From NCBI RefSeq assembly GCF_017352155.2, contig NZ_CP071462.1, forward strand, positions 1,984,001 to 2,048,000: a stretch of DNA of 64,000 bases. The letters are read 5' to 3'. The notes below the pieces were generated by a model. The model worked only from the letters and a program-made list of their open reading frames with translations. It was not told the DNA's origin and made no database searches. Positions 1 through 64,000 of this stretch are shown here, piece by piece. The position numbers were made by a program, and so were the translations under genes. The stretch's first letter is position 1. The number at the start of each line of letters is the position of its first letter. The stretch is from Haloterrigena alkaliphila. GTDB lineage: Archaea > Halobacteriota > Halobacteria > Halobacteriales > Natrialbaceae.

Positions 1-741
1 GACGACGGCGTCCTCGCGATCGAACTCGACCGCCAGGAGCGGATGAACTCGATGTCCGACGACATGTTCATGGAGATCGATCGACTGCTCTCGGACGTCG
101 ACGTCGACGACGTCGCCTGCGTCGTCTTCGAGGGCGCCGGCGACAAGGCGTTCAGTTCCGGCGCGGACATCACGGGCTTCACGGCCGACGACCCCGCCGA
201 GATCATGGACGTCGACGAGATGTTCCAGACGGTCTACGAGTTCCCCCGGCCGACGGTCGCGAAGATCGACGGCTTCTGTCTGGGCGCCGGCATCGAACTC
301 GCGCTGGCCTGCGACATTCGCGTCGCGACCGAGGACTCGACCATCGGGACGCCCGAGACGAACCTCGGCGTGATCCCCGGCGGCGGCGCGACCCAGCGCC
401 TCGTCCGCCTCGTCGGCGAAGCGAAGACGAAGGAGATGGTCTTCCGCGGCATGCAGTTCGACGCCGCTCAGGCCGAAGAGTGGGGCATCGTCAACTACGC
501 CGTCTCCGATACTGACGAACTCGAGGATCAGGTCGGCGAGATCGTCGACGACCTCGTCTCGGGTCCGCCGGTCGCGCTCAAGGCCGCCAAGCGAGTGATC
601 AACGACGGCCCCGAGGCCAGTCTCGAGGCGGCGCTGGCGATGGAGAAGCAGGCGTTCGCCGTGCTGGCGACGACCGACGACATGCTCGAGGGCGTGACGG
701 CGTTCAGACAGAACCGCGAACCGCAGTTCGAGGGTGAGTGA
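1..741 (+). CDS. Enoyl-CoA hydratase/isomerase (crotonase) family, 5' end cut by window
   Basis: The reading frame is open from base 1, so the true start lies outside the window; 246 residues remain. It hydrates 2-enoyl-CoA thioesters in the cytoplasm. The crotonase fold is shown by the oxyanion-hole stretch ending SSGADI, the GFCLGAGIELALACD segment with its GAGIE turn, and the later TPETNLGVIPGGGATQRL stretch carrying the position of the second catalytic acid. The stop overlaps the GTG start of the thiolase gene, so the two are probably translated together. Neighbours (thiolase, DUF35 partner, CoA ligase) point to degradation of an acyl or ring-derived CoA ester. Family call is firm; substrate is not known. 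Confidence 0.93.
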   Translation, partial: DDGVLAIELDRQERMNSMSDDMFMEIDRLLSDVDVDDVACVVFEGAGDKAFSSGADITGFTADDPAEIMDVDEMFQTVYEFPRPTVAKIDGFCLGAGIELALACDIRVATEDSTIGTPETNLGVIPGGGATQRLVRLVGEAKTKEMVFRGMQFDAAQAEEWGIVNYAVSDTDELEDQVGEIVDDLVSGPPVALKAAKRVINDGPEASLEAALAMEKQAFAVLATTDDMLEGVTAFRQNREPQFEGE

Positions 742-1943
742 TCGTGAGCGCTTCGACGCGAAACGTCGCGATCGTCGGCGGCGGGCACGCGGACTGGGGT
801 GAACGGGACGCCACCTGGAAGGACCTCGCCCAGGAGGGCGGGAAAGCGACGTTCGACGCCGTCCCCGACGTCGGCCCCGAGGATATCGAGGGGCTGTTCG
901 TCGGCGCCGTGCAACCGGAACGATTCGCCTACCAGTCCCACGTCGCCCCGATGGTGGCCGAACTGCTGGGCATCGAGGTTACCGAGATGACCGCCCGGAC
1001 GGAACTGGCCTGTGCCAGCGGACAGGCCGCGCTGCGGTACGCGTGGCTGGCGATCGCCGCGGGCCAACTCGACACCGCGCTCGTGCTCGGCGTCGAGAAG
1101 ATGAACCTCGGCCGCGATTACGTTCCCGAGATGCAGGGATCGATGGCGAACGTCCTCGATCGGGAGTTCGACGGCGTCAACGGGCTGGCCGCGCCGCCCT
1201 TCTTCGCGTGGTACGCCCAGCGCCACATGCACGAACACGGGACGACCCGCGAGCAACTCTCGCTGGTCGCGGCGAAGAACAAGAGCAACGCCGCCAAAAC
1301 CGACTTCGCCCAGTACCGAAAGGAGATCGACCCTGAGGACGTCCTCGAGTCGCCCGAGATCGCGCCGCCGCTGCACCTCTTCGACTGCAGCGGGATCACC
1401 GACGGCGCCGCGGGCGTGATCCTGATGAGCGAGGAGAAGGCCCGCGACGTGACCGACACCGCGGCCTGGATCACCGGCAGCGGCCAGTCCTCGATGGCGG
1501 GCAACTCGATCAACAACCTGCCGTCGTTCTCCGGCTGGCCGCAGGCCCGGAACGCGTCGCAGAACGCCTACGAGCAGGCCGGTATCGAGGACCCGCTCGA
1601 GGAGATCGACATCGCGGAGATCCACGACTGCTTCTCGATCAGCGAGATCATCGAGTACGAGGAACTGGGCTTCTGCGAGCGCGGCGAGGGCGGCCAGTTC
1701 ATCGAGGACGGCCGCAGCCACCTCGACGGCGACGTGGCGGTCAACCCCCGCGGCGGCCTGCTGGGCTGTGGCCACCCGCTGGGCGCGACCGGCGTCTCGC
1801 AGGCCCTCGAAGTAACGCAGCAGTTCCAGGGCGAGGTATCGAGCGAGAGACAGGTAGAGGACCCGGAGACCGGCCTCATCCACAACCTCAGCGGGAGCGG
1901 GTCGGTCCACAGCGTGATGACGCTCGCGAGGGATCCACAATGA
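738..1943 (+). CDS. Thiolase family protein (SCP-x/acetyl-CoA acetyltransferase-like)
   Basis: A 401-residue thiolase expected to cleave or form 3-oxoacyl-CoA. The nucleophilic Cys is about C92 in ELACASGQ and the C-terminal catalytic region reads GGLLGCGHPLGATG. Archaeal thiolases of this group work with a DUF35 Zn-ribbon/OB protein, and exactly such a gene follows with a 4-base overlap, which supports the subgroup. The GTG at 738 overlaps the stop of the hydratase; a second GTG at 744 is possible. Residues between about 190 and 260 resemble the SCP-x arm. Substrate is unknown, but the operon suggests beta-oxidation-like thiolysis. Confidence 0.93.
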   Translation: MIVSASTRNVAIVGGGHADWGERDATWKDLAQEGGKATFDAVPDVGPEDIEGLFVGAVQPERFAYQSHVAPMVAELLGIEVTEMTARTELACASGQAALRYAWLAIAAGQLDTALVLGVEKMNLGRDYVPEMQGSMANVLDREFDGVNGLAAPPFFAWYAQRHMHEHGTTREQLSLVAAKNKSNAAKTDFAQYRKEIDPEDVLESPEIAPPLHLFDCSGITDGAAGVILMSEEKARDVTDTAAWITGSGQSSMAGNSINNLPSFSGWPQARNASQNAYEQAGIEDPLEEIDIAEIHDCFSISEIIEYEELGFCERGEGGQFIEDGRSHLDGDVAVNPRGGLLGCGHPLGATGVSQALEVTQQFQGEVSSERQVEDPETGLIHNLSGSGSVHSVMTLARDPQ

Positions 1944-2464
1944 GCGATACGACAGATTCGAACGGCGGAGAGGGAGAGCGAGAGCGCGTCTCGGTGCCGA
2001 AAGAGATCGAGCTGCCCCGACTGCTCGACTTCTACGAGCTCCAGACCGAAGATCACACGAAGATCCACGAGTTCTACGACAACCTCCGGGACGGCCGGTT
2101 GACGACGACGCAGTGTACCGACTGCGACGCGGTCCACTACCCGCCCCGCATCGTCTGCCCCGAGTGTACGGGCGACGATCTCGAGTACGTGGACCTCCCC
2201 CACGAGGGCGAACTGTTCGCGTTCTCGGAAGTGCGGGGCGGCCTCCCGATGGGGCTTGCCGAACACGACGTGCCGTTCGTCGTCGGGGTCGTCGATCTGG
2301 GCCCGGTGCAGTTGTCGGCGCGGATCGACGACGCCTCGTACAGCGACCTCGAGATCGGGGATCCGGTCTCGCTGAAGATCGTCGAAATCGACGGCCCGGT
2401 CGACGAGGAGCGGGTTTTTTATCGGTTCGAGCCGACCGATGTTGACGAAGGTGACTCTCGATGA
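1940..2464 (+). CDS. DUF35 Zn-ribbon/OB-fold acyl-CoA-binding partner of thiolase
   Basis: A 174-residue protein with a rubredoxin-like Zn ribbon (C59-x2-C62 and C73-x2-C76) followed by an OB-fold domain (about 85-165). In archaea, DUF35 proteins bridge thiolase and HMG-CoA synthase and help channel acyl-CoA; here it overlaps the thiolase stop by 4 bases and the next ligase start by 4 bases, giving an operon. The N-terminal 40 residues are highly charged and lack a recognisable domain. The role as a thiolase subunit is inferred from the family and gene order. Confidence 0.9.
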   Translation: MSDTTDSNGGEGERERVSVPKEIELPRLLDFYELQTEDHTKIHEFYDNLRDGRLTTTQCTDCDAVHYPPRIVCPECTGDDLEYVDLPHEGELFAFSEVRGGLPMGLAEHDVPFVVGVVDLGPVQLSARIDDASYSDLEIGDPVSLKIVEIDGPVDEERVFYRFEPTDVDEGDSR

Positions 2465-4083
2465 AGGACTACGAACTCACGCTGCAGGTCATGCTCGAGC
2501 GGGCCACTGACCTGTTCGGCCACAAGGAGATCGTCTCGGAACTGCCCGACGGCACGACCCACCGGTACACGTACGACGACGCCTACGACCGGATCGGGCA
2601 GCTGGCGAACGCCCTCGACGAGCTCGGCGTCGACGACGGCTCGCGCGTGTCGGTGATGGCGATCAACCACTACCGCCACTACGAACTGTACTTCGGTCCC
2701 GCCTGCAGCGGCCGGAGCATCCACATGACGAACCACATGCTCCCGGACGAGCACCTCGTCGAGATCGTCAACGAGGCCGAGGACGAGGTCGTCTTCGTCG
2801 ATCCCCAGTTCGTCGAGACCGTCGAGGGCGTCGCCGACGACCTCGAGACGGTAGAGCACTACGTCGTGCTCGACGACGAAGTGCCCGAGACGGACCTCGA
2901 GCCGGTCGTCGCCTACGAGGACCTGCTGGCGGACCAGGACACCGACTACGACTGGCCAACCATCGACGAGGACGACGAGGCGGGGATCTGCTACACCTCC
3001 GGGACGACGGGGCTCCCGAAGGGGGCCGCTTACTCCCACCGGGACCTCTACCTTCACACGCTCACGCACGGCCACGTCGACGTCTTCGAGATCGGCGAGA
3101 ACGACGCCGTGATGCCCGTCGTTCCGATGTACCACGTCAACGGCTGGGGGCTGCCCTACAGCGCGACGCTGTCCGGCTCGAAGCTGATCCTGCCGGGTCC
3201 CAAGACCGGCGCCGAGGAGATCGCCGAAGTCATCGACCGCGAGGAGGTGACCGTCACCGCCGCGGTGACGACGGTCTGGCTCGAGATGGCCGAGTTCTAC
3301 GACGAGCGCGACGACGTCGAACTCGAGAGCCTCGACCGGGTTCTCATCGGGGGCACGTCGCCGCCCGAGTGGCTCATGGAGAAATTCGACAAGGAGATCG
3401 ACGCGCCGATCCACCAGGGGTACGGCATGACCGAGGCCGCCCCGCACCTCGTCAACACGATGACGACGACCGAGGTGGCCGCCCTCCCGGAGAGCGAGCG
3501 CTACCAACAGCAGATGAAGCCCGGCATTCCGGCACCCGGCGTCCAGATCCGTCTACGGGATACGAGCGGCGAGCCGGTCCCCCACGACGGCGAGTCGACC
3601 GGCGAGATTCAGGCCCGCTCACCCTGGCTCATCGACGAGTACTACGCGCGCCCGGACGAGACCGAGGCGTCGTTCACCGACGACGGCTGGTTCAAGACCG
3701 GCGACGTCGGCACCATCGACGAGTACGGCTACCTCGAGGTCGTCGACCGCCTCGACGACGTCATCAAGAGCGGCGGCGAGTGGATCTCGTCGCTGGAACT
3801 CGAGAACGAGTTGATGTCCCACGACGACGTCGAGGAGGCGACCGTGATCAACGTCGAACATACGAAGTGGGACGAGCGACCCGTCGCCTACGTCGTCCAG
3901 CGCGGCGACCTCACCGAGGACGAGCTGAACGAGCACCTCCTCGAGCGGTTCCCCAAGTGGTGGCTCCCCGACGAGATCGTCTTCTGCGAGTCGATCCCCA
4001 AGACGACGACCGGCAAGTTCGACAAGAAGACGCTCCGGGACCGGTTCGAGCAGGAGCACGGGATCCTATCGGCTGACGAGTAA
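2461..4083 (+). CDS. AMP-forming acyl-CoA synthetase
   Basis: A 540-residue member of the ANL superfamily that activates a carboxylic acid to its CoA thioester with ATP. Seen motifs are the P-loop YTSGTTGLPKGA, the A5-like GYGMTEAAP, the hinge region GDVGTIDEYGYLEVVDRLDD with IKSGGEWIS after it, and the C-terminal PKTTTGKFDKK carrying the adenylation Lys. The length is normal. The start overlaps the DUF35 stop (ATGA). Context suggests it feeds its own operon's hydratase and thiolase with a medium-chain or branched acyl substrate, but specificity cannot be read from the sequence. Confidence 0.95.
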   Translation: MKDYELTLQVMLERATDLFGHKEIVSELPDGTTHRYTYDDAYDRIGQLANALDELGVDDGSRVSVMAINHYRHYELYFGPACSGRSIHMTNHMLPDEHLVEIVNEAEDEVVFVDPQFVETVEGVADDLETVEHYVVLDDEVPETDLEPVVAYEDLLADQDTDYDWPTIDEDDEAGICYTSGTTGLPKGAAYSHRDLYLHTLTHGHVDVFEIGENDAVMPVVPMYHVNGWGLPYSATLSGSKLILPGPKTGAEEIAEVIDREEVTVTAAVTTVWLEMAEFYDERDDVELESLDRVLIGGTSPPEWLMEKFDKEIDAPIHQGYGMTEAAPHLVNTMTTTEVAALPESERYQQQMKPGIPAPGVQIRLRDTSGEPVPHDGESTGEIQARSPWLIDEYYARPDETEASFTDDGWFKTGDVGTIDEYGYLEVVDRLDDVIKSGGEWISSLELENELMSHDDVEEATVINVEHTKWDERPVAYVVQRGDLTEDELNEHLLERFPKWWLPDEIVFCESIPKTTTGKFDKKTLRDRFEQEHGILSADE

Positions 4084-4162
4084 CGCGGCGCGGACCCGTT
4101 TTTCGGCGTTTCGTTCGGCTCTCGACGAGCTGACTCGAACGGTCCGGACGCCGGATCGGGAC

Positions 4163-5233
4163 TCAGCTCCGCAGGTTGCGACGGAGGAACCGTTCCATGT
4201 CCGTGAGGGAGGCGATCGGGCCGTCTCTCACCCGTTCTCGCGGGCCGTCATCGGAGGGAGTACACTGCACCGTTCTCGCGGTCGCTTCGGCCGGCGGGCT
4301 GTCGCCTAACGCCGAAAAGACGTCTCCGGAGCTATGCCCGAGGCCGTGAAGTTCGTAGAACGTGGTGTCGTGACAGATCTCGCGAGCCCGCTCGAACAGC
4401 AATTCGCTCTGTCCGTATCCGACGATGTGATCGTCGTTCCCGTGATAGAGGAGGAGCGGCGGGTCGTCGTCGGTCACGTACTCGAGCGGGCTGGCGTACC
4501 GGCCGGTTTCGGGATTTTCGCCGACGGTCTCCCCTACCAGAAGCGATTCCGGGGCCTCGTCGTGTTCGTACTCGTACGGGCTGTCCGGGTGGGCCGTTTC
4601 CCGCATCCGGTCGAGGGCCATGATCCCGTACCAGGAGACGGCGGCTTGGACATCGCTCGAGTGATTGGCGGGCCCATCGCCCTCGAATTCGTCGACATCG
4701 TTCGTCACCCCGGCGAGGGCGGCGAGATGGGCGCCTGCGGACGTCCCCCAGGTAGCGACGTTCTCCGCGTCGAGGCCGTAGTCGTCAGCACGGGCGCGGA
4801 GCCACCGGATAGCGGTGTTGACGTCGCGAATTTGCGCAGGGAACGTCGCCTCCGTCGCAAACCGGTACTCGATGCTCGCAACGGCGAACCCTTGCCGTGC
4901 GAAGTGTTCGAACATCGGTACCTCTGCCGGATCGGCCTTGTCCCCGTAGAGCCATTGCCCACCGTGAATGTAGACGACTACCGGTGCCGGGTGTGGCTTC
5001 CGTTGATCGGGGAGATACAGGTCGAGCCGAAGTTCGCCGTCGCTGTGGTCCTCGTGATCGACGTCCGGCCGTTCGGCGTACGTGAGGTTCTCGTGGCGTA
5101 CGATCTCCTTCGAAGGCGTGGCCGGTGTACCCGCTGCACTGCCAGTCGACAGTGCGATCGCCGACCCAGCGATACCGAGTCTTCGAAGTACCGATCTCCG
5201 AGTCGTTCCGTTTCTCTTATCGTGAGTAGTCAT
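4163..5233 (-). CDS. Tat-exported alpha/beta-hydrolase (esterase/BD-FAE type)
   Basis: A 356-residue carboxylesterase-like hydrolase. The start at 5233 is chosen because a TATA-like box lies 29-37 bases upstream; a GTG nine codons earlier (5260) is the alternative. The N-terminus has a twin-arginine signal (TTRRSVLRRLGIAGSA), so it is probably secreted folded. The mature part has the oxyanion HGGQWLYGD, the nucleophile elbow GTSAGAH, the DD(H/N)IV acid region and a late GLGHSSGD His. Such enzymes cleave ester-linked acyl or feruloyl groups, which would suit an aromatic-acid region. It is transcribed alone. Confidence 0.88.
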   Translation of the reverse strand: MTTHDKRNGTTRRSVLRRLGIAGSAIALSTGSAAGTPATPSKEIVRHENLTYAERPDVDHEDHSDGELRLDLYLPDQRKPHPAPVVVYIHGGQWLYGDKADPAEVPMFEHFARQGFAVASIEYRFATEATFPAQIRDVNTAIRWLRARADDYGLDAENVATWGTSAGAHLAALAGVTNDVDEFEGDGPANHSSDVQAAVSWYGIMALDRMRETAHPDSPYEYEHDEAPESLLVGETVGENPETGRYASPLEYVTDDDPPLLLYHGNDDHIVGYGQSELLFERAREICHDTTFYELHGLGHSSGDVFSALGDSPPAEATARTVQCTPSDDGPRERVRDGPIASLTDMERFLRRNLRS

Positions 5234-5261
5234 GCCGACACAAGTGTGTGATATTGACACA

Positions 5262-5270
5262 CTATATATC
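5262..5270 (-). promoter_or_regulatory. TATA box of the exported esterase gene
   Basis: The A/T-only core read on the minus strand (GATATATAG) is centred about 33 bases before the ATG at 5233. The transcript would have only a few leader bases. A short inverted GTGTG/CACAC element lies between box and ATG. Confidence 0.5.
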
Positions 5271-5460
5271 TCTTGGGCTGATTATCGGAGCGTGTCTCTG
5301 TTAGATAAGTAATATTATACGTTTTACCCTGATAGGCCGGTCTATGCTGAACAAACCGGCTATAGACTATTACCGACGACTCCGGCTGTGATTCGAATCA
5401 ATCAGCGGACGTCGACTGAGAACGTCATTCGGAACCGATGGGAAAAGGGGCCGGACGGGT

Positions 5461-6318
5461 TCAGGTCGGCAGCTCGCGCCCGTAGAGCCCGGTCGGCTTC
5501 GCCAGTAAGACGAGGACGATCACGATAAACGCCGACATCCCGCCGAGGCGCGGCGAGATGGCCGACGTCGTGAACACCTCGAGGAAACCGATGATATAGG
5601 CGGCGATGACGCTGCCGCGGATCGAGCCGATCCCGCCGAGAATGACGATGGCGAACGCCAGGATGAGCGGCGTGAGCCCCATGTCGTAGGAGGCCGCTCG
5701 GTACGACCCGTAGAGGACGCCGGCGGAGCCGGCCAGGACGCCGGCGACGGTCCAGGTGAGCAGCGTGATGCGATCGGTCCTGATGCCCAGGAGCGCGGCG
5801 CCCTTCTCGTTCATGCTCGTGGCGATGATCGCCTGTCCGACTTTCGTGTAGTTGACGAACACGAAGAGCCCGATGATGAACACCCACGAGAGTGCGAATA
5901 TTAGCAGATTGTTGTAGAGAAAGGAGACGCCGGCGAGCGACGTACTTCCACCGAGCAGTTGCGGGACGGACCGCGACTGGGTGCCGATCGCCGCCTCGAG
6001 GACGTACTCGACGACGAGTCCGGCGAGCAGCGTGAGGATCAGGACGTTTATGCCGTCCTCGATGTGGCTCACGAAGACGCGATACAGCAGGGCGTGAAAC
6101 AGCGCACCCGCCGCGATCGCGGCGACGAGACCGATCCAGATGCCGTAGCCGAAGCCGGCGACGTACCAGGCGGTAAACGCACCGATCGTGATCGTCCCGC
6201 CGTGTGCGAGGTTGGCCTGTCCCGCGACGCCGAAGACGAGGGTGAATCCCATCGCGATGAGGGCGTACAGCGATCCGAGAATCACCGTGTTCGCGGCGAT
6301 GCTAACGATGTCGACCAT
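5461..6318 (-). CDS. livH: Liv-type ABC importer, inner-membrane permease LivH
   Basis: A 285-residue, strongly hydrophobic protein with about eight membrane segments, matching the LivH length. The family-typical loop GQANLAHGGTITIGAF is near the N-terminus and the EAA-like GSIRGSVIAAYIIGFLEVF stretch near residue 230. It follows the substrate-binding protein gene with a 3-base gap, forming the leftward half of a divergent importer whose other subunits (LivM, LivG, LivF) read rightward from 8003. Known substrates of this family include branched amino acids, urea and aromatic or short-chain acids. Confidence 0.95.
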   Translation of the reverse strand: MVDIVSIAANTVILGSLYALIAMGFTLVFGVAGQANLAHGGTITIGAFTAWYVAGFGYGIWIGLVAAIAAGALFHALLYRVFVSHIEDGINVLILTLLAGLVVEYVLEAAIGTQSRSVPQLLGGSTSLAGVSFLYNNLLIFALSWVFIIGLFVFVNYTKVGQAIIATSMNEKGAALLGIRTDRITLLTWTVAGVLAGSAGVLYGSYRAASYDMGLTPLILAFAIVILGGIGSIRGSVIAAYIIGFLEVFTTSAISPRLGGMSAFIVIVLVLLAKPTGLYGRELPT

Positions 6319-6321
6319 GGG

Positions 6322-7572
6322 TCAGAACCACGAGGGGCGACGGTAGTCCGACGTGGACAGGTCCTCCGGATGGATGACCTGCTGCAGTCCCTCGCCGTCG
6401 GTGTCCTGCCACTGGAAGTTGACTCGCCGAAGGTAGTCCTCGCCGAACTTCGCGTCGTGCGGGTACTCGTGATCTTTCCCGTTGAACTCGATCGTCCCGC
6501 GCGTTCCCTCGAAGCTCGCCTCGGCCAGTGCCGGAACGATGTCCGCCGCGTCCGTCGACTCAACCTGTTCGACGACGTCGGCCCACATCTTGAGGCCGTC
6601 GTAGGTCGCGTACGCGAAGGCGTCGTTGGGGTAGACGCCGAACTCCTCGTAGTAGCTCTCGGCGAACGGTTTCGTCTTCTCGGAGAGCTCCGCGGTGTGG
6701 ACCGCGGGCGCGTTGCTGATCGCGTACTGGGGCGTCCCGTCGAATCGCTCGTACGATCCGGGGTCGACGATCTGGGAGATCTGTCCGCAGACGGCGAACT
6801 CGCGTTCCTCGTTTCGCCACTGGACCAGCGCCGGGGCGGCGGTGTGTGCCTGCCCCATGACGACGGCGTCGGCCTCTTCGGACTCGATGCCGTCGAAGAA
6901 CGGCGTGAAGTTCTCGGTGCTGGCCGGATACCGCTCGTTGAACACGACCTCGAGTCCCTGCTCCTCGAGCAGGCCCGGGAGGACCTGCGTGAACGACTGG
7001 GTCCAGTCGAACTCCTCGTTGAGCAGCGCGATCCGGTCCCACTCGCCCTGCTCGTTCATGTGTCCGGCCATGTCAGCGATCGACGCGATCCAGCGGGTCG
7101 CGTTCCCGTACGGCCGGAACTGGTACTTGTACGTCTCGTAGTCCTCGGCGAGCATCTCGGCGATCTCCGGCGAGGTGTGGCCGCCGCTCATGTGGATCGT
7201 CTCGTGTTCGGCGATATCGGACATGATCCCCTTCATTACCTCCGTTCTGAACACCCCGGTCGTCACGTCGACCTCCTGCTCGTACACGAGTTCGACGTAT
7301 CGATTACTGGCCGTTTCCGCCTCGCCCTGCGTGTTCTCGACGAGCAGTTCGACGTCCTCGCCGAGGACGCCGCCGTCGTCGTTGAGTTCTTGGACGGCCA
7401 GTTCGGCGGCCTGTTTCTGGGCCGTTCCCTGCGGTGCGCTCTCCGGCTTGAACGCGAGCGAGCCGATCGTAATGCCGCCACCGCTGCTATCCGAGCCACC
7501 GATACCGAGACAGCCGGCGACGGACGCGGTCGCGCCGATACCGGCCAGTCCGACGAACTGTCGCCTGTTCAT
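6322..7572 (-). CDS. livJ: Liv-type ABC importer, lipid-anchored substrate-binding protein
   Basis: A 416-residue periplasmic-binding-protein type I. The N-terminus MNRRQFVGLAGIGATASVAGC has a twin-arginine motif followed by a lipobox Cys, so it is exported by Tat and lipid-anchored. The next 380 residues have the ANF/Leu-Ile-Val receptor layout (GSLAFKPESAPQGTAQ, then ELNDDGGVLGEDVELLVEN). A TATA box at about 7634-7644 would place the transcript start near 7611, so a start at 7614 with a longer n-region is also possible. Aromatic-acid binders belong to this family; the ligand is unknown. Confidence 0.93.
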   Translation of the reverse strand: MNRRQFVGLAGIGATASVAGCLGIGGSDSSGGGITIGSLAFKPESAPQGTAQKQAAELAVQELNDDGGVLGEDVELLVENTQGEAETASNRYVELVYEQEVDVTTGVFRTEVMKGIMSDIAEHETIHMSGGHTSPEIAEMLAEDYETYKYQFRPYGNATRWIASIADMAGHMNEQGEWDRIALLNEEFDWTQSFTQVLPGLLEEQGLEVVFNERYPASTENFTPFFDGIESEEADAVVMGQAHTAAPALVQWRNEEREFAVCGQISQIVDPGSYERFDGTPQYAISNAPAVHTAELSEKTKPFAESYYEEFGVYPNDAFAYATYDGLKMWADVVEQVESTDAADIVPALAEASFEGTRGTIEFNGKDHEYPHDAKFGEDYLRRVNFQWQDTDGEGLQQVIHPEDLSTSDYRRPSWF

Positions 7573-7705
7573 GCCGCTCGTCTCGCAAGTTCTATGTGGC
7601 TGCTTGTCACGCATATGGTGTGGGTGAACACGGGTATAAATAAGCTTACTGGTAATAGCCCACGTATTCCACGTAGAGCAGGGGCCCGGGAGCGGCTGAC
7701 GGGCA

Positions 7706-7797
7706 CCACGGACCACTCGATCCGTCGCAATGGACCACCATCCCACTGGCCGTTTCGGATCGCTACTGACCGCCAGTCACGACTTGCTGGTCCGTGG
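7706..7797. repeat. Exact 10-bp inverted repeat in the Liv control region
   Basis: CCACGGACCA at 7706-7715 is matched by its reverse complement TGGTCCGTGG at 7788-7797, with 72 bases between. It resembles the CCCACGAAC repeat downstream. Possible regulator half-sites; function inferred only. Confidence 0.45.
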
Positions 7798-7816
7798 GCA
7801 TCGCCGGTCGGTTCCA

Positions 7817-7876
7817 CCCACGAACGTCACACCCGCCCACGAACGGATGTCACGCCTACCCACGAACGGGCGTCAC
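7817..7876. repeat. Three direct repeats CCCACGAAC..GTCAC
   Basis: Copies start at 7817, 7836 and 7859. Each has CCCACGAAC, then zero or four bases, then GTCAC. The spacing of 19 and 23 bases is about two helical turns, as expected of tandem regulator sites. They lie about 85-140 bases before the TATA box of the rightward operon. Confidence 0.6.
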
Positions 7877-8002
7877 ACCGGTCGATCCGGTCCGATCGAA
7901 CCGCTCTCAGCGAGCGGCGAGACAGTTCCTGTGAGCGGACGAGTCGCCACTCAGTAGAAAGATATATGCGCCGTGCTAGAACATACGAGTGCAAGTGATG
8001 GT

Positions 8003-9055
8003 ATGACACACCGAGTCAGTAACCCACGGTATCTCGTTGGCATCGTCTGCCTGATTGTCTTAGCTTCCGCACCGCTGCTGCTCGACGTCCTGACGCTCAG
8101 ACAGCTTTCCAGCGCGCTGTTCCTGGGGATGTTCGCGATGAGTTGGGACTACGTCTCCGGCTACACCGGCCAACTGAGCTTCGGACACAGCATGTTCTTC
8201 GGGATCGGCGGCTACACCGCGGCCGTGCTCAACCTCAACTTCGGATACAGCCCGGTTCTGACGATCCTCGCGGGAACCGTCGCCGCGGGAATCGCCGGTC
8301 TCCTCGTCGGCGTTCCGGCGCTCCGACTTCGGGGTCCGTACCTCGCGCTCATCACGCTGATCGTCCCGCTCGTGCTCGTCCAGATCGTCAACATCTTTCC
8401 CGACACGCTCGGCGGCGAAGGCGGCCTGCAGGGGTTGGATCCCCTGATCGCGGTCGACGAACCCATCGGAATCCTCTCGGCGATCGGCTTCGAAGGGACG
8501 TTCGAACACAGAGTGGTCGTCTACTACTACGTCGCACTCGCGCTATTTCTGGCGATCTACGCCCTGTTCTACGTGTTCACGCGCTCGTACGTCGGGTCGA
8601 TCTTCACGGCGATCCGCGAGGACGAGGACGCGGTGCGGGCCGTCGGGGTCAACGCGGCGAAATTCAAGGTGTTCGCGTTCACCATGAGCGGTGTCATCGG
8701 TGGGCTGGCGGGGGCCACGCTCGTCCACACCGTCAGCAATCCGGCACCAGGTCAGATCCTCGAACTGTTCGTCAGTGTCGAAGTCGTCCTGATCGGGTTC
8801 CTCGGCGGCATGGGGACGATCACCGGTCCCGCCGCGGCGGGGATCGTCTGGTACTTCGTCAAAGACGCGCTCCAGACGAGCAACGCCGCGATTCCGATTC
8901 TCGGCACCCCCATCGGCGAAATTTGGCAGGTGCTGTTCTTCTTCGTCGCGCTACTGGTGCTGTTCGCGCTACCCAAGGGCGTGCTCCCGTGGCTCTCCGA
9001 CCTGAGTCGCACCGTCATGGAGCGGCGAGAACAGCGCGCGGAACCGGCTTCCTGA
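8003..9055 (+). CDS. livM: Liv-type ABC importer, inner-membrane permease LivM
   Basis: A 350-residue membrane protein with about nine hydrophobic segments. The LivM signature GYTGQLSFGHSMFFGIGGYTAA is near residue 40-60 and the EAA-like loop DAVRAVGVNAAKFKVFAF near residue 200. ATG 8003 is preferred over one ten codons earlier because a TATA box (AAAGATATATG, 7958-7967) sits about 40 bases upstream. It starts the rightward half of the importer and is followed after 22 bases by the ATPase genes. Confidence 0.94.
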   Translation: MTHRVSNPRYLVGIVCLIVLASAPLLLDVLTLRQLSSALFLGMFAMSWDYVSGYTGQLSFGHSMFFGIGGYTAAVLNLNFGYSPVLTILAGTVAAGIAGLLVGVPALRLRGPYLALITLIVPLVLVQIVNIFPDTLGGEGGLQGLDPLIAVDEPIGILSAIGFEGTFEHRVVVYYYVALALFLAIYALFYVFTRSYVGSIFTAIREDEDAVRAVGVNAAKFKVFAFTMSGVIGGLAGATLVHTVSNPAPGQILELFVSVEVVLIGFLGGMGTITGPAAAGIVWYFVKDALQTSNAAIPILGTPIGEIWQVLFFFVALLVLFALPKGVLPWLSDLSRTVMERREQRAEPAS

Positions 9056-9077
9056 GACTGACTGCAAGACAACGACA

Positions 9078-9854
9078 ATGAGTACGCATTCGACCCACTC
9101 GGCTGACGAAACGGCACAGACGGAGGACGTTCTCCGACTCGAGAACGTCACGAAACAGTTCGGGAGCGTCACGGCGGTCGACGACCTCTCGTTTACCGTC
9201 CACGAGGGCGAGATCCTGGGATTCATCGGCCCGAACGGGGCCGGTAAATCGACCACGTTCGACTGCGTGTCCGGGACCTTTCCGCCGACCAGCGGGACGA
9301 TCACCTACCGCGGCGAGGACGTCACCGGCCGTCCCCAGCACGCCCTCGTCCAGAAGGGGATCGCTCGCACGTACCAGACGTTCCGCCCGCTGAACGACCG
9401 CACCGTCCTCGAGAACATCGCCCTCTCGCAGGTCCCCGACTCGCTGTTCTCGCTGTCGGACTTCCGCGCCGACACCGAAGAGCGAGCTCGCGAAATCTGC
9501 GAGCGGGTCGGACTGGAGCAGTACGCGTCCCAGCGGCCGGACGAACTCCCCCACGCCGGCTTGCTTCGACTCGAGGTCGGTCGCGCCCTCGGCACCGATC
9601 CCGACCTCCTGCTGGTCGACGAGCCCTTCGCCGGGCTCACGTCCGACGAAGTCGATCGCACCACGGAGCTCTTCCGTTCGCTGCGCGAGGACGGGATGAC
9701 GCTGGTCGTCATCGACCACAACATGCACGGCCTGCTCGACCTCGTCGACCGCGTGATCGTCATCTCCTTCGGCGAGAAGATCGCGGACGGAACGCCGGCG
9801 GAGATCCGGAACGATCCCGCCGTCCAAGAGGCGTACCTCGGAGGTGAACTCTGA
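9078..9854 (+). CDS. livG: Liv-type ABC importer ATPase LivG
   Basis: A 258-residue nucleotide-binding subunit. Walker A is GPNGAGKST and Walker B is LLLVDEPFAG, with a switch His in VVIDHNMHGL. The signature position reads LPHAGLLRLEVGRAL, where most LivG proteins have a YGQQR-type core; this may be a haloarchaeal variant. The C-terminal FGEKIADGTPAEIRNDPAVQEAYLG is typical of LivG. The stop overlaps the ATG of livF by one base, so the two ATPases are translationally coupled. Confidence 0.95.
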   Translation: MSTHSTHSADETAQTEDVLRLENVTKQFGSVTAVDDLSFTVHEGEILGFIGPNGAGKSTTFDCVSGTFPPTSGTITYRGEDVTGRPQHALVQKGIARTYQTFRPLNDRTVLENIALSQVPDSLFSLSDFRADTEERAREICERVGLEQYASQRPDELPHAGLLRLEVGRALGTDPDLLLVDEPFAGLTSDEVDRTTELFRSLREDGMTLVVIDHNMHGLLDLVDRVIVISFGEKIADGTPAEIRNDPAVQEAYLGGEL

Positions 9855-10570
9855 TGGGAGCCGACTCGAGCGAGTCGCTGTTGTCCGTCTCGGATCTCCG
9901 GGTCTCGTACGGCAAAGTGACGGCGCTCGACGGCGTCGATCTCGACGTCCAGCCGGGCGAAACCATCGGGGTCATCGGCCCGAACGGCGCGGGCAAGTCC
10001 ACGCTCGTCGACACCATCAGCGGGTTTCTGGAGTACGAGGGCAGCATCACCTACCGCGGCCAGGAGGTCTCGGAGTCGTCGACGCACGACCTCGTCAAGA
10101 ACGGGCTGTTCTACTGCACCGAGCGGCGGAACCTGTTCGGCCAGATGAGCGTCGAGCGGAACCTTCGGCTCGGCTCGTACCTGAACGACGGTGGCGAAGC
10201 CGAGCGGCTGGAAGAGGTCTTCGACCTGTTCCCGCGACTGAAAGAGCGACGCGACCAGGACGCCGAGAGCCTGAGCGGCGGCGAACAGCAGATGCTCTCG
10301 CTCGGACGCGGGCTGATGAGCGATCCGGAGTTTTTGATCCTCGACGAGCCGTCGATCGGCCTCGCGCCGGTCGTCCTCGACGACATCAGCGAGGCGCTGA
10401 CCGCTATCACGGAGCTGGACGTGACGGTCATGCTCTGCGAGCAGAACATCACGTTCGCGCTCGAGCACGCCGATCGGCTCTATCTCCTCGAGAACGGGAC
10501 CGTTCGACGGACGGGGACGACGGAGTCGCTACAGTCCGACGAGTTCGTCGAGTCGTACATCGGCGGCTGA
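9854..10570 (+). CDS. livF: Liv-type ABC importer ATPase LivF
   Basis: A 238-residue ATPase that should pair with LivG. Walker A is GPNGAGKSTL, the signature is LSGGEQQMLSLGRGL, and Walker B is FLILDEPSIGLAP, all canonical, in contrast to the degenerate LivG signature. The N-terminal region LLSVSDLRVSYGKVTALDGV is standard. It closes the operon; a T-rich stretch (10619-10638) about 50 bases after the stop may end transcription. Confidence 0.95.
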   Translation: MGADSSESLLSVSDLRVSYGKVTALDGVDLDVQPGETIGVIGPNGAGKSTLVDTISGFLEYEGSITYRGQEVSESSTHDLVKNGLFYCTERRNLFGQMSVERNLRLGSYLNDGGEAERLEEVFDLFPRLKERRDQDAESLSGGEQQMLSLGRGLMSDPEFLILDEPSIGLAPVVLDDISEALTAITELDVTVMLCEQNITFALEHADRLYLLENGTVRRTGTTESLQSDEFVESYIGG

Positions 10571-11038
10571 AGAGGACCTCGTTCGCCGGTCGAGCCGGTT
10601 CCTGTCCGTATCGCTGACCGTTTTGCCGCTTCTTCCGTTTACTACTGTTGGACACCGTCGGTCCCTCGGCGACCGATTCGCGCTATCGTCGATACTGGAT
10701 TGCTACCCGTGACCGGTAGGTCGTCGTCGGCGTCCGTTCTCTCCGCCGATATCCCGCGTTCCTGCGACTTTACCGACGCATACCTGTACTCGCGGAACTC
10801 ATGCGCTGCCTACGTCCAAAAATAATGGACGGTCTCAGATCGCCAGACTGGCGCGACTCGCCCGCTCGAGTCGATGGAGCGACCGTGTAATTACAGATGT
10901 ATGGCTGTAATGAAGTGTTCACGCATTCAGCGCAGGAGAGAGCGAGGTTCGTCCGTCGCTACGGCGTTCGCCGGCGTTGCCCGATCGGCGTCTAACATAA
11001 TCGGACTATTTAAGGAGAGCGAGAGGTACCATACGGGT
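10571..11038. other. 468-bp intergenic region before the IclR gene
   Basis: No convincing gene. It has the T-rich end of the liv operon, a perfect ATTACAG/CTGTAAT palindrome (10890-10911) and the TATA box CTATTTAAG (11006-11014) of the next gene. Open frames here have no family resemblance. Confidence 0.6.
10890..10911. promoter_or_regulatory. Palindrome ATTACAG-N8-CTGTAAT, likely operator
   Basis: Seven-base perfect arms separated by eight bases, about 95-120 bases before the IclR gene's TATA box. Size and symmetry fit a dimeric HTH regulator. The regulator is unknown; the adjacent IclR is the first candidate. Confidence 0.5.
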
Positions 11039-11800
11039 ATGCCCGACGGCACGCCCCCCATGAAATCGGTGCTCCGCGCGTTCGACGTACTGGACGTCCT
11101 CTGGGAGACGAACGGTGCAGGTCCGTCTGCAGTCGCGGCTCAAATGGACGTCCCCAAGAGCACGGCTCACGTCTACCTGCGAACGCTTCAGGAGACGGGC
11201 TACGTCGTCAACGAGGGCGGCGAGTACCGACTCAGCCACCGGTTCCTGTCGATGGGATCGCGGATCAAGCACCGAAACAACCTCTTCCAGGTGTCGGAAC
11301 CGAAACTCCGGGAACTCGCGACGGAGACGGGCGAGCTAGTCACGCTCGTCGTCGAGGAAGCGGGGCAGTCGGTGATCCTACACAAGGAGTCCGGCGAGCG
11401 CTCGCTCGAGTTGGGGATCTACTCGGGAATGATCATCCCGCTGCACTCGAACGCGACGGGGAAGGCGATCCTCGCGCACCTGCCGGACGACCGGATCGAG
11501 ACCATCGTCGACACGCACGGACTCGAGCGGTTGACGGCTGAGACGATCACGGACAGGAAGGTACTGTACGCGGAACTGGAGGCCGTTCGGGAACGCGGCT
11601 ACGCCGTCGACTGGGATCAGCAGGTCAAGGGGATGGGACTGATCGGTGCACCGATCGAGATCGACGACCGTCTGCAGGGCGCCGTCGGCGTGGCTTGCCC
11701 GACCGGCCGCATGAAAGACGAGACGTACCAGAACGAACTCCTGCAGCGGCTCCAGGGGACGATCGATTCGATCACGATCAAGTACCGGTACGGGACGTGA
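11039..11800 (+). CDS. IclR-family transcriptional regulator (first of three)
   Basis: A 253-residue regulator. The N-terminal winged helix (about 5-65) includes GPSAVAAQMDVPKSTAHVYLRTLQE, and the C-terminal effector domain (about 80-250) has the NATGKAILAHLPDDRI block. The start at 11039 is chosen because TATA box CTATTTAAG lies 25-33 bases upstream, giving a leaderless mRNA. An in-frame start 55 codons earlier would include the promoter and is rejected. IclR proteins often control aromatic and acid catabolism. It sits between the Liv importer and the CoA ligase operon and could control either. Confidence 0.94.
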   Translation: MPDGTPPMKSVLRAFDVLDVLWETNGAGPSAVAAQMDVPKSTAHVYLRTLQETGYVVNEGGEYRLSHRFLSMGSRIKHRNNLFQVSEPKLRELATETGELVTLVVEEAGQSVILHKESGERSLELGIYSGMIIPLHSNATGKAILAHLPDDRIETIVDTHGLERLTAETITDRKVLYAELEAVRERGYAVDWDQQVKGMGLIGAPIEIDDRLQGAVGVACPTGRMKDETYQNELLQRLQGTIDSITIKYRYGT

Positions 11801-12241
11801 CGGGCGGGCCATGGCCGCTCGAGAGGGGGTTCCGATCACACGTGGATCATTCCCTGGACACCTGCGAGCACCTCTCTCAGCGACGATTTACGCCGCGTTC
11901 GCTGCTGGGGACTGATATCAGTTCGTCCGCTCTACGTCGGTGTCGCATTGCGTTTCTTTATACCGAACGTTAGGCCCTCAAGCTGCGGTACCGGCTCAGG
12001 ATTCGTTTTTTGGCAGGGAAATCGCTCGAGTTGCGCGCACTCCGCAGGAAGAGATTCGCAGATTAGGCTACTCGTTCGATGGCAGCGAACAGCGAGCCAC
12101 GCGAAACAGCAGTCCGGTAGCCGACTTCCCGTCGGTGTTGGTCACGACCTCACCTCTCGACCCGAATGTATTCGTCCGTCCCTTTTTCCATAATCATTAA
12201 TACCACCGCTAACGCCTCCCATACATAGACGAGTAATCTGT
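11801..12241. other. 441-bp intergenic region, no gene recognised
   Basis: Short open frames of about 80 codons exist but encode Ser/Arg/Cys-rich sequence unlike haloarchaeal proteins. An A/T-rich element (about 12190-12206) is the probable promoter of the following ligase gene. Confidence 0.5.
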
Positions 12242-13786
12242 ATGGAGTTCATCGACACATTCAACCGAACCGTTCGACGACACGCGTCGGAGACGGCCGT
12301 CGTTACCGACGACGGGCGATCGATGACGTACGGGGAGCTAGACGACCGAACGACTCGACTCGCGAACGCGCTGGACGAGCGCGTTCCCGAGCGACGGACG
12401 GCGACGCTGGCGGTCAACGGCCCGATGCCCATCGAAATGATGATCGCGGGCCAGAAACGCGGCCGCGGCAACGTGCAACTGCCGTTCCGCGACAGTCCGG
12501 GCGCGCTCGCCTCGATGCTCGAGCCGACGGACGCGGCGATCCTCGTCTTCGACGACGCGAACGCCGACAAGGCGCTCGAGGTCCTCGAGCGAACGGAGAT
12601 CGAACTGGGCGTGCACGCGGGCGAGCGCTCGATCGACCGCGAGGACGTCGAGTCCTACGACGTCGTCCTGTCGGACGCGTCGACCGACGACGTGGAACCG
12701 CATCCGGACTACGAACACGGCGTGTTCTACACGAGCGGGACGACGAGCAAGCCGAAGGCCGTGCTGTTCGGTCAGGAGGAGCTGTGGCACGGGAGCACGC
12801 AGGTGATCATGGAGATGGGGATCGAGGAGACCGACACGGCGCTGGTCACGACGCCGTGGTATCACATGGTGACCTGCGACGCCTGGATCCTGCCCCACAT
12901 TCAGGCCGGCGCGACGCTGGTCGTCCAGTCCGACTTCGATCCGGACGAGACGCTCCAGTTCATCGCCGAGCACGACGTGACCGGGCTCCTCGCGGTCCCG
13001 ACGCAACTGCACGGCATCGCGGATCGCCAGCGCGAGGCGGGGTACGATATCGACACCCTCTCGTACATCCGGACCGGCGGCTCGATCGTCACGGAGCGGC
13101 TCGTCGAGAAGGCCTCGGAACAGCTGACCGACGGCGTCTACAACACGTACGGACTGACCGAGGGCGGCCCGAACCTGACGTTCGCTCACCCGTCCGTCCA
13201 GGAGGAACACACGGGCTCGATCGGCAAGGAGTCGTTCGTCTCCGAGGTGCGGGTCGTCGAGGCCGCCGACCCCGACGAGGATCCGGACCCCGACGCGACC
13301 GTCGGCCCAGGCGGCACGGGAGAGGTGCTCGTCCGCGGTCCCGGCACCTGCGACGGTTACCTGGATCGCCCCGAGGCGACCGAACGACTGCTCGTCGACG
13401 ACGAGTGGATCCGCACGGGCGACGTCGCCGAGGTCGACGAGGACGGCTTCCTCTACATCGTCGGCCGCGTCGACAACATGATCGTCAGCGGCGGCGAGAA
13501 CATCTACCCCGAGGAGGTCGAGGAGGTCGTCGAGACCTACGAGGGCGTCGACGAGGCCGTCGTCGTCGGCCTCGAGGACGAACAGTGGGGCCACCGCGTC
13601 GCCTGCGTCGTCTGTACGAACGAGGACATAGAGACCGACGACCTCGACCGGTTCTGTACGGAGCACGACCACCTCGCGAACTTCAAGCGGCCCCGCGAGT
13701 ACGTGGTGACCACGGAATCGCTGCCGCGAACCGACACCGGAACCGTCGAACGGGAGACGGTCTACACCGAGTTCTTCGGCGAGTAG
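12242..13786 (+). CDS. AMP-dependent acyl/aryl-CoA ligase-like protein lacking the A10 lysine
   Basis: A 514-residue ANL-superfamily protein. It has the P-loop YTSGTTSKPKAV (about 165), TYGLTEGGP, and the hinge GDVAEVDEDGFLYIVGRVDN followed by MIVSGGENIYPEE. The C-terminal motif reads LPRTDTGTVERE, where nearly all members have Lys after TG; this Lys makes the adenylate. The protein may therefore be impaired in adenylation or use another residue. Context close to gentisate genes makes a benzoate-type acid a plausible ligand, but this is inference. It is followed by an MBL hydrolase gene. Confidence 0.9.
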   Translation: MEFIDTFNRTVRRHASETAVVTDDGRSMTYGELDDRTTRLANALDERVPERRTATLAVNGPMPIEMMIAGQKRGRGNVQLPFRDSPGALASMLEPTDAAILVFDDANADKALEVLERTEIELGVHAGERSIDREDVESYDVVLSDASTDDVEPHPDYEHGVFYTSGTTSKPKAVLFGQEELWHGSTQVIMEMGIEETDTALVTTPWYHMVTCDAWILPHIQAGATLVVQSDFDPDETLQFIAEHDVTGLLAVPTQLHGIADRQREAGYDIDTLSYIRTGGSIVTERLVEKASEQLTDGVYNTYGLTEGGPNLTFAHPSVQEEHTGSIGKESFVSEVRVVEAADPDEDPDPDATVGPGGTGEVLVRGPGTCDGYLDRPEATERLLVDDEWIRTGDVAEVDEDGFLYIVGRVDNMIVSGGENIYPEEVEEVVETYEGVDEAVVVGLEDEQWGHRVACVVCTNEDIETDDLDRFCTEHDHLANFKRPREYVVTTESLPRTDTGTVERETVYTEFFGE

Positions 13787-13855
13787 CGCGGCCGACCGTC
13801 CCGGGGTCGACCCGGACAGTATATTTATCACGTCCCTCGGAATAGAGCGCTACCG

Positions 13856-14479
13856 ATGTACACCGAGATACTCCCCGACGTGTACGATATCACGGTACAG
13901 GACGATGGCGAGGCCAGATACCGGGCCTTCCTCGTCGACGCCGACGTCCCGACGCTCGTGGACGCGGGACTGCCGGACACGACGGACGCGCTGTTCGAGG
14001 GCCTTGAGGAGATCGGCCTCGAGCCAGAGCGGGTGATCGTCACCCACGGCGACGGCGACCATTCCGGGGGCCTCGAGGCCGTGCGGGAGCGCTACGACGT
14101 CACGGTGTTCGTTCCGGAGGGCGAAGCCGTCGACGACGCGCTCGTCGACCGACGCTACGGCGACGGCGACGAGATCGGGCCGTTCACGGCCGTCCACGTC
14201 CCGGGACACACGCCCGGCCACCACGCGCTGGTCGCCGAGGACGACGACTTCGCAGTCCTCGCCGACGCGGTCTTCGGCTCGGACTCCCGGGGCCTCCCCG
14301 AAGGGTACTTCGTCCTCCCCACCGCCTACTTCTCCGCGGATCTCGAGGCCGCCGACCAGAACCTCGAGCGACTCCTCGAGTACGAGTTCGACGCCGGACT
14401 GGTCTTCCACGGCTCGTCGGTGCTGTCGGACGCGCGCGAGAAACTCGAGGCGTTCGTCGAGTTCAGTGCCAAACCGTAG
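13856..14479 (+). CDS. MBL-fold metallo-hydrolase
   Basis: A 207-residue metallo-beta-lactamase-fold protein. The metal motif reads THGDGDHSGG (H64, D66, D68, H69), an HxDxDH variant of HxHxDH, followed by the second histidine region VPGHTPGHH and a late FHGSS. It may hydrolyse a thioester or lactone, or be glyoxalase II-like. It starts 69 bases after the CoA ligase stop with its own A/T-rich box (TATATTTATCA, 13819-13829), so it is probably leaderless. The substrate cannot be told. Confidence 0.88.
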   Translation: MYTEILPDVYDITVQDDGEARYRAFLVDADVPTLVDAGLPDTTDALFEGLEEIGLEPERVIVTHGDGDHSGGLEAVRERYDVTVFVPEGEAVDDALVDRRYGDGDEIGPFTAVHVPGHTPGHHALVAEDDDFAVLADAVFGSDSRGLPEGYFVLPTAYFSADLEAADQNLERLLEYEFDAGLVFHGSSVLSDAREKLEAFVEFSAKP

Positions 14480-14603
14480 CAGATGGACGGAAGCCGTAGT
14501 GGATCGATCGATCGGTGACGAACCGCAACGGGCCGCTCGGTATGGCGGTCGTTCCCGCCCGCCATGGAAAACGCTTTCACCCCGTTCGAACAATAGCTCC
14601 GGT

Positions 14604-15989
14604 ATGTCGGTCACGAACTTGTTCGATCCCAGCGGTATCGCGGTCGTCGGGGCCTCCGCGACGCCGGGGAAGATCGGGTACGAAGCGATGAGCAACGCGA
14701 TCGAATTCGGCGGGCCGGTGTACCCGGTCAACCCGTCGGCCTCGGGGACCGTCTTCGACCGGGAGTTCGTCTCCTCGGTGACCGAGATCGACGGCGACGT
14801 GGATCTGGCGCTGCTGTGCGTCCCCGCGTCGGTGGTTCCGGACGTCGTCGCCGAGTGCGGCGAGGCGGGCATCGGCGCCGCGATCATCTTCGCCGGCGGC
14901 TTCTCGGAAGCGGGCCCGGAGGGTGAGGAGCTACAGGAACGTCTCGTCGCGGCCGCCGACGAGGGCGACGTCTCCCTGCTCGGCCCGAACACGAGCGGGT
15001 TTCTGGCGCCCTCGAAGGATCTGTACGCGACGTTCGCGACGGACATCGAGAGCATCCCCGCCGGAAACCTGGCGATCGTCGCCCAGAGCGGCGGGCTGGC
15101 GTACGCGGTCGCGTTTCAGGCCGAGAACGCCGGGATCGGAATCTCGGCGATGGTCGGTCTCGGGAACCGGGCCAACGTCGGCTTCCGGGAGGCGATCGAG
15201 TACTTCGACGGCGACGCGGAGACCGACGCGATCCTCCTCCACGTCGAGGGGACCGATCGGGGACGGGACCTCCTCGAGACCTGCCGCGAGTCCGAGACGC
15301 CGGTCGTGGCCTACAACGTCGGCGAGCAGGACGTCGGCGACTTCGCGGAGTCCCACACCGGCGCGCTCACCGGCGAGTACGAACTGTACGAGGCCGGCTT
15401 CGCCCAGTACGGGGTCCCGACGGTCCGCTCGTCGCCCGAACTGCTGGACGCCGGCCAGGCGCTCGCGACCTGTCCGGAACCGGACGGGCCGAACGTCGGC
15501 GTCGTCACCGCCCAGGCCGGGCCGGGAATCGCGATCACGGACCGGCTGAAGGCCGCGGGGGCGAGGCTGCCGTCGCTCACCGAGGAGACCCAGGACGTCG
15601 TCGAGGAAATCCTCCCCGGAATCACGTTCTCGGCCAACCCGGTCGACACCGCCCGACCCATGCCCGAGTTCGGCGACGTGGTCGCCGCCGTCGCCCGCGA
15701 CGACAACGTCGACATCGTGCTGGTCTACGAACTGTACGAGGGCGGGCTCGGCTACCCGACCGAGGCGCTCGAGGGCCTCGTCGACGAGGTGGAAAAACCG
15801 ATCGTCTTCGCCACCGGCGGTCCCAGGGCGATCCTCGACGAGAAATTGCCCGCGCTCGAGGACCTCGGCATCCCGACCTACCGGGCGCCGGAACGCGCGG
15901 CCGACGGCGTCGGCGCGCTCGTGCAGTACGCCCGGCGTAACGCCGATCCGGAACTCGCCGCGGACGAGGGGGTGAGCGCGGATGACTGA
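14604..15989 (+). CDS. ADP-forming acyl-CoA synthetase, alpha subunit
   Basis: A 461-residue protein with an N-terminal CoA-binding Rossmann domain (FDPSGIAVVGASATPGKIG) and two succinyl-CoA-ligase-like domains. The phospho-His loop is seen as ESHTGALTGEY (about residue 250). These enzymes convert acyl-CoA plus ADP and phosphate to acid, ATP and CoA, or the reverse. The start at 14604 is where similarity begins; 46 upstream codons overlap the promoter region. It overlaps the beta-subunit gene by 8 bases. Many haloarchaea carry a fused version, so the split pair is worth noting. Confidence 0.93.
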   Translation: MSVTNLFDPSGIAVVGASATPGKIGYEAMSNAIEFGGPVYPVNPSASGTVFDREFVSSVTEIDGDVDLALLCVPASVVPDVVAECGEAGIGAAIIFAGGFSEAGPEGEELQERLVAAADEGDVSLLGPNTSGFLAPSKDLYATFATDIESIPAGNLAIVAQSGGLAYAVAFQAENAGIGISAMVGLGNRANVGFREAIEYFDGDAETDAILLHVEGTDRGRDLLETCRESETPVVAYNVGEQDVGDFAESHTGALTGEYELYEAGFAQYGVPTVRSSPELLDAGQALATCPEPDGPNVGVVTAQAGPGIAITDRLKAAGARLPSLTEETQDVVEEILPGITFSANPVDTARPMPEFGDVVAAVARDDNVDIVLVYELYEGGLGYPTEALEGLVDEVEKPIVFATGGPRAILDEKLPALEDLGIPTYRAPERAADGVGALVQYARRNADPELAADEGVSADD

Positions 15990-16686
15990 GCCGACCGATC
16001 CGATCGAGGCGGCCCTCGCCGAGGGGCGGACCGCGCTGACCGAGGCCGAAGCGAAGGGGCTGCTCGCCGAGCGGGGGCTGACGGTCCCCGACGGCGAGAC
16101 CGTCCGCTCGCCGGACGCGGCGGTCGAGGCGGCCGAGTCGCTTGGCTACCCCGTCGTCGTCAAGGTCGCCGCGCCGTCGGTCCAGCACAAGAGCGAGTGG
16201 GCCGGCGGGATCGGCGTCCACGTGAACCTCGAGGGTCCGGACGCGGTGCGAACGGCCGCCGCGGAGATTCTCGAGGCCGCGGCGGAACGCGACGTCGACG
16301 CCGCGGTGCTCGTCGAGGAGGCCGTCGATCTCGACGCCGGCCTCGAGGTCATCGTCGGCGGCACGCGCGACCCGTCGTTCGGCCCGACCGTCCTCGTCGG
16401 CCTGGGCGGGGTGACGGTCGAGGTGTTGCAGGACACGAGCCACCGGCTCGCGCCGATCTCGACGGCCGAGGCGGTCGCGATGACTCGCGACCTCGAGGCG
16501 TCGCCGCTGTTCGACGGCTACCGCGGATCGCCGGCGGTCGACCGCGAGGCTGTCGCCGAGGCCATCGTCACCGTCGGCGACCTGCTGGACGCCCGCGAGG
16601 AGATCACCGAGATCGAGGTCAATCCGCTGCTGGCGCAGTCGGACCGAGCGGTCGCGCTCGACGCGCTGGTGTCGCTGGACGACTGA
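15982..16686 (+). CDS. ADP-forming acyl-CoA synthetase, beta subunit (ATP-grasp)
   Basis: A 234-residue ATP-grasp subunit. The nucleotide-binding part has GYPVVVKVAAPSVQHKSEWAGGIGV, followed by the second lobe with VLVEEAVDLDAGLEVIVGGTRD, and ends with the metal region EITEIEVNPLLAQ. Length fits the stand-alone beta subunit. It overlaps the alpha-subunit gene, so both form one enzyme. It may recover ATP from acyl- or aryl-CoA produced in this cluster. Confidence 0.93.
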   Translation: MTEPTDPIEAALAEGRTALTEAEAKGLLAERGLTVPDGETVRSPDAAVEAAESLGYPVVVKVAAPSVQHKSEWAGGIGVHVNLEGPDAVRTAAAEILEAAAERDVDAAVLVEEAVDLDAGLEVIVGGTRDPSFGPTVLVGLGGVTVEVLQDTSHRLAPISTAEAVAMTRDLEASPLFDGYRGSPAVDREAVAEAIVTVGDLLDAREEITEIEVNPLLAQSDRAVALDALVSLDD

Positions 16687-16698
16687 CGCCGTCCGCGC

Positions 16699-16798
16699 GG
16701 TCGCCTCGCTCCCGTAGGATGCCTCGCTCCCGCAGGTCGCCCCACTTTCGTCGGTTGCCTCGCTCCCGCAGGTCGCACCGCTCTCGTCGGTCGCTGTC
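16699..16798. repeat. 18-bp tandem repeat, about 5.5 copies
   Basis: Units starting at 16699, 16717, 16735, 16753 and 16771 share the consensus GGTCGCCTCGCTCCCGCA, with a partial sixth copy. Units alternate between a conserved form and a diverged form ending TCGTC. The array lies between convergent genes, after the ATP-grasp stop. Confidence 0.75.
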
Positions 16799-16843
16799 GG
16801 CGCCCGTTAAAAATACGTCGCGTCGGAACCGCCGTCTCTGGCG

Positions 16844-17719
16844 TCAGTCGTCCTTCTGGCTCTTCTCGACGTCGACGTCCGCGAAGGCGACGTCGCGCTC
16901 GGTGACCTCGACGGTCATCTGCCCGACGTCCTCGATCTCGGCGTCGATGGTGTCGCCGCCCTCGATCGCGCTGACGCCCGCGGGCGTCCCGGTGGTGATG
17001 ACGTCGCCGGCTTCGATGGTCGCGCCGATCGAGGCGTACTCGACGATGTCGCCGCAGCTGTAGATCATGCCGCCGGTGTTCTGTTGCTGTTTGGTCTCGC
17101 CGTTGAGCTGGAGTTCCATCTCGAGGTCGTGGGGGTCATCGAACTCGTCGGGCGTCGTGACGCAGGGGCCGATGACGGTGAACGTGTCGTAGGACTTCCG
17201 ATTCGAGCGGTCCTGATCACCGCGAACCGAGACGTCGAGCAGGATCGTGTAGCCGAGAACCGCGTCCCAGGCGTCCTCGGCGTCGATGTCCTTGACGTCC
17301 TCGCCCATGACGAAGCCGAGTTCGATCTCGTGGTCGACGCGCCGGTCGTTGAACGGTAGTTCGATGCCATCGGCCGGGCCGACGACGCTCGAGGGGGCCT
17401 TGAGGAAGTAGCCCTTGTCCTCGATGGTGAACCACTCCTCGGTGACGATGTCCTTGTCGGCCAGCGCCTCCTCGACGTGGTTCTCGTAGTTCAGCGGCGC
17501 CGCGATCACCTTGCCGGGACGGCGGACCGGCGCCTCGATGGTTACCTCCTCGCGGTCGTAGTCGGCGTCCTCGCCCTCGTACTCGCTCGCGTCGAGGTCC
17601 TTGCGGGCGTACTCCTTGAGGGGGTCGTTCGTCTCGAGGCCGAGTCGGTCGGTGACGTCGACGATGCCGTCGTCGGTCAGCAGACCGAGCCGATCGTCGT
17701 TGAATCTGACGAGTCGCAT
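16844..17719 (-). CDS. Fumarylacetoacetate hydrolase (FAH) family, probable maleyl- or fumarylpyruvate hydrolase
   Basis: A 291-residue FAH-fold C-C hydrolase. The metal ligands appear in DHEIELGFVMGED (ExE) and the family block KSYDTFTVIGPCV follows; GTPAGV near the end is also typical. The start 17719 lies 28 bases from a minus-strand TATA box (17743-17751), so translation is leaderless and a longer in-frame extension is rejected. It is transcribed away from gentisate dioxygenase, whose product maleylpyruvate (or its isomer) is the expected substrate. Whether it cuts the cis or trans form decides if maleate or fumarate is made. Confidence 0.93.
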   Translation of the reverse strand: MRLVRFNDDRLGLLTDDGIVDVTDRLGLETNDPLKEYARKDLDASEYEGEDADYDREEVTIEAPVRRPGKVIAAPLNYENHVEEALADKDIVTEEWFTIEDKGYFLKAPSSVVGPADGIELPFNDRRVDHEIELGFVMGEDVKDIDAEDAWDAVLGYTILLDVSVRGDQDRSNRKSYDTFTVIGPCVTTPDEFDDPHDLEMELQLNGETKQQQNTGGMIYSCGDIVEYASIGATIEAGDVITTGTPAGVSAIEGGDTIDAEIEDVGQMTVEVTERDVAFADVDVEKSQKDD

Positions 17720-17742
17720 GGTATGACAACCGCGACCCGACC

Positions 17743-17751
17743 ACATAAAAC
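17743..17751 (-). promoter_or_regulatory. TATA box of the FAH hydrolase gene
   Basis: Minus-strand GTTTTATGT, centred 28 bases before the ATG at 17719; predicts a leaderless transcript. Confidence 0.55.
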
Positions 17752-17875
17752 ATCCTTTCTCGGCTACCGACCGTCTCGAACGATCATTGAGGTTCTCTCG
17801 CAGTGAGGCGGTTCCGGAACGGACGCCGCGCCCGCGACCCGCAGCGGGCGCACACGGCTCAGGGGCCTCCAACAC

Positions 17876-17883
17876 ACTTATGG
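17876..17883 (+). promoter_or_regulatory. TATA box of gentisate dioxygenase
   Basis: ACTTATGG is centred 27 bases before ATG 17907. Its position argues that the ATG inside it (17880) is not the start codon. Confidence 0.5.
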
Positions 17884-17906
17884 TATCGTTCGACGAACAT
17901 ACGCAC

Positions 17907-18986
17907 ATGGCACAGCAAGAACCAGAGGACCTCCTAGAGCTGAGTTCCGATACGCGGAGCCTCCTCGACCAGAACGATCTCCGCCCGCTCTGGGAAGTCG
18001 AAGACGACATGGGGAACCTCCTCGACGACCTCGAAGCGGACATCTGGAAGTGGGAGGACATCCAGGCCGCCATCGACGGCATCGAGGACGACGTGCCCAT
18101 CGCCGATCTGCCGCCGGGGTTCCAGCGACGAGTCGCGGTGCCGATCAACGCCCAGAACGCGATTTCGAACACGATCTACGTCGGCGTCCAGACGGTCTCA
18201 CCCGGGGAGACCGCTCCCGCCCACCGGCACGCCGCCAGTGCGCTTCGGTTCACCATCGACGGTCACGAGGACATGAAGACGGTCGTCGCCGGCGAGGAGT
18301 TCCCGATGCGCGACAACGACCTCGTCACGACGCCCCAGTGGGAGTGGCACGACCACGTCAACGACTCCGACGAAACCGCCGCGTGGCTCGACGTCCTCGA
18401 CCTGCCGCTGTTCCTGGACACGCTGAACAACTCCCACGTCTTCGAGAACCACGAACTCGAGCGCCAGCCGGTCACGAAGACGCAGGGCTACTGGGACTCC
18501 CAGTACGGCCGCGGCCGACCCGAGGACGACGGCTCGGACGGCTCCATCCCCGGCCCGTTTCAGGGCAACAAGGAGCCGACGCCGCCGTACCGCTTCGGCT
18601 GGGACGAGATGCTCGAGGCGCTGCGCCAGCGGGCGGACAACGACGATCCGGACCCCCACGACGGGCACAGCCTCGCGTACATCAACCCGGCCACGGGCGA
18701 ACCGCCGCTGTTCCCGACCATGTCCTTCCGGGCGCAACTGCTGAACGACGGCCCGACCGACCCCCACTTCCACAACGCCGTCGAGGTCTACTTCGTCATC
18801 GAGGGCGAGGGCGCGACCCACGTCGGCGACGAGGCCCTCGAGTGGGGGCAGTGGGACATCTTCGTCGTCCCGCCGGACGAGCCCCACCACCACGAACCCG
18901 ACGACGAGGCGATCCTGCTGGGCATGACCGATCGACCGATCCTCGAGTCGATGAACTTCTACGCCGAAGCCGCGATCGACGAGTAA
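17907..18986 (+). CDS. gdoA: Gentisate 1,2-dioxygenase (bicupin)
   Basis: A 359-residue cytoplasmic, Fe(II)-dependent ring-cleaving dioxygenase that opens gentisate to maleylpyruvate. The first cupin has the metal motif APAHRHAASALRF (H106, H108) with a third His in WEWHDH (148-150); the second cupin has DPHFHNAVEVYFVIEG and ends PPDEPHHHEP. Family length is about 350, matching. ATG 17907 is preferred over 17880 because of the TATA box position. It is divergent from the FAH hydrolase gene. The 1,2-dioxygenase of Haloferax sp. D1227 is the known archaeal example. A 1-hydroxy-2-naphthoate dioxygenase is the main alternative. Confidence 0.93.
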   Translation: MAQQEPEDLLELSSDTRSLLDQNDLRPLWEVEDDMGNLLDDLEADIWKWEDIQAAIDGIEDDVPIADLPPGFQRRVAVPINAQNAISNTIYVGVQTVSPGETAPAHRHAASALRFTIDGHEDMKTVVAGEEFPMRDNDLVTTPQWEWHDHVNDSDETAAWLDVLDLPLFLDTLNNSHVFENHELERQPVTKTQGYWDSQYGRGRPEDDGSDGSIPGPFQGNKEPTPPYRFGWDEMLEALRQRADNDDPDPHDGHSLAYINPATGEPPLFPTMSFRAQLLNDGPTDPHFHNAVEVYFVIEGEGATHVGDEALEWGQWDIFVVPPDEPHHHEPDDEAILLGMTDRPILESMNFYAEAAIDE

Positions 18987-19090
18987 CGCGATCGCGGTCC
19001 CGTTTTCGCGGTTTCGAGGGCGTCCGAGCCCGGCCGAACGGTTCCCGATTGGGTAATACTCTTATAGATTGTAGCCCATAGCATTCCCGT

Positions 19091-19276
19091 ATGGCCGAGT
19101 TCGACAACCCGTACGTCGACGAGGATCCGTTCGTCCGAGCACACTTCGACTGTCTGGACTGCGGCGGCAAGCTCTGGGAGTACGCGATCCAGCGCCAGAT
19201 GGTCTGCGAGGACTGTCGCGGCGTCTTCTCGTCCCAGCAGGTGTTCGACGCCAACATCGAACAGCCCGCGGACTGA
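19091..19276 (+). CDS. Small two-CxxC zinc-ribbon protein
   Basis: A 61-residue protein with C21-x2-C24 and C39-x2-C42, an arrangement that binds one zinc ion. It resembles the zinc-finger micro-proteins common in haloarchaea, whose functions are mostly unknown. A TATA box (CTTATAGATT, 19061-19070) lies about 26 bases before the ATG, so it has its own leaderless transcript after the dioxygenase gene. No catalytic features are visible. Regulatory or protein-binding roles are possible. Confidence 0.75.
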   Translation: MAEFDNPYVDEDPFVRAHFDCLDCGGKLWEYAIQRQMVCEDCRGVFSSQQVFDANIEQPAD

Positions 19277-19361
19277 TTTTTCGGGTCGACTGCGTGGGAC
19301 GGCCCCCGATTCCGGTATCCCAGCCCGGCGTCCCAGCGGCGCTTCTTCCACCGCAGGGACG

Positions 19362-20243
19362 TCAGAGGAACCGCTCGGTCCGCGTCGTCTCGTAGCCGTC
19401 GGCGATCGAGTCGAAGGCCTCGTCCACGGCGTCGACCGTCCACCCATCCTCGGCGACGCCGGTCCGGATCTGCCGGGGCTCCGAGAGGATGCCGATCTCG
19501 TCGCCGGCGGCGGTCACCGTGACGCCCGTCACGTCGGCTGCGGCCTCGCTCAGCAGGTAGACCGCGGCGGGGGCGACGTCCTCGGGCGGCATCTCCTCGC
19601 GCGTGTACGGGCGGTGCTCTTCGGGGATCGATTCGGTCATCCGCGTGTAGCCGTTCGGGACGAGCGCGTTGACGCGGACGTCCTGCCGGTGGAGTTCCGT
19701 CGAGGCCGCCCGGACGAAACCGAGGATCCCCGCGTTGGCGCTCGCGTACGCGAGTTGGCCGACGTTCCCGAGCGCGCCCCTGGAACTGACCGCAAGAACC
19801 GAGCGGTCTTCGGGCGGGTCATCGGTTTCGCGCCAGTGTCGGACCGCCGCCCGCAACAGCGTGAAGTTACTCCGGAGGTGCGTCCGCACGACGGCGTCCC
19901 AGTCCTCGTCGGAGAGGGTCCACGACATCCCGTCCCGGAGGATTCCCGCGAAGTTGGCAATCCCGTCCAGTCGGCCGAACGCCTCGAGCGCAGTCTCGAC
20001 CGCCTCGGTCGCGTCGTCGGCGTCGGCCGCGTCGCCGAAGTGGGCGACCGCCGAGGCGCCGTCGATCTCACTCTCTATTTCCTCGGCGACCTCGCGGGCC
20101 GGCGCCGGGTCGGATCCCGTCCCGTCGACGGCGGTTCCCAGATCGGAGACGACGACGTTCGCCCCCTCGCGGGCCAGTTCCGTCGCCGTCTCGGCACCGA
20201 GTCCGTTGCCGCCGCCGACGACGAGGTACGCGGGATCGGTCAC
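19362..20243 (-). CDS. Short-chain dehydrogenase/reductase with altered YxxxK
   Basis: A 293-residue SDR. The dinucleotide site VVGGGNGLGAETA is at the N-terminus, followed by NFAGIL (NNAG position) and catalytic SSRGALGNVGQLAYASAN. The usual YxxxK reads YASAN, so the active-site Lys is Asn, which may reduce or change activity. GTG 20243 is chosen because GGAGGT (20250-20255 on the minus strand) is correctly spaced; an Arg/Asp-rich 50-codon extension upstream is rejected. It lies among gentisate genes and could oxidise an alcohol or dihydrodiol intermediate, but this is speculative. Confidence 0.88.
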   Translation of the reverse strand: MTDPAYLVVGGGNGLGAETATELAREGANVVVSDLGTAVDGTGSDPAPAREVAEEIESEIDGASAVAHFGDAADADDATEAVETALEAFGRLDGIANFAGILRDGMSWTLSDEDWDAVVRTHLRSNFTLLRAAVRHWRETDDPPEDRSVLAVSSRGALGNVGQLAYASANAGILGFVRAASTELHRQDVRVNALVPNGYTRMTESIPEEHRPYTREEMPPEDVAPAAVYLLSEAAADVTGVTVTAAGDEIGILSEPRQIRTGVAEDGWTVDAVDEAFDSIADGYETTRTERFL

Positions 20244-20483
20244 GCGGACCACCTCCGCTCGGCTGCGGTCGGTCTCCGCGTCCGCGTCCCGACCGTCGAT
20301 CGCTCGACGATCGTCCGTCTCCCGACGGCGGGCGTACCGACGGGCGTCGGGTTCGTCGCGGTACTCTCCCGGGGTCGCGCAGTCGCGGGGCATCGATCGC
20401 TCATTGTCTCGGATCGTTCGCTCGATACGCGGCCGCCGATAATCATGGTTCGGGACCGAACCGGGACGTGGATTCCCGACTCG

Positions 20484-20893
20484 CTACGCCCGATCCGTCT
20501 CGTCGTCGTCTTCGTCGCAGACGAGCACGGGACGGGCGCTCTTCAGGATCACGGCGTGACGCTCCCGAACAGCGCCTTCCCCGTCGGCGAGCGCTTTCGA
20601 CCGGCCAGGCAGATCAGGTCGACGTCGTGTTCCGCCGCGTGCTCGAGGACTTCCGCGGCCGGGTCGCCGCTGCGCTCCTCGAGGACGTATTCGATTCCGC
20701 GCTCGGAGAGCGCGCGTTCGACCGCCTTCGCCGCACCCAGTTGCTGGATCGTCGCGCCGTCCGGGTTTTCCGTGAAGACGTGGAGCACCCGGACCCGCAT
20801 CGCGTCCGTCTCGACTGGAATGCCCGTGATCGTCGCGGCCTGCGCGAGGGCACGGGATTTGTGCTGATCGATCGCGAGTAGGACGTCGTACAT
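20484..20893 (-). pseudogene. Universal stress protein (UspA) gene interrupted by a 4-base deletion
   Basis: From ATG 20893 the frame encodes a UspA domain (MYDVLLAID to AGRKRSPTGKALFGSVT) but stops at 20549 after 114 residues. The missing C-terminal strand, AVILKSARPVLVCDEDDD, is encoded in the next frame down to a TAG at 20484. Comparison with the intact paralogue at 30086-30475 (GSVTQDV) indicates loss of four bases between about 20555 and 20556. The promoter (minus-strand GCTTATCA, about 20917-20924) looks intact. A sequencing error cannot be excluded; if real, the last beta strand near the nucleotide-binding G-S/T motif is lost. Confidence 0.75.
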
Positions 20894-21119
20894 AGGGGAT
20901 GGTACGGGGACGGTCGTGATAAGCGCGTCTCGTGTTCCCACCGAGTGGTGACACCGGTCCGTCGTCCGATCCCTGCTCCTCGAGGCCGATTCGGATCCGG
21001 CCGCTGCCGGCGCAGCGGTCGATCGCTCGGTCACAATCTCCGCGATCAAGATCGTTTCAGCGACGCGGACCGCGGCGGAAATGGAATGGATTTACGTGAT
21101 GGCGCTCGAGAATGGGCGT

Positions 21120-21443
21120 ATGGTACTCGAAACGGATCTCGAAGACGCCGCAGCGAAGCGAGACGACCTCCCGGACGCCGACGAGGTGTACGACGAGGGC
21201 GAGGAAATTCCGATCACCGACGTGTTCGACGACGCCTTCGTCGCGGAGCGGACCGACTTCGAGACGTTCGACGAACTGGTCGCCGAGAGCCCCAGCGAGG
21301 CCACCTCGGCCGCGGACCTCGAGACGGTTCCCCACGGCGAGTGGGACGAGTTCGTCGCGGAGCGGACCGAGTTCGAGAACGAACAGGCGTTCGTGATGGC
21401 CGGCCGCGACCACTGGGTCGCCAAGCGACTGGACCTGGCCTGA
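21120..21443 (+). CDS. Uncharacterised acidic protein with an internal FVAERTxFE repeat
   Basis: I do not recognise this 107-residue protein. It is very acidic. The element FVAERTDFE recurs as FVAERTEFE about 40 residues later, suggesting two short repeated units, and the C-terminal MAGRDHWVAKRL is less acidic. The start at 21120 is chosen because GATTTACG (21089-21096) lies about 27 bases upstream; 13 codons of upstream open frame overlap that box. It is transcribed alone between the uspA remnant and the monooxygenase. Confidence 0.65.
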   Translation: MVLETDLEDAAAKRDDLPDADEVYDEGEEIPITDVFDDAFVAERTDFETFDELVAESPSEATSAADLETVPHGEWDEFVAERTEFENEQAFVMAGRDHWVAKRLDLA

Positions 21444-21576
21444 ACCGGCGCTCCTTTTCGCGCGACTCGCGTCCGAGCAGCCGAACGGCCGTTCGGAAAT
21501 CGAACGCAGGATTGCAGTCTCGCGGCGAGAAAACGTCGAAAACGAGTGCGACTTCGATCCGGCCGGTGGCCGGTGG

Positions 21577-22812
21577 TCAGTAGCTCCCGGTCGACACGAT
21601 CGGCGGGGCACCGTGGGGACCGTACGGCGCGTCGTCGAGCCACTCGCCGGCGGTCTCGAACTTGTCGGACATCGAGGCGGCGACCTCCTTCCGGAGGACC
21701 GTTACCGGATCGTCGCCCTGGAGGTACTCGAGGGCCTGTCCGGCCGCGCCGAGGTTGTATTCGGCGGCCTTCTCGCGGCGCGCCCCGTACAGTTCGACCT
21801 CGTCGCGGGCGACCGCGTCCGTGCGGGCGTCGAGCGCGACGGCGATGGCCGAGGCGGCCTCGTCGGCGTCGGCGATGCCGGAGTTCATCCCGCGGGCGCC
21901 GAAGGGCGCCAGCAGGTGGGCGGCCTCGCCGGCCAGCAGCACGCGTCGGTGATCGTCGACGAACGTGTCCGCCATCACCTGGAGGAAGTAGTACGAGGAG
22001 ACCCACTTGAGGTTGTCCTCGTACTCCTCGCCCATGACGTCGCGGACGAACTCCCGCATCCGCTCGTCGCTGCTGAGTTCCTCGGGGTCGTCGTCCTCGA
22101 TGCACTGGATGTCGAGGCGCCAGCCGCCGGTAAAGGGAACGAGCAGGACGTTCCGTCCGTCGGCTTCGGGCGCGTCGTAGTGGAACATCCGCTCGAGGTC
22201 CTCGTGACCGTCCTCGATCGCCTCGTCCTCGACGTCGGCGATGATGAAGGCGTTCTCGGACTGGTCGCCCTCGAAGTTCGCTCCGATCTCCTTGCGGACG
22301 GTCGAGCCGCCGCCGTCGGCGCCGACCAGGTACTCGGCCGACCACTCGCGGCCGTCGCTCGTTTCCACGTGGACGCCGTCGGCCGAGGAGTCGACGGTCT
22401 CGACTTCGGCTTCCCAGTGGATGTCGATCCCGACCTCGTCCAGCGCGTCGAGCATGTACTGCTCGGTGACGACCTGCGGGACGCTGGTGAAGTGGGGGAT
22501 GTCGCCGGAGCCGCCGGGGGAATCGTACGTCCGGTTGAACACTTCCTTCCCCTTGTACAGGGTCCGTCGAGTCGGCCAGACGAGCCCCTCCTCGACGAGG
22601 TCGGTTCCCAGTCCGGGGTGGACTCGCTCGAGCGTGCGAAGCGTCGAGCCGTGGACGTAGATGGCCCGGCTCCCGGACCGATCCCGGTCTTCGGGTTCGG
22701 CCTCGAGAATCGTCGTCTCGACTCCTCGTGCGTGCAACGCTAGCGCCGCCGTCATGCCGACTGGTCCGGCACCGGCGATCAGTACCGGCGCGTCGGTCGT
22801 TTCACCGCTCAT
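21577..22812 (-). CDS. FAD-dependent aromatic monooxygenase (PHBH/MhpA-type)
   Basis: A 411-residue class A flavoprotein hydroxylase. The FAD dinucleotide site IAGAGPVGMTAALAL is at the N-terminus, the DG motif reads LVGADGGGSTVRKE, and the second FAD motif reads LLAGEAAHLLAPFGARGMNSG, with Glu where the GD motif has Asp. It likely hydroxylates a phenolic ring using NAD(P)H and O2. Beside gentisate genes it could make gentisate from 3-hydroxybenzoate or salicylate, or act on a CoA thioester with side-chain migration. ATG 22812 is chosen; a GTG three codons upstream is possible. Confidence 0.92.
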   Translation of the reverse strand: MSGETTDAPVLIAGAGPVGMTAALALHARGVETTILEAEPEDRDRSGSRAIYVHGSTLRTLERVHPGLGTDLVEEGLVWPTRRTLYKGKEVFNRTYDSPGGSGDIPHFTSVPQVVTEQYMLDALDEVGIDIHWEAEVETVDSSADGVHVETSDGREWSAEYLVGADGGGSTVRKEIGANFEGDQSENAFIIADVEDEAIEDGHEDLERMFHYDAPEADGRNVLLVPFTGGWRLDIQCIEDDDPEELSSDERMREFVRDVMGEEYEDNLKWVSSYYFLQVMADTFVDDHRRVLLAGEAAHLLAPFGARGMNSGIADADEAASAIAVALDARTDAVARDEVELYGARREKAAEYNLGAAGQALEYLQGDDPVTVLRKEVAASMSDKFETAGEWLDDAPYGPHGAPPIVSTGSY

Positions 22813-23128
22813 GGTACGCACTGACGAAGTACGGTGCCATAGTGTTTGTGGTGTCCACCGCTCGCGCCCCAGTAGATTACAAAATACGATTAGAGAAGAT
22901 TCTATATTACGATAGGGGGATAAGCGTGCGGTATCACGTGATCTCCCGCCGCGTTCGGTCCCGAAATCGGCGCGAATCGCGGTGCTTCCGCGACAATGTC
23001 CGAAACGAGAGCGGCCGGAACGGCGATTCGCGCCTCGCGTTTCACATCAGCGAACGAACGCGGTATCCGGGATCGGCTCGGGCAGCGGATCAATGGTAGT
23101 AGTAGCGGGGAGGGGACGCTCAGCGGTG
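22813..23128. other. 316-bp region between the monooxygenase and the acetyltransferase
   Basis: Contains the promoter side of the monooxygenase gene and an A/T-rich block at 22870-22925 with an ATTACA element. Open frames here look like antisense or chance. No gene called. Confidence 0.45.
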
Positions 23129-23713
23129 CTATCGGTCGCGGGTCGCCGGCGGTTTTTGGACAGCTGCGACCCGCTCGTCGGCCAGTGGTAACCGCATCTC
23201 TAGATCCATCTGGTTGGTGGCGGTCACGTCGAACCCGACCTTCTCGTAGACGGCGATCGCGCGGCGTTGCTCCCGGGAGACGTTGAGGTTCAGTTCGTCG
23301 TAGTTCCGATCGTCGGCGTAGGCGACGACCTGCTGTAGCAGTTCCGTGCCGATGCCGCGATCCTGGAACTCGGGGTGGACGAAGATGACGAACTCCGGGT
23401 CGGTGGCGTCGGCCGGGACGACGGCTACGTGGCCGACGACGTCGTCGCCGAGCGTCGCGAGCAGGTTCCAGCCGTCGGCCGCGAGTCCGTGAATCCACCG
23501 CTCGAGGGTCTCCCGTCTGCTCGGTGGGAGCCCCATCGTCGACGTCTGGATGGACTCGTACATCGCGACCAGCGCGTCGTACCGGTCGGGATCGTACGGG
23601 CGAATCAACAGGGCCGTACCCTGCCGATCGACGAACCGCGGGCAGCGGGGCGGACAGTACTCGGTCCCCTCGCACCCGGTGTTGTCCCAGCCAGTACACG
23701 CGTTTGCAGTCAT
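23129..23713 (-). CDS. GNAT N-acetyltransferase with an N-terminal cysteine cluster
   Basis: A 194-residue protein. Residues 40-190 form a GNAT domain with the acetyl-CoA loop HPEFQDRGIGTELL and a C-terminal YEKVGFDV strand. The first 24 residues hold four cysteines (C6, C14, C20, C24), a likely zinc site. The start at 23713 is preferred; an extension of 13 codons to a GTG at 23752 is possible. The acceptor is unknown and nothing in the sequence links it to aromatic metabolism. Confidence 0.85.
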   Translation of the reverse strand: MTANACTGWDNTGCEGTEYCPPRCPRFVDRQGTALLIRPYDPDRYDALVAMYESIQTSTMGLPPSRRETLERWIHGLAADGWNLLATLGDDVVGHVAVVPADATDPEFVIFVHPEFQDRGIGTELLQQVVAYADDRNYDELNLNVSREQRRAIAVYEKVGFDVTATNQMDLEMRLPLADERVAAVQKPPATRDR

Positions 23714-23848
23714 ACGAGACGGATAGGTTGCCAGCCACTCGTCGTTTTGCACGAACCTGTTCGGTCGACCGGTCGTCGGCAGTCCTCTCGGTACGGCTAA
23801 CGCCGGCCGAACCTTCTATGCGCTCGACGGCGTACGAGCGGGTGACCC

Positions 23849-24607
23849 ATGAGCGACAGTTTTCGCGTCGGGCTGATCGTCCCGAGTTCGAACGTCACGA
23901 TGGAGACGGAGATTCCGGCGATGCTGCGAGCGCGGCCGGACCACTACGGCGAGACGTTCACCTTCCACTCCAGTCGCATGCGGATGCAAAGCGTCACGCA
24001 GGAGGAACTCGAGCGCATGGACGAACAGTCCGAGGACTGTGCGACCCTGCTGTCGGACGCCCGCTGTGACGTCCTCGCCTACGCGTGTCTCATCGGGATC
24101 ATGGCGCAGGGACCGGGCTACCACGAGGAGAGCGAGTCGACGCTCCACCAGCGGACCGTCGAGAACGACGCCGACGCGCCCGTCGTGACCAGCGCCGGCG
24201 CGCTCGTCCGCGCCCTCGAGCGCCTGGAGGCCGAGGAGATCGCGCTGATCGCGCCGTACGTCGAGGAGCTCACGCAGACGGTGATCGACTACTTCGAGAG
24301 TGCCGGCGTCGACGTAATCGACTACGAGACCCTCGAGTGTCCCGACAACCTCGAGGTCGCCCAGTTGGACCAGCGGAACCTCGTGAGCATCGCGGACGAC
24401 CTCGACACCGACGCCGCCGACGCCCTCGTCCTCTCGTCGTGCGTCCAGATGCCGTCGCTGAACGCGATCCAGGCCGCGGAGGACCGGTTCGGCCTGCCGG
24501 TCTTCTCCGCGGCGACCGCGACCACCTACGAGATCCTCGACCACCTCGAGGTCAGCACCCAGGTACCCGGTGCGGGGCGACTCCTATCCGGCGGCCTCAA
24601 CCGGTGA
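23849..24607 (+). CDS. Maleate isomerase-like protein (Asp/Glu racemase superfamily)
   Basis: A 252-residue protein matching the maleate cis-trans isomerase/arylmalonate decarboxylase family. The N-terminus VGLIVPSSNVTMETE is the family signature. The two catalytic cysteines are present: C80 in YACLIG and C198 in SSCVQMPS, at the spacing expected for maleate isomerase. The reaction is maleate to fumarate without cofactor. Its place among gentisate genes suggests a role after the FAH hydrolase; in bacteria the same enzyme acts in nicotinate breakdown. A hydantoin- or malonate-type substrate remains possible. Confidence 0.88.
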   Translation: MSDSFRVGLIVPSSNVTMETEIPAMLRARPDHYGETFTFHSSRMRMQSVTQEELERMDEQSEDCATLLSDARCDVLAYACLIGIMAQGPGYHEESESTLHQRTVENDADAPVVTSAGALVRALERLEAEEIALIAPYVEELTQTVIDYFESAGVDVIDYETLECPDNLEVAQLDQRNLVSIADDLDTDAADALVLSSCVQMPSLNAIQAAEDRFGLPVFSAATATTYEILDHLEVSTQVPGAGRLLSGGLNR

Positions 24608-25154
24608 TCGGTGGCATCTCCAGGGCCTCGACGCGGTTCCAGGATCGAGCGCTTCCGCGCGGTCGGATCAGCTGGCGACCGCGATAGCGGATCAGTAACG
24701 CTTCGTTGACAAATCCTAAGTACTGATTGTCCTCGAGACGGGCGTCTCGAGCGGGGAGCAGGAACGGTGGATCGAATTTGCAGCGGAACGATATCGTCTA
24801 AATACGGGAACAGACATTACAACCATCGACTAGCAAATATACTATATTACAATCGACTATTATATCGGATAGAAGTAGGGTTAGTGTAATTCATTCCAGA
24901 ATCTGACTAGTGAAATAGCGTGTCACACGGATGAACAGACTGCATTCGTCCAGAATTTACGACGGTATGGACGTGATGACGGGTTCGGTCTCGGCCCGCT
25001 GTCTGTGCGTCTCGAGGACTGCCCGAGAGGGTGAACCACGACCGTCGGTAACGGACCTCGAGACGGCCAGCGAGGCCGCGATCGGCGCGGGACCGGGCCG
25101 CCGGTATTTGATATGAGCAAAAGAGTATTGCGCTTTGAATCCATACGTAAGCGC
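24608..25154. other. 547-bp intergenic region with A/T-rich repeats
   Basis: No gene recognised. It has a perfect CTCGAGACG/CGTCTCGAG palindrome (24732-24751) soon after the isomerase gene, a strongly A/T-rich block (24780-24900) with ATTACA direct repeats, and the promoter side of the next IclR gene. Confidence 0.55.
24816..24862. repeat. Direct repeat ATTACAA..ATCGACTA
   Basis: ATTACAACCATCGACTA at 24816-24832 and ATTACAATCGACTA at 24846-24859, 30 bases apart, in an A/T-rich zone before the IclR gene. Likely regulatory; inference only. Confidence 0.45.
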
Positions 25155-25961
25155 ATGAGTTCGGACGACGACTCACGGCGGATTCGATCCGCGGACAGGG
25201 TGTTCGATATCCTCGAGCACCTGCGGGCGACGGGCGGGTCGACGGTCTCGGCCACCGCCGAGGCCGTCGGACTCTCGCCGGGGACCGCTCACACCTACCT
25301 CTCGACGCTCGAGTCCCGCGGCGTCGTCCGGAAGGACGACGGGGCGTATCGGCTCGGCCTCGAGTTGCTGCCCTACGGGGATCACGTTCGCATTCAGAAC
25401 GAACTCTACCGCGCGGCCAAGGCGGAGATCCACCGGCTGGCCCACGATACCGACGCCTGCGCACACCTCATGACGGAGCACGACGGTCGACTGCTCGTGC
25501 TCCAGGAGGCCTTCGGCGAGAACGCGATCGGGACGGACTTTCACCCGCAAAAACGGGACAGTCCCCAGTCCCTCCTGCACTGCACCGCCGCGGGGAAGGC
25601 GATCCTCGCCCACCTCCCCGACTACCGCGTCGCGCAGATTATCGAGGACCACGGCCTCGTCTCCTACACGTCGTCGACGATCACGGACGAGTCCGAACTG
25701 GTCGCCGAACTCGAGGCCGTCAGGGAGCGCGGCTTCGCGCTGAACGATCAGGAGCACATGCAGGGGCTCCGCGGCGTCGGGACGCCGATCCGGTACGACG
25801 GCGGGCGCGTCCTCGGTGCGATCAGCCTCTCGGGGTCCGCGAGCAACTGGAGCGGCGCCCGATTCCGGGAAGCGTTGTCGGAGAAGGTCATGCGAGCCGC
25901 GAACGCCATCGAGGTGAACCTGCACTCGAACCGCTCCGACGCGGATCGACCGTCAGTTTGA
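25155..25961 (+). CDS. IclR-family transcriptional regulator (second of three)
   Basis: A 268-residue regulator with an N-terminal winged helix (RSADRVFDILEHL, then AVGLSPGTAHTYLSTLESRG) and an IclR effector domain (HCTAAGKAILAHLPDY and ELEAVRERGFALNDQEHMQG). ATG 25155 is chosen over one 14 codons upstream, giving the usual TATA-to-ATG spacing from AAAAGAGTA (about 25122-25130). It follows the maleate isomerase gene and precedes the amidohydrolase-Rieske pair, so it is a candidate regulator of either. Its effector domain is typical, and its ligand unknown. Confidence 0.94.
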   Translation: MSSDDDSRRIRSADRVFDILEHLRATGGSTVSATAEAVGLSPGTAHTYLSTLESRGVVRKDDGAYRLGLELLPYGDHVRIQNELYRAAKAEIHRLAHDTDACAHLMTEHDGRLLVLQEAFGENAIGTDFHPQKRDSPQSLLHCTAAGKAILAHLPDYRVAQIIEDHGLVSYTSSTITDESELVAELEAVRERGFALNDQEHMQGLRGVGTPIRYDGGRVLGAISLSGSASNWSGARFREALSEKVMRAANAIEVNLHSNRSDADRPSV

Positions 25962-26187
25962 TACGCTCAATTCCGTTCCTCGCGACGGGCGTCAGGTATT
26001 CGCGCTACTCGGTCGCGTTCGTCCGTCTCCGCCGACTAGTCTTACACACGTATGCTTGTCAAATACCACCCCTCGATCCCTCGAGATGGCGGTTTCGAAC
26101 GGCTTTGATTACTTCAAACCAACCGCGAGAACGCCGAGCGCGGCTATAATTAGCCACCGATGCCGGAAGCTCGTTCCGTGGAGTACA

Positions 26188-26197
26188 GCTATATACG
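26188..26197 (+). promoter_or_regulatory. TATA box of the first amidohydrolase-Rieske operon
   Basis: GCTATATACG is centred 28 bases before ATG 26220, predicting a leaderless message and fixing the start codon. Confidence 0.55.
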
Positions 26198-26219
26198 CCG
26201 ATACGGCGGTTGTACGACC

Positions 26220-27338
26220 ATGCTCGAGCCGGACGAGAGCCAACCGAGACAGGAGACGTTAGACCAGTATTACGTCATCGACGGCGACTGCCACTACATG
26301 GAGTCGTTCCACGACGTCGCCGAGTACATGGAGGAGCCCTGGAAGACGAAGTTCGAGGGCAGCAACTTCGACGAGAAGGGGGCGAAACAGAACCTCAGTT
26401 CCTTCTTCCCCTTCTCGACCGGCGACCGACAGGCCCACGGGAAGGTCACCCGCGAGCACTCCTCGTACCCCGACGAGCCCGAGACGCCCGAGCGCATCCG
26501 CGAGGGAATGGAGTCGATCGGCGTCGACGAGACGCTGCTGATCTCGCATCTGATCCTCGCCGGCGCGGGGACGACCGCGGACGACGACCGTCAGAGCGCG
26601 TTCGCGAAGGCCTACGTCGAGTACATGCGGGAGGAGGTCCTCGATCCGGACGACGGGATCCACGGCCTCGCACCGATTCCGTACGGCGACCTCGAGGCGT
26701 CCCACGAGATCCTCGACCGGGTCGGGGACGACGACGCCTACGTCGGCGCCTGTTTCGTCACCGCCGGCGCGACCCCGCCGCTGGGCAACCGCAAGTACGA
26801 CCCGCTCTACGAACGCTGCGAGGAACTGGGTCTTCCGGCGGTGTTCCACACCGGCGGCGCCGGCCTCGACGAGTACGTCCGCGCCGGCTACCAGGAGATG
26901 ATCGAGACGCACACGCTGGGCTTCCTCGAGTCGAACATGTCCCAGATCGTCAGCCTCGTCTGTCAGGGCGTTCCGGAGAAGTTCCCGGATCTGGACATCG
27001 TCTTCATGGAATCGGGCGTCACCTACCTCCCCGGCCTGATGACGCGTCTCGACGAGGAGTACCTCAAGCGGCCCGAGGAGGCGCCGCTGCTCGAGAAGAA
27101 GCCCGGCGAGTACATCTCCGACTTCTACTACGGCACGCAGCCGCTGGAGGTGTCGGCCGACTCGAGCTACCTCGAGGACTGCTTCGACATGATCGGGACG
27201 GACAGCCTGCTGTACGCCTCGGACTACCCCCACTGGGACTACGACCGGCCGACGACGGTCGCGGACCTCCCCTTCCTCTCCGAGGACGAGAAGAAGCAGA
27301 TCCTCTCGGAGAACGCCAAGGAGGTGTTCGGTCTGTGA
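26220..27338 (+). CDS. Amidohydrolase-2 family protein (ACMSD/decarboxylase-like), copy 1
   Basis: A 372-residue TIM-barrel metal enzyme. Likely metal and catalytic residues are visible in IDGDCHYME (DxDxHxxE), FHTGGAG, ETHTLGFLESN and SDYPHWDYDRP. Relatives include aminocarboxymuconate-semialdehyde and hydroxybenzoate decarboxylases, as well as C-C hydrolases. The stop overlaps the GTG of a Rieske gene by 4 bases, so the two proteins are made together. A second pair with the same order and overlap is at 50433-51892; the two amidohydrolases are clearly homologous over their full length. The reaction is unknown. Confidence 0.9.
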   Translation: MLEPDESQPRQETLDQYYVIDGDCHYMESFHDVAEYMEEPWKTKFEGSNFDEKGAKQNLSSFFPFSTGDRQAHGKVTREHSSYPDEPETPERIREGMESIGVDETLLISHLILAGAGTTADDDRQSAFAKAYVEYMREEVLDPDDGIHGLAPIPYGDLEASHEILDRVGDDDAYVGACFVTAGATPPLGNRKYDPLYERCEELGLPAVFHTGGAGLDEYVRAGYQEMIETHTLGFLESNMSQIVSLVCQGVPEKFPDLDIVFMESGVTYLPGLMTRLDEEYLKRPEEAPLLEKKPGEYISDFYYGTQPLEVSADSSYLEDCFDMIGTDSLLYASDYPHWDYDRPTTVADLPFLSEDEKKQILSENAKEVFGL

Positions 27339-27718
27339 GCACCGCGGAACTGATCGAGGTGAAACCCGAAGCCGAGTTCGAGGACGGCGACCGCGAACTC
27401 GTCGAGGTAAACGGCGCGCAGGTCGGCGTCCTCCGGGTCGACGGGGAGTTCTACGCGGTCCGGAACCGATGTCTCCACGACTGCGGGCCGGTCGCGAGCG
27501 GCAAAGTCGGCCGGAAACTCGTCGGCGAGTTCGTCGAACCGGGTAAGCGCGTCGAGAAGGATTACGCCGACGACGAGAAGATCATCTCCTGTCCGTGGCA
27601 CGGCTGGTCGTACGACCTCGAGACGGGCGAACAGCTCGCCGACGACGACATCGTCCTGCCGACCTACGACGTCGTCCTCGAGGACGGCGTCGTCTACGTG
27701 GACGGCCAGCGGTCCTGA
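27335..27718 (+). CDS. Rieske [2Fe-2S] protein with long inter-motif loop, copy 1
   Basis: A 127-residue soluble Rieske-type protein. The cluster ligands are C46-x-H48 and C86-x2-H89 (CPWHGWSYD). The gap between the motifs is 37 residues, whereas ferredoxins and ring-hydroxylating oxygenases usually have 15-17; bc1-type proteins can be longer. The loop holds a charged stretch with GEFVEPGKRVEKDY. There is no oxygenase alpha subunit or reductase nearby. GTG start, overlapping the amidohydrolase stop by 4 bases. An electron-transfer or structural partner of the amidohydrolase is inferred. Confidence 0.9.
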   Translation: MSTAELIEVKPEAEFEDGDRELVEVNGAQVGVLRVDGEFYAVRNRCLHDCGPVASGKVGRKLVGEFVEPGKRVEKDYADDEKIISCPWHGWSYDLETGEQLADDDIVLPTYDVVLEDGVVYVDGQRS

Positions 27719-28277
27719 ATCGGTTCGTACACCTGCGTTCGATGCCCGGACCGTTCGAGCGATCCGCAGGGCTGACCGCGGAACTCCGTGACGGGTCCGT
27801 CTCAGGCGATGTCGTGACGGCCTCGGCGTGGGCGGGAATCCGTTTCGCCCCTCGGAGGGTGAATGTGCAGGTAATCCGATCATAAGTGATCGATAATGGG
27901 ATCTTGGCTTCTCTCGACCGTTTCGGGTGGAGGCACAACGATCTCCCAGTAGATGGGCGGAATCCAGTGGTTTATTCGGGCGAATGCCGCTTCGAATCGA
28001 GCTTGCTGGCGATCGGTCGACTTCTTTCGAACCGCTGAGTAAGAGAAACGTACAGTATTATATTTCTTTGGTAGATCCGAGTCCATATACTGATTACAAC
28101 TCGTGGCGATATCGGGGATACTGATTCTATTGGTCGACCGATATCGCTCGAGGCGTCGGCCGCAGACGTGACGGCGTGGACCGTTCGAGTCGCTGCCGGC
28201 GCTCGATCCGAGGTGCCGTCGGCGTCGACAGTGACGATCTGCGAAACGAAGTTCGAGTAGGAGCCGGCGTTCGCGAT
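27719..28277. other. 559-bp region between the Rieske gene and the YjiH-type gene
   Basis: Convergent gap. The middle (27880-28100) is A/T-richer than its surroundings and holds the doubtful 68-codon minus-strand frame listed separately. The rest shows no gene. Confidence 0.5.
27880..28086 (-). CDS. Doubtful 68-residue protein of atypical composition
   Basis: I do not recognise it. The frame encodes a K/N/Y/Q/I-containing sequence (DLPKKYNTVRFSYSAVRKK near the start) that differs from the acidic proteins around it and uses A/T-ending codons. It could be a remnant of a mobile or phage gene, or a chance frame. No clear promoter is visible. Confidence 0.3.
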   Translation of the reverse strand: MDSDLPKKYNTVRFSYSAVRKKSTDRQQARFEAAFARINHWIPPIYWEIVVPPPETVERSQDPIIDHL

Positions 28278-29738
28278 CTAGATCAGACCGACGGCGGCGG
28301 CCCCGTGAGTCAGTCCGGCGGCGATGGGAACGAGCAGTGCGGTCCGGAGCACCAGCAGGATGCCGAGATCGCGGAATCGCATGGGCACGTCGTCGAACAT
28401 GTCGACCATCATCGGCGCCGACGCGGCGAAGAAGATCGCCTGCGAACTGGTGACGATCACGACGAACACCTGCGTGAGGAGGTCGGCTTCGACGACGAGC
28501 GTCGCTCCGATGAAGTACTCGGCACCGCCGACGATGACCGCCGTCGCGGCCGTCTGCGGGTCCGGAATTCCGAGGATCGTCATCAGGGGAACGAACGGCC
28601 CCGCGAGGTACGCGAAGACGTCCGTGTACGCCTCGAGCAGGAGCACGGACGTCGCGATCGTCAGCACCGTTCCGAGGATCATCGCGGTGAGTTTCGTGCC
28701 GTCGACGAAGCCGTCGACCGCCGCGCGGGGGATCGATTTCCCCTCTTCCGCGGTTCTGACGCCCTCGTTGAAGGCGAATCGGAAGTAGTCGGTGACGGAC
28801 CCGGTGAACATCGGCTCCGGATCGGGTTCGGCGATGTACTCCTCGGGGATCGTCGAGAGCGGCGGGATCCGGACGAGGATCGCGGCGACGATGAGCGTCG
28901 CGATCAGGTACAGCAGGATGAGGACCGGGAAGATGTGGAGCACGTCGAGCACGGCGGCGACCGCGCCGACCGTCCCGAGGTTAGCGGTGGCGAAACAGGT
29001 GCAGATCACGAACACCTCGCGCTTGTTGTAGCCGCCGCGGTCGAAGACGTTCCGCGTGAGGTAGTAGCCGATGCTGAACGAACCGAGCCACGACGCGGCG
29101 CTGTCGAGGGCCGATCGACCGGGCAGATTGAACAGCGGACGCATGATCGGCTGGGCCAGCGTGCCGATGAACTGGAGGCCGCCGAGTTCGGCGAGCAGAT
29201 TGACGAAGATGCCGCCGAGGGGAATCACGAGTACGATCGTGATCATGAGCACGTCCCAGGCGGTTGCCGAGACGGGACCCGCGACCAGCCAGTCGGGACC
29301 GACTCCGAGGAACATCGGGACGGCGAGGAAGATCGCGATCACGCGGAACGCCCAGAACGGCTTCGAGGTCTGCCAGTAATCGATCTGGAGTCGCCGTTGA
29401 TTGCGTTCGCTCAGCGTGATCGCGCCCATGTAGTGGAGCATCGTGACCGTCGTCAGGATCGCGCCGGCGAACAGGATCGCCAGCGTGAACAGTTCGACGG
29501 TGAGCAACGACGTCTCCGTGATGAGCGACATCAGGACGTCGAGCGGGATCGTCGTCTGGCCTTCCCACTGCACCGGGAAGAGGAAGAAGAACGCGCCGGT
29601 CAGAAAGGCGACGACGAATTTCGCCGTCGGCTGAAGGCGTTTTTCGACGAGGTTCACGTCGTCGATCGACTTTTTCTCGGGTTGTACGGACTCTCCCGAG
29701 ATGTGATCGTCATCCTCCCAGCTTTGACTGCCGAACAT
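28278..29738 (-). CDS. YjiH family membrane protein (nucleoside-recognition/Gate domains)
   Basis: A 486-residue membrane protein with about ten hydrophobic segments and two Gate-type regions (around PLFNLPGRSALDSAASWLGSF and near DPQTAATAVIVGGAEYFIGA). The family is called a nucleoside-recognition or YjiH transporter; bacterial members are uncharacterised. The first 40 residues are charged and cytoplasmic. ATG 29738 is chosen because a minus-strand TTTTTATG box (about 29763-29770) lies 29 bases upstream. It may import an organic acid or amine for the cluster, but no substrate is evident. Confidence 0.85.
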   Translation of the reverse strand: MFGSQSWEDDDHISGESVQPEKKSIDDVNLVEKRLQPTAKFVVAFLTGAFFFLFPVQWEGQTTIPLDVLMSLITETSLLTVELFTLAILFAGAILTTVTMLHYMGAITLSERNQRRLQIDYWQTSKPFWAFRVIAIFLAVPMFLGVGPDWLVAGPVSATAWDVLMITIVLVIPLGGIFVNLLAELGGLQFIGTLAQPIMRPLFNLPGRSALDSAASWLGSFSIGYYLTRNVFDRGGYNKREVFVICTCFATANLGTVGAVAAVLDVLHIFPVLILLYLIATLIVAAILVRIPPLSTIPEEYIAEPDPEPMFTGSVTDYFRFAFNEGVRTAEEGKSIPRAAVDGFVDGTKLTAMILGTVLTIATSVLLLEAYTDVFAYLAGPFVPLMTILGIPDPQTAATAVIVGGAEYFIGATLVVEADLLTQVFVVIVTSSQAIFFAASAPMMVDMFDDVPMRFRDLGILLVLRTALLVPIAAGLTHGAAAVGLI

Positions 29739-30085
29739 AGTTCGAGCGATTGTGGCATGGGACATAAAAACACCGATCATATGTCGGTTTCCGTACTACT
29801 GTAATGATAATAACGTATATGCTATTACGCCCTGTCTCGGCGAAACCATGCTCGAAACCGACTCCAGTGACGAAAACGGCGTCAGTCAGGGACTCCAGCG
29901 TGTTCGCCTTGGGTCGTCGCCCGGCGATCGCGTCGCCGGCCACGATACAGCGTGAGCGAGAGGCCGAGAGGGGATCTGCTGCAGGTCGAGCTATCGGAAC
30001 GGTCGCTAGTCGAACCCATCGGAACCGGCCGAAAAAGCGCTCGCGGACGAGGACGACGGATCGAACGCCCCCGCGACGGCGATCG
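29739..30085. other. 347-bp intergenic region
   Basis: Holds the promoter of the YjiH-type gene at its left end. The remaining sequence has frames on both strands without family resemblance or promoters. Nothing else seen. Confidence 0.45.
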
Positions 30086-30475
30086 TCACTCGGTCGTACT
30101 CAGCAACACCGGACGCTTCGATTTCAGGGACACGTCCTGGGTGACGCTCCCGAACAGCGCCTTCCCCGTCGGCGACCGCTTCCGGCCGGCCAGGCTGATC
30201 ACGTCCGCATCGATTTCGTCGGCCATCTCCAGAATGTTCCGGACGGCGTCCCCGCTGGACTGGTCGATCTCGACAGTAAAACCCGCCGCCTCGAGTCGCT
30301 CGGTCGCTTCCGAGACGGATTTGAGTTTCTCGGCGTCTGCTCCGTCGTCGCCTCGGAAGACGTGGTAGATGACTACGCGGACCTGATCCGTCTCCAGTGG
30401 CAACGCGGTGAGCGACGCGGCCTGTTCTCTCGCCCGTTCGACCTCAGTGTCGATGCAGAGGAGTATCGTTTTCAT
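30086..30475 (-). CDS. Universal stress protein (UspA family)
   Basis: A 129-residue single-domain UspA protein beginning MKTILLCIDTEVE. The nucleotide-binding end reads AGRKRSPTGKALFGSVTQDV, the GxxG-x9-G-S/T pattern of ATP-binding members, and it finishes with the PVLL strand. It is intact and shows what the broken copy at 20484-20893 lacks. Both DNA and protein are very similar to that copy in this stretch. No clear TATA box is visible. A role in stress or energy sensing is known for the family, not shown here. Confidence 0.92.
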   Translation of the reverse strand: MKTILLCIDTEVERAREQAASLTALPLETDQVRVVIYHVFRGDDGADAEKLKSVSEATERLEAAGFTVEIDQSSGDAVRNILEMADEIDADVISLAGRKRSPTGKALFGSVTQDVSLKSKRPVLLSTTE

Positions 30476-30732
30476 GGTGGTCTACCCCGTCACGGTCGGC
30501 AGTGCGACCGACGCGCTGTCCGACCGTCCGGGAATCGTCTAGTCTGGCCTTTCCTTCCCATCGTTATATGAGTTTCCGTCACGCGCTGTCACACCACGCT
30601 GCCGTGCTGCGGTGCTGGTCGCGGCGCCGACGGCCGATTCGGAGACCGGCGACTCGAGTCCCGCCACAGGGCCGCCGCGATGACGCTCCCGGGCAGCGTA
30701 GTTTTTTGTATTCGCCCGTCCCACGGGTGGGT

Positions 30733-32193
30733 ATGCCAACCACTACCGACGAGAGCGGCGACGACCTCGCGGCCCTCGTCGCGGACCTCCTGGTACGCGA
30801 CGCGGACGCCCACGCGGACGCGCTCGAGGCCATCGCCGCGACGGGCGACGACCGCGTCGTGCCCCACCTGATCGAGGTGCTGATGATCCACGAGATCGGG
30901 AGCAACTGGGCCCAGTTCGGTTTCCCGGAAGTCCTGCGGGACCACAGCCCGCCCCGGTACCTCGAGTTGCCGGAGGCCCGCTGGCCGGGCGTCCGGGCGG
31001 CCCTCCGGGCCGTCGCCGAACCCGATTACGACTCGGCGTACGCGTGGGTCGAGTGGGAGACGTGGTACTCCCAGCAGGCGATCGACCCCCTCGAGGGGTT
31101 CGACGAGTGGAAACTGCAACTGTACCGCTCGTACCTTCCGCCGGTGGGACGCCTGCTCGACGCCGAGCCGCGGTCGTTCGACCTGCAGGACGTTCGCTGG
31201 GGGAACTGCGATCCCTCCTTCCTCGCCGCGTGTAACGAACCGGACTTCGTTCCCGGCGACGCCGTCACGGCGGACGGCGAGAGCAATGACGCCGAGAAGG
31301 GGGGAGACGACGGCGAGTACGAACGGTACCTCCAGCCGGACGACACCGTCTTCGGCTTCACCGTCGACGACACCGCTTACGCCGTGCCCCGGTGGGTGCT
31401 CTTCCCCCACGAACTCGCGAACGTCACGGTCGGGGGGACGCCGCTCTCGCTCACCTACTGTACGCTCTGTAACGCGCCGATCCTGTACGATCGGCGCGAC
31501 GGCGACCGAACGCTGACGTTCTCGAGTACGGGGATGCTCCTCGAGGGGAACAAGGTCATGTTCGACGAGGAGACGGAGAGCCTCTGGAGCCAACACCGCG
31601 GCGTCCCCATCGCGGGTGACTACCTCGCCAGCGACGCCGATCTGCGACTCGATTTCCGCCCCGTCACGCGGACGACGTGGGCCGAGTGGCGCGAGGTCCA
31701 CCCCGAGAGCCTCGCGATGGATATCGACACCGGCTACGACTACGACTACCGGTTCTACGAGGACAACATCGGCTTCTTCCGCCACTACTGGAACGACGCG
31801 GACGCCGTCCAGCCGGGCCTCGAGACCGGCGACGGCCAACTCCCGGAGAAGACGGACGTCTACGGCGTGACGACCGACGGGGGATCGACGATCCGGGTCT
31901 ACCCCGTCGACGAAATCGGCGACGACGCCGTCGAGACCGACGAACTAGGCGGACGATCGGTCGTCGTGCTCCGGGACGCGACGGACGACGTCGCCGTCTA
32001 CGAGGCGCCGCCGACGCCGGTCGAGCGCGACGGCGACGCCCTCGTCGCCGACGACGGGACGCGCTGGCGGATCACGCGCGAGGCGCTCGTCAGCGAGGCC
32101 GACGGGTCGGAGCGGCCGCGAGTATCGGGCCGCCACGGCCTGTTCTTCGCGTTCCGGTCGCAGTACGACGCCGTCGAGGTCGGGCCGAACTGA
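30733..32193 (+). CDS. DUF3179 domain-containing protein
   Basis: A 486-residue protein. Residues 10-60 resemble HEAT-type helices (ATGDDRVVPHLIEVLM), and the DUF3179 part (about 200-480) has conserved TYCTLCNAPILYDRR, FSSTGMLLEGNKVMFD, and RGVPIAGDY blocks. The Cys pair in YCTLC may be functional. DUF3179 has no assigned activity. ATG 30733 is chosen because a T-rich box (TTTTTTGTATT, about 30702-30712) lies about 27 bases upstream; a Ser/Arg-rich extension is rejected. It ends 6 bases from the convergent thioesterase gene. Confidence 0.87.
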   Translation: MPTTTDESGDDLAALVADLLVRDADAHADALEAIAATGDDRVVPHLIEVLMIHEIGSNWAQFGFPEVLRDHSPPRYLELPEARWPGVRAALRAVAEPDYDSAYAWVEWETWYSQQAIDPLEGFDEWKLQLYRSYLPPVGRLLDAEPRSFDLQDVRWGNCDPSFLAACNEPDFVPGDAVTADGESNDAEKGGDDGEYERYLQPDDTVFGFTVDDTAYAVPRWVLFPHELANVTVGGTPLSLTYCTLCNAPILYDRRDGDRTLTFSSTGMLLEGNKVMFDEETESLWSQHRGVPIAGDYLASDADLRLDFRPVTRTTWAEWREVHPESLAMDIDTGYDYDYRFYEDNIGFFRHYWNDADAVQPGLETGDGQLPEKTDVYGVTTDGGSTIRVYPVDEIGDDAVETDELGGRSVVVLRDATDDVAVYEAPPTPVERDGDALVADDGTRWRITREALVSEADGSERPRVSGRHGLFFAFRSQYDAVEVGPN

Positions 32194-32199
32194 GCCGGC

Positions 32200-32598
32200 C
32201 TAGGCGCCGTTTTCCAGCGCGTCGCGCAGGTCGTCGGGGATGGGGACGCCGCTGTCGCCGTCGACGGGGACGCAGACGCGGTACTCGGTCCCGCTGAAGA
32301 CCGCCTCGCCGTCGTGGGTCGCCCGGTAGTGAAACTGGACGCTCGAGTTCCCGACGTCCGTCTCGAGTTCGATCTCGACCTCGTCGCCGCCGCCGACCTG
32401 CCCTTCGAAGTCGAAGTCCATCGAGACGAGTGGGAGTCCGACGCCGTGCTCCTCGGTCAGTTCCCAGAACGGCCAGCCGATCTCTTCCATGAACATGTCC
32501 GAGGTCTCGTGGACCGCGTCGATCATCCGCGGATAGTGGGCGATGCCGAACGGGTCGGTGTCCGAAAACCGGACGGTCCAGGTTCGCGTGAAACTCAT
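32200..32598 (-). CDS. 4HBT-family (hotdog) acyl-CoA thioesterase
   Basis: A 132-residue single hotdog domain. RFSDTDPFGIAHYPRM near the start carries the catalytic-type Asp (D15) and the GIAHY helix start of 4-hydroxybenzoyl-CoA thioesterases. The central EVEIELETDVGNSS strand and GTEYRVCV follow. It hydrolyses a CoA thioester; in this region gentisyl-CoA or a hydroxybenzoyl-CoA is a reasonable guess. A minus-strand box (GCTTTATACC, 32629-32638) gives a short leader. YbgC-like housekeeping activity on short acyl-CoA is the alternative. Confidence 0.9.
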   Translation of the reverse strand: MSFTRTWTVRFSDTDPFGIAHYPRMIDAVHETSDMFMEEIGWPFWELTEEHGVGLPLVSMDFDFEGQVGGGDEVEIELETDVGNSSVQFHYRATHDGEAVFSGTEYRVCVPVDGDSGVPIPDDLRDALENGA

Positions 32599-33003
32599 CG
32601 TGATATGCGGAACCGACTGGTGGAGATGGTATAAAGCTACTGCCGAATTCCGCGACCCCCGTTCGATCGCCGAACGAGTGGTAGTCGGGCGTTCTCGAGG
32701 GGTTGGACCCGCTATTTCGAGAATTATCTGTAACTATCATGTACTTCTACGCCGGATACAGTACGCTCTCCGCACCATATTCTCCCACGAGAAAACATTC
32801 ATGGGAGCGGCGTGCGAAGTGCAGCCACAAATGGACATCGAAGCACGCGTCGGTGGCGGCCGGTCGCCGGACTCCGGCGACGCGGCGTCCGACGAGTACA
32901 GCCGGCTTTCGGACGGAACGCCTGGCTCCGGGGTGGACGGGCGGGCGTCCGCGAACCGAGACGGGCGCGAGACGGTTCCGATCGGCGACTCTTCAGACGA
33001 GCT
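32599..33003. other. 405-bp region before the FAD/Fe-S dehydrogenase
   Basis: Left part holds the thioesterase promoter. A rightward ATATTC-type TATA element (about 32772-32780) lies about 26 bases before a small candidate gene at 32801. No other feature seen. Confidence 0.5.
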
Positions 33004-33007
33004 ATGA
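32801..33007 (+). CDS. Candidate small protein overlapping the FAD/Fe-S dehydrogenase start
   Basis: A possible 68-residue acidic, Gly/Ser/Asp-rich protein with no recognised domain. Its stop overlaps the next ATG (ATGA), as in coupled operon genes. The codons end mainly in G or C like real genes nearby, and a TATA-like element lies about 26 bases upstream of ATG 32801 (a second ATG is at 32831). It could be a genuine leader peptide or simply transcribed leader sequence. Confidence 0.4.
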   Translation: MGAACEVQPQMDIEARVGGGRSPDSGDAASDEYSRLSDGTPGSGVDGRASANRDGRETVPIGDSSDEL

Positions 33008-36000
33008 CTGCGCGCTCTAACACACCGCTCGACGTCGACGAGGAGCCGGAAACCGACGACCGGGCGGCGTACGATTACGTCTCCGAAGATATCGAGCGGC
33101 CGGATCTGGTCGCCGCCCTCCGCGAGCGGATCGACGGCGACGTCCGGTTCGACACCTACACCCGACAGCTGTACGCGACGGACGCCAGCGCGTACGAGGA
33201 GACGCCGATCGGGGTCGTCTTCCCGACGTCGACCGCGGACGTCGCGAGCGTCGTCTCCTACTGCGCCGAGCACGAGATTCCCGTCCTCCCGCGTGGCGGC
33301 GGGACGAGTCTCGCCGGGCAGGCGATCAACGAGGCCGTCGTCCTCGATTTCACCCGCCACATGAACGGAATCGTCTCGGTCGACGCCGACGACCGGCGAG
33401 CCCGCGTCCAGTCGGGGGTCATCCTCGAAGAACTCAACGCCGAACTGGCGCCCCACGGGCTGAAGTTCGCGCCGGACCCGGCCGCCGGCAACCGCAGCGT
33501 CATCGGCGGCGCGATCGGCAACAACTCGACGGGTGCCCACTCGCTGAAGTACGGCAAGACCGACGCCTACGTCGAGGAGTGCGAGGTCGTCCTCGCCGAC
33601 GGGACCGTCGCGACGCTCGGCGAAATCGCGGTCGACGAGTTGCGCGAGCGAGCCGACCCCGAGGGTGACCTCCTCGAGCGCGTCTCCGCCGAAGTCGTCC
33701 GCATCATCGACGAGGAGGCCGACGAGGTCCGCGACCGGTTTCCTAATCTGAAACGCAACGTTTCGGGCTACAACCTCGACATGCTCGTCGACGAGGCCGA
33801 GAGCGGGACCGTCAACCTCGCGCGCCTGCTGGCCGGCAGCGAGGGGACGCTCGCCGTCGTCACCGAGGCCGAGGTGTCCCTCGAGCCCGTTCCCGAGACG
33901 AAGGCGGTCTCCCTGCTGTTCTACGAGAGCGTCCTCGAGGCCGTGACGGACGTCCAGCACGTCCTCGCACACGACCCCGCGGCGGTCGAACTGATCGACG
34001 ACGTGCTCATCGAACTGGCCCGCGAGACCGCGGAGTTCGAGGACATCGCGGCGCTCGTTCCCGACGGCTCGCAGGCAGCGTTGCTCGTCGAGTTCTACGC
34101 CGATGACGACGACCACGGGCGCGAACGAACGGCCGGACTCCTCGCCGATCGGGTCCCCGGAACGGACAGCGACGCGTCCCCGCCCGAGGACCGGCCCGAC
34201 GTCGACGAAGTCTACGCCTTCGAGGGGCTCGAGGCCCACGCGGCCGCGTCTCGCGAGAAGTTCTGGAAGCTCCGGAAGGCCGGCCTCCCGATCCTCTTGT
34301 CTCGCACCTCCGACGAGAAGCACATCAGCTTCATCGAGGACTGCGCCATCCCGCCGGAGCACCTCTCCGAGTTCGTCGAGCGGTTCCAGTCGCTGCTCGT
34401 CGAGAAGGATCGGGACGTCGACGCGGCCTTCTACGCCCACGCGGGCCCGGGCGTCCTGCACGTTCGCCCACTGGTGAACACGAAGGCGACCCGCGACCGC
34501 GAGGACATGGTCGACATCGCCGACGCGGTGACGGACATGGTCGTCGAGTTCGGCGGCTCGGTCTCGGGCGAACACGGCGACGGCCGCGCCCGCACCCAGT
34601 GGAACCGGAAGCTCTACGGCGACGAGCTCTGGGCGACGTTCCGGGACCTCAAGACGGCGTTCGACCCCGACTGGCTGCTGAATCCCGGCAACGTCTGCGG
34701 CGACCACGACATGACGGAGAACCTCCGGTATGACGACGACTACGAATACGAGGCCGGATTCGAGCCGTCGCTGAACTGGGACAACGAGAACGGCATGCAG
34801 GGGATGGTCGAACTCTGCCACGGCTGTGGCGGCTGTCGGGGCGAGCAGGAGACCACCGGCGGCGTGATGTGTCCGACCTACCGCGCCGCGGAGGAGGAGA
34901 TCACGGCCACGCGCGGCCGCGCGAACCTGCTCCGGCAGGCCATGAGCGGCGACCTGCCCGACGACCCCACCGACGACGAGTTCGTCGACGAGGTGCTCGA
35001 CCTCTGTATCGGCTGCAAGGGCTGTGCGCGGGACTGCCCGAGCGAGGTCGACATGGCGAAGCTCAAGACGGAGGTCATGCACGCCCGCCATCAGGAGGAG
35101 GGCGCGAGCCTCCGCGACAAACTGTTCGCCAACTTCGACCGACTGGCACCGCTCGGCAGCGCGCTGGCGCCGATATCGAACGCCGTCCAGTCGCTCCCGG
35201 GCGCCGAGACCATCGCAGAGAAGACCGTCGGCATCGCGCGCGAACGATCGCTGCCGGAGTTCCACCGCGAGACGGTCCAGGACTGGTTCGAGAGGCGAGG
35301 CGGCTCCCGCGTTCCTGAGTCCGAAGCCGAACGGAAGGCCGTCTTCTTCGTCGACACCTACACCAACTACAGCCATCCCGCCGTCGGGAAGGCGACGGTT
35401 CGGGTCCTCGAGGCCGCGGGCGTCCGCGTCGACCTCGCGAGGCGGACCGACAGCGGCCGGCCGGCGCTCTCGAAGGGGTTCGTCGACCAGGCCCGCGAGA
35501 CGATGCGCTCGAACGTGGCCGAACTCCGGCCCCGCGCCGACGACGGCTGGGACGTCGTCCTCGCGGAGCCCTCCGACGCGGTGATGTTCCAGTCCGACGC
35601 GCTGGACCTGCTGTCGGGCGACGCCGTCGAGTCGGTCGCCGCCAACGCGTACGGCGTCTGCGAGTACCTCGACACGTTCCGCCTCGGCGAGAACGTCGAC
35701 TGGGCGGCGCCGGGCGAGTCGGTGGCCTACCACGGCCACTGCCACCAGAAGGCCGTCAAGAAGGACCACCACGCCGTCGGCGTCCTCCGGCGTGCGGGCT
35801 ACGGAGTCGACCCGCTCGACTCGGGCTGCTGCGGTATGGCCGGCAGCTTCGGCTACGAGGCCGAACACTACTCGCTCAGCCAGTCGATCGGCGACATCCT
35901 GGTCGGCCAGATCGAGGACAGCGAGGCGACCGTCGTCACCGCGCCGGGAACCTCCTGTCGGACCCAGCTCGGCGACAAACGCCTCGAGCCGGTCCCCGCC

Positions 36001-36090
36001 GAGAGCTCGCTCGCCGGGAGCGACCTGGACGGCGACGAGCCGCCGACCCCGATCGAACTGCTCGCCCACGCGCTCCCGCGGTCGCGGTAG
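33004..36090 (+). CDS. FAD-binding and Fe-S dehydrogenase (D-lactate/2-hydroxyacid, GlcD-GlcF-like fusion)
   Basis: A 1028-residue respiratory dehydrogenase. Residues 40-560 form a PCMH-type FAD domain with LPRGGGTSLAGQ, IGNNSTGAHSLKYG and a C-terminal GEHGDGRART block. From about 600 the Fe-S part has CHGCGGCRGEQ, then CIGCKGCARDCPSE (about 668), and two CCG-type ends, GHCHQK (about 911) and CCGMAGSFGYE (about 941). It oxidises a 2-hydroxyacid and passes electrons to the membrane or another carrier. The upstream extension is rejected. UspA and DUF3237 genes follow. Confidence 0.92.
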   Translation: MTARSNTPLDVDEEPETDDRAAYDYVSEDIERPDLVAALRERIDGDVRFDTYTRQLYATDASAYEETPIGVVFPTSTADVASVVSYCAEHEIPVLPRGGGTSLAGQAINEAVVLDFTRHMNGIVSVDADDRRARVQSGVILEELNAELAPHGLKFAPDPAAGNRSVIGGAIGNNSTGAHSLKYGKTDAYVEECEVVLADGTVATLGEIAVDELRERADPEGDLLERVSAEVVRIIDEEADEVRDRFPNLKRNVSGYNLDMLVDEAESGTVNLARLLAGSEGTLAVVTEAEVSLEPVPETKAVSLLFYESVLEAVTDVQHVLAHDPAAVELIDDVLIELARETAEFEDIAALVPDGSQAALLVEFYADDDDHGRERTAGLLADRVPGTDSDASPPEDRPDVDEVYAFEGLEAHAAASREKFWKLRKAGLPILLSRTSDEKHISFIEDCAIPPEHLSEFVERFQSLLVEKDRDVDAAFYAHAGPGVLHVRPLVNTKATRDREDMVDIADAVTDMVVEFGGSVSGEHGDGRARTQWNRKLYGDELWATFRDLKTAFDPDWLLNPGNVCGDHDMTENLRYDDDYEYEAGFEPSLNWDNENGMQGMVELCHGCGGCRGEQETTGGVMCPTYRAAEEEITATRGRANLLRQAMSGDLPDDPTDDEFVDEVLDLCIGCKGCARDCPSEVDMAKLKTEVMHARHQEEGASLRDKLFANFDRLAPLGSALAPISNAVQSLPGAETIAEKTVGIARERSLPEFHRETVQDWFERRGGSRVPESEAERKAVFFVDTYTNYSHPAVGKATVRVLEAAGVRVDLARRTDSGRPALSKGFVDQARETMRSNVAELRPRADDGWDVVLAEPSDAVMFQSDALDLLSGDAVESVAANAYGVCEYLDTFRLGENVDWAAPGESVAYHGHCHQKAVKKDHHAVGVLRRAGYGVDPLDSGCCGMAGSFGYEAEHYSLSQSIGDILVGQIEDSEATVVTAPGTSCRTQLGDKRLEPVPAESSLAGSDLDGDEPPTPIELLAHALPRSR

Positions 36091-36135
36091 CGCGAGGGCC
36101 GGGCCACCGATTCCGGATCCGCCGCAACCCGCCCG

Positions 36136-36558
36136 CTAGTCGTGCATGAGCGTCACGGTCGGCGCCTCGACCTCGAGGAGCACCGACTGCGTGATGCTGC
36201 CGAACAGCGCCTTGCCGACCGGCGACCGCTTGCGGCCGCCGAGGACGAGGTATCTGGGCTCGAGTCGCTCGGCCATGTCGATGATCTCGTCGGCGGGCGA
36301 GCCGACGCGGCCCTTGGGGACGACGGCGTCACCGTCGACCCCCGCGTTCGCGGCGATCTTCCGAGCCCTGTTGGCCGCGTCGTTCGCTCCGTCGTCGACG
36401 TAGTACTCCGGTTGGCCGTCGGTTCGCGATTCGAACCGCTCGCGGCTCATCACGTGGAGAACGACGAGTTCGTCGCCGTAGGCGTCGGCCAGATCGGCGG
36501 CCGTTTCGACCACTGGCTCGCTGAACCGGTCATCGTCGACCACACACAGGATTGTCAT
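36136..36558 (-). CDS. Universal stress protein (UspA family)
   Basis: A 140-residue UspA protein beginning MTILCVVDDDRFSEP. The C-terminal GGRKRSPVGKALFGSITQSVLLEVEAPTV shows the full nucleotide-binding pattern and last strand. ATG 36558 is preferred because AAACTATTTGG (minus, 36583-36593) lies about 30 bases upstream. It is the third uspA-type gene in the window sharing the GRKRSPxGKALFGS end, and it faces away from the FAD/Fe-S dehydrogenase. Confidence 0.92.
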   Translation of the reverse strand: MTILCVVDDDRFSEPVVETAADLADAYGDELVVLHVMSRERFESRTDGQPEYYVDDGANDAANRARKIAANAGVDGDAVVPKGRVGSPADEIIDMAERLEPRYLVLGGRKRSPVGKALFGSITQSVLLEVEAPTVTLMHD

Positions 36559-36673
36559 TTGCCAACAGTTATCTCCCCTCCACCAAATAGTTTGCCGCGA
36601 ACGCGGCGAGCGAGGAGGCCCAAGCCGGGCAGCGGACGGTACGTATATTACGCTCGGTAGTGATACGCGGTGT

Positions 36674-37162
36674 ATGGGAACCGATAGCACTGATCGACTC
36701 CCCGACGATCTCGTCCCGACGCTGGAGCACGTCCTGGACCTCGAGATCGAGGTCGAGGAACCGATCGAGATCGGCGAGACCGGGAACGGCCAGCGGCGGA
36801 TCATCCCCATCGTCGACGGGACGGTGTCGGGTCGAATCGAGGGAACGATCATTCCCGCCGGCGCAGACTACCAGCTATTTCGGGTCGATCGGCCGACGGA
36901 ACTGGTGGCCAAGTACGCCTTCGAGACCGACGACGGCTCGCGCGTCTACGTCGAGAACCGCGGCATCCGCGCCGCGTCGCCGGAGACGAAGGAGCGACTC
37001 CGCGACGGCGAACCGGTCGACTCCGAGGAGGTCTACTTCCAGTCGACGCCGCGGTTCGAGACCGCCGATCCGGACCTCGAGTGGCTCACGGAACGGATCT
37101 TCGTCGCCGCCGGGATTCGCCGGCCGAAGGGCGTGAAGCTGGCCGTCTACGCAGTCGAGTAG
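36674..37162 (+). CDS. DUF3237 family protein
   Basis: A 162-residue protein matching DUF3237: the IIPIVDGTVSGRIEGTIIPAGADYQ stretch (about 43-65, broken by a short loop) and ending AAGIRRPKGVKLAVYAVE. The family forms a beta-barrel and its members often lie in aromatic-acid or organic-acid clusters; no reaction is assigned. A TATA box (CGTATATTA, 36642-36650) lies 27 bases before ATG 36674, so it has its own leaderless transcript. Confidence 0.85.
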   Translation: MGTDSTDRLPDDLVPTLEHVLDLEIEVEEPIEIGETGNGQRRIIPIVDGTVSGRIEGTIIPAGADYQLFRVDRPTELVAKYAFETDDGSRVYVENRGIRAASPETKERLRDGEPVDSEEVYFQSTPRFETADPDLEWLTERIFVAAGIRRPKGVKLAVYAVE

Positions 37163-37262
37163 GCCGGTCGCGCGCCGGCGTCGCCGTCGACGTCTCTGTA
37201 GGGGTGCGGGATGAGACTATACATTATATCGTTTCGTCGGACCGCGAAACCGGCCGACGGGG

Positions 37263-38042
37263 TCAGGTCCAGGCGAGGAGCCTGGCCCGCAGAACGCGCA
37301 GTCCCCGGTCGAAGACGAACCCCAGGATCATGATCGCGATCAGTGCGGCGTAGACCTGCACCGAATCGAACGATCGGACGCCGCGGATCTCGAGGTAGCC
37401 CAGTCCGCTGGTGCCGGCGACCATCTCGTAGACGAACGTGATGATCAGCGAGATCGGCAGTGCGATCTGGATTCCCGAGATGATCCCCGGTGCGGCCGCC
37501 GGGATGACGACCTTCCGGAGCAGTTGCCGGTCGGAGGTCCCCATCATCCGCGCCGACCAGATGAGGTTCTCGTCGACGTCGCGAGTCGCGTTCCGTGCGT
37601 TGAGCGCCACGGGCCAGAAGCAGCCGACGGTGACGAGGGCGATGATCGGCTGGTCGCCGGTCCCGAACCAGAACAGGAAGACCGGGATGAGCGCGATCAC
37701 CGGCACCGGGTAGCCGACCTCGATGATCGGATCCCAGAACCAGGCCATGACCCGACTCCGCGCGCTCAGCACGCCGACGACGATGCCCAGCGTGCAGGCG
37801 ATCACCAGCCCGATGATCGCCCGCCGGATCGTCAGGTAGCCGTGTTCGATCATCGTTCCGTCGAGCGTCAGTTCGACGAACCGGAGCAGGACCTCCGAGA
37901 GCGCCGGCAGGAAGTACGGCCGGACGAGTTCCATCTGTGCGGCGGCCTCCCAGGCGGCGAGCACGACGACGAGCGAGACGAGCCCCTTTCCGAGCTCGAC
38001 GAGGTCGTCGCGGTCGACCGTGGCGGACTCGGCTATGCCCAT
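37263..38042 (-). CDS. NitT/TauT-type ABC importer permease (second)
   Basis: A 259-residue integral membrane protein with about six hydrophobic segments and the EAA-type loop ENLIWSARMMGTSDRQLLRKVVIPAAAPGI. It belongs to the SsuC/TauC permease family for sulfonates, nitrate, taurine, thiamine precursors or aromatic acids. Its start overlaps the end of the upstream permease by 10 bases. The two permeases are related and probably form a heterodimer. It ends the operon. Confidence 0.92.
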   Translation of the reverse strand: MGIAESATVDRDDLVELGKGLVSLVVVLAAWEAAAQMELVRPYFLPALSEVLLRFVELTLDGTMIEHGYLTIRRAIIGLVIACTLGIVVGVLSARSRVMAWFWDPIIEVGYPVPVIALIPVFLFWFGTGDQPIIALVTVGCFWPVALNARNATRDVDENLIWSARMMGTSDRQLLRKVVIPAAAPGIISGIQIALPISLIITFVYEMVAGTSGLGYLEIRGVRSFDSVQVYAALIAIMILGFVFDRGLRVLRARLLAWT

Positions 38043-38833
38043 CGAATCAGCCTCCGTTCGGCCCACTCGTAGCCGCGGACGGTGAAGAACGCGGCCAGCG
38101 AGATGATGACGAGGACGGCGAACATCAACGTGTAGGCGCCGACCTGACTGTACCGCAGGATCTCGAACCCGACGCCCTGGTTCGAGGCGATGAGTTCGGC
38201 GCTGACCAGCGCGATGAAGGCGATCGGAATCGCCTGCCGGATCCCGGTCAGGATGCTCGGAATCGTCGCGGGAATCACGACGCGAAGGGGAATCTGCCAC
38301 GACGGTACGCCCATCATCTGGGCGGACCAGATCAGGTTCCGGTCGATATCCTGCGCGGCGTTGTAGCTGTTCATCACGATCGGGAGCAGACAGGCCAGGA
38401 AGACGATCAGGATCGCCGTCTCGGTGCCGACGCCGAGCCAGAGGATCGCCAGCGGCACTAGTGCGGCCTTCGGGATCGGGTAGACCAGCGCCAGGAACAT
38501 CTCGAAGACGTTCTCGATCGGCTTCGATCGAGCCATTCCGACGCCCAGTAACACGCCGACGACGATGCTCAACGCGAGTCCGACCGCGATCCGGTACAGC
38601 GACACCTGCAGGTGGGGGATGATCTCTCCGGTCGAGAGGAGTTCCCACGTCGCCGTTCCGACCGCCGACGGCGGCGGGAGGATCGTCCGCTGAACGACGG
38701 TGCCGCTCGCAAACTCCCAGAGCCCGGCGACGATCGCGATCGGGATCCACTCGAACACGAACCACACGAACCGCCATAGGGGCGCGGGAACCGACTCTTC
38801 CAGCGTGGCCAGTCGTGAATCGGCGTACGACAT
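38033..38833 (-). CDS. NitT/TauT-type ABC importer permease (first)
   Basis: A 266-residue permease of the SsuC/TauC family with EAA-type loop RNLIWSAQMMGVPSWQIPLRVVIPATIPSI. It shares family layout and motif with the next gene, with which it overlaps. The ATPase gene lies 4 bases upstream. A heterodimeric permease is unusual for SsuC-like systems, which are mostly homodimers, but is found in several archaeal importers. Confidence 0.93.
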   Translation of the reverse strand: MSYADSRLATLEESVPAPLWRFVWFVFEWIPIAIVAGLWEFASGTVVQRTILPPPSAVGTATWELLSTGEIIPHLQVSLYRIAVGLALSIVVGVLLGVGMARSKPIENVFEMFLALVYPIPKAALVPLAILWLGVGTETAILIVFLACLLPIVMNSYNAAQDIDRNLIWSAQMMGVPSWQIPLRVVIPATIPSILTGIRQAIPIAFIALVSAELIASNQGVGFEILRYSQVGAYTLMFAVLVIISLAAFFTVRGYEWAERRLIRWA

Positions 38834-38837
38834 GGTG

Positions 38838-39629
38838 TTAGTGCTGGGCCCGTGGCGTCGTGTCGGTTTCCTCGCGAAGCGACTGCCACACGTCGTTTTT
38901 CGTCGCGGTGTACTCGTCGGACATGATGATCTCCTCGCGGCTCCGCGTCCGATCGACGTCGATCTCGACGGTCGTCTTCTTCGTGCCGGGGTGACGGGTC
39001 ATGATCATCACCCGCTCGGAGAGGTAGACCGCCTCCTCGACGTCGTGAGTGATGAAGATCACCGTCTTCTCGAGGTCGCGCCAGATATCGAGCAGGTGAT
39101 CCTGCAGCGACTCCCGGAGCGGCTGGTCGAGCGCGCCGAAGGGTTCGTCCATCAGGAGGATCTTGGGATCGTACGCGAGCGTCCGCGCGAGCGCGACCCG
39201 CTGTTTCATCCCGCCCGACAGCTCCTTGGGATACTTGTCCTCGAACCCGTCGAGGTCCATCATGTCGATGAACTTTTGGGCGGTGTCGCGACGCTCGGAC
39301 TTGCCGACGTCCTGTTGTTCGAGTCCGTACTCGACGTTTCCCATAACTGTCCGCCACGGGAACAGTGCGTAGTCCTGAAAGACGACGCCACGGTCCGTTC
39401 CCGGCCCGCTGATCGGTTGATCGTCGACGCTGATCGTCCCGCTGGTCTCCTCGAGGAAGCCGGCGATCAGGTACAGCAGCGTACTCTTCCCGCACCCGCT
39501 GGGCCCCACCACGCTGAGGAACTCCCCGCTCGGCACCTCCAGCGAGAGGTCCTCGATCGCTTTCGTTCGTTCGCCGCCCGATTCGTACACCTTCTCGAGA
39601 TTCGATATCGTGACGTGTCCTTCGACCAT
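38838..39629 (-). CDS. NitT/TauT-type ABC importer ATPase
   Basis: A 263-residue nucleotide-binding subunit. Walker A is GPSGCGKST, the signature is ELSGGMKQRVALARTL, and Walker B is ILLMDEPFGALD, with switch His in FITHDVEEAV. All are canonical and place it with SsuB/TauB. It lies between the substrate-binding protein gene (65-base gap) and the first permease (4-base gap). Confidence 0.95.
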   Translation of the reverse strand: MVEGHVTISNLEKVYESGGERTKAIEDLSLEVPSGEFLSVVGPSGCGKSTLLYLIAGFLEETSGTISVDDQPISGPGTDRGVVFQDYALFPWRTVMGNVEYGLEQQDVGKSERRDTAQKFIDMMDLDGFEDKYPKELSGGMKQRVALARTLAYDPKILLMDEPFGALDQPLRESLQDHLLDIWRDLEKTVIFITHDVEEAVYLSERVMIMTRHPGTKKTTVEIDVDRTRSREEIIMSDEYTATKNDVWQSLREETDTTPRAQH

Positions 39630-39694
39630 TATGGCTATCGGTTAGACGAGTGCGTATTTGAATTTTGCGCGGGTTGGTAACAGTGAACGTGACA

Positions 39695-40699
39695 CTAGAG
39701 GTGGTCCTCGATGTACTCGTTCGTCGCGTATTCCTGGACGTCGAACGACTCGTCGTGGATGCCGAGGTCGACGAGTTCGTCCATCGTCGCCTGGAGTGCG
39801 TCCATATCGATCTCGATCTGGTCCCGGTAGTAGTCGTTTTCCGTCAGGAAGAACCCGTCGATCATCTCCTCGGGGAGTTCGAAGTGGTCGGCCGCCAGCG
39901 AGACGACCTCGTCACGATTCTCGAAGATGTAGTCGACGACGCTCACGTAGTCCTCGCCCCACGCTTCGACGGCGTCGGACTTGTTCTCGAGCGCGCGGTC
40001 CGACGCGATGGTAAAGGCGAAGGGGTAGGCCCCGTCGAACGCGTCGTGGCTCGTGAACACCTCGGTGAATCCCTGGCTGCGCGGCTCCCCGGCGAACAGC
40101 GCTGGAAAGATCGCCGCGTCGAAAATTCCGTCCTGGAGTCCCTCGACGAACGTCGGGAAGCCCTGTTCCTGGAAGTCGACGTCGTCCTCGCTGAGGCCGA
40201 TCTCGTCCAGCATCTTCACGTAGACCGCGTGGATCCCCGTGCCGGTCGCGTTGACGCCCAGCGTCGCCCCCTCGAGGTCCTCCGGGTCGGTGATGTCCGA
40301 GTCCGGCAGCGAGTAGATCTCGAAGCCGAAGTGGTCGGGGTGGGCGTCCCAGAAGTCCGTCGCGATCGCCGTCATGCCGCCTGGACCCGTGACCGCACCG
40401 CCGTAGCTCTCGGTCGTGACCAGCCCCATGTCCGCCTCTCCGGCGGCGATCGCGTTGACCGTATCGGGCGTGCTCGAGTTTCGTGAAACCTCGAGTTCGT
40501 AGGCGTCGCCGAGGTTGTCGAGTTGATCCTGAATGTCGGGGATATCCAGCAACGAACCCAGATTTTCGACCGGGACGACGAAATTGAACCTGAGTGTCCC
40601 TGTATCCGATCCACCCGTACATCCCGCTAGTCCCGCGAGGCCGGCGGTTGCCGCCGCTGCACCTGTTTTGAGGAAGGTCCTCCTGTTACTTGGTAGCAT
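39695..40699 (-). CDS. NitT/TauT-type ABC importer, lipid-anchored substrate-binding protein
   Basis: A 334-residue periplasmic-binding protein type II (SsuA/THI5-like). The N-terminus has RRTFLKTG (Tat) and a lipobox AGLAGCTGG. The central ATLGVNATGTGIHAVYVKML stretch fits the NMT1 domain. A minus-strand T-rich box (CCTTTTTACC, about 40723-40732) puts the transcript start near the ATG. Its C-terminal block FFLTENDYY...TNEYIE recurs in the broken fragment at 49800-49987. Ligand unknown; aromatic acids are possible. Confidence 0.93.
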   Translation of the reverse strand: MLPSNRRTFLKTGAAAATAGLAGLAGCTGGSDTGTLRFNFVVPVENLGSLLDIPDIQDQLDNLGDAYELEVSRNSSTPDTVNAIAAGEADMGLVTTESYGGAVTGPGGMTAIATDFWDAHPDHFGFEIYSLPDSDITDPEDLEGATLGVNATGTGIHAVYVKMLDEIGLSEDDVDFQEQGFPTFVEGLQDGIFDAAIFPALFAGEPRSQGFTEVFTSHDAFDGAYPFAFTIASDRALENKSDAVEAWGEDYVSVVDYIFENRDEVVSLAADHFELPEEMIDGFFLTENDYYRDQIEIDMDALQATMDELVDLGIHDESFDVQEYATNEYIEDHL

Positions 40700-41178
40700 A
40701 TGCGCCCAAATTCGCTATACTGGTAAAAAGGTTGTGGTGAACGACAGACATCGACACGTATTATATATCGACTATACTGGACGAGTATCTTTCTGCGTTG
40801 AGTCGACCAACTCCGGCGACGAGAAGCGTCCTGTCGGACTAGTCGTCGACTACCCGAGCGTCGTTGCAGACATCGACTGCCTGCGTGTGGACGAGCGCAC
40901 GTTCCAAAGTCGCAGTCTCGAGTCCGCTAATGGGACGAAAATCCCAGTAAAAGAGCAGATATACCGGCGTTTAGGACGTGTTTCGTTCGCGGCGCCGAGT
41001 CGCGCCGTTGTCGGCGCCGTACCCGAGTCGGCTCTCGGCTCGCTGTGCACCGGTCGTCGACCGTACGTGGGAGCGCCATTTCGGAGTAGTTCTCGGTCGA
41101 CCGGCCGATTTGCGGAGCGGTACTGGCCGTCGGTCGGTCCGTTCGTCCCGGTAGTGACCGACCGATCCGGCAGTACAG
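40700..41178. other. 479-bp intergenic region
   Basis: Holds the promoter of the NitT/TauT importer and, further right, A/T-rich boxes (ATTATATATC, about 40760-40769) without a gene behind them. Frames on both strands are Ser/Arg-rich and unconvincing. Confidence 0.45.
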
Positions 41179-42285
41179 TTACGAGCGATCGTTCCCGTCC
41201 CTGTGCTTGTCCAGCACGTCCCAGTCCGGCGTTATCCCGAGTCCCGGCTCTTCCGGGAGCGTGATCGAGCCGCCCGACGGCTGCGGCGGCGACTCGTAGA
41301 TTTCGTTGCCGACGCTCCAGACGATGTCGTGGAATTCGACCAGGTTGCCGGCAGCGAGACCCGTGTACAGGTGCGCGTTCTGGAAGGGCCAGCCACCGCC
41401 GTGAACGAGCCGGAGATTGAACGCGTCCGCCATCCCGGCGACGCTCGTCGCCTCGGTGAATCCGCCGACGAAACACGCGTTCGGCATGCTGATGTCGACC
41501 GCTCCGTTTTCGATGAGTTCCCGGTGTCGGAAGCGGTGGCCCTCGTTCTGCCCTGCAGCGATCGGAACCCGCGTTCGGCTCCGGAGGTCCGCCAGCAGCG
41601 ACGCGTCGTTCCCGTAGACCGGCTCCTCGAACCAGCTGAGCGAGACCGACGCCGACTCGAGCCGGTTACACAACTCGAGCGCCTCGTCGACCGAGTACAG
41701 GTAGTTCGCATCGATCGCGAGCCCGATGTCGTCGCCGATCGCGTCGCGGACCGCGGTCACTCGCTCCGCGTCGATCCTCGGCGTCGCCCACTCGCCCTTG
41801 CCGACGACGATCTTGATGCGATCCGCGCCGTCGGAAACGAGGTCGCTCGCGATCTCGGCGAGTCGCTCCTCGTCCCGGATCGCTCGCCCGATCGTGTGGT
41901 ACACCGGAACCGTCTCGGACGCCCCGCCCAGGAGGCGCCAGACCGGTTCGTCGTACGCCTTCCCCTTGATATCCCAGAGCGCGATGTCGACGGCGCTCAC
42001 TGCCGTGCTCCAGGTTCCCGTCTGCGCTCGCGGATTGAGTTCGCGGTACAGCCGGTCCCAGACGCGCTCCGTCTCGATCGGGTTCCGTCCGGTTACCAGC
42101 GGTGCGATCTGCTCGTTGACGAACGACGCCGTGGCCTCCGGATAGAGGTAGCCGGTCTCACCGTATCCGGTGATTCCCTCGTCCGTTTCGACGGTGACGA
42201 ACACGATCGTGTCCTCCACGTCATCCCCGCCGGGAACGTCGGCGGGAACTGTGTACGTCGACGCTCGTACGCTTGTGATTTCCAT
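41179..42285 (-). CDS. Enolase superfamily (mandelate racemase/muconate lactonizing) enzyme
   Basis: A 368-residue protein with an N-terminal capping domain (1-120) and a TIM barrel. Metal ligands fit D192 (AIDANYLYS), E220/E221 (SWFEEPV), and the position in IAAGQNEGH where Q246 stands in place of the expected Glu, with E248 two residues on. The first base motif reads RIK (R156, K158) instead of KxK. A candidate general base is H295. It is probably an acid-sugar dehydratase or racemase; these changes make precise assignment unsafe. It follows the TctCBA operon, so the transporter's cargo may be its substrate. Confidence 0.87.
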   Translation of the reverse strand: MEITSVRASTYTVPADVPGGDDVEDTIVFVTVETDEGITGYGETGYLYPEATASFVNEQIAPLVTGRNPIETERVWDRLYRELNPRAQTGTWSTAVSAVDIALWDIKGKAYDEPVWRLLGGASETVPVYHTIGRAIRDEERLAEIASDLVSDGADRIKIVVGKGEWATPRIDAERVTAVRDAIGDDIGLAIDANYLYSVDEALELCNRLESASVSLSWFEEPVYGNDASLLADLRSRTRVPIAAGQNEGHRFRHRELIENGAVDISMPNACFVGGFTEATSVAGMADAFNLRLVHGGGWPFQNAHLYTGLAAGNLVEFHDIVWSVGNEIYESPPQPSGGSITLPEEPGLGITPDWDVLDKHRDGNDRS

Positions 42286-42424
42286 ACAGGAATCCCATCG
42301 GTAGCAATCCGATCTAAGGCCAAATAGCTACCCATCTCGGGTGTTCGGGCGACCGTACCCGAACGTGGGCTGACGGGACGGGGCCTCGAACGCTCCGTCT
42401 TCCATCGAAGGGGTGAGTCCCTCG

Positions 42425-43930
42425 TCACCTGGCACTCGCCACGTACCGTCGGAACGGCGACGCGAGCGCTTTCAGGAGGGGAAGCCCGACGAGGGTAACC
42501 GTCATCAGCGTCAGGAGCAGCGGGATCGGCTCGTTGACGAATATCATCAGTGAGCCGTCCGACAACTGTAGCGAGCGAATGAGGTTCTCCTCCGCGATCG
42601 GGCCGAGAATGATCCCGAGGACGAACGCGATGATCGAGTAATCGTATGTCATCAGGAAGAACCCGAACACGCCGAAGAACAGGACGGTGAAGACGTCGAG
42701 CCAGTTCCCCCGAAGTCCGAGGGAGCCAAGGGTGGAGAATACGATCACGAGCGGAATGAGGTAGTTGGAGTTCACCGCGGTGACGTACGAGGTCTTCGTG
42801 ATGAAGAAGAGCCCGACGGCGAGGATGACGATGTTGCCAATCAGCAGCGATAGGAACACGCTGTAGGTGATGTCGATGTTCGTCGTGAACAGCTCCGGTC
42901 CCGGGTTCAGTCCGTGCATCATCAGCCCGCCGAGCAGGATCGCGGTCGATCCGCTCCCCGGGATGCCGAACGAGAACGTCGGAATCAGCGAGCCGGCGAC
43001 CGTTCCGTTGTTCGCCGCTTCCGAGGCGATGACCCCGCGGTGGTTCCCGGAGCCGTACTCCTCGTCACCGCTGCCGCTCCGGACCGTTTCCGCGTAGGAG
43101 ACGAAGTTCGCGATAGAGGCGCCGGAACCGGGAATCGCCCCGATGAACATCCCGATGTATCCGGACTTTATCGTCGTGATCGGCGCCCGCAACACATCGA
43201 CGACACCGGAGAACACGCTGCCGTCCATGTCGACGCCGTCTCTGGCGATCCCGCCGCGCTCGCCAGCGAGCTTGATCATCTCGCCGATGGCGAAGATACC
43301 GATCAGGACCGCGACGAAGTTCAACCCGTCGAAGAGCAACATCGTGTCAAAGGTGTACCGCGGCTGTCCGACGGCGATCGGGAAGCCGATCGTCGAGAGG
43401 AGCAAGCCGAACGCGCCGGCGGTGAGACCCTTGACGAGCGAGCCGCGCGCGACGACGGTGATCAACGCAATCCCGAAGAGCGCGATCAGGAAGTACTCGG
43501 GCGACCCGAAGAGGAGGACGAGCGTCGTCAGATAGGGCGTCAGCAGGATCAGCGTGACGATCGCAAACAGCCCGCCGACCGCCGACGCCGTCGCCGAGAT
43601 TGAGAGCGCGTCCATCGCGCGGCCCTGTCGCGTCATCTGGTAGCCGTCGAGCGTCGTGGCCGCGGCCGCCGCCGTCCCCGGGGTGTTGATCAGGATCGCC
43701 GCGATGCTGCCGCCGTACATCGCGCCGCTGTAGATGCTTATTAGCAGGATGATTGCGTCGGGTCCGCTCAGACGGACCGTCAACGGGAGCACGATCGCTA
43801 ACCCGAGGTTGGGGCCCAGCCCGGGTATCGCACCGATCACGATTCCCAGGAGTACGCCGACGAGCAGCCAGCCCAACGTCGTCCCCGTGAAGAGGATATC
43901 GATCGCGCCGGTGAGGCTGCTCCCGATCAT
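42425..43930 (-). CDS. tctA: Tripartite tricarboxylate transporter, large permease TctA
   Basis: A 501-residue membrane protein with about eleven hydrophobic segments. The conserved GAIPGLGPNLGLAIVLPLT stretch is near the start and GAIPGSGASIANFVSYA in the middle, both typical of TctA. Its start directly follows the TctB stop codon. TctA provides the transport path for citrate, tartrate or aromatic acids such as terephthalate. Confidence 0.95.
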   Translation of the reverse strand: MIGSSLTGAIDILFTGTTLGWLLVGVLLGIVIGAIPGLGPNLGLAIVLPLTVRLSGPDAIILLISIYSGAMYGGSIAAILINTPGTAAAAATTLDGYQMTRQGRAMDALSISATASAVGGLFAIVTLILLTPYLTTLVLLFGSPEYFLIALFGIALITVVARGSLVKGLTAGAFGLLLSTIGFPIAVGQPRYTFDTMLLFDGLNFVAVLIGIFAIGEMIKLAGERGGIARDGVDMDGSVFSGVVDVLRAPITTIKSGYIGMFIGAIPGSGASIANFVSYAETVRSGSGDEEYGSGNHRGVIASEAANNGTVAGSLIPTFSFGIPGSGSTAILLGGLMMHGLNPGPELFTTNIDITYSVFLSLLIGNIVILAVGLFFITKTSYVTAVNSNYLIPLVIVFSTLGSLGLRGNWLDVFTVLFFGVFGFFLMTYDYSIIAFVLGIILGPIAEENLIRSLQLSDGSLMIFVNEPIPLLLTLMTVTLVGLPLLKALASPFRRYVASAR

Positions 43931-44482
43931 CTACAACCCACCCTGCATCAGGTCGACCGGCAGGATGTAGTCGAACGAGAGGGCGATCGCGATCGCCACG
44001 CCGAGCAATACCGCCGCAATCCGCTTTCGGATGCCGAAGAGCGCCGAGTACGCGATCACGAACAGCGGCGTCGCCAGCACGAGGCCGATGGCGTAGCCGA
44101 CGACTCCGTATCCGGCCAACAGGCCGACGAGTATCGCTTGCTGCCGCTCGGCGTGTGGCGACGCGTCCTCGTGCTCGCCGTCTCGCTCCGCTCGCGAGGT
44201 GACCGCCTCCTCGGACTCGACGAGTTCGTCTTCCTCGTAATCGAACATCGAGCCCGAGTCGTCGACAGCGTTCCGTACCGATTCGGGGAGATACCCCCGT
44301 GCGAGCAACAGGAGGGCGCCGCAGATCGTCGCGATCGCGGTGAAGCGGGGAAAGATGGCGACCTGGTAGGAAAACGCGAACGACTCGACGAGCATGTAGC
44401 TCGAGACCACGAGTATGCCGACGAGCATCACGGCTTCCGGCGTCGCTCGGTCCGTTATCGTACGATAAATTGAGTTGGCCAT
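43931..44482 (-). CDS. tctB: Tripartite tricarboxylate transporter, small permease TctB
   Basis: A 183-residue membrane protein with four hydrophobic segments and an acidic middle loop (about 75-110), longer than most bacterial TctB loops. The C-terminal VLLGVAIAIALSFDYILPVDL matches TctB. ATG 44482 is chosen; the extension to 44608 is antisense-like. It lies between tctC (8-base gap) and tctA (no gap). Confidence 0.92.
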   Translation of the reverse strand: MANSIYRTITDRATPEAVMLVGILVVSSYMLVESFAFSYQVAIFPRFTAIATICGALLLLARGYLPESVRNAVDDSGSMFDYEEDELVESEEAVTSRAERDGEHEDASPHAERQQAILVGLLAGYGVVGYAIGLVLATPLFVIAYSALFGIRKRIAAVLLGVAIAIALSFDYILPVDLMQGGL

Positions 44483-44490
44483 GCCTGTGC

Positions 44491-45465
44491 CTATTGCAGT
44501 TCTTCGAGGTCGACGTTCTCGGGGATCGCTTCCTCGTTCTCCTCCATGACCGAGACCGCCTCGTCGGGACTGATGAACTGGACGTCGTTGCCCGTCTCCT
44601 CGCTCCACTCCGCCATCGCGTCGCTCTGGAGCGTCTCTTCGAGGCTATCGGTCAGGGTCTGGAGCTGATCGTCCGGCAGGTCCGGCGGCGCGATGAACGC
44701 ACGCATGAAGCCACCCATGAAGTCGATCTCGGGATCATAGCCGGCGTCGGTGTACGTCGGCAGGTCGGGGAACACGCCGCTCCCGTCGCTGTGTAACGCG
44801 GTGTTCACGGTGACCTGACTCTGGGCGTCTTCGGCGGCCGTCTCGGTGACGATCCCGACTGGAACCTCGCCGCTGGCAACTGCCTCGAGGACGGGACCGC
44901 TCCCGTTGTACGCAATGAAGTTCTCCCACTGAATGTCGAGTCGTCCCTTCATCGTCTCGGCGAGGATGTGGCTTGGAGAACCCGTCGGCTGGCCCCCGAT
45001 CGCCTCGATGTCGCCGCTCTCGTACGCGTCGGCGATCGCTCCGAAGTCGTCCAACCCAGCGTCCGGGTTCGAGACGAGCACCCAGACGTCCCGCGTGTAA
45101 CCGCCGATGTAGCTGTAATCGCCGACGCTGAATCCGGGTTCCTGGATGAGGAACTGGGCCACGTCGGGCGAGTTGATAGGACCGAGGGTGTAGCCGTCCG
45201 GATCGGCGCTGTAAATCCGACTCAGTCCCTGCATTCCCGCCGCGCCTTCGATGTTTTCGAACTGTACACCCACGTCGTGGTTGTCCGCGATTTCCTGCCA
45301 GATCTGTCGCGTGTAGATGTCGGTCCCGCCGCCCTGTCCCCACGAGATGATGACGTGGAACTGATCGCTGGGGTATTCTCCACCGCTGTCGCCGCCGAGA
45401 CAACCGGCGAGCAACCCAGTCCCGATACTACCCGCAGCCGTGACATACGACCGCCTACTGAACAT
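44491..45465 (-). CDS. tctC: Tripartite tricarboxylate transporter, lipid-anchored binding protein TctC
   Basis: A 324-residue TctC/Bug-type binding protein. The N-terminus is FSRRSYVTAAGS followed by the lipobox LLAGCLGG, suggesting Tat export and lipid anchoring. The ligand-site region VIISWGQGGGTDIYTRQI corresponds to the Bug proteins' carboxylate-binding loop. A minus-strand TATA box is at about 45497-45506. It leads the operon tctC-tctB-tctA-enolase-type enzyme. Confidence 0.94.
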   Translation of the reverse strand: MFSRRSYVTAAGSIGTGLLAGCLGGDSGGEYPSDQFHVIISWGQGGGTDIYTRQIWQEIADNHDVGVQFENIEGAAGMQGLSRIYSADPDGYTLGPINSPDVAQFLIQEPGFSVGDYSYIGGYTRDVWVLVSNPDAGLDDFGAIADAYESGDIEAIGGQPTGSPSHILAETMKGRLDIQWENFIAYNGSGPVLEAVASGEVPVGIVTETAAEDAQSQVTVNTALHSDGSGVFPDLPTYTDAGYDPEIDFMGGFMRAFIAPPDLPDDQLQTLTDSLEETLQSDAMAEWSEETGNDVQFISPDEAVSVMEENEEAIPENVDLEELQ

Positions 45466-45804
45466 GCAGTGTGGTAGAACCCGACGCACCCCTTAATACT
45501 TATTATAATGTGCGGACATATAGAGGGTATCCATATTCCTGGGAAGATAGTTGAATTTTAATACAGAATCAGAGCTGAAGCTTCTCGCTCTGGTCTGGCC
45601 GATCCGAACCCCGCCGAGCGGAAAAGAGACGAGACGCGGGAGGCGAACCCGTCGAACGTCACGTGACCGTCGACCGAGCGTTCGGCCCGCCACCATCGGT
45701 CGGTGGCGCATTCATCATTGGTCGTCAGCGATTCGACCCTCGTCGGAACCGACCGGTGTACCCGATCGGTAGGTATAACACGTGTCGGATCGATTTCTCG
45801 ATGA
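45466..45804. promoter_or_regulatory. Divergent region between tctC and the LUD gene
   Basis: No gene recognised in 339 bases. A leftward A/T block (TAATACTTATTATAATG, about 45493-45509) serves tctC; a rightward box (GGTATAACA, about 45772-45780) is 27 bases before the LUD ATG. Confidence 0.5.
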
Positions 45805-46314
45805 ATGGTAGCGGATATCACAGAACGTTTCGCATCGTCGATGGCGGCCGCGAACGTCGAGTCCACGCGCGTCGAGGCGGCGGCGTTCGAGGCGGCCCTC
45901 GAGGAGGTAGTCGAATCGCCGGCCGTCGGTGCGCCACTCGGGATCGAGGGCGTCTCCCTCGAGGACACCGCGGTGACCGTCCCGCCGACGCCGCGACTGC
46001 TCATGGACGCCGAGACCGGCGTGACGCGCGTGCACGGCGGAATCGCAGAGTACGGCACGTTCGTGATCCAGTCGGACGCAGAGGGAACCGAACCGGTGAG
46101 CCTGTACCCGCGGACGCACGTCGGCGTCGTTCGCGCGAGCGACCTCCACGAGGACGTCGAGTCGGTCGCCGCGTGGCTCGACGAGGAGTTCGACGCGGGC
46201 CGCGATTCCGCGATTCTGGCGACCGGCGCCAGCGCGACCGGGGATATGGGCGAAATTGTCCGCGGCGTCCACGGCCCGCAAACCGTCCACGCCATCGTCA
46301 TCACGGATCGTTAA
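45805..46314 (+). CDS. LUD-domain protein (LutC/YkgG-like)
   Basis: A 169-residue LUD-domain protein, the LutC-like subunit of the LutABC lactate-oxidation complex. Family features are RTHVGVVRASDL and ILATGASATGDMGEIVRGVHGPQ near the end. ATG 45805 is chosen over ATG 45801 for frame and promoter spacing (TATA about 45774-45780). It is followed after 2 bases by the large Fe-S subunit gene, forming an operon. Confidence 0.92.
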   Translation: MVADITERFASSMAAANVESTRVEAAAFEAALEEVVESPAVGAPLGIEGVSLEDTAVTVPPTPRLLMDAETGVTRVHGGIAEYGTFVIQSDAEGTEPVSLYPRTHVGVVRASDLHEDVESVAAWLDEEFDAGRDSAILATGASATGDMGEIVRGVHGPQTVHAIVITDR

Positions 46315-46316
46315 CT

Positions 46317-48521
46317 ATGTCGGAAACCACCACTCGAGCGGAGAAGGCCGCGCGCATCAGACACCTCTTCCAGACCGAGGGCGAGGCGGTGTTCGAGAAC
46401 ACGAACCACATCAACAACGGTCGGTACGAGGCCAACGCCAGAACCGACGACATCGAAGAGCTTCGGTCGACGGCCCGCCGCATCAAAGAAGACGCCATCG
46501 AGCGCCTCCCCGAACTGATCGAGGAGATCCGCGAGAGCGTCGAAGCGAACGGCGGAACGGTCTACCTCGCCGACGACGCCGCCGACGCCAACCGCTACAT
46601 CACCGAGGTCGTCGAGGACAACGACGCCGAGTCGGTCGTCAAGTCGAAGTCGATGACCAGCGAGGAGATCGACGTCAACGAGGCGCTCGAGGCGAACGAC
46701 GTCGGCGTCTACGAGACCGACCTCGGTGAGTTCGTCCTGCAGGTCGCCGACGAAGCGCCCTCGCACCTCGTCGGGCCCGCGTTCCACAAGTCCACCGAGG
46801 AGATCGCCGAACTCTTCAACGCCCACTTCGATCCCGAGACGCCGTTCGAGACCGCGACGGATCTCACGCAGTTCGCGCGCGACTACGTCGGCGAGCAGAT
46901 CAGGGACGCGGACGTCGGGATGACGGGTGCGAACTTCGTGTTCGCCGAGTCGGGAACCATCGCGCTCGTGACCAACGAGGGCAACGCCCGGAAGTGCGCG
47001 GTGACGCCGGAGACCCACGTCGCGGTCGCCGGCATCGAGAAGCTCATTCCGAGCGTGCGGGAGTTCCCGCCGTTCGCCGAACTCATCGCGAAGGCCGCCG
47101 GCGGCCAGGACATCGCGACCTACCTGTCGCTGCTGTCGCCGCCGGTCGATTCGCCGGTCATCGACTTCGAGAACCCCGACGAACCGCTGTCCGGCGGCGG
47201 CCCCGAAGACCGAGAGTTCCACCTCGTGCTCATCGACAACGGCCGCACGGCCATGCGCGAGGACGACGAGCTCCGGGAGACGCTGTACTGCATCCGCTGT
47301 GGCGCCTGCGCGAACTCGTGTGCGAACTTCCAGCACGTCGGCGGCCACGCCTTCGGCGGCGAGACCTACACCGGCGGCATCGCGACCGGCTGGGAGGCGG
47401 GCGTCCACGGGCAGGAGTCCGCCGCGGAGTTCAACGACCTCTGTACGGGTTGCTCTCGGTGTGTCAACGCGTGTCCGGTGAAGATCGACATTCCGTGGAT
47501 CAACACGGCCGTCCGGGACCGCATCAACCGCGGCGCCGACCCCGAGCGGTTCGACTCGCTCGTGGAGGGGCTGACGCCCGACGAGGAGCCGGGGGGACTC
47601 GACGTTCAGAAGCGCCTGTTCGGCAACTACGGGACGCTCGCCCGCCTGGGCAGCGCGACGGCGCCGGTCTCGAACTGGCTGGCCGATCTCGGCCCGTCCC
47701 GGGCGCTCATGGAGCGCGCGTTCGGCGTCGACCGGCGCCGCGAGTTACCCGCGTTCGAGCGGACGACGCTCCGGGACTGGTTCGCCGACCGCGAGCCGCT
47801 CCCGTCGGCGGACGACGGCGACCGGTCGGCCGTCATCTACCCGGACGCCTACACGAACTACGTGCTGGTCAACCGCGGGAAAGCCGCCGTCAGAACGCTC
47901 GAGGCGCTCGGCGTCGACGTCGCCGTCGCACCCTGTTACGAGAGCGGCCGCGCGCCGCTCTCCCAGGGCATGATCGAGACGGCGCGGACGAACGCGACCC
48001 GCGTCGCCGACAGCCTCGAGCCGTCCATCGAGGCGGGGCGGGACGTGGTCGTCATCGAACCCTCGGATCTGGCGGCGTTTCGCCGCGAGTACGACCGGTT
48101 GCTGCCCGCCGACCGCGCCGAGAACCTCGCCGAGCACAGCTACGAGATCATGGAGTACGTCTACGGCCTGCTGGAGAACGGTGCGGACGCGGCCGTCCTC
48201 GAGGGCGGCGCCGACGTCGCCTACCACAGCCACTGCCAGCAGCGGACGCTTGGGGTGGACGTATACACGGAGGAGGTCCTCTCGAAACTGGACTACGACG
48301 TCGTGACCTCGGACGTGGAGTGTTGCGGGATGGCCGGCTCGTTCGGCTACAAGTCGGAGTACTACGAGCTCAGCATGGAGGTCGGCGACACCCTGCGCGA
48401 GCAGTTCGAGGGGGAGACCGATCGCACGCTGGTCGCCAGCGGGGCGTCCTGTCACGAACAGCTGGGATCGCTGTTCCCCCGCGAGTCCGTCCATCCGATC
48501 GAACTCGTCGCGCCGCGCTGA
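46317..48521 (+). CDS. LutB-LutA fusion: LUD, 4Fe-4S and CCG domains
   Basis: A 734-residue protein that combines a LutB-like LUD domain (1-310), a ferredoxin-like domain with CIRCGACANSC (about 324) and CTGCSRCVNACP (about 375), and a C-terminal CCG part (HSHCQQR, then CCGMAGSFGYKSEY near 668). In bacteria these are separate LutB and LutA. It would oxidise L-lactate or another hydroxyacid with the preceding LUD subunit. The linker NYGTLARLGSATAPVSNW resembles the same part of the FAD/Fe-S enzyme at 33004, so the C-terminal thirds are paralogous. Confidence 0.92.
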   Translation: MSETTTRAEKAARIRHLFQTEGEAVFENTNHINNGRYEANARTDDIEELRSTARRIKEDAIERLPELIEEIRESVEANGGTVYLADDAADANRYITEVVEDNDAESVVKSKSMTSEEIDVNEALEANDVGVYETDLGEFVLQVADEAPSHLVGPAFHKSTEEIAELFNAHFDPETPFETATDLTQFARDYVGEQIRDADVGMTGANFVFAESGTIALVTNEGNARKCAVTPETHVAVAGIEKLIPSVREFPPFAELIAKAAGGQDIATYLSLLSPPVDSPVIDFENPDEPLSGGGPEDREFHLVLIDNGRTAMREDDELRETLYCIRCGACANSCANFQHVGGHAFGGETYTGGIATGWEAGVHGQESAAEFNDLCTGCSRCVNACPVKIDIPWINTAVRDRINRGADPERFDSLVEGLTPDEEPGGLDVQKRLFGNYGTLARLGSATAPVSNWLADLGPSRALMERAFGVDRRRELPAFERTTLRDWFADREPLPSADDGDRSAVIYPDAYTNYVLVNRGKAAVRTLEALGVDVAVAPCYESGRAPLSQGMIETARTNATRVADSLEPSIEAGRDVVVIEPSDLAAFRREYDRLLPADRAENLAEHSYEIMEYVYGLLENGADAAVLEGGADVAYHSHCQQRTLGVDVYTEEVLSKLDYDVVTSDVECCGMAGSFGYKSEYYELSMEVGDTLREQFEGETDRTLVASGASCHEQLGSLFPRESVHPIELVAPR

Positions 48522-48665
48522 TCGGCGCGGCGAGGATATCGGGGCCAACCGGTCGCCGCGATGGACTCGGTCTCGCAGATGCGTATCGGCGCGAGCCCAA
48601 TTTCCGTTTGAGTGATCTGTTTCGACGTTCGTCATGTTTATTAGCGAATACCCTGTTTATCGGGT

Positions 48666-49658
48666 ATGAGTCTGGTCGAGGAGATCGAAGGCGCGAGAAT
48701 TATCGCCGACCGTATCGCGAACGTTCAACCGGACGAGCACGTATTGATTGTCGGAGACTGGCGGTCGGACGCGGTGACGGAACGACTCGCTGCGGCCGTC
48801 CACACGCTCGACGCCGAGGCGTCGGTCGCGCTCATGGCGCCGCGGGAGTACGACGGGAACGAGCCGCCCGAGACGGTCGCCGCCGCGATGGGCGAGGCGG
48901 ACGTGATAATCCTCGTTCCGACCAGGGCGATCGCCCACAGCGCGGCGGCCAATCGGGCGCTCGAAGAGGGGGGCCGGGTCGTCGCGATGGCAAAGCTGTC
49001 CCTGGAGCAACTACGCGCGGACGGACTGCGGGTCGATTTCGAGGAACTGGCGCCGAAAGTGAGGGAGATGGGCGATCTGTTCTCGTCGGCCGAGACGGCC
49101 CGGCTGACGGCGCCGAACGGGACCGACGTGACGTTTGCCCTCGGCGGGCGCGGGGGGAACGGCCTGACCTGCACCGTCGCGGAACCGGGCGATTTCACGG
49201 TCGCGTACTGCGCCGAGGCGAACGTCACGCCGGTCGCCGAGGGGACGAACGGCCGGATCGTCTTCGACGGCTCCATCCCGAACCTCGGCATCGGGATGCT
49301 CGAGGACGACATCGTGGTGGAGATCGAAGACGGGAGCGTGACGAGCATCGACGGCGGACAGGAAGCCCAGAAAGTCGAGCGGATCTGGGCCGAGTACGAC
49401 GATCCGGCGGTACGTCAGGCCGCCGAACTCGCCGTCGGCATGAACCCGAAGTGTACCGAACTCGACGGCGGCTTCATCAACGATCACGGCGTGTTCGGGA
49501 CCGTCCACGTCGGGTTCGGTACGAGTAGTAACCTCGGCGGCGAGACCCGGACGCCGCTGCACTTCGACATCACCCTCCAGTCGGCCACCCTCGAACTCGA
49601 CGGCGAGACGGTGCTCGAGGACCGCGAGTTCAAGATTCCCGCCGTCGACGCGCGGTAA
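48666..49658 (+). CDS. M29/NicX-like metalloprotein (aminopeptidase T or dihydroxypyridine dioxygenase relative)
   Basis: A 330-residue protein of the family that includes M29 aminopeptidases and the Fe(II) enzyme 2,5-dihydroxypyridine 5,6-dioxygenase (NicX). Likely metal ligands lie in GTVHVGFGTSSNLGG and TPLHFDITLQ (the H-x-D pair), with EGTNGRIVFDGSIPNLG upstream. Length (about 330-350) fits NicX better than M29 peptidases (about 400). If dioxygenase-like, it would act on a ring such as a pyridinediol; with the maleate isomerase at 23849 this would recall nicotinate breakdown, but the two genes are 25 kb apart. Confidence 0.82.
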   Translation: MSLVEEIEGARIIADRIANVQPDEHVLIVGDWRSDAVTERLAAAVHTLDAEASVALMAPREYDGNEPPETVAAAMGEADVIILVPTRAIAHSAAANRALEEGGRVVAMAKLSLEQLRADGLRVDFEELAPKVREMGDLFSSAETARLTAPNGTDVTFALGGRGGNGLTCTVAEPGDFTVAYCAEANVTPVAEGTNGRIVFDGSIPNLGIGMLEDDIVVEIEDGSVTSIDGGQEAQKVERIWAEYDDPAVRQAAELAVGMNPKCTELDGGFINDHGVFGTVHVGFGTSSNLGGETRTPLHFDITLQSATLELDGETVLEDREFKIPAVDAR

Positions 49659-49707
49659 TCGTCTCGAGACGCGTTTTCTGCCGCTGCGCTATCTTTGATG
49701 CCGAGCG

Positions 49708-49806
49708 CTAGTACCCCAGTTCGAACCACCAATTCGCGGCGTAGCAGACGGGAACGACGGCACAGAGGAATCCGATGAACCCGAACGAGACGGTCCAGTC
49801 GAATCT
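49708..49806 (-). pseudogene. 3' remnant of a membrane-protein gene
   Basis: Reading leftward to the TAG at 49708-49710, the frame encodes a hydrophobic tail (FDWTVSFGFIGFLCAVVP, then NWWFELGY) that looks like the last membrane helix of a transporter. Upstream it runs into sequence antisense to another gene fragment, so only the end survives. The family cannot be named. Confidence 0.5.
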
Positions 49807-49987
49807 GTCGGTGTCCGAGGACCTGCTCGACGCGTTCTTCCTAACGGAGAACGACTACTACTGGGACGAACCCGTCACGGACGTCGACCGGATGCAGACT
49901 ATGATGGACGACCTGACCGACCTCGGATTCCTCGACGAGAACTTCACCGTCGGTGATTACATCACCAACGAATACGTCGAACAGTAG
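49800..49987 (+). pseudogene. 3' remnant of a NitT/TauT-type substrate-binding protein gene
   Basis: About 60 codons ending at the TAG 49985-49987 encode DAFFLTENDYY, then MDDLTDLGFLDENF and TNEYVEQ. These match the C-terminus of the intact binding protein at 39695-40699 (FFLTENDYY, TNEYIE) at roughly half of the positions. The apparent start codon at 49775 lies in the neighbouring fragment, so this is a truncated gene and not a small protein. Confidence 0.7.
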
Positions 49988-50313
49988 GCCCATCGCGCTC
50001 GGGCCGATCGTACTCATGTCGACGTAGATCAGGTCGTCGTCCGCGCCTTCGACGAGTCCGTCGTCCCCGAGCGCGATCTGGTGGACGTGCTCGCCCTTCG
50101 GGAGCGACGAGATGACGACGTCGGCGGCGGCCGCGATTTCGAGGGGGACGATCGGGCGTCCGCCCCGTATTCGACCATCGTCTCGACGGCGTCCCGGTCC
50201 ACGTCGTTCACGACGAGGTCGTATCCGCCGTCGACGAGATTTCGCGCCATTTCGCCTCCCATGATGCCGAGACCGATAACTCCGACCGTCGGCGTCGGCT
50301 CTGTGCCAGACAT
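49988..50313 (-). pseudogene. 5' remnant of a 3-hydroxyisobutyrate dehydrogenase-type gene, frameshifted
   Basis: ATG 50313 begins a normal NAD-binding domain (TVGVIGLGIMGGEMARNL, then VVNDVDRDAVETM). After GAD the frame is lost around 50145-50160; the sequence continues in another frame as IAAAADVVISSLPKGEHVH and LIYVDMSTIGPS. It ends abruptly at about 49988, where the binding-protein remnant begins. About 110 of an expected 290 codons are left, so the gene is inactive. Confidence 0.75.
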
Positions 50314-50432
50314 GCTATCACGTTCCATACCAATGTGATATAACGTTTTTGTCCCGCGACGCGCGGAATTTGAGAGCGGCCACGGCGAACCGGTGGCGAC
50401 GGACGAACACGCGGCGTTCGAACGTCGACGAC

Positions 50433-50807
50433 TTACTCGGTGTTGACGTAGACGATGCCGTCCTCGACGACGACGTCGTAGGTCGGCACGATGTAGCTGT
50501 CGTCGCCGATGTGTTTCCCGGTCTCGACGTCGAACGACCAGCCGTGCCACGGACAGGAGATGATACACTCGTCGCTGTACTCCTGTTCGACGCGGTTCCC
50601 GGGGCCGGGCCACTCGCCGACGAGTCGGGGTTCGACCTGTCCCTTGCAGACGGGGCCGCCGTCGTGCGGACACTGATTGCGGAGCGCGTAGAACTCGTCG
50701 TTCGCCTTGATGACGCCGACCTCGGCGCGACCGACGTTGATGATTCTTGCTTCGCCGTCGTCGAAGTCGCTCACCGGTGCGACCTCGACGCGACCGTCGT
50801 CGCTCAT
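50433..50807 (-). CDS. Rieske [2Fe-2S] protein with long inter-motif loop, copy 2
   Basis: A 124-residue Rieske protein with ligands C46-x-H48 and C85-x2-H88 (CPWHGWSFD). The gap of 36 residues is almost the same as in copy 1 (27335-27718), and the loop again contains LVGEW followed by GPGNRVEQEY, so the insertion is a conserved property. Two extra cysteines (C54, C81) occur in the loop of this copy only. It overlaps the amidohydrolase stop by 4 bases, the same arrangement as in the first module. Confidence 0.9.
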   Translation of the reverse strand: MSDDGRVEVAPVSDFDDGEARIINVGRAEVGVIKANDEFYALRNQCPHDGGPVCKGQVEPRLVGEWPGPGNRVEQEYSDECIISCPWHGWSFDVETGKHIGDDSYIVPTYDVVVEDGIVYVNTE

Positions 50808-51892
50808 AGGTCGAACACCCCCGCGGCGTTCCGACCGAGAATGTCAAGCCGGTCGTCGTCGTCGATCATGGGCAGATCCGTGATGATGCTCGGACTGTCG
50901 AAGTCCCAGTGGGGGTAGTCCGAGGCGTACAGCAGGTTCTCGGTCCCGAGCATGTCGAAACAGAGTTCGAGCAGGTCGGGCCGCGCGGACACCTCCAGCG
51001 GCTGCGTGCCGTAGTAGTAGTCCGCGATGTACTCGCCGGGCTTCTTCTCGAGCAGCGGCGCCTCCTCGGAGCGCTTGAGGTACTCCTCGTTGAGGCGGCT
51101 GATGAGACCGGGGAGGTAGGTGACGCCCGATTCCATGAAGACGATGTCGAGGTCCGGGAACTTCACCGGGACCCCCTGGGCGGTCACGCTGACGATTTGG
51201 GACATGTTCGACTCGAGGAACCCGAGCGTGTGCGTCTCGATCATGTCCTGGTAGCCGGCGCGGACGTACTCGTCGAGGCCGGAGCCGCCAGTGTGGTAGA
51301 CGACCGGGAGTCCGAGGTCCTCGCAGCGCTCGTAGATGGGATCGTACTTGCGGTTGCCCAGCGGCGGGGAGGCTCCCGCGGTGACGAAGACGACGCCCTT
51401 GATGGCCTCTTCGTCTTCGACCCGATCGAGGACGTCCATCGAGGCCTCGATGTCGTGGTACGGCATCGGCGCGAGGCCGTAGATCCCCTCGTCGGGATCG
51501 AGGACCTGGTCGAGCATGTAGTCGACGTGGCCCTTGACGAAGGATTCGACGCGCCGGTCGTCGGCTCTGACCCCACCCATCGCCAGAATGAGGTGTGAGA
51601 TCTGGAGCGTCGCGTCGATGTCGAGTTGGTCCATCCCCTCGAGGACGTCCTCCTTCTCGTCCCCGCCGTCAGGGTACTCCGAGAACTCCCGGTCGACCTT
51701 CCCGTAATTGAACCGATTGCCGGTCGACGCGGGGAAGAACGCGCTCAGATTCTGTTTAACTCCCGTCCCGCCCCAACCACTCTTCTGGAACTTGGTCTTC
51801 CAGGGCTCGGGCATGTACGGCGCGGCCTGCTCGAAGGTGTCGGCGTAGTGCCAGTCGCAGTCGACGACCAGATGCTCGCTTGGATCGATCAT
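50804..51892 (-). CDS. Amidohydrolase-2 family protein (ACMSD/decarboxylase-like), copy 2
   Basis: A 362-residue paralogue of the protein at 26220-27338, aligned from VDCDWHYAD to the C-terminus. The first metal motif reads DxDxHxxD where copy 1 has DxDxHxxE; YHTGGSG, ETHTLGFLESN and SDYPHWDFDSP are all kept. A minus-strand TATA-like box (GATTTATTG, about 51945-51954) gives a leader of about 30 bases, so unlike many genes here it is not leaderless. Reaction unknown; two copies with different first motifs could act on different substrates. Confidence 0.9.
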   Translation of the reverse strand: MIDPSEHLVVDCDWHYADTFEQAAPYMPEPWKTKFQKSGWGGTGVKQNLSAFFPASTGNRFNYGKVDREFSEYPDGGDEKEDVLEGMDQLDIDATLQISHLILAMGGVRADDRRVESFVKGHVDYMLDQVLDPDEGIYGLAPMPYHDIEASMDVLDRVEDEEAIKGVVFVTAGASPPLGNRKYDPIYERCEDLGLPVVYHTGGSGLDEYVRAGYQDMIETHTLGFLESNMSQIVSVTAQGVPVKFPDLDIVFMESGVTYLPGLISRLNEEYLKRSEEAPLLEKKPGEYIADYYYGTQPLEVSARPDLLELCFDMLGTENLLYASDYPHWDFDSPSIITDLPMIDDDDRLDILGRNAAGVFDL

Positions 51893-52264
51893 CGACGGAT
51901 CACTCCCGTGTGAACGTGCGGCATGCCCGAGTAGAAGTATCCATTCGCAATAAATCTTTAGTCATGTTTAATATCCTAAAGGCGTTGAAATCCACGGCCC
52001 TCACAGGTGTCGGCTGCGTTCTCGAGGCGCCGGCGGTCGACCCGAGGGCGACACCGGTCGCCGTTCTCGAGGAGGTTGCCGACGGCCACCTCGAGCGGCG
52101 GTTCGTCGCCGAGGACGGGCCACCCGACGACTGACGCGTCAGCGGACCGCGAGGCGCCGTCGGCACGCGTTCCGGTGAGCCGCGATACCCGAGCGCGGCG
52201 GCCCGCGGGATGGGGTGGCCTAGCAAAGATTTATGCCGTTGTTCGAGACATGTTGAGCCGTACT
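51893..52264. other. 372-bp divergent region before the 2-oxoacid dehydrogenase E1 genes
   Basis: Contains the amidohydrolase promoter at its left and an E1-alpha TATA box (GATTTATGCC, about 52229-52238) at its right. A possible 56-codon frame lies between them and is listed separately. Confidence 0.5.
51964..52134 (+). CDS. Doubtful 56-residue protein
   Basis: The frame MFNILKALKSTALTGVG to the TGA at 52132 ends in an acidic stretch (HLERRFVAEDGPPDD), with G/C-ending codons as in true genes. No family is recognised. Its promoter would have to overlap the leftward TATA box of the amidohydrolase, which argues against it. It could be the 3' end of a lost gene. Confidence 0.3.
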   Translation: MFNILKALKSTALTGVGCVLEAPAVDPRATPVAVLEEVADGHLERRFVAEDGPPDD

Positions 52265-53422
52265 ATGGACGATAGTCTCCGATCGGTCCCCCCCGAGTCG
52301 GTCGACGTCGGCGTCGACCCGCTCTCGCAGGGGGACCTCGAGATCGAAACGTACCAGGTCGTCCGTCCGGACGGGACGTACGATTCGGACCGGGTACCGG
52401 ACATCGACGACGAGGCGCTCTGCGATCTCTACCGGTGGATGCTTCTGCAGCGCGTCTACGACAATCGCGCGACGAAACTCCAGCGACGCGGGAAACTCGG
52501 AACGGTCGCCTCCGGACGCGGCCAGGAAGCCAGCATCGTCGGCAGCGGCTACGCGCTGTCCGACGACGACTGGATCTTCCCGTACGGTCGGGAAGCCGCC
52601 GCGCTCCTGATGCATGGCCTGTCGATGCGCGACCTGCTGCTGTACTGGCGTGGCATCGAGGACGCTTCGCGGATGGAGGGGGCCAACGTCTTCGGTCTCG
52701 CCATCTCGATCGGCTCGCACATCCCGCTCGCGACCGGCAAGGCGTGGGGGATGCAACTCGAGGGCGAGGACTCGATCGCCTTCGCGAACCTCGGGGACGG
52801 GGCGACCTCGACGGGCGCGTTCCACGAGGGGATGAACTTCGCCGGCGTGCTCGGCGCCCCGGCGGTGTTCTTCTGCCAGAACAACCAGTACGCGATCTCC
52901 CTGCCGTTCGACGAGCAGACGAACGCGAACACGGTGGCCCAGAAGGCCCTGGCCTACGGCGTCGACGGGATCCGCGTCGACGGCAACGACGTGCTCGCGG
53001 TGTACAACGCGATGTCGACGGCGCGGGAACGCGCGCTCGAGGGCAACCCGGTCCTCGTCGAAGCGGTCACGTACCGCCGCGGCGCCCACACGACGAGCGA
53101 CGACCCGACGCGGTACCGCGAAGACGAGGAGGTCGAGGAGTGGAAGGACCGCGACCCGCTCGAGCGCTACCAGGCGTTCCTCGAGCAGACCGGGCGGTGG
53201 GATGCCATCGACGAGGAGGCGATCCGCGAGGACGTCGAGGAGGAGTTCTCGGCGGCCGTCGACGCCGCCGACGCCTTCGAGGAACGCGGCATCGAGGAGA
53301 TCTTCGCCCACCTCCACGAGGAGATGCCGCCGGAACTGGAACACCAGCTCGAGGAGTTCCGCGAACTGCTGGAGGAGCGACCGGACATGTACGACTACAT
53401 CGAACGACGGCCCAAGGGGTAA
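52265..53422 (+). CDS. 2-oxoacid dehydrogenase complex, E1 alpha subunit
   Basis: A 385-residue thiamin-diphosphate enzyme subunit. The ThDP/Mg motif runs GDGATSTGAFHEGMNFAG to FCQNNQYAIS, and the phosphorylation-loop equivalent RRGAHTTSDDPTRYR follows. It decarboxylates a 2-oxoacid (pyruvate or branched-chain) together with E1 beta, which starts 3 bases later. ATG 52265 fits the TATA box at 52229-52238; an ATG at 52250 is the alternative. Substrate class cannot be fixed from the sequence. Confidence 0.93.
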   Translation: MDDSLRSVPPESVDVGVDPLSQGDLEIETYQVVRPDGTYDSDRVPDIDDEALCDLYRWMLLQRVYDNRATKLQRRGKLGTVASGRGQEASIVGSGYALSDDDWIFPYGREAAALLMHGLSMRDLLLYWRGIEDASRMEGANVFGLAISIGSHIPLATGKAWGMQLEGEDSIAFANLGDGATSTGAFHEGMNFAGVLGAPAVFFCQNNQYAISLPFDEQTNANTVAQKALAYGVDGIRVDGNDVLAVYNAMSTARERALEGNPVLVEAVTYRRGAHTTSDDPTRYREDEEVEEWKDRDPLERYQAFLEQTGRWDAIDEEAIREDVEEEFSAAVDAADAFEERGIEEIFAHLHEEMPPELEHQLEEFRELLEERPDMYDYIERRPKG

Positions 53423-53425
53423 TCA

Positions 53426-54391
53426 ATGAACGCGACAATCGTCGAAGCAGTCAACGACGCACTACACGAGGAGATGACGAACGACGACCGAACGCTGGTC
53501 TTCGGGCAGGACGTCGCCGAGTCCGGCGGCGTGTTCCGCGCGACCGACGGCCTGAAAGAGGAGTTCGGCGGGGAGCGGGTGCTGGACACGCCGCTGTCGG
53601 AGATCGCGATCGTCGGCTCGGCCGTCGGGCTGGCGACCCACGGCTTCCGTCCGATCGCGGAGATCCAGTTCTCCGGCTTCCTGCCGCCGGCGTTCGATCA
53701 ACTGGTCACCAACGCCAGCCGCATCCGGTGGCGCACCCGCGGGGAACTCTCGGCCCCGATGGTCGTCCGGACGCCCTACGGTGCCGGCGTGCGCGCGCTG
53801 GAACACCACTCCGAGAGCCTCGAGGCGGCCTACGGCCACATTCCCGGCCTCAAGGTGGCGATCCCCTCGACACCCCACGACGCCAAGGGGATGCTCGTCA
53901 GCGCCATCCGGGACCCCGACCCGGTGCTGTTCATGGAGCCCAAGCACGTCTACCGCTCCTTCAGAGAGGAGATCGACGAGGGCACCTACACCGAACCGCT
54001 CGGGAAGGCCGCCGTTCGCCGCGAGGGCTCGGACCTCACCGTCATCTCGTGGGGCGCGATGATGCACAAGACTCTCGAGGCGGTCGACAACCTGGACGTC
54101 GACGCCGAGGTGATCGACCTGCGGACGATCTCCCCCTTCGACAAGGAGACCGTCACGGAGTCGGTCGAGAAGACCGGTCGCTGCGTCGTCGTCCACGAGG
54201 CGGCCAAGACTGGCGGCTTCGCCGCCGAAATCGTCGCCTCGATCAACGACGAGGTGCTGATGTACCTCGAGGCGCCGATCGAGCGCGTGACCGGGTTCGA
54301 CGTCCCCGTCCCGCTGCTGTCGATGGAGGACTTCTACATCCCGCACCCGCCGCGGATCGAGGAAGCGATCAAAGACACCGTCGCGTACTGA
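53426..54391 (+). CDS. 2-oxoacid dehydrogenase complex, E1 beta subunit
   Basis: A 321-residue E1 beta subunit. Typical blocks are GQDVAESGGVFRATDGL at the N-terminus, IQFSGFLPPAFDQLVTNASR in the middle and GRCVVVHEAAKTGGFAAEI plus PVPLLSMEDFYIP at the C-terminus. It forms the ThDP site with E1 alpha. The E2 and E3 genes converge on it from the right instead of following in the same operon. Confidence 0.94.
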   Translation: MNATIVEAVNDALHEEMTNDDRTLVFGQDVAESGGVFRATDGLKEEFGGERVLDTPLSEIAIVGSAVGLATHGFRPIAEIQFSGFLPPAFDQLVTNASRIRWRTRGELSAPMVVRTPYGAGVRALEHHSESLEAAYGHIPGLKVAIPSTPHDAKGMLVSAIRDPDPVLFMEPKHVYRSFREEIDEGTYTEPLGKAAVRREGSDLTVISWGAMMHKTLEAVDNLDVDAEVIDLRTISPFDKETVTESVEKTGRCVVVHEAAKTGGFAAEIVASINDEVLMYLEAPIERVTGFDVPVPLLSMEDFYIPHPPRIEEAIKDTVAY

Positions 54392-54490
54392 CGGACCACC
54401 GATTTTCGCGGTCTCGATAGCAGGCCGTCCTGATTGCGCCCGTTGCTCGCTCGAGCACGTCGTTCGGCGTTCGGTTCCGATTCGAACGGG

Positions 54491-54554
54491 GACTACCGAT
54501 TCTGATCCGGGAACTGGCTACCGGTTCAGATCCGGGCGCTGGCTACCGATTCAG
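54491..54554. repeat. 25-bp tandem repeat overlapping the lpdA stop codon
   Basis: Copies begin at 54491, 54516 and 54541 (partial). The consensus is GGCTACCGATTCAGATCCGGG plus CGCT. The last copy contains the lpdA codons for L-N-R and its TAG, so the 3' end of the gene was probably duplicated into the convergent gap. Confidence 0.65.
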
Positions 54555-55967
54555 CGTGTGAATGGCCTGCCCGCGCGCGTTCTCGGCCGCCTCCATGACC
54601 GCCTCCGAGAGGGTCGGATGCGCGTGGACCGTGTCGGCTATGTCCTCGAGCGTCGCGCCCATCTCGATCGCGAGGCCGACTTCGGCGATCAGTTCCGACG
54701 CCTCGGGGGCGACGATCTGTCCGCCGAGGACGAACCCGGTTCCCTCGTCGGCGACGAGTCGAACGAACCCGTCCGATTCGCCCATCGTGAGCGCGCGCCC
54801 GCTGGCGCGAAGCGGCATCGTGCCGACGACGGGATCGAAGCCGGCCGCGGCGGCCTCGGCTTCCGTCAGCCCGACGGTGCCGACCTCCGGATCGGTGAAC
54901 ACGGCCGCGGGAATGGCCTGGTGATCCAGCGCCGCCGGCTCGCCGGCAGCGACGCCGGCGGCGACCAGCCCCTCGGCGCTCGCCTTGTGGGCCAGCATCG
55001 GCTCGCCCGCGACGTCGCCGACCGCGAAGACGTGCTCGAGATCGGTTCGCGCGTAGTCGTCGGTTTCGACGAAGCCGCGCTCGTCGGTCTCGATGCCCAG
55101 CGACTCGAGTTCGAGGCTCTCGGTCACCGGCTCGCGGCCGACCGCGATCAGGACGCGGTCGGCGCCGTAGACCGACTCGTCGCCGTCCGCGGTCTCCGTG
55201 ACGACCTCGATCCCGTCGTCGGTCTCGCGCCACTCGCTGGCGCCCTCGCCGAATCGGAACTCGATGCCCAGATCCTCGGCGCGGTCCCGTACGACTCGGG
55301 CGATATCGTCCTCGTAGGTCGGCAGCGCGTCCTCGAGCATCTCGACGACCGCCACGTCGGCGCCGGCTTTCGCGAACGCGGTGGAGAGCTCCATGCCGAT
55401 GTAGCCGGCCCCGACGACGAGCAGGTCGTCCGGCACCGCGTCGGCGGCCAGCGCGTCGCGCGACGACCAGACGGGGTCGTCCTCGACGTCGAACCCGGGG
55501 AGCGTTATCGGTCGACTGCCGGTCGCGACGATGGCGTGGTCGAACTCGATTGACTCGCTCCCCTGTCCCTCGCCGCCGTGGGCGATGCGGACGGTCTCCT
55601 CGTCGACGAACGTGGCCGTCCCTTCGATCAGGTTGACGCCGTTGGCCTTGCAGAGCTTCTCGACGCCGCCGGTGAGCTGGTCGACGACGCCGTCTTTCCA
55701 CTCGACGAGCGTCCGCATGTCGACGGTCGGATCGGCGTGGACCCCCATCTCCTCGGCGCGACCCGCCTCGTGGGCGAGGTCCGTCGCGGTGATCAGCGCC
55801 TTCGACGGGATGCAGCCGTAGTTGAGGCAGGTCCCCCCGTAGGCGTCCCGTTCGACGAGCGTCGTGTCCAGTCCGTGTTGTGCGGCGCGGATCGCGGCCG
55901 TGTAGCCGCCGGGTCCGCCGCCGATAACCAGTACGTCAGTGGCTGTCATTACGTCTCCGACGACCAT
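54543..55967 (-). CDS. lpdA: Dihydrolipoyl dehydrogenase (E3)
   Basis: A 474-residue flavoprotein that reoxidises E2 lipoate with NAD. The redox-active disulfide is GGTCLNYGCIPSK (C47, C52); the FAD site is VLVIGGGPGGYTAA and the C-terminal acid-base pair region is HAHPTLSEAV. I recognise the sequence as close to Haloferax volcanii E3, which also begins MVVGD, so ATG 55967 is used; it overlaps the E2 stop (TAATG). An ATG six codons later has a GGAG ahead of it. Confidence 0.97.
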   Translation of the reverse strand: MVVGDVMTATDVLVIGGGPGGYTAAIRAAQHGLDTTLVERDAYGGTCLNYGCIPSKALITATDLAHEAGRAEEMGVHADPTVDMRTLVEWKDGVVDQLTGGVEKLCKANGVNLIEGTATFVDEETVRIAHGGEGQGSESIEFDHAIVATGSRPITLPGFDVEDDPVWSSRDALAADAVPDDLLVVGAGYIGMELSTAFAKAGADVAVVEMLEDALPTYEDDIARVVRDRAEDLGIEFRFGEGASEWRETDDGIEVVTETADGDESVYGADRVLIAVGREPVTESLELESLGIETDERGFVETDDYARTDLEHVFAVGDVAGEPMLAHKASAEGLVAAGVAAGEPAALDHQAIPAAVFTDPEVGTVGLTEAEAAAAGFDPVVGTMPLRASGRALTMGESDGFVRLVADEGTGFVLGGQIVAPEASELIAEVGLAIEMGATLEDIADTVHAHPTLSEAVMEAAENARGQAIHTLNR

Positions 55968-57628
55968 TATTCGAGTAGGAGTAGTGCTGGCGCATTCAGG
56001 TAGCGCTTGACCTCGTTCGTGAACTGTGCGGCTTCGGCGCCGTCGACCAGCCGGTGGTCGACCGACATGGAGATCGGCATCGTCGGCCGGGCGACCACGT
56101 CCCCGTCCTCGACCCAGGGTCGCTCCTTCAGCGAGCCGAGCGCGAGGATCCCCGCCTCGGGGTAGTTGATGATCGGGGAGGCGTACTCGCCGCCGATCGC
56201 CCCGATGTTCGTGATCGTGAACGTCCCGCCCTGCATCTCGTCGGGACTGATCCGCCGGTTCCGAGCGCGTTCGGCCTTGTCGTTGATGTCTCGAGCCAGC
56301 TCGAGCAGCCCCTTTTCGTCGGCGTCGTCGATCACGGGCACCATCAGTCCGGCGTCGGTCGCGACGGCGATCCCGATGTTGTACTCGTCGTGGACGACGA
56401 TCTCCTCGGCTTCCTCGTCGAGTTCAGCGTTCAGCGACGGCACCGACTGCAGCGCCGCGACCACGGCCTTGACGGCGAACGGCAGGTAGGTGAGTTTGAC
56501 GCCGCGCTCCTCGGCGCGCGCTTTGAGCCGGGAGCGCGCGTCGACCAACTCCGAGACCTCGACCTCGTCGTGGTGGCTCACGTGCGGCGCCGTGAACTTC
56601 GAGGTCGCCATCTGTTCGCCGATCGTCCGCCTGACGCCGGTGTACGGGATGCGATCGCCGGCCGTCGGGCCGTCCGATCCGTCGGTCCCGCCCTGCCCCG
56701 CGCTCGAGGCCGACGTCCCGTCTCCAGCGGGTGCCGGAGACGACCGGTCGCCCGCCGCAAACGCGCTGACGTCGGCCGGCGTCACGAACGATTCGCCGTC
56801 GCGCTGCTCGCTCGCCGGAACGTCGTCGATATCGACGCCCTCGTCGCGCGCGAGCCGTCGAGTCGCTGGCATCGCCAGTGTCCGGTCGCGATCCGCACCG
56901 TCGCGCGACTCGAGGGTCTCGAGTGCCCCCGACTGCCCGCGGTCGTTGGCGCTGGCGGTTCCGGTCGCCGCGGACGTTCCCGATGCTGCCGCGGGTCCGC
57001 CCGGAGCGGCCGCCGCCGATCCGTCCCGAGCGGCCGCTGCCGCGGATTCGTCGGCATCGGCCGTCTCGGCCTCGGCGTCGGCGTCTTCGACGCCCGGAAT
57101 TTCGGCCGACTCCGCCGTCATCGGGGCTGACGCCTCGCCGGCCGCTTCGCGGACGTCGCGTTCGGTGACCCGGTTCCCGGTACCGTTCCCGCCGAGCGTC
57201 GCGATGTCGACCCTCTCCTCGCGAGCGAGTCTGCGGACGCTGGGCGCGGCGAAGACGCGACCCTCCGGGACGGTCGATTCAACGGCGTCGACCGATTCGG
57301 ACGGATCGGCGGACGTCTCGTCGGCGTCCCCTTCGGTCGTCGCGTCCTCGTCAGGGTCGGCGCTGGTATCCGCTTCGTCCCCGCTCGCGTCGTCGACCTC
57401 GAACACGACGAGGACGTCGCCGACGGGAACGACCTCCCCTTCCTCGGCGCGCAGTTCCGCGACCTCACCGTCGTACGGCGACGGGATCTCCACGAGCGCC
57501 TTGTCGGTCTCGACTTCGGCGAGCACCTGGTCTTCCTCGACGGTATCGCCGACGGCGACGTGCCAGGTGACCAGTTCACCCTCGGCGACGCCTTCGCCGA
57601 CGTCTGGTAGTTCGAACTCCGTTCTCAT
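55967..57628 (-). CDS. Dihydrolipoamide acyltransferase (E2) with two E3-binding domains
   Basis: A 553-residue E2. The lipoyl domain (1-78) carries the lipoylated K43 in ETDKALVEIP. Two peripheral-subunit-binding domains follow, at about 125-160 (APSVRRLAREERVD) and 250-288 (MPATRRLARDEGVD), joined by long Ala/Asp linkers. The catalytic domain (about 325-553) ends with the DHRLVDG motif (H525, D529). Most E2 proteins have one binding domain; the extra one may be a duplication. It is followed directly by lpdA. Confidence 0.94.
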   Translation of the reverse strand: MRTEFELPDVGEGVAEGELVTWHVAVGDTVEEDQVLAEVETDKALVEIPSPYDGEVAELRAEEGEVVPVGDVLVVFEVDDASGDEADTSADPDEDATTEGDADETSADPSESVDAVESTVPEGRVFAAPSVRRLAREERVDIATLGGNGTGNRVTERDVREAAGEASAPMTAESAEIPGVEDADAEAETADADESAAAAARDGSAAAAPGGPAAASGTSAATGTASANDRGQSGALETLESRDGADRDRTLAMPATRRLARDEGVDIDDVPASEQRDGESFVTPADVSAFAAGDRSSPAPAGDGTSASSAGQGGTDGSDGPTAGDRIPYTGVRRTIGEQMATSKFTAPHVSHHDEVEVSELVDARSRLKARAEERGVKLTYLPFAVKAVVAALQSVPSLNAELDEEAEEIVVHDEYNIGIAVATDAGLMVPVIDDADEKGLLELARDINDKAERARNRRISPDEMQGGTFTITNIGAIGGEYASPIINYPEAGILALGSLKERPWVEDGDVVARPTMPISMSVDHRLVDGAEAAQFTNEVKRYLNAPALLLLE

Positions 57629-57827
57629 CTGTGGGTGATAGGGACATTCTCACACAGTAGTATACGCTCTTCGGTCGGCGGATTTTCGCCGCGGCGACCG
57701 TTCCGCTCCCGGACTCACCCGTCCACTCGCCGTTCGAATTTCGACGGGGTATCGAGAACAAGTAACCGGACACCTGTTCGGAAGCGACGACCAACAGTTA
57801 TTAGCTCGCGAACCATCAGTCAGTCAC

Positions 57828-58601
57828 ATGGATGCAGACAACGACCACATGCGAACGCGGGTCAAGACGGTGCGGACGGCGCTCGACATCGTCGAAGCGC
57901 TGAAATCGCTCGACGGTGCCACGACGACGGAAGTCGCCACTCACCTCGACATGCCCAAGAGCAGCGTCTACAACCACCTCCAGACCCTCGAGCACGACGG
58001 GTACGTCGTGAAGAACGACCAGACGTACGAACTCGGATTGCGGTTCCTCGATCTGGGGGCGTTCGCCCGCCAGAAGAAGGGCAAACTGACCGACGTGGCC
58101 CAGCCCGAACTCGAGTCGGTCGCCGAGGAGACCGGCGAACTGGTCAACCTGCTGGTCGAGGAGAACGGCCGCGGGATCTTTCTGCTGCGCGAGCAGGGCC
58201 CCCAGTCGGTGAACATCGACTCCTACACCGGCCAGTGCGTCCACCTGCACACGACCGCGCTGGGGAAGACGGTGCTGGCTCACCTGCCGGCCGAGCGCCG
58301 GGCGGAGATCATCGACCGCCACGGCCTGCCGGAGAAGACGGAGAACACGATCACCGACCGTGATGAACTCGAGGACGCACTCGAGGAGATCCGGAACGAG
58401 GGCGTCGCGTACGACCTGGAGGAGCGAATCAAGGGGCTCCGCTGCGTCGCGATACCGATCTTCCGCGACGACCGCATCTCCGGAGCGATCAGCGTCTCCG
58501 GCCCGAACAGTCGCATGGACGACCAGCGTATCCAGACCGAGGTCCTCCCGAAACTGCGACACGCGGCGAACATCATCGAACTCAATCAGACGTACTCGTG
58601 A
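57828..58601 (+). CDS. IclR-family transcriptional regulator (third)
   Basis: A 257-residue IclR protein with the HTH HLDMPKSSVYNHLQTLEHDG (about 45-65) and an effector domain including HTTALGKTVLAHLPAERR. ATG 57828 is set by the TATA box AGTTATTAG (57796-57804) 28 bases upstream, so its message is leaderless. It is divergent from E2-lpdA with about 200 bases between and may control that operon. The effector-domain key residues look normal. Confidence 0.93.
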   Translation: MDADNDHMRTRVKTVRTALDIVEALKSLDGATTTEVATHLDMPKSSVYNHLQTLEHDGYVVKNDQTYELGLRFLDLGAFARQKKGKLTDVAQPELESVAEETGELVNLLVEENGRGIFLLREQGPQSVNIDSYTGQCVHLHTTALGKTVLAHLPAERRAEIIDRHGLPEKTENTITDRDELEDALEEIRNEGVAYDLEERIKGLRCVAIPIFRDDRISGAISVSGPNSRMDDQRIQTEVLPKLRHAANIIELNQTYS

Positions 58602-58666
58602 CGGCAACGCGGGAAACCCGTCGCAAGACCGCCGCCGAACTGGATCGAGGCGTTGGTTCGCGTATC

Positions 58667-58682
58667 ACGAACATACGTTCGT
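58667..58682. promoter_or_regulatory. Inverted repeat ACGAAC-N4-GTTCGT
   Basis: Six-base perfect arms. The half-site GTTCGT returns in another palindrome 266 bases to the right. Likely operator; regulator unknown. Confidence 0.4.
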
Positions 58683-58932
58683 TTCCTCCTACTACGGGGG
58701 ATCGTCTGCCGAATACGCCCGGCTTGATCGGAATCGGTTGTCGATCGGCTCCCTCGTCTCGAGGCTCCTCTTAATTACGAAAGTACAGTTGTAAACTTGG
58801 CTGCTGGTGCGGGTGGGCCCGCGCGTTACCGACCGATCAGTCCGGTGAATCGACGCTTCCCGTAGTAGTCCTTCGTCAGTTTTGGACGTGGTATCGGCCG
58901 GATGCGCGATAGTCGGAATGAATCGGATGATT

Positions 58933-58949
58933 GTTCGTTCTTAACGAAC
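58933..58949. promoter_or_regulatory. Inverted repeat GTTCGTT-N3-AACGAAC
   Basis: Seven-base perfect arms with a 3-base centre, sharing GTTCGT/ACGAAC with the previous element. A hairpin loop of three bases is also possible. Confidence 0.45.
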
Positions 58950-59636
58950 GTACCTTCGTCTCGGACTGTTATTGCGTCTCTACTGGCGAATTCGACCTGT
59001 CGAGCGGGACGGAATCGGACGTCGTCCGAACGGATCATCTCGAGTTCCTACGTTTATTACGACAGTATGGATGTAAATAATCTATCGCAGGGCAATTGGT
59101 GCTGTGCGTCATCGACGAACCTTCCAAACGTTGGGTTCTGATCTCCGAAATAATCTGTATTCTTACAGTGATGGATTACGTATATTATTCGCCAGTGTCG
59201 GACTATCGGCCGGGTGCGCCACCGTCCGACTGAGAACTGACTACGGGGCGGCCAATCACTGTCGCACCTCGACTCGAAACCGAATCAACGGTAGGTGTCC
59301 GCTATGTCCTAAAAACTATCAATTCGTTTCGACTATCTCGTCGGATCTCGCGGTAAGTCTCGGCACTTACACCGAACTGCTCTCCCCGTTCGATCGCAGT
59401 CGACGGGACTGATCGATAGGTAATTTATCTGGTAATACAGCTAATATAGCGCTCTTATTATAACTACGCGCCTGACTCTACGATCCTCGAGAGAATCCCG
59501 AAGGGTCGGCGGACGAAGCGGATTGCCGTTCGCCTCTTGCGAACAGTCGCCCGTCGCAATCGAACGGAGAGTCGACCACGTCTGACAGTATCGGTGGGAC
59601 GTCCCGTCGCGTCTTCACAAGGCATTTTGAATAAAC

Positions 59637-59644
59637 TTTTTATA
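59637..59644 (+). promoter_or_regulatory. TATA box of the Lrp-like regulator gene
   Basis: TTTTATAG is centred about 28 bases before ATG 59668; leaderless transcript predicted. Confidence 0.6.
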
Positions 59645-59667
59645 GAGACTACTGCAGGTTCACGTAC

Positions 59668-60216
59668 ATGGACGAAGACGACTCGTTCGACGTATCACCG
59701 CGGGATATCGCCATCCTCAAAGCGAGAGTCGATCATCCCACGTCGTCGACGCGGGAACTCAGCGGAATCCTCGAGGAGGAGTACGGGATCTCCCTCTCCC
59801 ACAATCGTATCAACGAAATTCTGCGGACGATGTCCGAGCAGGAGATCTTTCGGGAGACGATCCTCCCGAACCGGGAGATTTTTCGCCACTACCTGTTTCG
59901 GATCGGGTTCAACTTCACGAACTTCGAGGAAAACTGGCGAGACTGCTATTTCGCCCTGCAGAATGATCCGCACGTCCTGATGTTCTTCACCGCGGACAGC
60001 AGCTATCACTGGCACGTCATCACGCAGTTCCGGACGGACAACCAGATGGAGCGGTGGGTCCACGAGTTCTTCAAAGCGCACGGCGATCTGATCGGCGGGT
60101 TCCACAACACGATGCTCCACAGCGTCCACAAGTTCCAGACCGAGGCCGCGGTCTTCGACGACATCCTCGCGGAGACCGAGGAGGGCCGACAGTATCTCGA
60201 CCACGAAAGCGACTGA
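59668..60216 (+). CDS. Lrp/AsnC-like winged-helix regulator
   Basis: A 182-residue protein. Residues 10-65 form a winged helix like Lrp/AsnC (PRDIAILKARVDHP, then LSHNRINEILRTM). Residues 70-180 contain a mixed alpha/beta part with many aromatic residues (FRHYLFRIGFNFTNFEENW), which may be a diverged ligand domain and not a clear RAM domain. The ATG is set by the TATA box at 59637-59644. The synthetase alpha gene follows after 81 bases with its own promoter. Confidence 0.78.
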   Translation: MDEDDSFDVSPRDIAILKARVDHPTSSTRELSGILEEEYGISLSHNRINEILRTMSEQEIFRETILPNREIFRHYLFRIGFNFTNFEENWRDCYFALQNDPHVLMFFTADSSYHWHVITQFRTDNQMERWVHEFFKAHGDLIGGFHNTMLHSVHKFQTEAAVFDDILAETEEGRQYLDHESD

Positions 60217-60264
60217 TTGTCACCTCAGTTTAGGTATCATCGACTGATAGAACCTTCACTCCGT

Positions 60265-60275
60265 AATTTATATTA
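60265..60275 (+). promoter_or_regulatory. TATA box of the orphan synthetase alpha gene
   Basis: AATTTATATTA is centred 28 bases before ATG 60298 and argues against the longer open frame. Confidence 0.55.
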
Positions 60276-60297
60276 CACGGTTCGGCCATGCCCCAGT

Positions 60298-61635
60298 ATG
60301 GGAGTATCCGACTTCTTCGATCCGGACGGAATCGCCGTCATCGGCGCGTCGAAGACGGCCGGCAAGCTCGGTAACGACGCGATGACCAACATCCGGACGT
60401 ACGACGGCGAGGTCTACCCGGTCAACCCCTCCAGCGAGGGGAGCGTCTACGGCTACGACTTCGTCGACTCGATTCACGAGACCGACGCCGATCTCGCGCT
60501 GTGTTGCGTCCCCAGCCCCGTCGTCCCGGAGGTACTTGAGGAGTGCGGCGAGGCCGGCGTGGGCGCGGCGGTGATCTTCGCCGGCGGCTTCGCGGAAGTC
60601 GACGACGAAGGGCGGGCGCGCGAGGACGAGATCGGTCGCATCGGCGAGGAGTACGACATGACGATCCTCGGGCCGAACACGGCGGGCTACTGTATCCCTC
60701 ATCTGGACCTCTACGGCTCGTTCGTTCCGGAGATCCGCGACGTCGAGACCGGGAACGTCGCCCTGCTCGCCCAAAGCGGCGGCGTCGGCATCACCTCCGC
60801 CTTCCAGCTGGATCGCGAGGAGTACGGCGTCTCGGCGATGTTCGGCCTCGGGAACCGGGCGAACACCGACTTTGCGGAGTTCGTCCCGGTGCTCGACGAC
60901 GATCCGCGGACCGACGCGATCGCGGTCCACATCGAGGGTACCGACGACATCGACGACGCGATCGAGGCCTTCCGCGAGTCGGAGACGCCGATCATCGCCT
61001 TCAAGGCCGGTAGCGAGGATCTGAGCGAGTTCGTCCAGTCCCACACGGGAGCGCCGATTCAGGACCGTTCGAGCTACGAGGAGGCCCTCGCCGGCGAGGG
61101 CGTCGTCTTCGTCTCGTCGGTGACCGAACTCTTGGACGCCAGCCGCGCGATCGCGGACGCGCCGACCCCGGACGGACGAAACGTCGGCGTCGTCACGGCT
61201 CAGGCCGGGCCGGGGATCATCATCGCCGACGAGCTCCACGAACGCGGCGCCGACTTCCCCGATCTGGAGCCCGAGACCCAGGAGCGGGTCGACGACCTCC
61301 TGCAGGGGATCACCTACACGGAGAATCCGGTCGACACCGGCCGCCCGCTCCCCGAGTTCGGACAGGTCATCGACGCCGTCGCCCGCGACGACAACGTCGA
61401 CGTCGTCGTCGTCTACGAGATCTACGAGGACTCGCTGGGCTACCCGCTCGAGGAACTCGAGACCCTCGCGGCGGAGGTCGACAAGCCGATCCTCTTTACG
61501 GTCGCCGGACCGGCCGACTCCCTCGAGGCGGAACGCCTCCGGATGGAGGAGGTCGGCATTCCGACGTTCCAGGCACCCAAACGGGGCGCGCACGCGGTCG
61601 CGGCCCTGATCGACTCGGTCGCCGACGACGCGTAG
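60298..61635 (+). CDS. ADP-forming acyl-CoA synthetase alpha subunit, orphan paralogue
   Basis: A 445-residue paralogue of the alpha subunit at 14604-15989, with the same N-terminal CoA-binding domain (DFFDPDGIAVIGASKTAGKLG), the His loop QSHTGAPIQDRSSYEEA and a matching C-terminal EYGVPTFQAPKRG-type end. No beta subunit is next to it; the gene is followed by a convergent transporter. It might use the beta subunit at 15982 or one elsewhere in the genome. Confidence 0.92.
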   Translation: MGVSDFFDPDGIAVIGASKTAGKLGNDAMTNIRTYDGEVYPVNPSSEGSVYGYDFVDSIHETDADLALCCVPSPVVPEVLEECGEAGVGAAVIFAGGFAEVDDEGRAREDEIGRIGEEYDMTILGPNTAGYCIPHLDLYGSFVPEIRDVETGNVALLAQSGGVGITSAFQLDREEYGVSAMFGLGNRANTDFAEFVPVLDDDPRTDAIAVHIEGTDDIDDAIEAFRESETPIIAFKAGSEDLSEFVQSHTGAPIQDRSSYEEALAGEGVVFVSSVTELLDASRAIADAPTPDGRNVGVVTAQAGPGIIIADELHERGADFPDLEPETQERVDDLLQGITYTENPVDTGRPLPEFGQVIDAVARDDNVDVVVVYEIYEDSLGYPLEELETLAAEVDKPILFTVAGPADSLEAERLRMEEVGIPTFQAPKRGAHAVAALIDSVADDA

Positions 61636-61722
61636 GTCGACGGGCCGGTCGCGGTTCGAGCCGCTGATTTTCGATTCGCCGATTCGCTCGTCGACCGGAG
61701 GTTCGGCGGACCGAGAGTCCGC

Positions 61723-63117
61723 TCAGTAGAGCAGCGTGAAGACGCCGAACTGGAGCGGGAGCAGGAGCAAGATCGTCGCGACCGAACAGGCGACGGTCGT
61801 CCGGATCACCTCGCCAGTGTCGGCGGTCCCCTCGGCCAGAATCACGACGAGCACGGCGGACTGGTAGGGGAAGAAGTACGAACTCAGCGCCATCGCCTCC
61901 GACATCAACACCGGCGTCAGCGGCAGCCCCGCCGACTCGGCGTAGGGGATCAGGATCGGCGTGAGGACGCTCGCGACGGCCAACCCCTCCATCAGGAACG
62001 CGAGGGCGAACGTGATTCCGAAGACGACCGCCAGCACGACGGCCAGGGGCGCCTCGGTCGGGACGAACTCGAGGAGGTGGGAGGCCGCGTCCTCGGTGAA
62101 CCCGGTGGCCGCCAGTCCGTCGCCGATGGCGAAGACGGCGGCGAGGAAGAACAGGATCGAGAAGTCGGTCTCCTCGGCGACGGTTCCGAAGTCGGTGACG
62201 CCGACCCGGGGAAGCAACGCGAGGACGACGACGGCGAGCGCACCGACGACCGGGTGGAAGCCGTGGACGAAGTCGGTCGCCCAGATCCCCGCGCCCACCA
62301 GCAGGAATGCCAGCATGTGCCGTTCGGTGCTGGTCGCGGCGTCTCGCGTCCCCGCCGGCAACTCGACGCTCGAGTCAGGGTCCGGACGGAACAGCAGGTA
62401 GATAATGGCGCAAACGAGCACGACGCGGGTTATTCCCATGACGGGGTACATGTGCGACAGCCACTCCGTCCAGGAGACGTGGTGGCCGGCGATCGACCCC
62501 CCGAAGCCGGTGATCATGATGTTCGGGAGGTCGGCCGTGAGGATCCCCGACGAGCCGTAGAACGTCGCGAAGACGGGCCCGAGAAAGAGGCCGACCCGCG
62601 CCTCCCGCGAGTCGAACAGCGTGCCGGTCTCCTTGAGGACCGGGGCGATGATGAGGATACGAACGAGGGCGGACGGGATGAGCAGCGCGAGGGCGTGTGC
62701 GCCGAGTGCGAGCGCGACGAGGAGTCGTCGATAGGTCCGTACCGGCCTGGAGGCGGTCGACGCCGTCAGCGTGCGACTCGTGATCCAGTCGCCGGCCCAG
62801 GCCGCCAGCCCGCTCCGGCGGGTGGTCTCGCCCATCACGAGTCCGAATCCGATGAGCCACGTCGCGGGTTTCTGGAACCCGGTCAGCGCCCGGTCGGTCG
62901 AGAACGCGACGGCGATGAGGCCGATCCCGATGATCCCGGTGTACGCCGGCGGGATCGGCGTGAGGATCCAGAGTGCGATGCAGAAGACGGTGATCGAGAG
63001 CATCCACGCCACGTCTCCGCCGGGAACGGTCGCCAGCGTGGCCGCCGCGACGACGGCCGCGACGAGAAAGGCGACCGGCGGCGACCGCACCCGTTCGACG
63101 TGCCTCGAGAGATCCAT
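61723..63117 (-). CDS. DASS/SLC13-type anion transporter
   Basis: A 464-residue membrane protein with about twelve hydrophobic segments. The layout fits the divalent-anion:Na+ symporters (SLC13/CitT), with SSGILTADLPNIMITGFG (about 195-215, the SNT-type loop region) and SSYFFPYQSAVLVV near the end. Typical cargo is C4-dicarboxylates, citrate or sulfate. ATG 63117 is chosen over one six codons upstream. It lies alone, convergent to the orphan synthetase gene. Confidence 0.88.
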   Translation of the reverse strand: MDLSRHVERVRSPPVAFLVAAVVAAATLATVPGGDVAWMLSITVFCIALWILTPIPPAYTGIIGIGLIAVAFSTDRALTGFQKPATWLIGFGLVMGETTRRSGLAAWAGDWITSRTLTASTASRPVRTYRRLLVALALGAHALALLIPSALVRILIIAPVLKETGTLFDSREARVGLFLGPVFATFYGSSGILTADLPNIMITGFGGSIAGHHVSWTEWLSHMYPVMGITRVVLVCAIIYLLFRPDPDSSVELPAGTRDAATSTERHMLAFLLVGAGIWATDFVHGFHPVVGALAVVVLALLPRVGVTDFGTVAEETDFSILFFLAAVFAIGDGLAATGFTEDAASHLLEFVPTEAPLAVVLAVVFGITFALAFLMEGLAVASVLTPILIPYAESAGLPLTPVLMSEAMALSSYFFPYQSAVLVVILAEGTADTGEVIRTTVACSVATILLLLPLQFGVFTLLY

Positions 63118-63294
63118 CGATACGTGCCACCACACAGCGCTAGGTTAAATCGATCGGGGTTTCAGCATTCGTCACCCGTAGGGCGATCTGTCCCGTTCGA
63201 TTGGCCCCAAGACCCCGGTTCTTCCTGACAATCACTGATACCGTGCCGTGGGGGATGACAACTATTATTGCATCTCTCAGCGAGTTTTCTCCAG

Positions 63295-64000
63295 ATGCTG
63301 TCTCGGTTGCTCGTATTGTTGTCTCGGCTCCTTCGGTCGGTTCTCCGCGCTCTCTCGGGGCTGCTACAGCGGGCGAACGTCATCGAGCGATCCCGGCTGC
63401 GGGCGACGGTCGACCTCGCCTGGCCGCGCATCGTCACCGGACTGGCCCGCATGTCGAAGCAGACCGCCGACGTCGCGATGGTCGGCGTGGTCCTCGGGCC
63501 GTCGGCGATCGCCGGCCTCGCGTTCGCGTACGCCTACTGGCAACTCGGCGATCGGCTCTCGCTGGGGCTCTCGGGGGGATCGATCAGCCTCGTCTCCCAG
63601 CACTACGGCGCCGACGAGATCGAACTGGCCAACCGGGCGATCACGCAGAGCTATCTGCTCGCGACGGCGCTGTCGATTCCCCTCGCCGTCCTGTTTTACT
63701 GGCAGGCCGATCTTCTGATCGGACTCATGGGTGGCGACGCTGCCGCCGTCGACTACGGTGGAACGTATCTGATGGTCGTCGCACCGGCGATCGTCTTCGA
63801 GTTCTACAACAAGGTCGCCAGTCGGATCTTCGCCGGCGTCGGCGACACGTTCACGCCGATGGTGATCCGGGGCGGCGGCGCCGTCATCAACATCGTCCTC
63901 AACGCCGTGTTGATCTTCGGCCTCGGGATGGGCGTCGTCGGCGCCGCGCTCGGTACCGCCGTCTCGACCGCAATCATCACGGGCGGCCTGCTGTGGGGTC
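63295..64000 (+). CDS. MATE-family efflux transporter, 3' end cut by window
   Basis: The frame from ATG 63295 stays open to the window end (235 residues). After about 30 Leu/Arg-rich residues it has the MATE pattern WPRIVTGLARMSKQTADVAMVG, then SLVSQHYGADEIELANRAI and SRIFAGVGDTFTPM. These proteins export toxic compounds in exchange for Na+ or H+. A TATA-like ACTATTATT (63261-63269) is about 30 bases upstream. Confidence 0.9.
   Translation, partial: MLSRLLVLLSRLLRSVLRALSGLLQRANVIERSRLRATVDLAWPRIVTGLARMSKQTADVAMVGVVLGPSAIAGLAFAYAYWQLGDRLSLGLSGGSISLVSQHYGADEIELANRAITQSYLLATALSIPLAVLFYWQADLLIGLMGGDAAAVDYGGTYLMVVAPAIVFEFYNKVASRIFAGVGDTFTPMVIRGGGAVINIVLNAVLIFGLGMGVVGAALGTAVSTAIITGGLLWG

Follow-up and report, generated by a model that had tools for sequence, protein, structure and literature searches.

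A predicted glutathione-independent gentisate pathway through maleate in the haloarchaeon Haloterrigena alkaliphila

A gentisate gene cluster in H. alkaliphila

The 4.27 Mb genome of Haloterrigena alkaliphila includes a 3.8 Mb contig (NZ_CP071462.1) that carries the 64,000-nucleotide stretch analyzed here (positions 1,984,001 to 2,048,000; hereafter the window). Genes for a fumarylacetoacetate hydrolase (FAH)-superfamily protein, a gentisate 1,2-dioxygenase (GDO) and a maleate isomerase-like protein are all open at the positions claimed by an earlier sequence-only reading (Table 1). The FAH and GDO genes lie head to head with 187 bp between their starts, confirming the divergent arrangement described in that reading, and the isomerase-like gene is found beyond GDO at a distance of 4.9 kb. 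The FAH reading frame spans 16844-18172 on the minus strand, and homology places its start codon at 17719 (ATG), which sets the gene limits given in Table 1.

Between GDO and the isomerase-like gene are genes encoding a 61-aa zinc-ribbon-like protein, an SDR, a Usp protein, a small protein, an FAD monooxygenase and a GNAT protein. The 61-aa protein (19091-19276) contains a CxxC...CxxC pattern and gave no match in a family search. In some 20 GDO clusters, the neighbor of the FAD monooxygenase is an acidic 120-aa protein without a family (21081-21443 in the window).

Table 1. Features of the gentisate cluster and its surroundings (positions within the window)
Feature	Position	Strand	Basis
FAH-superfamily hydrolase, predicted maleylpyruvate hydrolase (HbzF/SsMPH clade)	16844..17719	-	PF01557 3e-53
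Gentisate 1,2-dioxygenase (GDO), two-cupin, haloarchaeal type	17907..18986 (from ATG)	+	TIGR02272 207 bits, cut-off 442
Zinc-ribbon-like protein, 61 aa	19091..19276	+	<=3 kb from GDO at 47/48 haloarchaeal loci
FAD-dependent aromatic monooxygenase, candidate gentisate-forming enzyme	21577..22821	-	PF01494; same cluster, 20 loci
Acyl-CoA ligase, candidate aryl-CoA ligase of CoA route to gentisate	12242..13786	+	PF00501; 31 loci
4HBT-type thioesterase, candidate gentisyl-CoA thioesterase	32200..32598	-	PF13279; 28 loci
Predicted maleate cis-trans isomerase, C80 and C198 kept	23849..24607	+	4fq7 3e-78; motifs, tree
IclR-family regulator	25113..25961	+	
Amidohydrolase-related oxygenase (ARO)-like protein, candidate aromatic hydroxylase	26160..27338	+	PF04909; top PDB match 8sm7
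Rieske ferredoxin, likely redox partner of ARO-like protein	27335..27718	+	PF00355; CxH...CxxH in translation
Gate-domain membrane protein, candidate transporter	28278..29780	-	PF07670; recurrent neighbor of isomerase
FAD/FeS D-2-hydroxyacid dehydrogenase-like protein (YdiJ-like)	32812..36090	+	25 GDO-cluster loci; family of Haladaptatus homolog

Haloarchaea have been known to use the gentisate pathway since the 1990s, and GDOs with published activity have been characterized from Haloferax D1227 and Haloarcula D1. The window GDO falls below the NCBIfam equivalog cut-off for this enzyme (TIGR02272). Published haloarchaeal GDOs share about 24-25% identity with a bacterial GDO, a divergence that makes this cut-off a poor test for archaea, and we treat the window protein as a GDO by resemblance.

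The hydrolase groups with maleylpyruvate hydrolases

The top PDB match of the window FAH is the maleylpyruvate hydrolase 6jvv/6jvw (160 bits), which we take to come from Sphingobium sp. SYK-6 (SsMPH), whereas it scores 77 bits against 6j57 and 61 bits against 6j5y, both presumably fumarylpyruvate hydrolase structures. In a 34-row tree, in which HbzF itself is represented by its Neorhizobium counterpart, the haloarchaeal FAH proteins, SsMPH and HbzF-type bacterial proteins form one clade (support 100/99), and NagK-type proteins form a separate one (support 100/100). The position of SsMPH inside its clade is weakly supported (84/25). Members of the FAH clade carry a shortened clade-specific loop and an RG...R..RKS-D motif, of which SsMPH has a looser form (RG...R...RK).

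HbzF together with a dioxygenase converts gentisate to maleate in E. coli (PMC5658364), and the Sagittula counterpart of the Neorhizobium HbzF reference is 57% identical to HbzF (PMC11705938). Clusters of the Neorhizobium/Sagittula type carry separate NagK and NagL genes beside the HbzF-type gene. From its clade we infer that the window FAH is a maleylpyruvate hydrolase of the HbzF/SsMPH type, with the caveat that clade membership is not equal to substrate assignment. The proposal that this enzyme cuts maleylpyruvate to maleate and pyruvate is supported at the level of sequence by its grouping with HbzF and SsMPH, apart from NagK.

A predicted maleate isomerase with both catalytic cysteines

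The isomerase-like protein aligns over its full length with the maleate isomerases of P. putida S16 (4fq7, 3e-78) and Nocardia farcinica (2xec, 6e-64), and matches arylmalonate decarboxylases at 3e-8 at best. By NCBIfam it is neither a EutA nor an arylmalonate decarboxylase equivalog (90.8 of 318 and 80.4 of 225 bits, respectively). C80, in 'AYACLIGI', and C198, in 'LSSCVQMPS', align with both cysteines of 4fq7 and 2xec, confirming the catalytic pair recognized earlier, and the five motif blocks around them are identical or conservatively replaced relative to the solved maleate isomerases. Both cysteines and the surrounding motifs recur in 12 haloarchaeal isomerase copies, with minor substitutions in some. 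As every inspected active-site motif is kept, the window protein is a predicted maleate isomerase.

More distant haloarchaeal homologs (28-41% identity), one of them in this genome, belong to another clade with a different second-cysteine motif. We considered these as substitutes for the isomerase and rejected them on the basis of their separate clade, their other motifs and their lack of association with GDO (Fisher p 0.15).

The hydrolase accompanies the dioxygenase across haloarchaea and the isomerase is optional

Across 322 genomes of the class, GDO is present in 47. FAH was found in 46 genomes, all of them GDO-positive, with best identities outside this genome of 67-93%, and in 44 of the 46 no more than 10 kb separates it from GDO; the one GDO genome without FAH is G312, whose GDO is at 46%. 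A close isomerase (at least 66% identity) is present in nine genomes, every one with GDO. The association of both genes with GDO is not chance (Fisher p about 3e-55 for FAH and about 1.5e-8 for the isomerase, uncorrected for kinship), and direct maleylpyruvate hydrolysis looks general in haloarchaea.

The isomerase is optional, since 38 of the 47 GDO genomes have no close copy and a collinear gentisate cluster in another haloarchaeal genome (L116, G130:C78:46000-62018; below, G130) lacks the isomerase and GNAT genes while sharing 77-87% nucleotide identity with the window cluster over most aligned blocks. Conversion of maleate to fumarate is not a general haloarchaeal rule. The sequence-only reading fared well in its observations, and most of its interpretation is borne out at the level of sequence: the three-gene pathway is supported for this genome, and the co-occurrence of the three genes, which it suggested surveying, holds in that FAH (46/46) and the isomerase (9/9) are confined to GDO genomes. 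It did not hold as a general scheme, with the isomerase in only 9 of the 47 and missing from the otherwise similar G130 cluster.

We further examined 12 isomerase loci, drawn from the nine genomes and three further named plasmids. Five of them (the window, G255, Haloarcula JP-L23, Haladaptatus salinisoli and G098, the last with a second FAH copy) have an FAH of the maleylpyruvate hydrolase clade no more than 10 kb from the isomerase. The count rises to six if the G094 contig is circular, and nine of the 12 have a PF04909 gene at such a distance. In Natrinema DC36 a single plasmid carries the isomerase about 19 kb from GDO and FAH. Only the PF04909 oxygenase is found near the isomerase in G057, G319 and G012, and neither GDO nor FAH is near it in G288 and G311. 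On a small contig (L103, G098:C33), the second FAH copy accompanies PF04909, Rieske and isomerase genes, and the PF04909/Rieske genes are apparently duplicated.

Classical gentisate pathways isomerize maleylpyruvate with an enzyme of the NagL zeta-GST type or of the mycothiol/DinB type of Corynebacterium. A profile search of the 47 GDO genomes gave no match to MDMPI_N, the DinB-type isomerase domain, and none above cut-off to the zeta-GST model TIGR01262. The seven sub-threshold zeta-GST matches (E 1e-4 to 1e-3) were rejected, being far below cut-off and in several cases interrupted by internal stops; the single match in this genome has two stops inside. The earlier remark that neither isomerase type is seen in the window is borne out and extends to the whole genome. 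The GshB N-domain (GSH-S_N) was absent from all 20 GDO genomes tested.

Candidate routes into gentisate

CoA-linked routes to gentisate in bacteria employ an acyl-CoA ligase, an FAD monooxygenase and a thioesterase, and the window cluster has an acyl-CoA ligase, an FAD monooxygenase and a 4HBT thioesterase. It also encodes a PF04909 protein followed by a Rieske ferredoxin. The top PDB match of the PF04909 protein, 8sm7, is a dinuclear ARO (PMC10811679), and a PF04909 gene beside a small Rieske ferredoxin is the arrangement used for ARO prediction. Relatives of this protein at 63% identity or above occur in 18 genomes of the class, all GDO-positive (18/18), and the archaeal isomerase usually travels with the ARO-like protein and its ferredoxin. 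The ARO-like protein may feed the gentisate pathway, and together these peripheral genes (ligase, FAD monooxygenase and thioesterase; ARO-like protein and Rieske ferredoxin) probably make gentisate.

Two PF04909/Rieske pairs are present in the window, at 26160-27718 and 50433-51892. The second adjoins a gene for a NicX/M29-like protein (48666-49658) that matches 7cn3 at 3.6e-9 and has no Pfam or NCBIfam match.

A proposed pathway and its alternatives

In the pathway that we propose, GDO would open gentisate to maleylpyruvate, FAH would cut maleylpyruvate directly to maleate and pyruvate, as its clade suggests, and the two-cysteine isomerase, with its conserved active site, would convert maleate to fumarate, probably by way of a covalent succinyl-cysteine intermediate as in characterized maleate isomerases. 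Fumarate would then enter the TCA cycle. Ring cleavage, direct hydrolysis and maleate isomerization would together finish the pathway without glutathione. The steps rest on homology, linkage and the absence of alternatives, and we regard such a glutathione-independent pathway through maleate as likely and as the best account for this genome. It is better viewed as two parts: direct hydrolysis of maleylpyruvate, which looks general, and isomerization of maleate, which is optional.

A reading that can hold alongside this one is that FAH makes maleate throughout, most haloarchaea dispose of it by another route such as hydration to D-malate or export, and the isomerase is a minority plug-in. We consider this evenly balanced. 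FAH is near-universal with GDO and the isomerase is patchy, the G130 cluster is collinear without it, and GDO clusters often include a DASS symporter and the YdiJ-like D-2-hydroxyacid dehydrogenase. However, no more than two aconitase-family proteins are present in several of the genomes that lack the isomerase. An additional LeuC-type maleate hydratase is therefore not evident there, and we set that candidate aside. More tentatively, haloarchaea throughout might combine direct maleylpyruvate hydrolysis with interchangeable means of maleate disposal (isomerase, another enzyme or export), with an ARO and Rieske ferredoxin making gentisate or its precursor.

FAH could instead be a fumarylpyruvate hydrolase acting after an unrecognized isomerase, leaving the maleate isomerase to another pathway or to maleate scavenging. 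The 38 GDO genomes without a close isomerase, all but one of which keep FAH, would fit such a scheme, as would the separation of the isomerase from GDO in several genomes and the uncharacterized small proteins that adjoin GDO, one of them at 47 of 48 loci. We nevertheless judge it unlikely: the tree places FAH among maleylpyruvate hydrolases and apart from NagK types, the 47 genomes yielded no DinB or confident zeta-GST enzyme, and all nine genomes with the close isomerase have GDO.

A role for the isomerase in a pyridine (nicotinate or picolinate) pathway ending in maleamate and maleate, to which one could be led by the P. putida S16 homolog (which we take to be a nicotinate-pathway enzyme), an Azospirillum homolog within a nic-type operon, the weak NicX-like protein in the window (48666-49658) and an apparent molybdenum hydroxylase trio near the isomerase in G012, is very improbable. 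GDO, FAH and the oxygenase are the genes to which the isomerase is linked, and we recognized no gene of the maleamate amidase type beside it. NicX-like matches in these genomes are weak (3e-16 at best), half-length in most cases and just as frequent where the isomerase is missing. In the window NicX-like protein, one His presumed to bind metal is also apparently replaced. With only weak and unspecific NicX-like matches, we rejected a nicotinate-type role.

Comparison with known systems

The haloarchaeal literature that we found describes the dioxygenase only, and the gene set described here offers a means of processing maleylpyruvate without glutathione. It predicts maleate as an intermediate in haloarchaeal gentisate breakdown, and two nearly identical clusters, one that has the isomerase (the window) and one that lacks it (G130), provide a natural comparison. 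Classical gentisate pathways have GDO ring cleavage in common with the haloarchaeal set but rely on a zeta-GST or DinB isomerase, neither of which was found in the 47 GDO genomes.

The same three-step gene set is found in bacteria. In Leisingera thetidis (pBMJM1_6), genes for GDO, FAH and the isomerase (racemase) are contiguous; its GDO scores 289 bits against TIGR02272, likewise below cut-off, and its FAH belongs to another clade than that of the window. Among the best 80 bacterial isomerase loci that we kept, a sample biased by a query that began with the Leisingera protein, 43 have GDO and FAH, mostly contiguous, and three have NicX. FAH at these loci is mostly of another clade; in an acidobacterial MAG the isomerase occurs together with GDO and an FAH of the HbzF clade. 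The scheme of three enzymes therefore recurs with FAH proteins of more than one type.

Direct hydrolysis of maleylpyruvate is known in Pseudomonas, where an FAH-type hydrolase acts without a prior isomerase, as proposed here. That route next hydrates maleate to D-malate, whereas the archaeal cluster has a maleate isomerase. We found no description of a maleate isomerase combined with gentisate in the open literature searched, and the pairing of direct maleylpyruvate hydrolysis with a maleate isomerase appears unreported in archaea.

At the level of individual enzymes, SsMPH is the closest solved relative of the window FAH and has the short loop and RG...R...RK region in common with it, although the two are distant (160 bits). 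Both catalytic cysteines and their surrounding motifs are common to the window isomerase and those of P. putida S16 and Nocardia farcinica. The window gene is linked to gentisate genes, whereas the P. putida enzyme presumably serves nicotinate catabolism. Finally, the dinuclear AROs AibH1H2, SfbO and PtmU3 have a PF04909 protein beside a Rieske ferredoxin, as in the window. Unlike these, the window ARO-like protein is linked to aromatic catabolism, which hints that amidohydrolase-related oxygenases, a little-known group, may have a role in the metabolism of aromatic compounds.

Follow-up and report, generated by a model that had tools for sequence, protein, structure and literature searches.

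Stubs of three broken genes form a deletion scar beside an amidohydrolase-Rieske gene pair in Haloterrigena alkaliphila

The window, i.e., the whole stretch of DNA analyzed here, comprises 64,000 nucleotides of Haloterrigena alkaliphila (positions 1,984,001 to 2,048,000 of NZ_CP071462.1) and belongs to contig 1 of a 4.27 Mb genome assembly in 3 contigs that is 99.8% complete. Halostagnicola and Natribaculum belong to the family group of this genome. Between an intact M29-like gene and an intact Rieske ferredoxin gene the window contains no full-length gene; the ~600 bases at 49708-50313 hold the stubs of three broken genes. The analysis confirms these bases as a deletion scar, real and ordinary in kind. 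The scar and its surroundings consist of the following features.

37263-40699, minus strand: intact importer (permease, ATPase and binding protein); its ATPase forms a clade with Halostagnicola (96/92)
40742-52248: block of ~11.5 kb that holds the scar, delimited by blastn of Halostagnicola intergenic flanks
48666-49658, plus strand: intact M29-like gene, 61% identical to the gene that precedes the intact binding-protein gene of locus L221
49708-49812, minus strand: 3' remnant of an MFS transporter gene, the last ~34 of ~400 codons and the stop, placed by profile
49802-49812: junction 1, MFS interior joined to binding-protein interior, both without 5' ends; both profiles claim these bases
49802-49987, plus strand: 3' remnant of a NitT/TauT-type substrate-binding protein gene, the last ~60 codons and a native-looking stop, placed by profile
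49985-49990: junction 2, binding-protein stop abutting dehydrogenase interior, 0-3 bases after the stop at 49987
49988-50313, minus strand: 5' remnant of a beta-hydroxyacid (3-hydroxyisobutyrate-type) dehydrogenase gene, the first ~108 of ~296 codons, placed by profile and Pfam NAD_binding_2
50137-50155, minus strand: frameshift in the dehydrogenase remnant, where two frames meet
50433-50807, minus strand: intact Rieske ferredoxin gene (Pfam PF00355)
50804-51892, minus strand: intact amidohydrolase gene, AibH2-like (PF04909; PDB 8sm7 and 6m1w_B; f12 clade, 100/100)
52277-54391, plus strand: E1 alpha and beta genes of a 2-oxoacid dehydrogenase, Halostagnicola type by identity and tree

The three pieces were placed by searching all six reading frames of 49650-50440 with profiles made from full-length relatives, namely 37 binding proteins, 19 MFS transporters and 10 dehydrogenases. 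The MFS profile matches with model positions 383-416 of 416 at 49812-49711 on the minus strand (22.7 bits), followed by a stop codon at 49710-49708. The binding-protein profile matches with positions 297-355 of 356 at 49802-49978 on the plus strand (64.2 bits), and the stop at 49985-49987 sits in the same place as in the protein of genome G208. On the minus strand, the dehydrogenase profile matches in two segments that lie in different frames, namely positions 10-65 at 50304-50137 (61.3 bits), after a start codon at 50313, and positions 62-114 of 308 at 50149-49991 (61.1 bits). That is, the pieces cover 34 of 416, 59 of 356 and 105 of 308 model positions, respectively. Because the E-values of this run cover only six target frames, it is the independent genome searches that carry weight; their best E-values are 1.0e-5 for the MFS piece, 2.5e-19 for the binding-protein piece and 2.3e-18 for the dehydrogenase piece. 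The three placements are more than chance. A preliminary description of the locus, made from the letters and a list of open reading frames, had proposed three truncated genes joined end to end, and this is borne out almost to the base, with coordinates, strands and family names right. Its 'membrane protein' gene can be sharpened to an MFS transporter gene, on the annotation of two matched records, and the frameshift that it saw in the dehydrogenase stub corresponds to the two minus-strand profile segments.

The MFS piece is short and, when taken alone, the weakest of the three, but the point where its match stops is precisely the C-terminal end of full-length transporters (47-62% identity). 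Of 125 family genomes searched at E up to 1, 85, the own genome counted, gave a match to the MFS end. Many of the matches are weak and a small number fall in short frames, but the best ones are the C-terminal ends of long frames, and each of the 19 MFS loci fetched covers the reference protein completely or almost completely in alignment. The binding-protein piece is 53% identical to the intact gene in G208 and 54% to its own intact paralogue at 39695-40699, and lies at a similar distance from every type (about 45-55% among the top 20 or so matches). Its end is matched in 28 of 392 order genomes, the own one included, and the other matches, 38 of 38, lie in frames of 222-447 aa. The dehydrogenase piece, 55-59% identical to intact genes in five genomes, is matched in 11 of the 392, again counting the own genome, and the remaining 10 of 10 have it in frames of 300-503 aa. 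A narrower name for this enzyme, such as HIBADH, was considered and rejected. The intact Natribaculum homologue falls below the cut-offs of all listed NCBIfam models (298 of 397 bits for 2-hydroxy-3-oxopropionate reductase and 234 of 292 for HIBADH), and we therefore claim only the superfamily, which we take to be that of the beta-hydroxyacid dehydrogenases.

Searches of the own genome with the full-length proteins returned, for MFS, one intact paralogue (57%), six relatives at 26-29% and the fragment, which is 59% identical to the reference; for the binding protein, the intact paralogue (52%), the fragment and two relatives at 22-27%; and for the dehydrogenase, only its two pieces and one relative at 28%. 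The missing gene parts are thus absent elsewhere in the genome, i.e., they were deleted, not moved. The junctions are given as ranges rather than to the exact base, since the nearest homologues are only about 53-62% identical to the remnants in amino-acid sequence. The frameshift breaks the dehydrogenase piece. The frame of the binding-protein piece has stayed open and is well conserved, and decay may be recent. The frameshift could be a sequencing error; the truncations are not explicable in that way.

The genes at 50433-51892 are the second amidohydrolase-Rieske pair of the window, the first lying at 26160-27709. Compared with PDB entries, the second amidohydrolase matches 8sm7 (1.3e-41) and chain B of 6m1w (1.3e-31), which has the same sequence as in 8ful; according to PMC10401708 and PMC10811679, 8ful is AibH1H2 and 8sm7 is one of the candidate monooxygenases. 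In a pairwise alignment the Asp aligned with D342 of AibH2 is conserved. It is a PF04909 protein, similar to AibH2 and paired with a small Rieske ferredoxin, and so is AibH2-like. Such proteins are described in PMC10401708 as having a small Rieske protein in 90% and permeases in 40% of their neighbourhoods, and haloarchaea are among the groups in their tree. Both pairs of the window look like AibH2/SfbO-type monooxygenase systems, a prediction that draws on a PDB comparison for the copy at 51 kb only. Their amidohydrolases share 66% identity but do not group together: the one at 26 kb is in a clade with G208, the one at 51 kb in a clade with f12. On the other side of the scar, the M29-like protein is a distant relative of 2,5-dihydroxypyridine 5,6-dioxygenase (7cn3, 3.6e-9).

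Twenty loci in related genomes were mapped, namely 17 of 20 fetched stretches together with L037, L038 and L060. The stretches left out, L228-L230, are dehydrogenase loci without an amidohydrolase of this type, and the 20 loci come from fewer than 20 genomes, as three of these, G329, G394 and G396, contribute a pair. All 20 loci contain a binding protein gene; it is convergent with the amidohydrolase gene in 8 (L038 and L220-L226), codirectional in 11, and about 15 kb away from it in L227. ATPase and permease genes are both found in 15 loci and, within the fetched stretches, neither is found in four (L038, L222, L224 and L226); L227 shows the ATPase only, its stretch ending close by. An LDH-like dehydrogenase gene (LDH/MDH-like, a label based on visual inspection and on how the H. 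larsenii homologue is annotated) occurs in seven of the 20. In half of the eight convergent loci (L220, L221, L223 and L226), it lies between the binding protein and Rieske genes, on the Rieske strand. These four haloarchaeal loci resemble the window in gene order, orientation and families around the scar, but their dehydrogenase is LDH/MDH-like, they have no MFS gene, and their genes are intact.

Judged by gene order, the best intact counterpart of the scar is L221, which reads MR_MLE, TctC, TctB, TctA, M29-like (+), binding protein (+), dehydrogenase (-), Rieske (-), amidohydrolase (-). The gene families of L221 recur around the scar and upstream of it, with MR_MLE and Tct reversed in strand and two LUD genes intervening. 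The comparison with relatives that the preliminary description had proposed as a way to the intact locus is successful in part: the order binding protein-dehydrogenase-Rieske-amidohydrolase exists intact, in one case with the M29-like gene in front, but the dehydrogenase is of another family and the MFS gene is absent. A 3-hydroxyisobutyrate-type dehydrogenase is found in none of the 20 loci and an MFS gene in this slot likewise in none, and no genome was found to have all three genes intact in the order of the scar. Loci L211 and L213, from two fragmented draft genomes, have binding-protein, permease and LUD genes split over two pieces, reflecting either sequencing errors or further decay in the cluster.

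The scar lies in a part of the window with mixed ancestry. In Halostagnicola the binding protein and E1 alpha genes are neighbours, about 270 bases apart, and the matching flanks in the window are split at 40741 and 52249. We read the ~11.5 kb in between as an insertion in the lineage of the window, rather than as a loss in Halostagnicola, on the thin basis of two Halostagnicola loci (species). For the window amidohydrolase, identity is 84-87% to genes from nine genomes, of which eight belong to group f12 (one being Halarchaeum nitratireducens) and one to f5, and 72% to Halostagnicola. E1 alpha, outside the block, is 87-89% identical to Halostagnicola versus 58-62% to f12, and the importer ATPase 88% versus 76-79%. 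The trees agree, with the amidohydrolase in the f12 clade (100/100) and with E1 alpha (100/99) and the ATPase (96/92) grouped with Halostagnicola. These identities and trees show a cluster that is a patchwork from more than one lineage, in which the intact importer at 37263-40699 is of Halostagnicola type and seems to represent the resident set. What is new here is that the scar lies inside a block that splits genes adjacent in Halostagnicola, and that the gene trees reveal a mosaic; in the literature searched, judged by titles and abstract openings, we found no description of this locus. Two other stretches of the block were left as spacer. An open 56-aa stretch at 51964-52131, between the amidohydrolase and E1 alpha genes, is possibly another eroded remnant, and was considered as a fourth one, but gave no convincing homologue; 40745-41178 has no homologue in the plasmid collection.

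The history proposed for the scar is partly supported. Its ancestral order would have been M29-like (+), MFS (-), binding protein (+), beta-hydroxyacid dehydrogenase (-), Rieske (-) and amidohydrolase (-), from which no fewer than two deletions, made by non-homologous joining, would have led to the scar; two such deletions and a frameshift are the smallest set of events that fits. One deletion would have taken out the 5' parts by which the divergent MFS and binding-protein genes faced each other, together with their common upstream region, about 2 kb or more; the other would have removed ~63% of the dehydrogenase gene from its 3' side, as far as the stop codon of the binding protein. The frameshift would also have broken the dehydrogenase gene. 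The events may have occurred in another order. The broken genes were probably expendable, because the cluster came as, or joined, the ~11.5 kb block beside a resident importer of the same kind, and redundancy with that intact importer would be a reasonable cause. An origin mediated by an insertion sequence or by repeats was considered and rejected: the list of open reading frames, inspected by eye, has no frame for a transposase at the scar, the edges of the block show neither a flanking repeat nor a transposase, and the longest repeat between these edges is 10 bases, compared with a mean of 8.6 and a maximum of 11 in single-base shuffles. A recombination scar adjoining the second amidohydrolase-Rieske pair, with no insertion sequence visible, is also what the preliminary description had proposed. 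In a relative, L220 (G304), a 412-aa TnpB-like frame, so labelled by eye, lies at 8603-9841 between the LDH-like dehydrogenase and Rieske genes; the gap is comparable to part of the scar, and the window contains nothing of this insertion.

We regard the 606 bases, with a probability of about 0.86, as the non-functional leftovers of three genes of a catabolic cluster. That the three frames are instead small functional proteins is extremely unlikely: the 70-aa frame at 49775-49987 is indeed open from an ATG start, but homologues of the binding-protein and dehydrogenase pieces all lie in long frames (all 38 other matches and all 10 other genomes), none of them a conserved full-length small protein, and the dehydrogenase remnant is out of frame with itself. 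Slightly less remote, yet still very improbable, is an assembly or sequencing artefact. The breaks are known from the assembled sequence alone, and two independent breaks in 200 bases are unusual; against this stand the size, contig number and completeness of the assembly, and the absence of each missing part elsewhere in it. One might also suppose that a stray binding-protein fragment, never native at this site, was caught as repair filler between the MFS and dehydrogenase genes, in keeping with the fact that both ends of the piece abut other genes within about 10 bases and that an MFS gene occupies this slot in 0 of 20 related loci. This too is unlikely, since a binding protein gene lies near amidohydrolase or E1 genes in all 20 loci, in 8 of them convergent with the amidohydrolase gene, and the piece terminates at its natural stop. 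L221, where an intact binding protein gene has this orientation, comes close to refuting the filler reading.

A further possibility, compatible with the deletion of native genes that we favor, is that a complete second ABC importer, with binding protein, ATPase and permease, was deleted as a unit. The preliminary description had suggested the loss of a second importer cluster. For the binding protein the remnant shows this loss; for the importer as a whole it is plausible, at somewhat less than even odds, and unproven because some relatives have a lone binding protein there. ATPase and permease genes accompany the binding protein in 15 of the 20 related loci, and f12 genomes place them exactly between LUD2 and the binding protein-Rieske-amidohydrolase genes. 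Yet the scar has no ATPase or permease remnant, and tblastn of the window with the ATPase and permease of the intact importer returned only their own genes and ATPases of 28-29% identity at 9-10 kb. Moreover, in the stretches fetched, 4 of the 20 loci show the binding protein gene with no ATPase or permease gene, and L221, with the closest layout, has its ATPase and permease genes beyond the amidohydrolase, where the window has the intact E1 genes.

The dehydrogenase stub bears on the possible function of the cluster. According to PMC7782822, AibD1 of the aib cluster, a 3-hydroxyisobutyrate-dehydrogenase homologue, oxidises the hydroxylated product. The aib cluster of Rhodococcus wratislaviensis described there and the window both have a PF04909 amidohydrolase-type hydroxylase, a Rieske ferredoxin, a 3-hydroxyisobutyrate-dehydrogenase-like enzyme (AibD1 in aib) and a transporter. 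The window differs from what is described of that cluster in having one amidohydrolase per pair, a NitT/TauT or MFS transporter instead of an amino acid permease, and a broken dehydrogenase. By analogy with AibD1, the broken gene would sit where the product-oxidising enzyme is expected.

Tentatively, and with less confidence than an even chance would warrant, the scar may be the record of a merger of two versions of one monooxygenase pathway. A resident cluster of Halostagnicola type would have received, between its importer and E1 genes, a block that brought along an amidohydrolase-Rieske pair, a binding protein and a 3-hydroxyisobutyrate-type dehydrogenase; the hydroxylase of the block would have been retained, and its binding protein and dehydrogenase lost by deletion. 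In that case the stub of the dehydrogenase would point to chemistry like that of the aib pathway, in which a methyl group is hydroxylated and the resulting alcohol is then oxidised. A dehydrogenase stub of the 3-hydroxyisobutyrate type beside an AibH2-like pair is a clue, of mild importance, to the role of uncharacterised haloarchaeal proteins. By itself the scar is routine gene decay and it is the context that is informative, as the mosaic shows which parts of such a pathway get exchanged and which are discarded. As in the prokaryotic pseudogenes from failed horizontal transfer described in PMC522871, truncated and frameshifted genes are found here in a mosaic, apparently acquired block; unlike in that description, three genes of one gene order are cut to adjoining stubs, and relatives retain an intact counterpart order.
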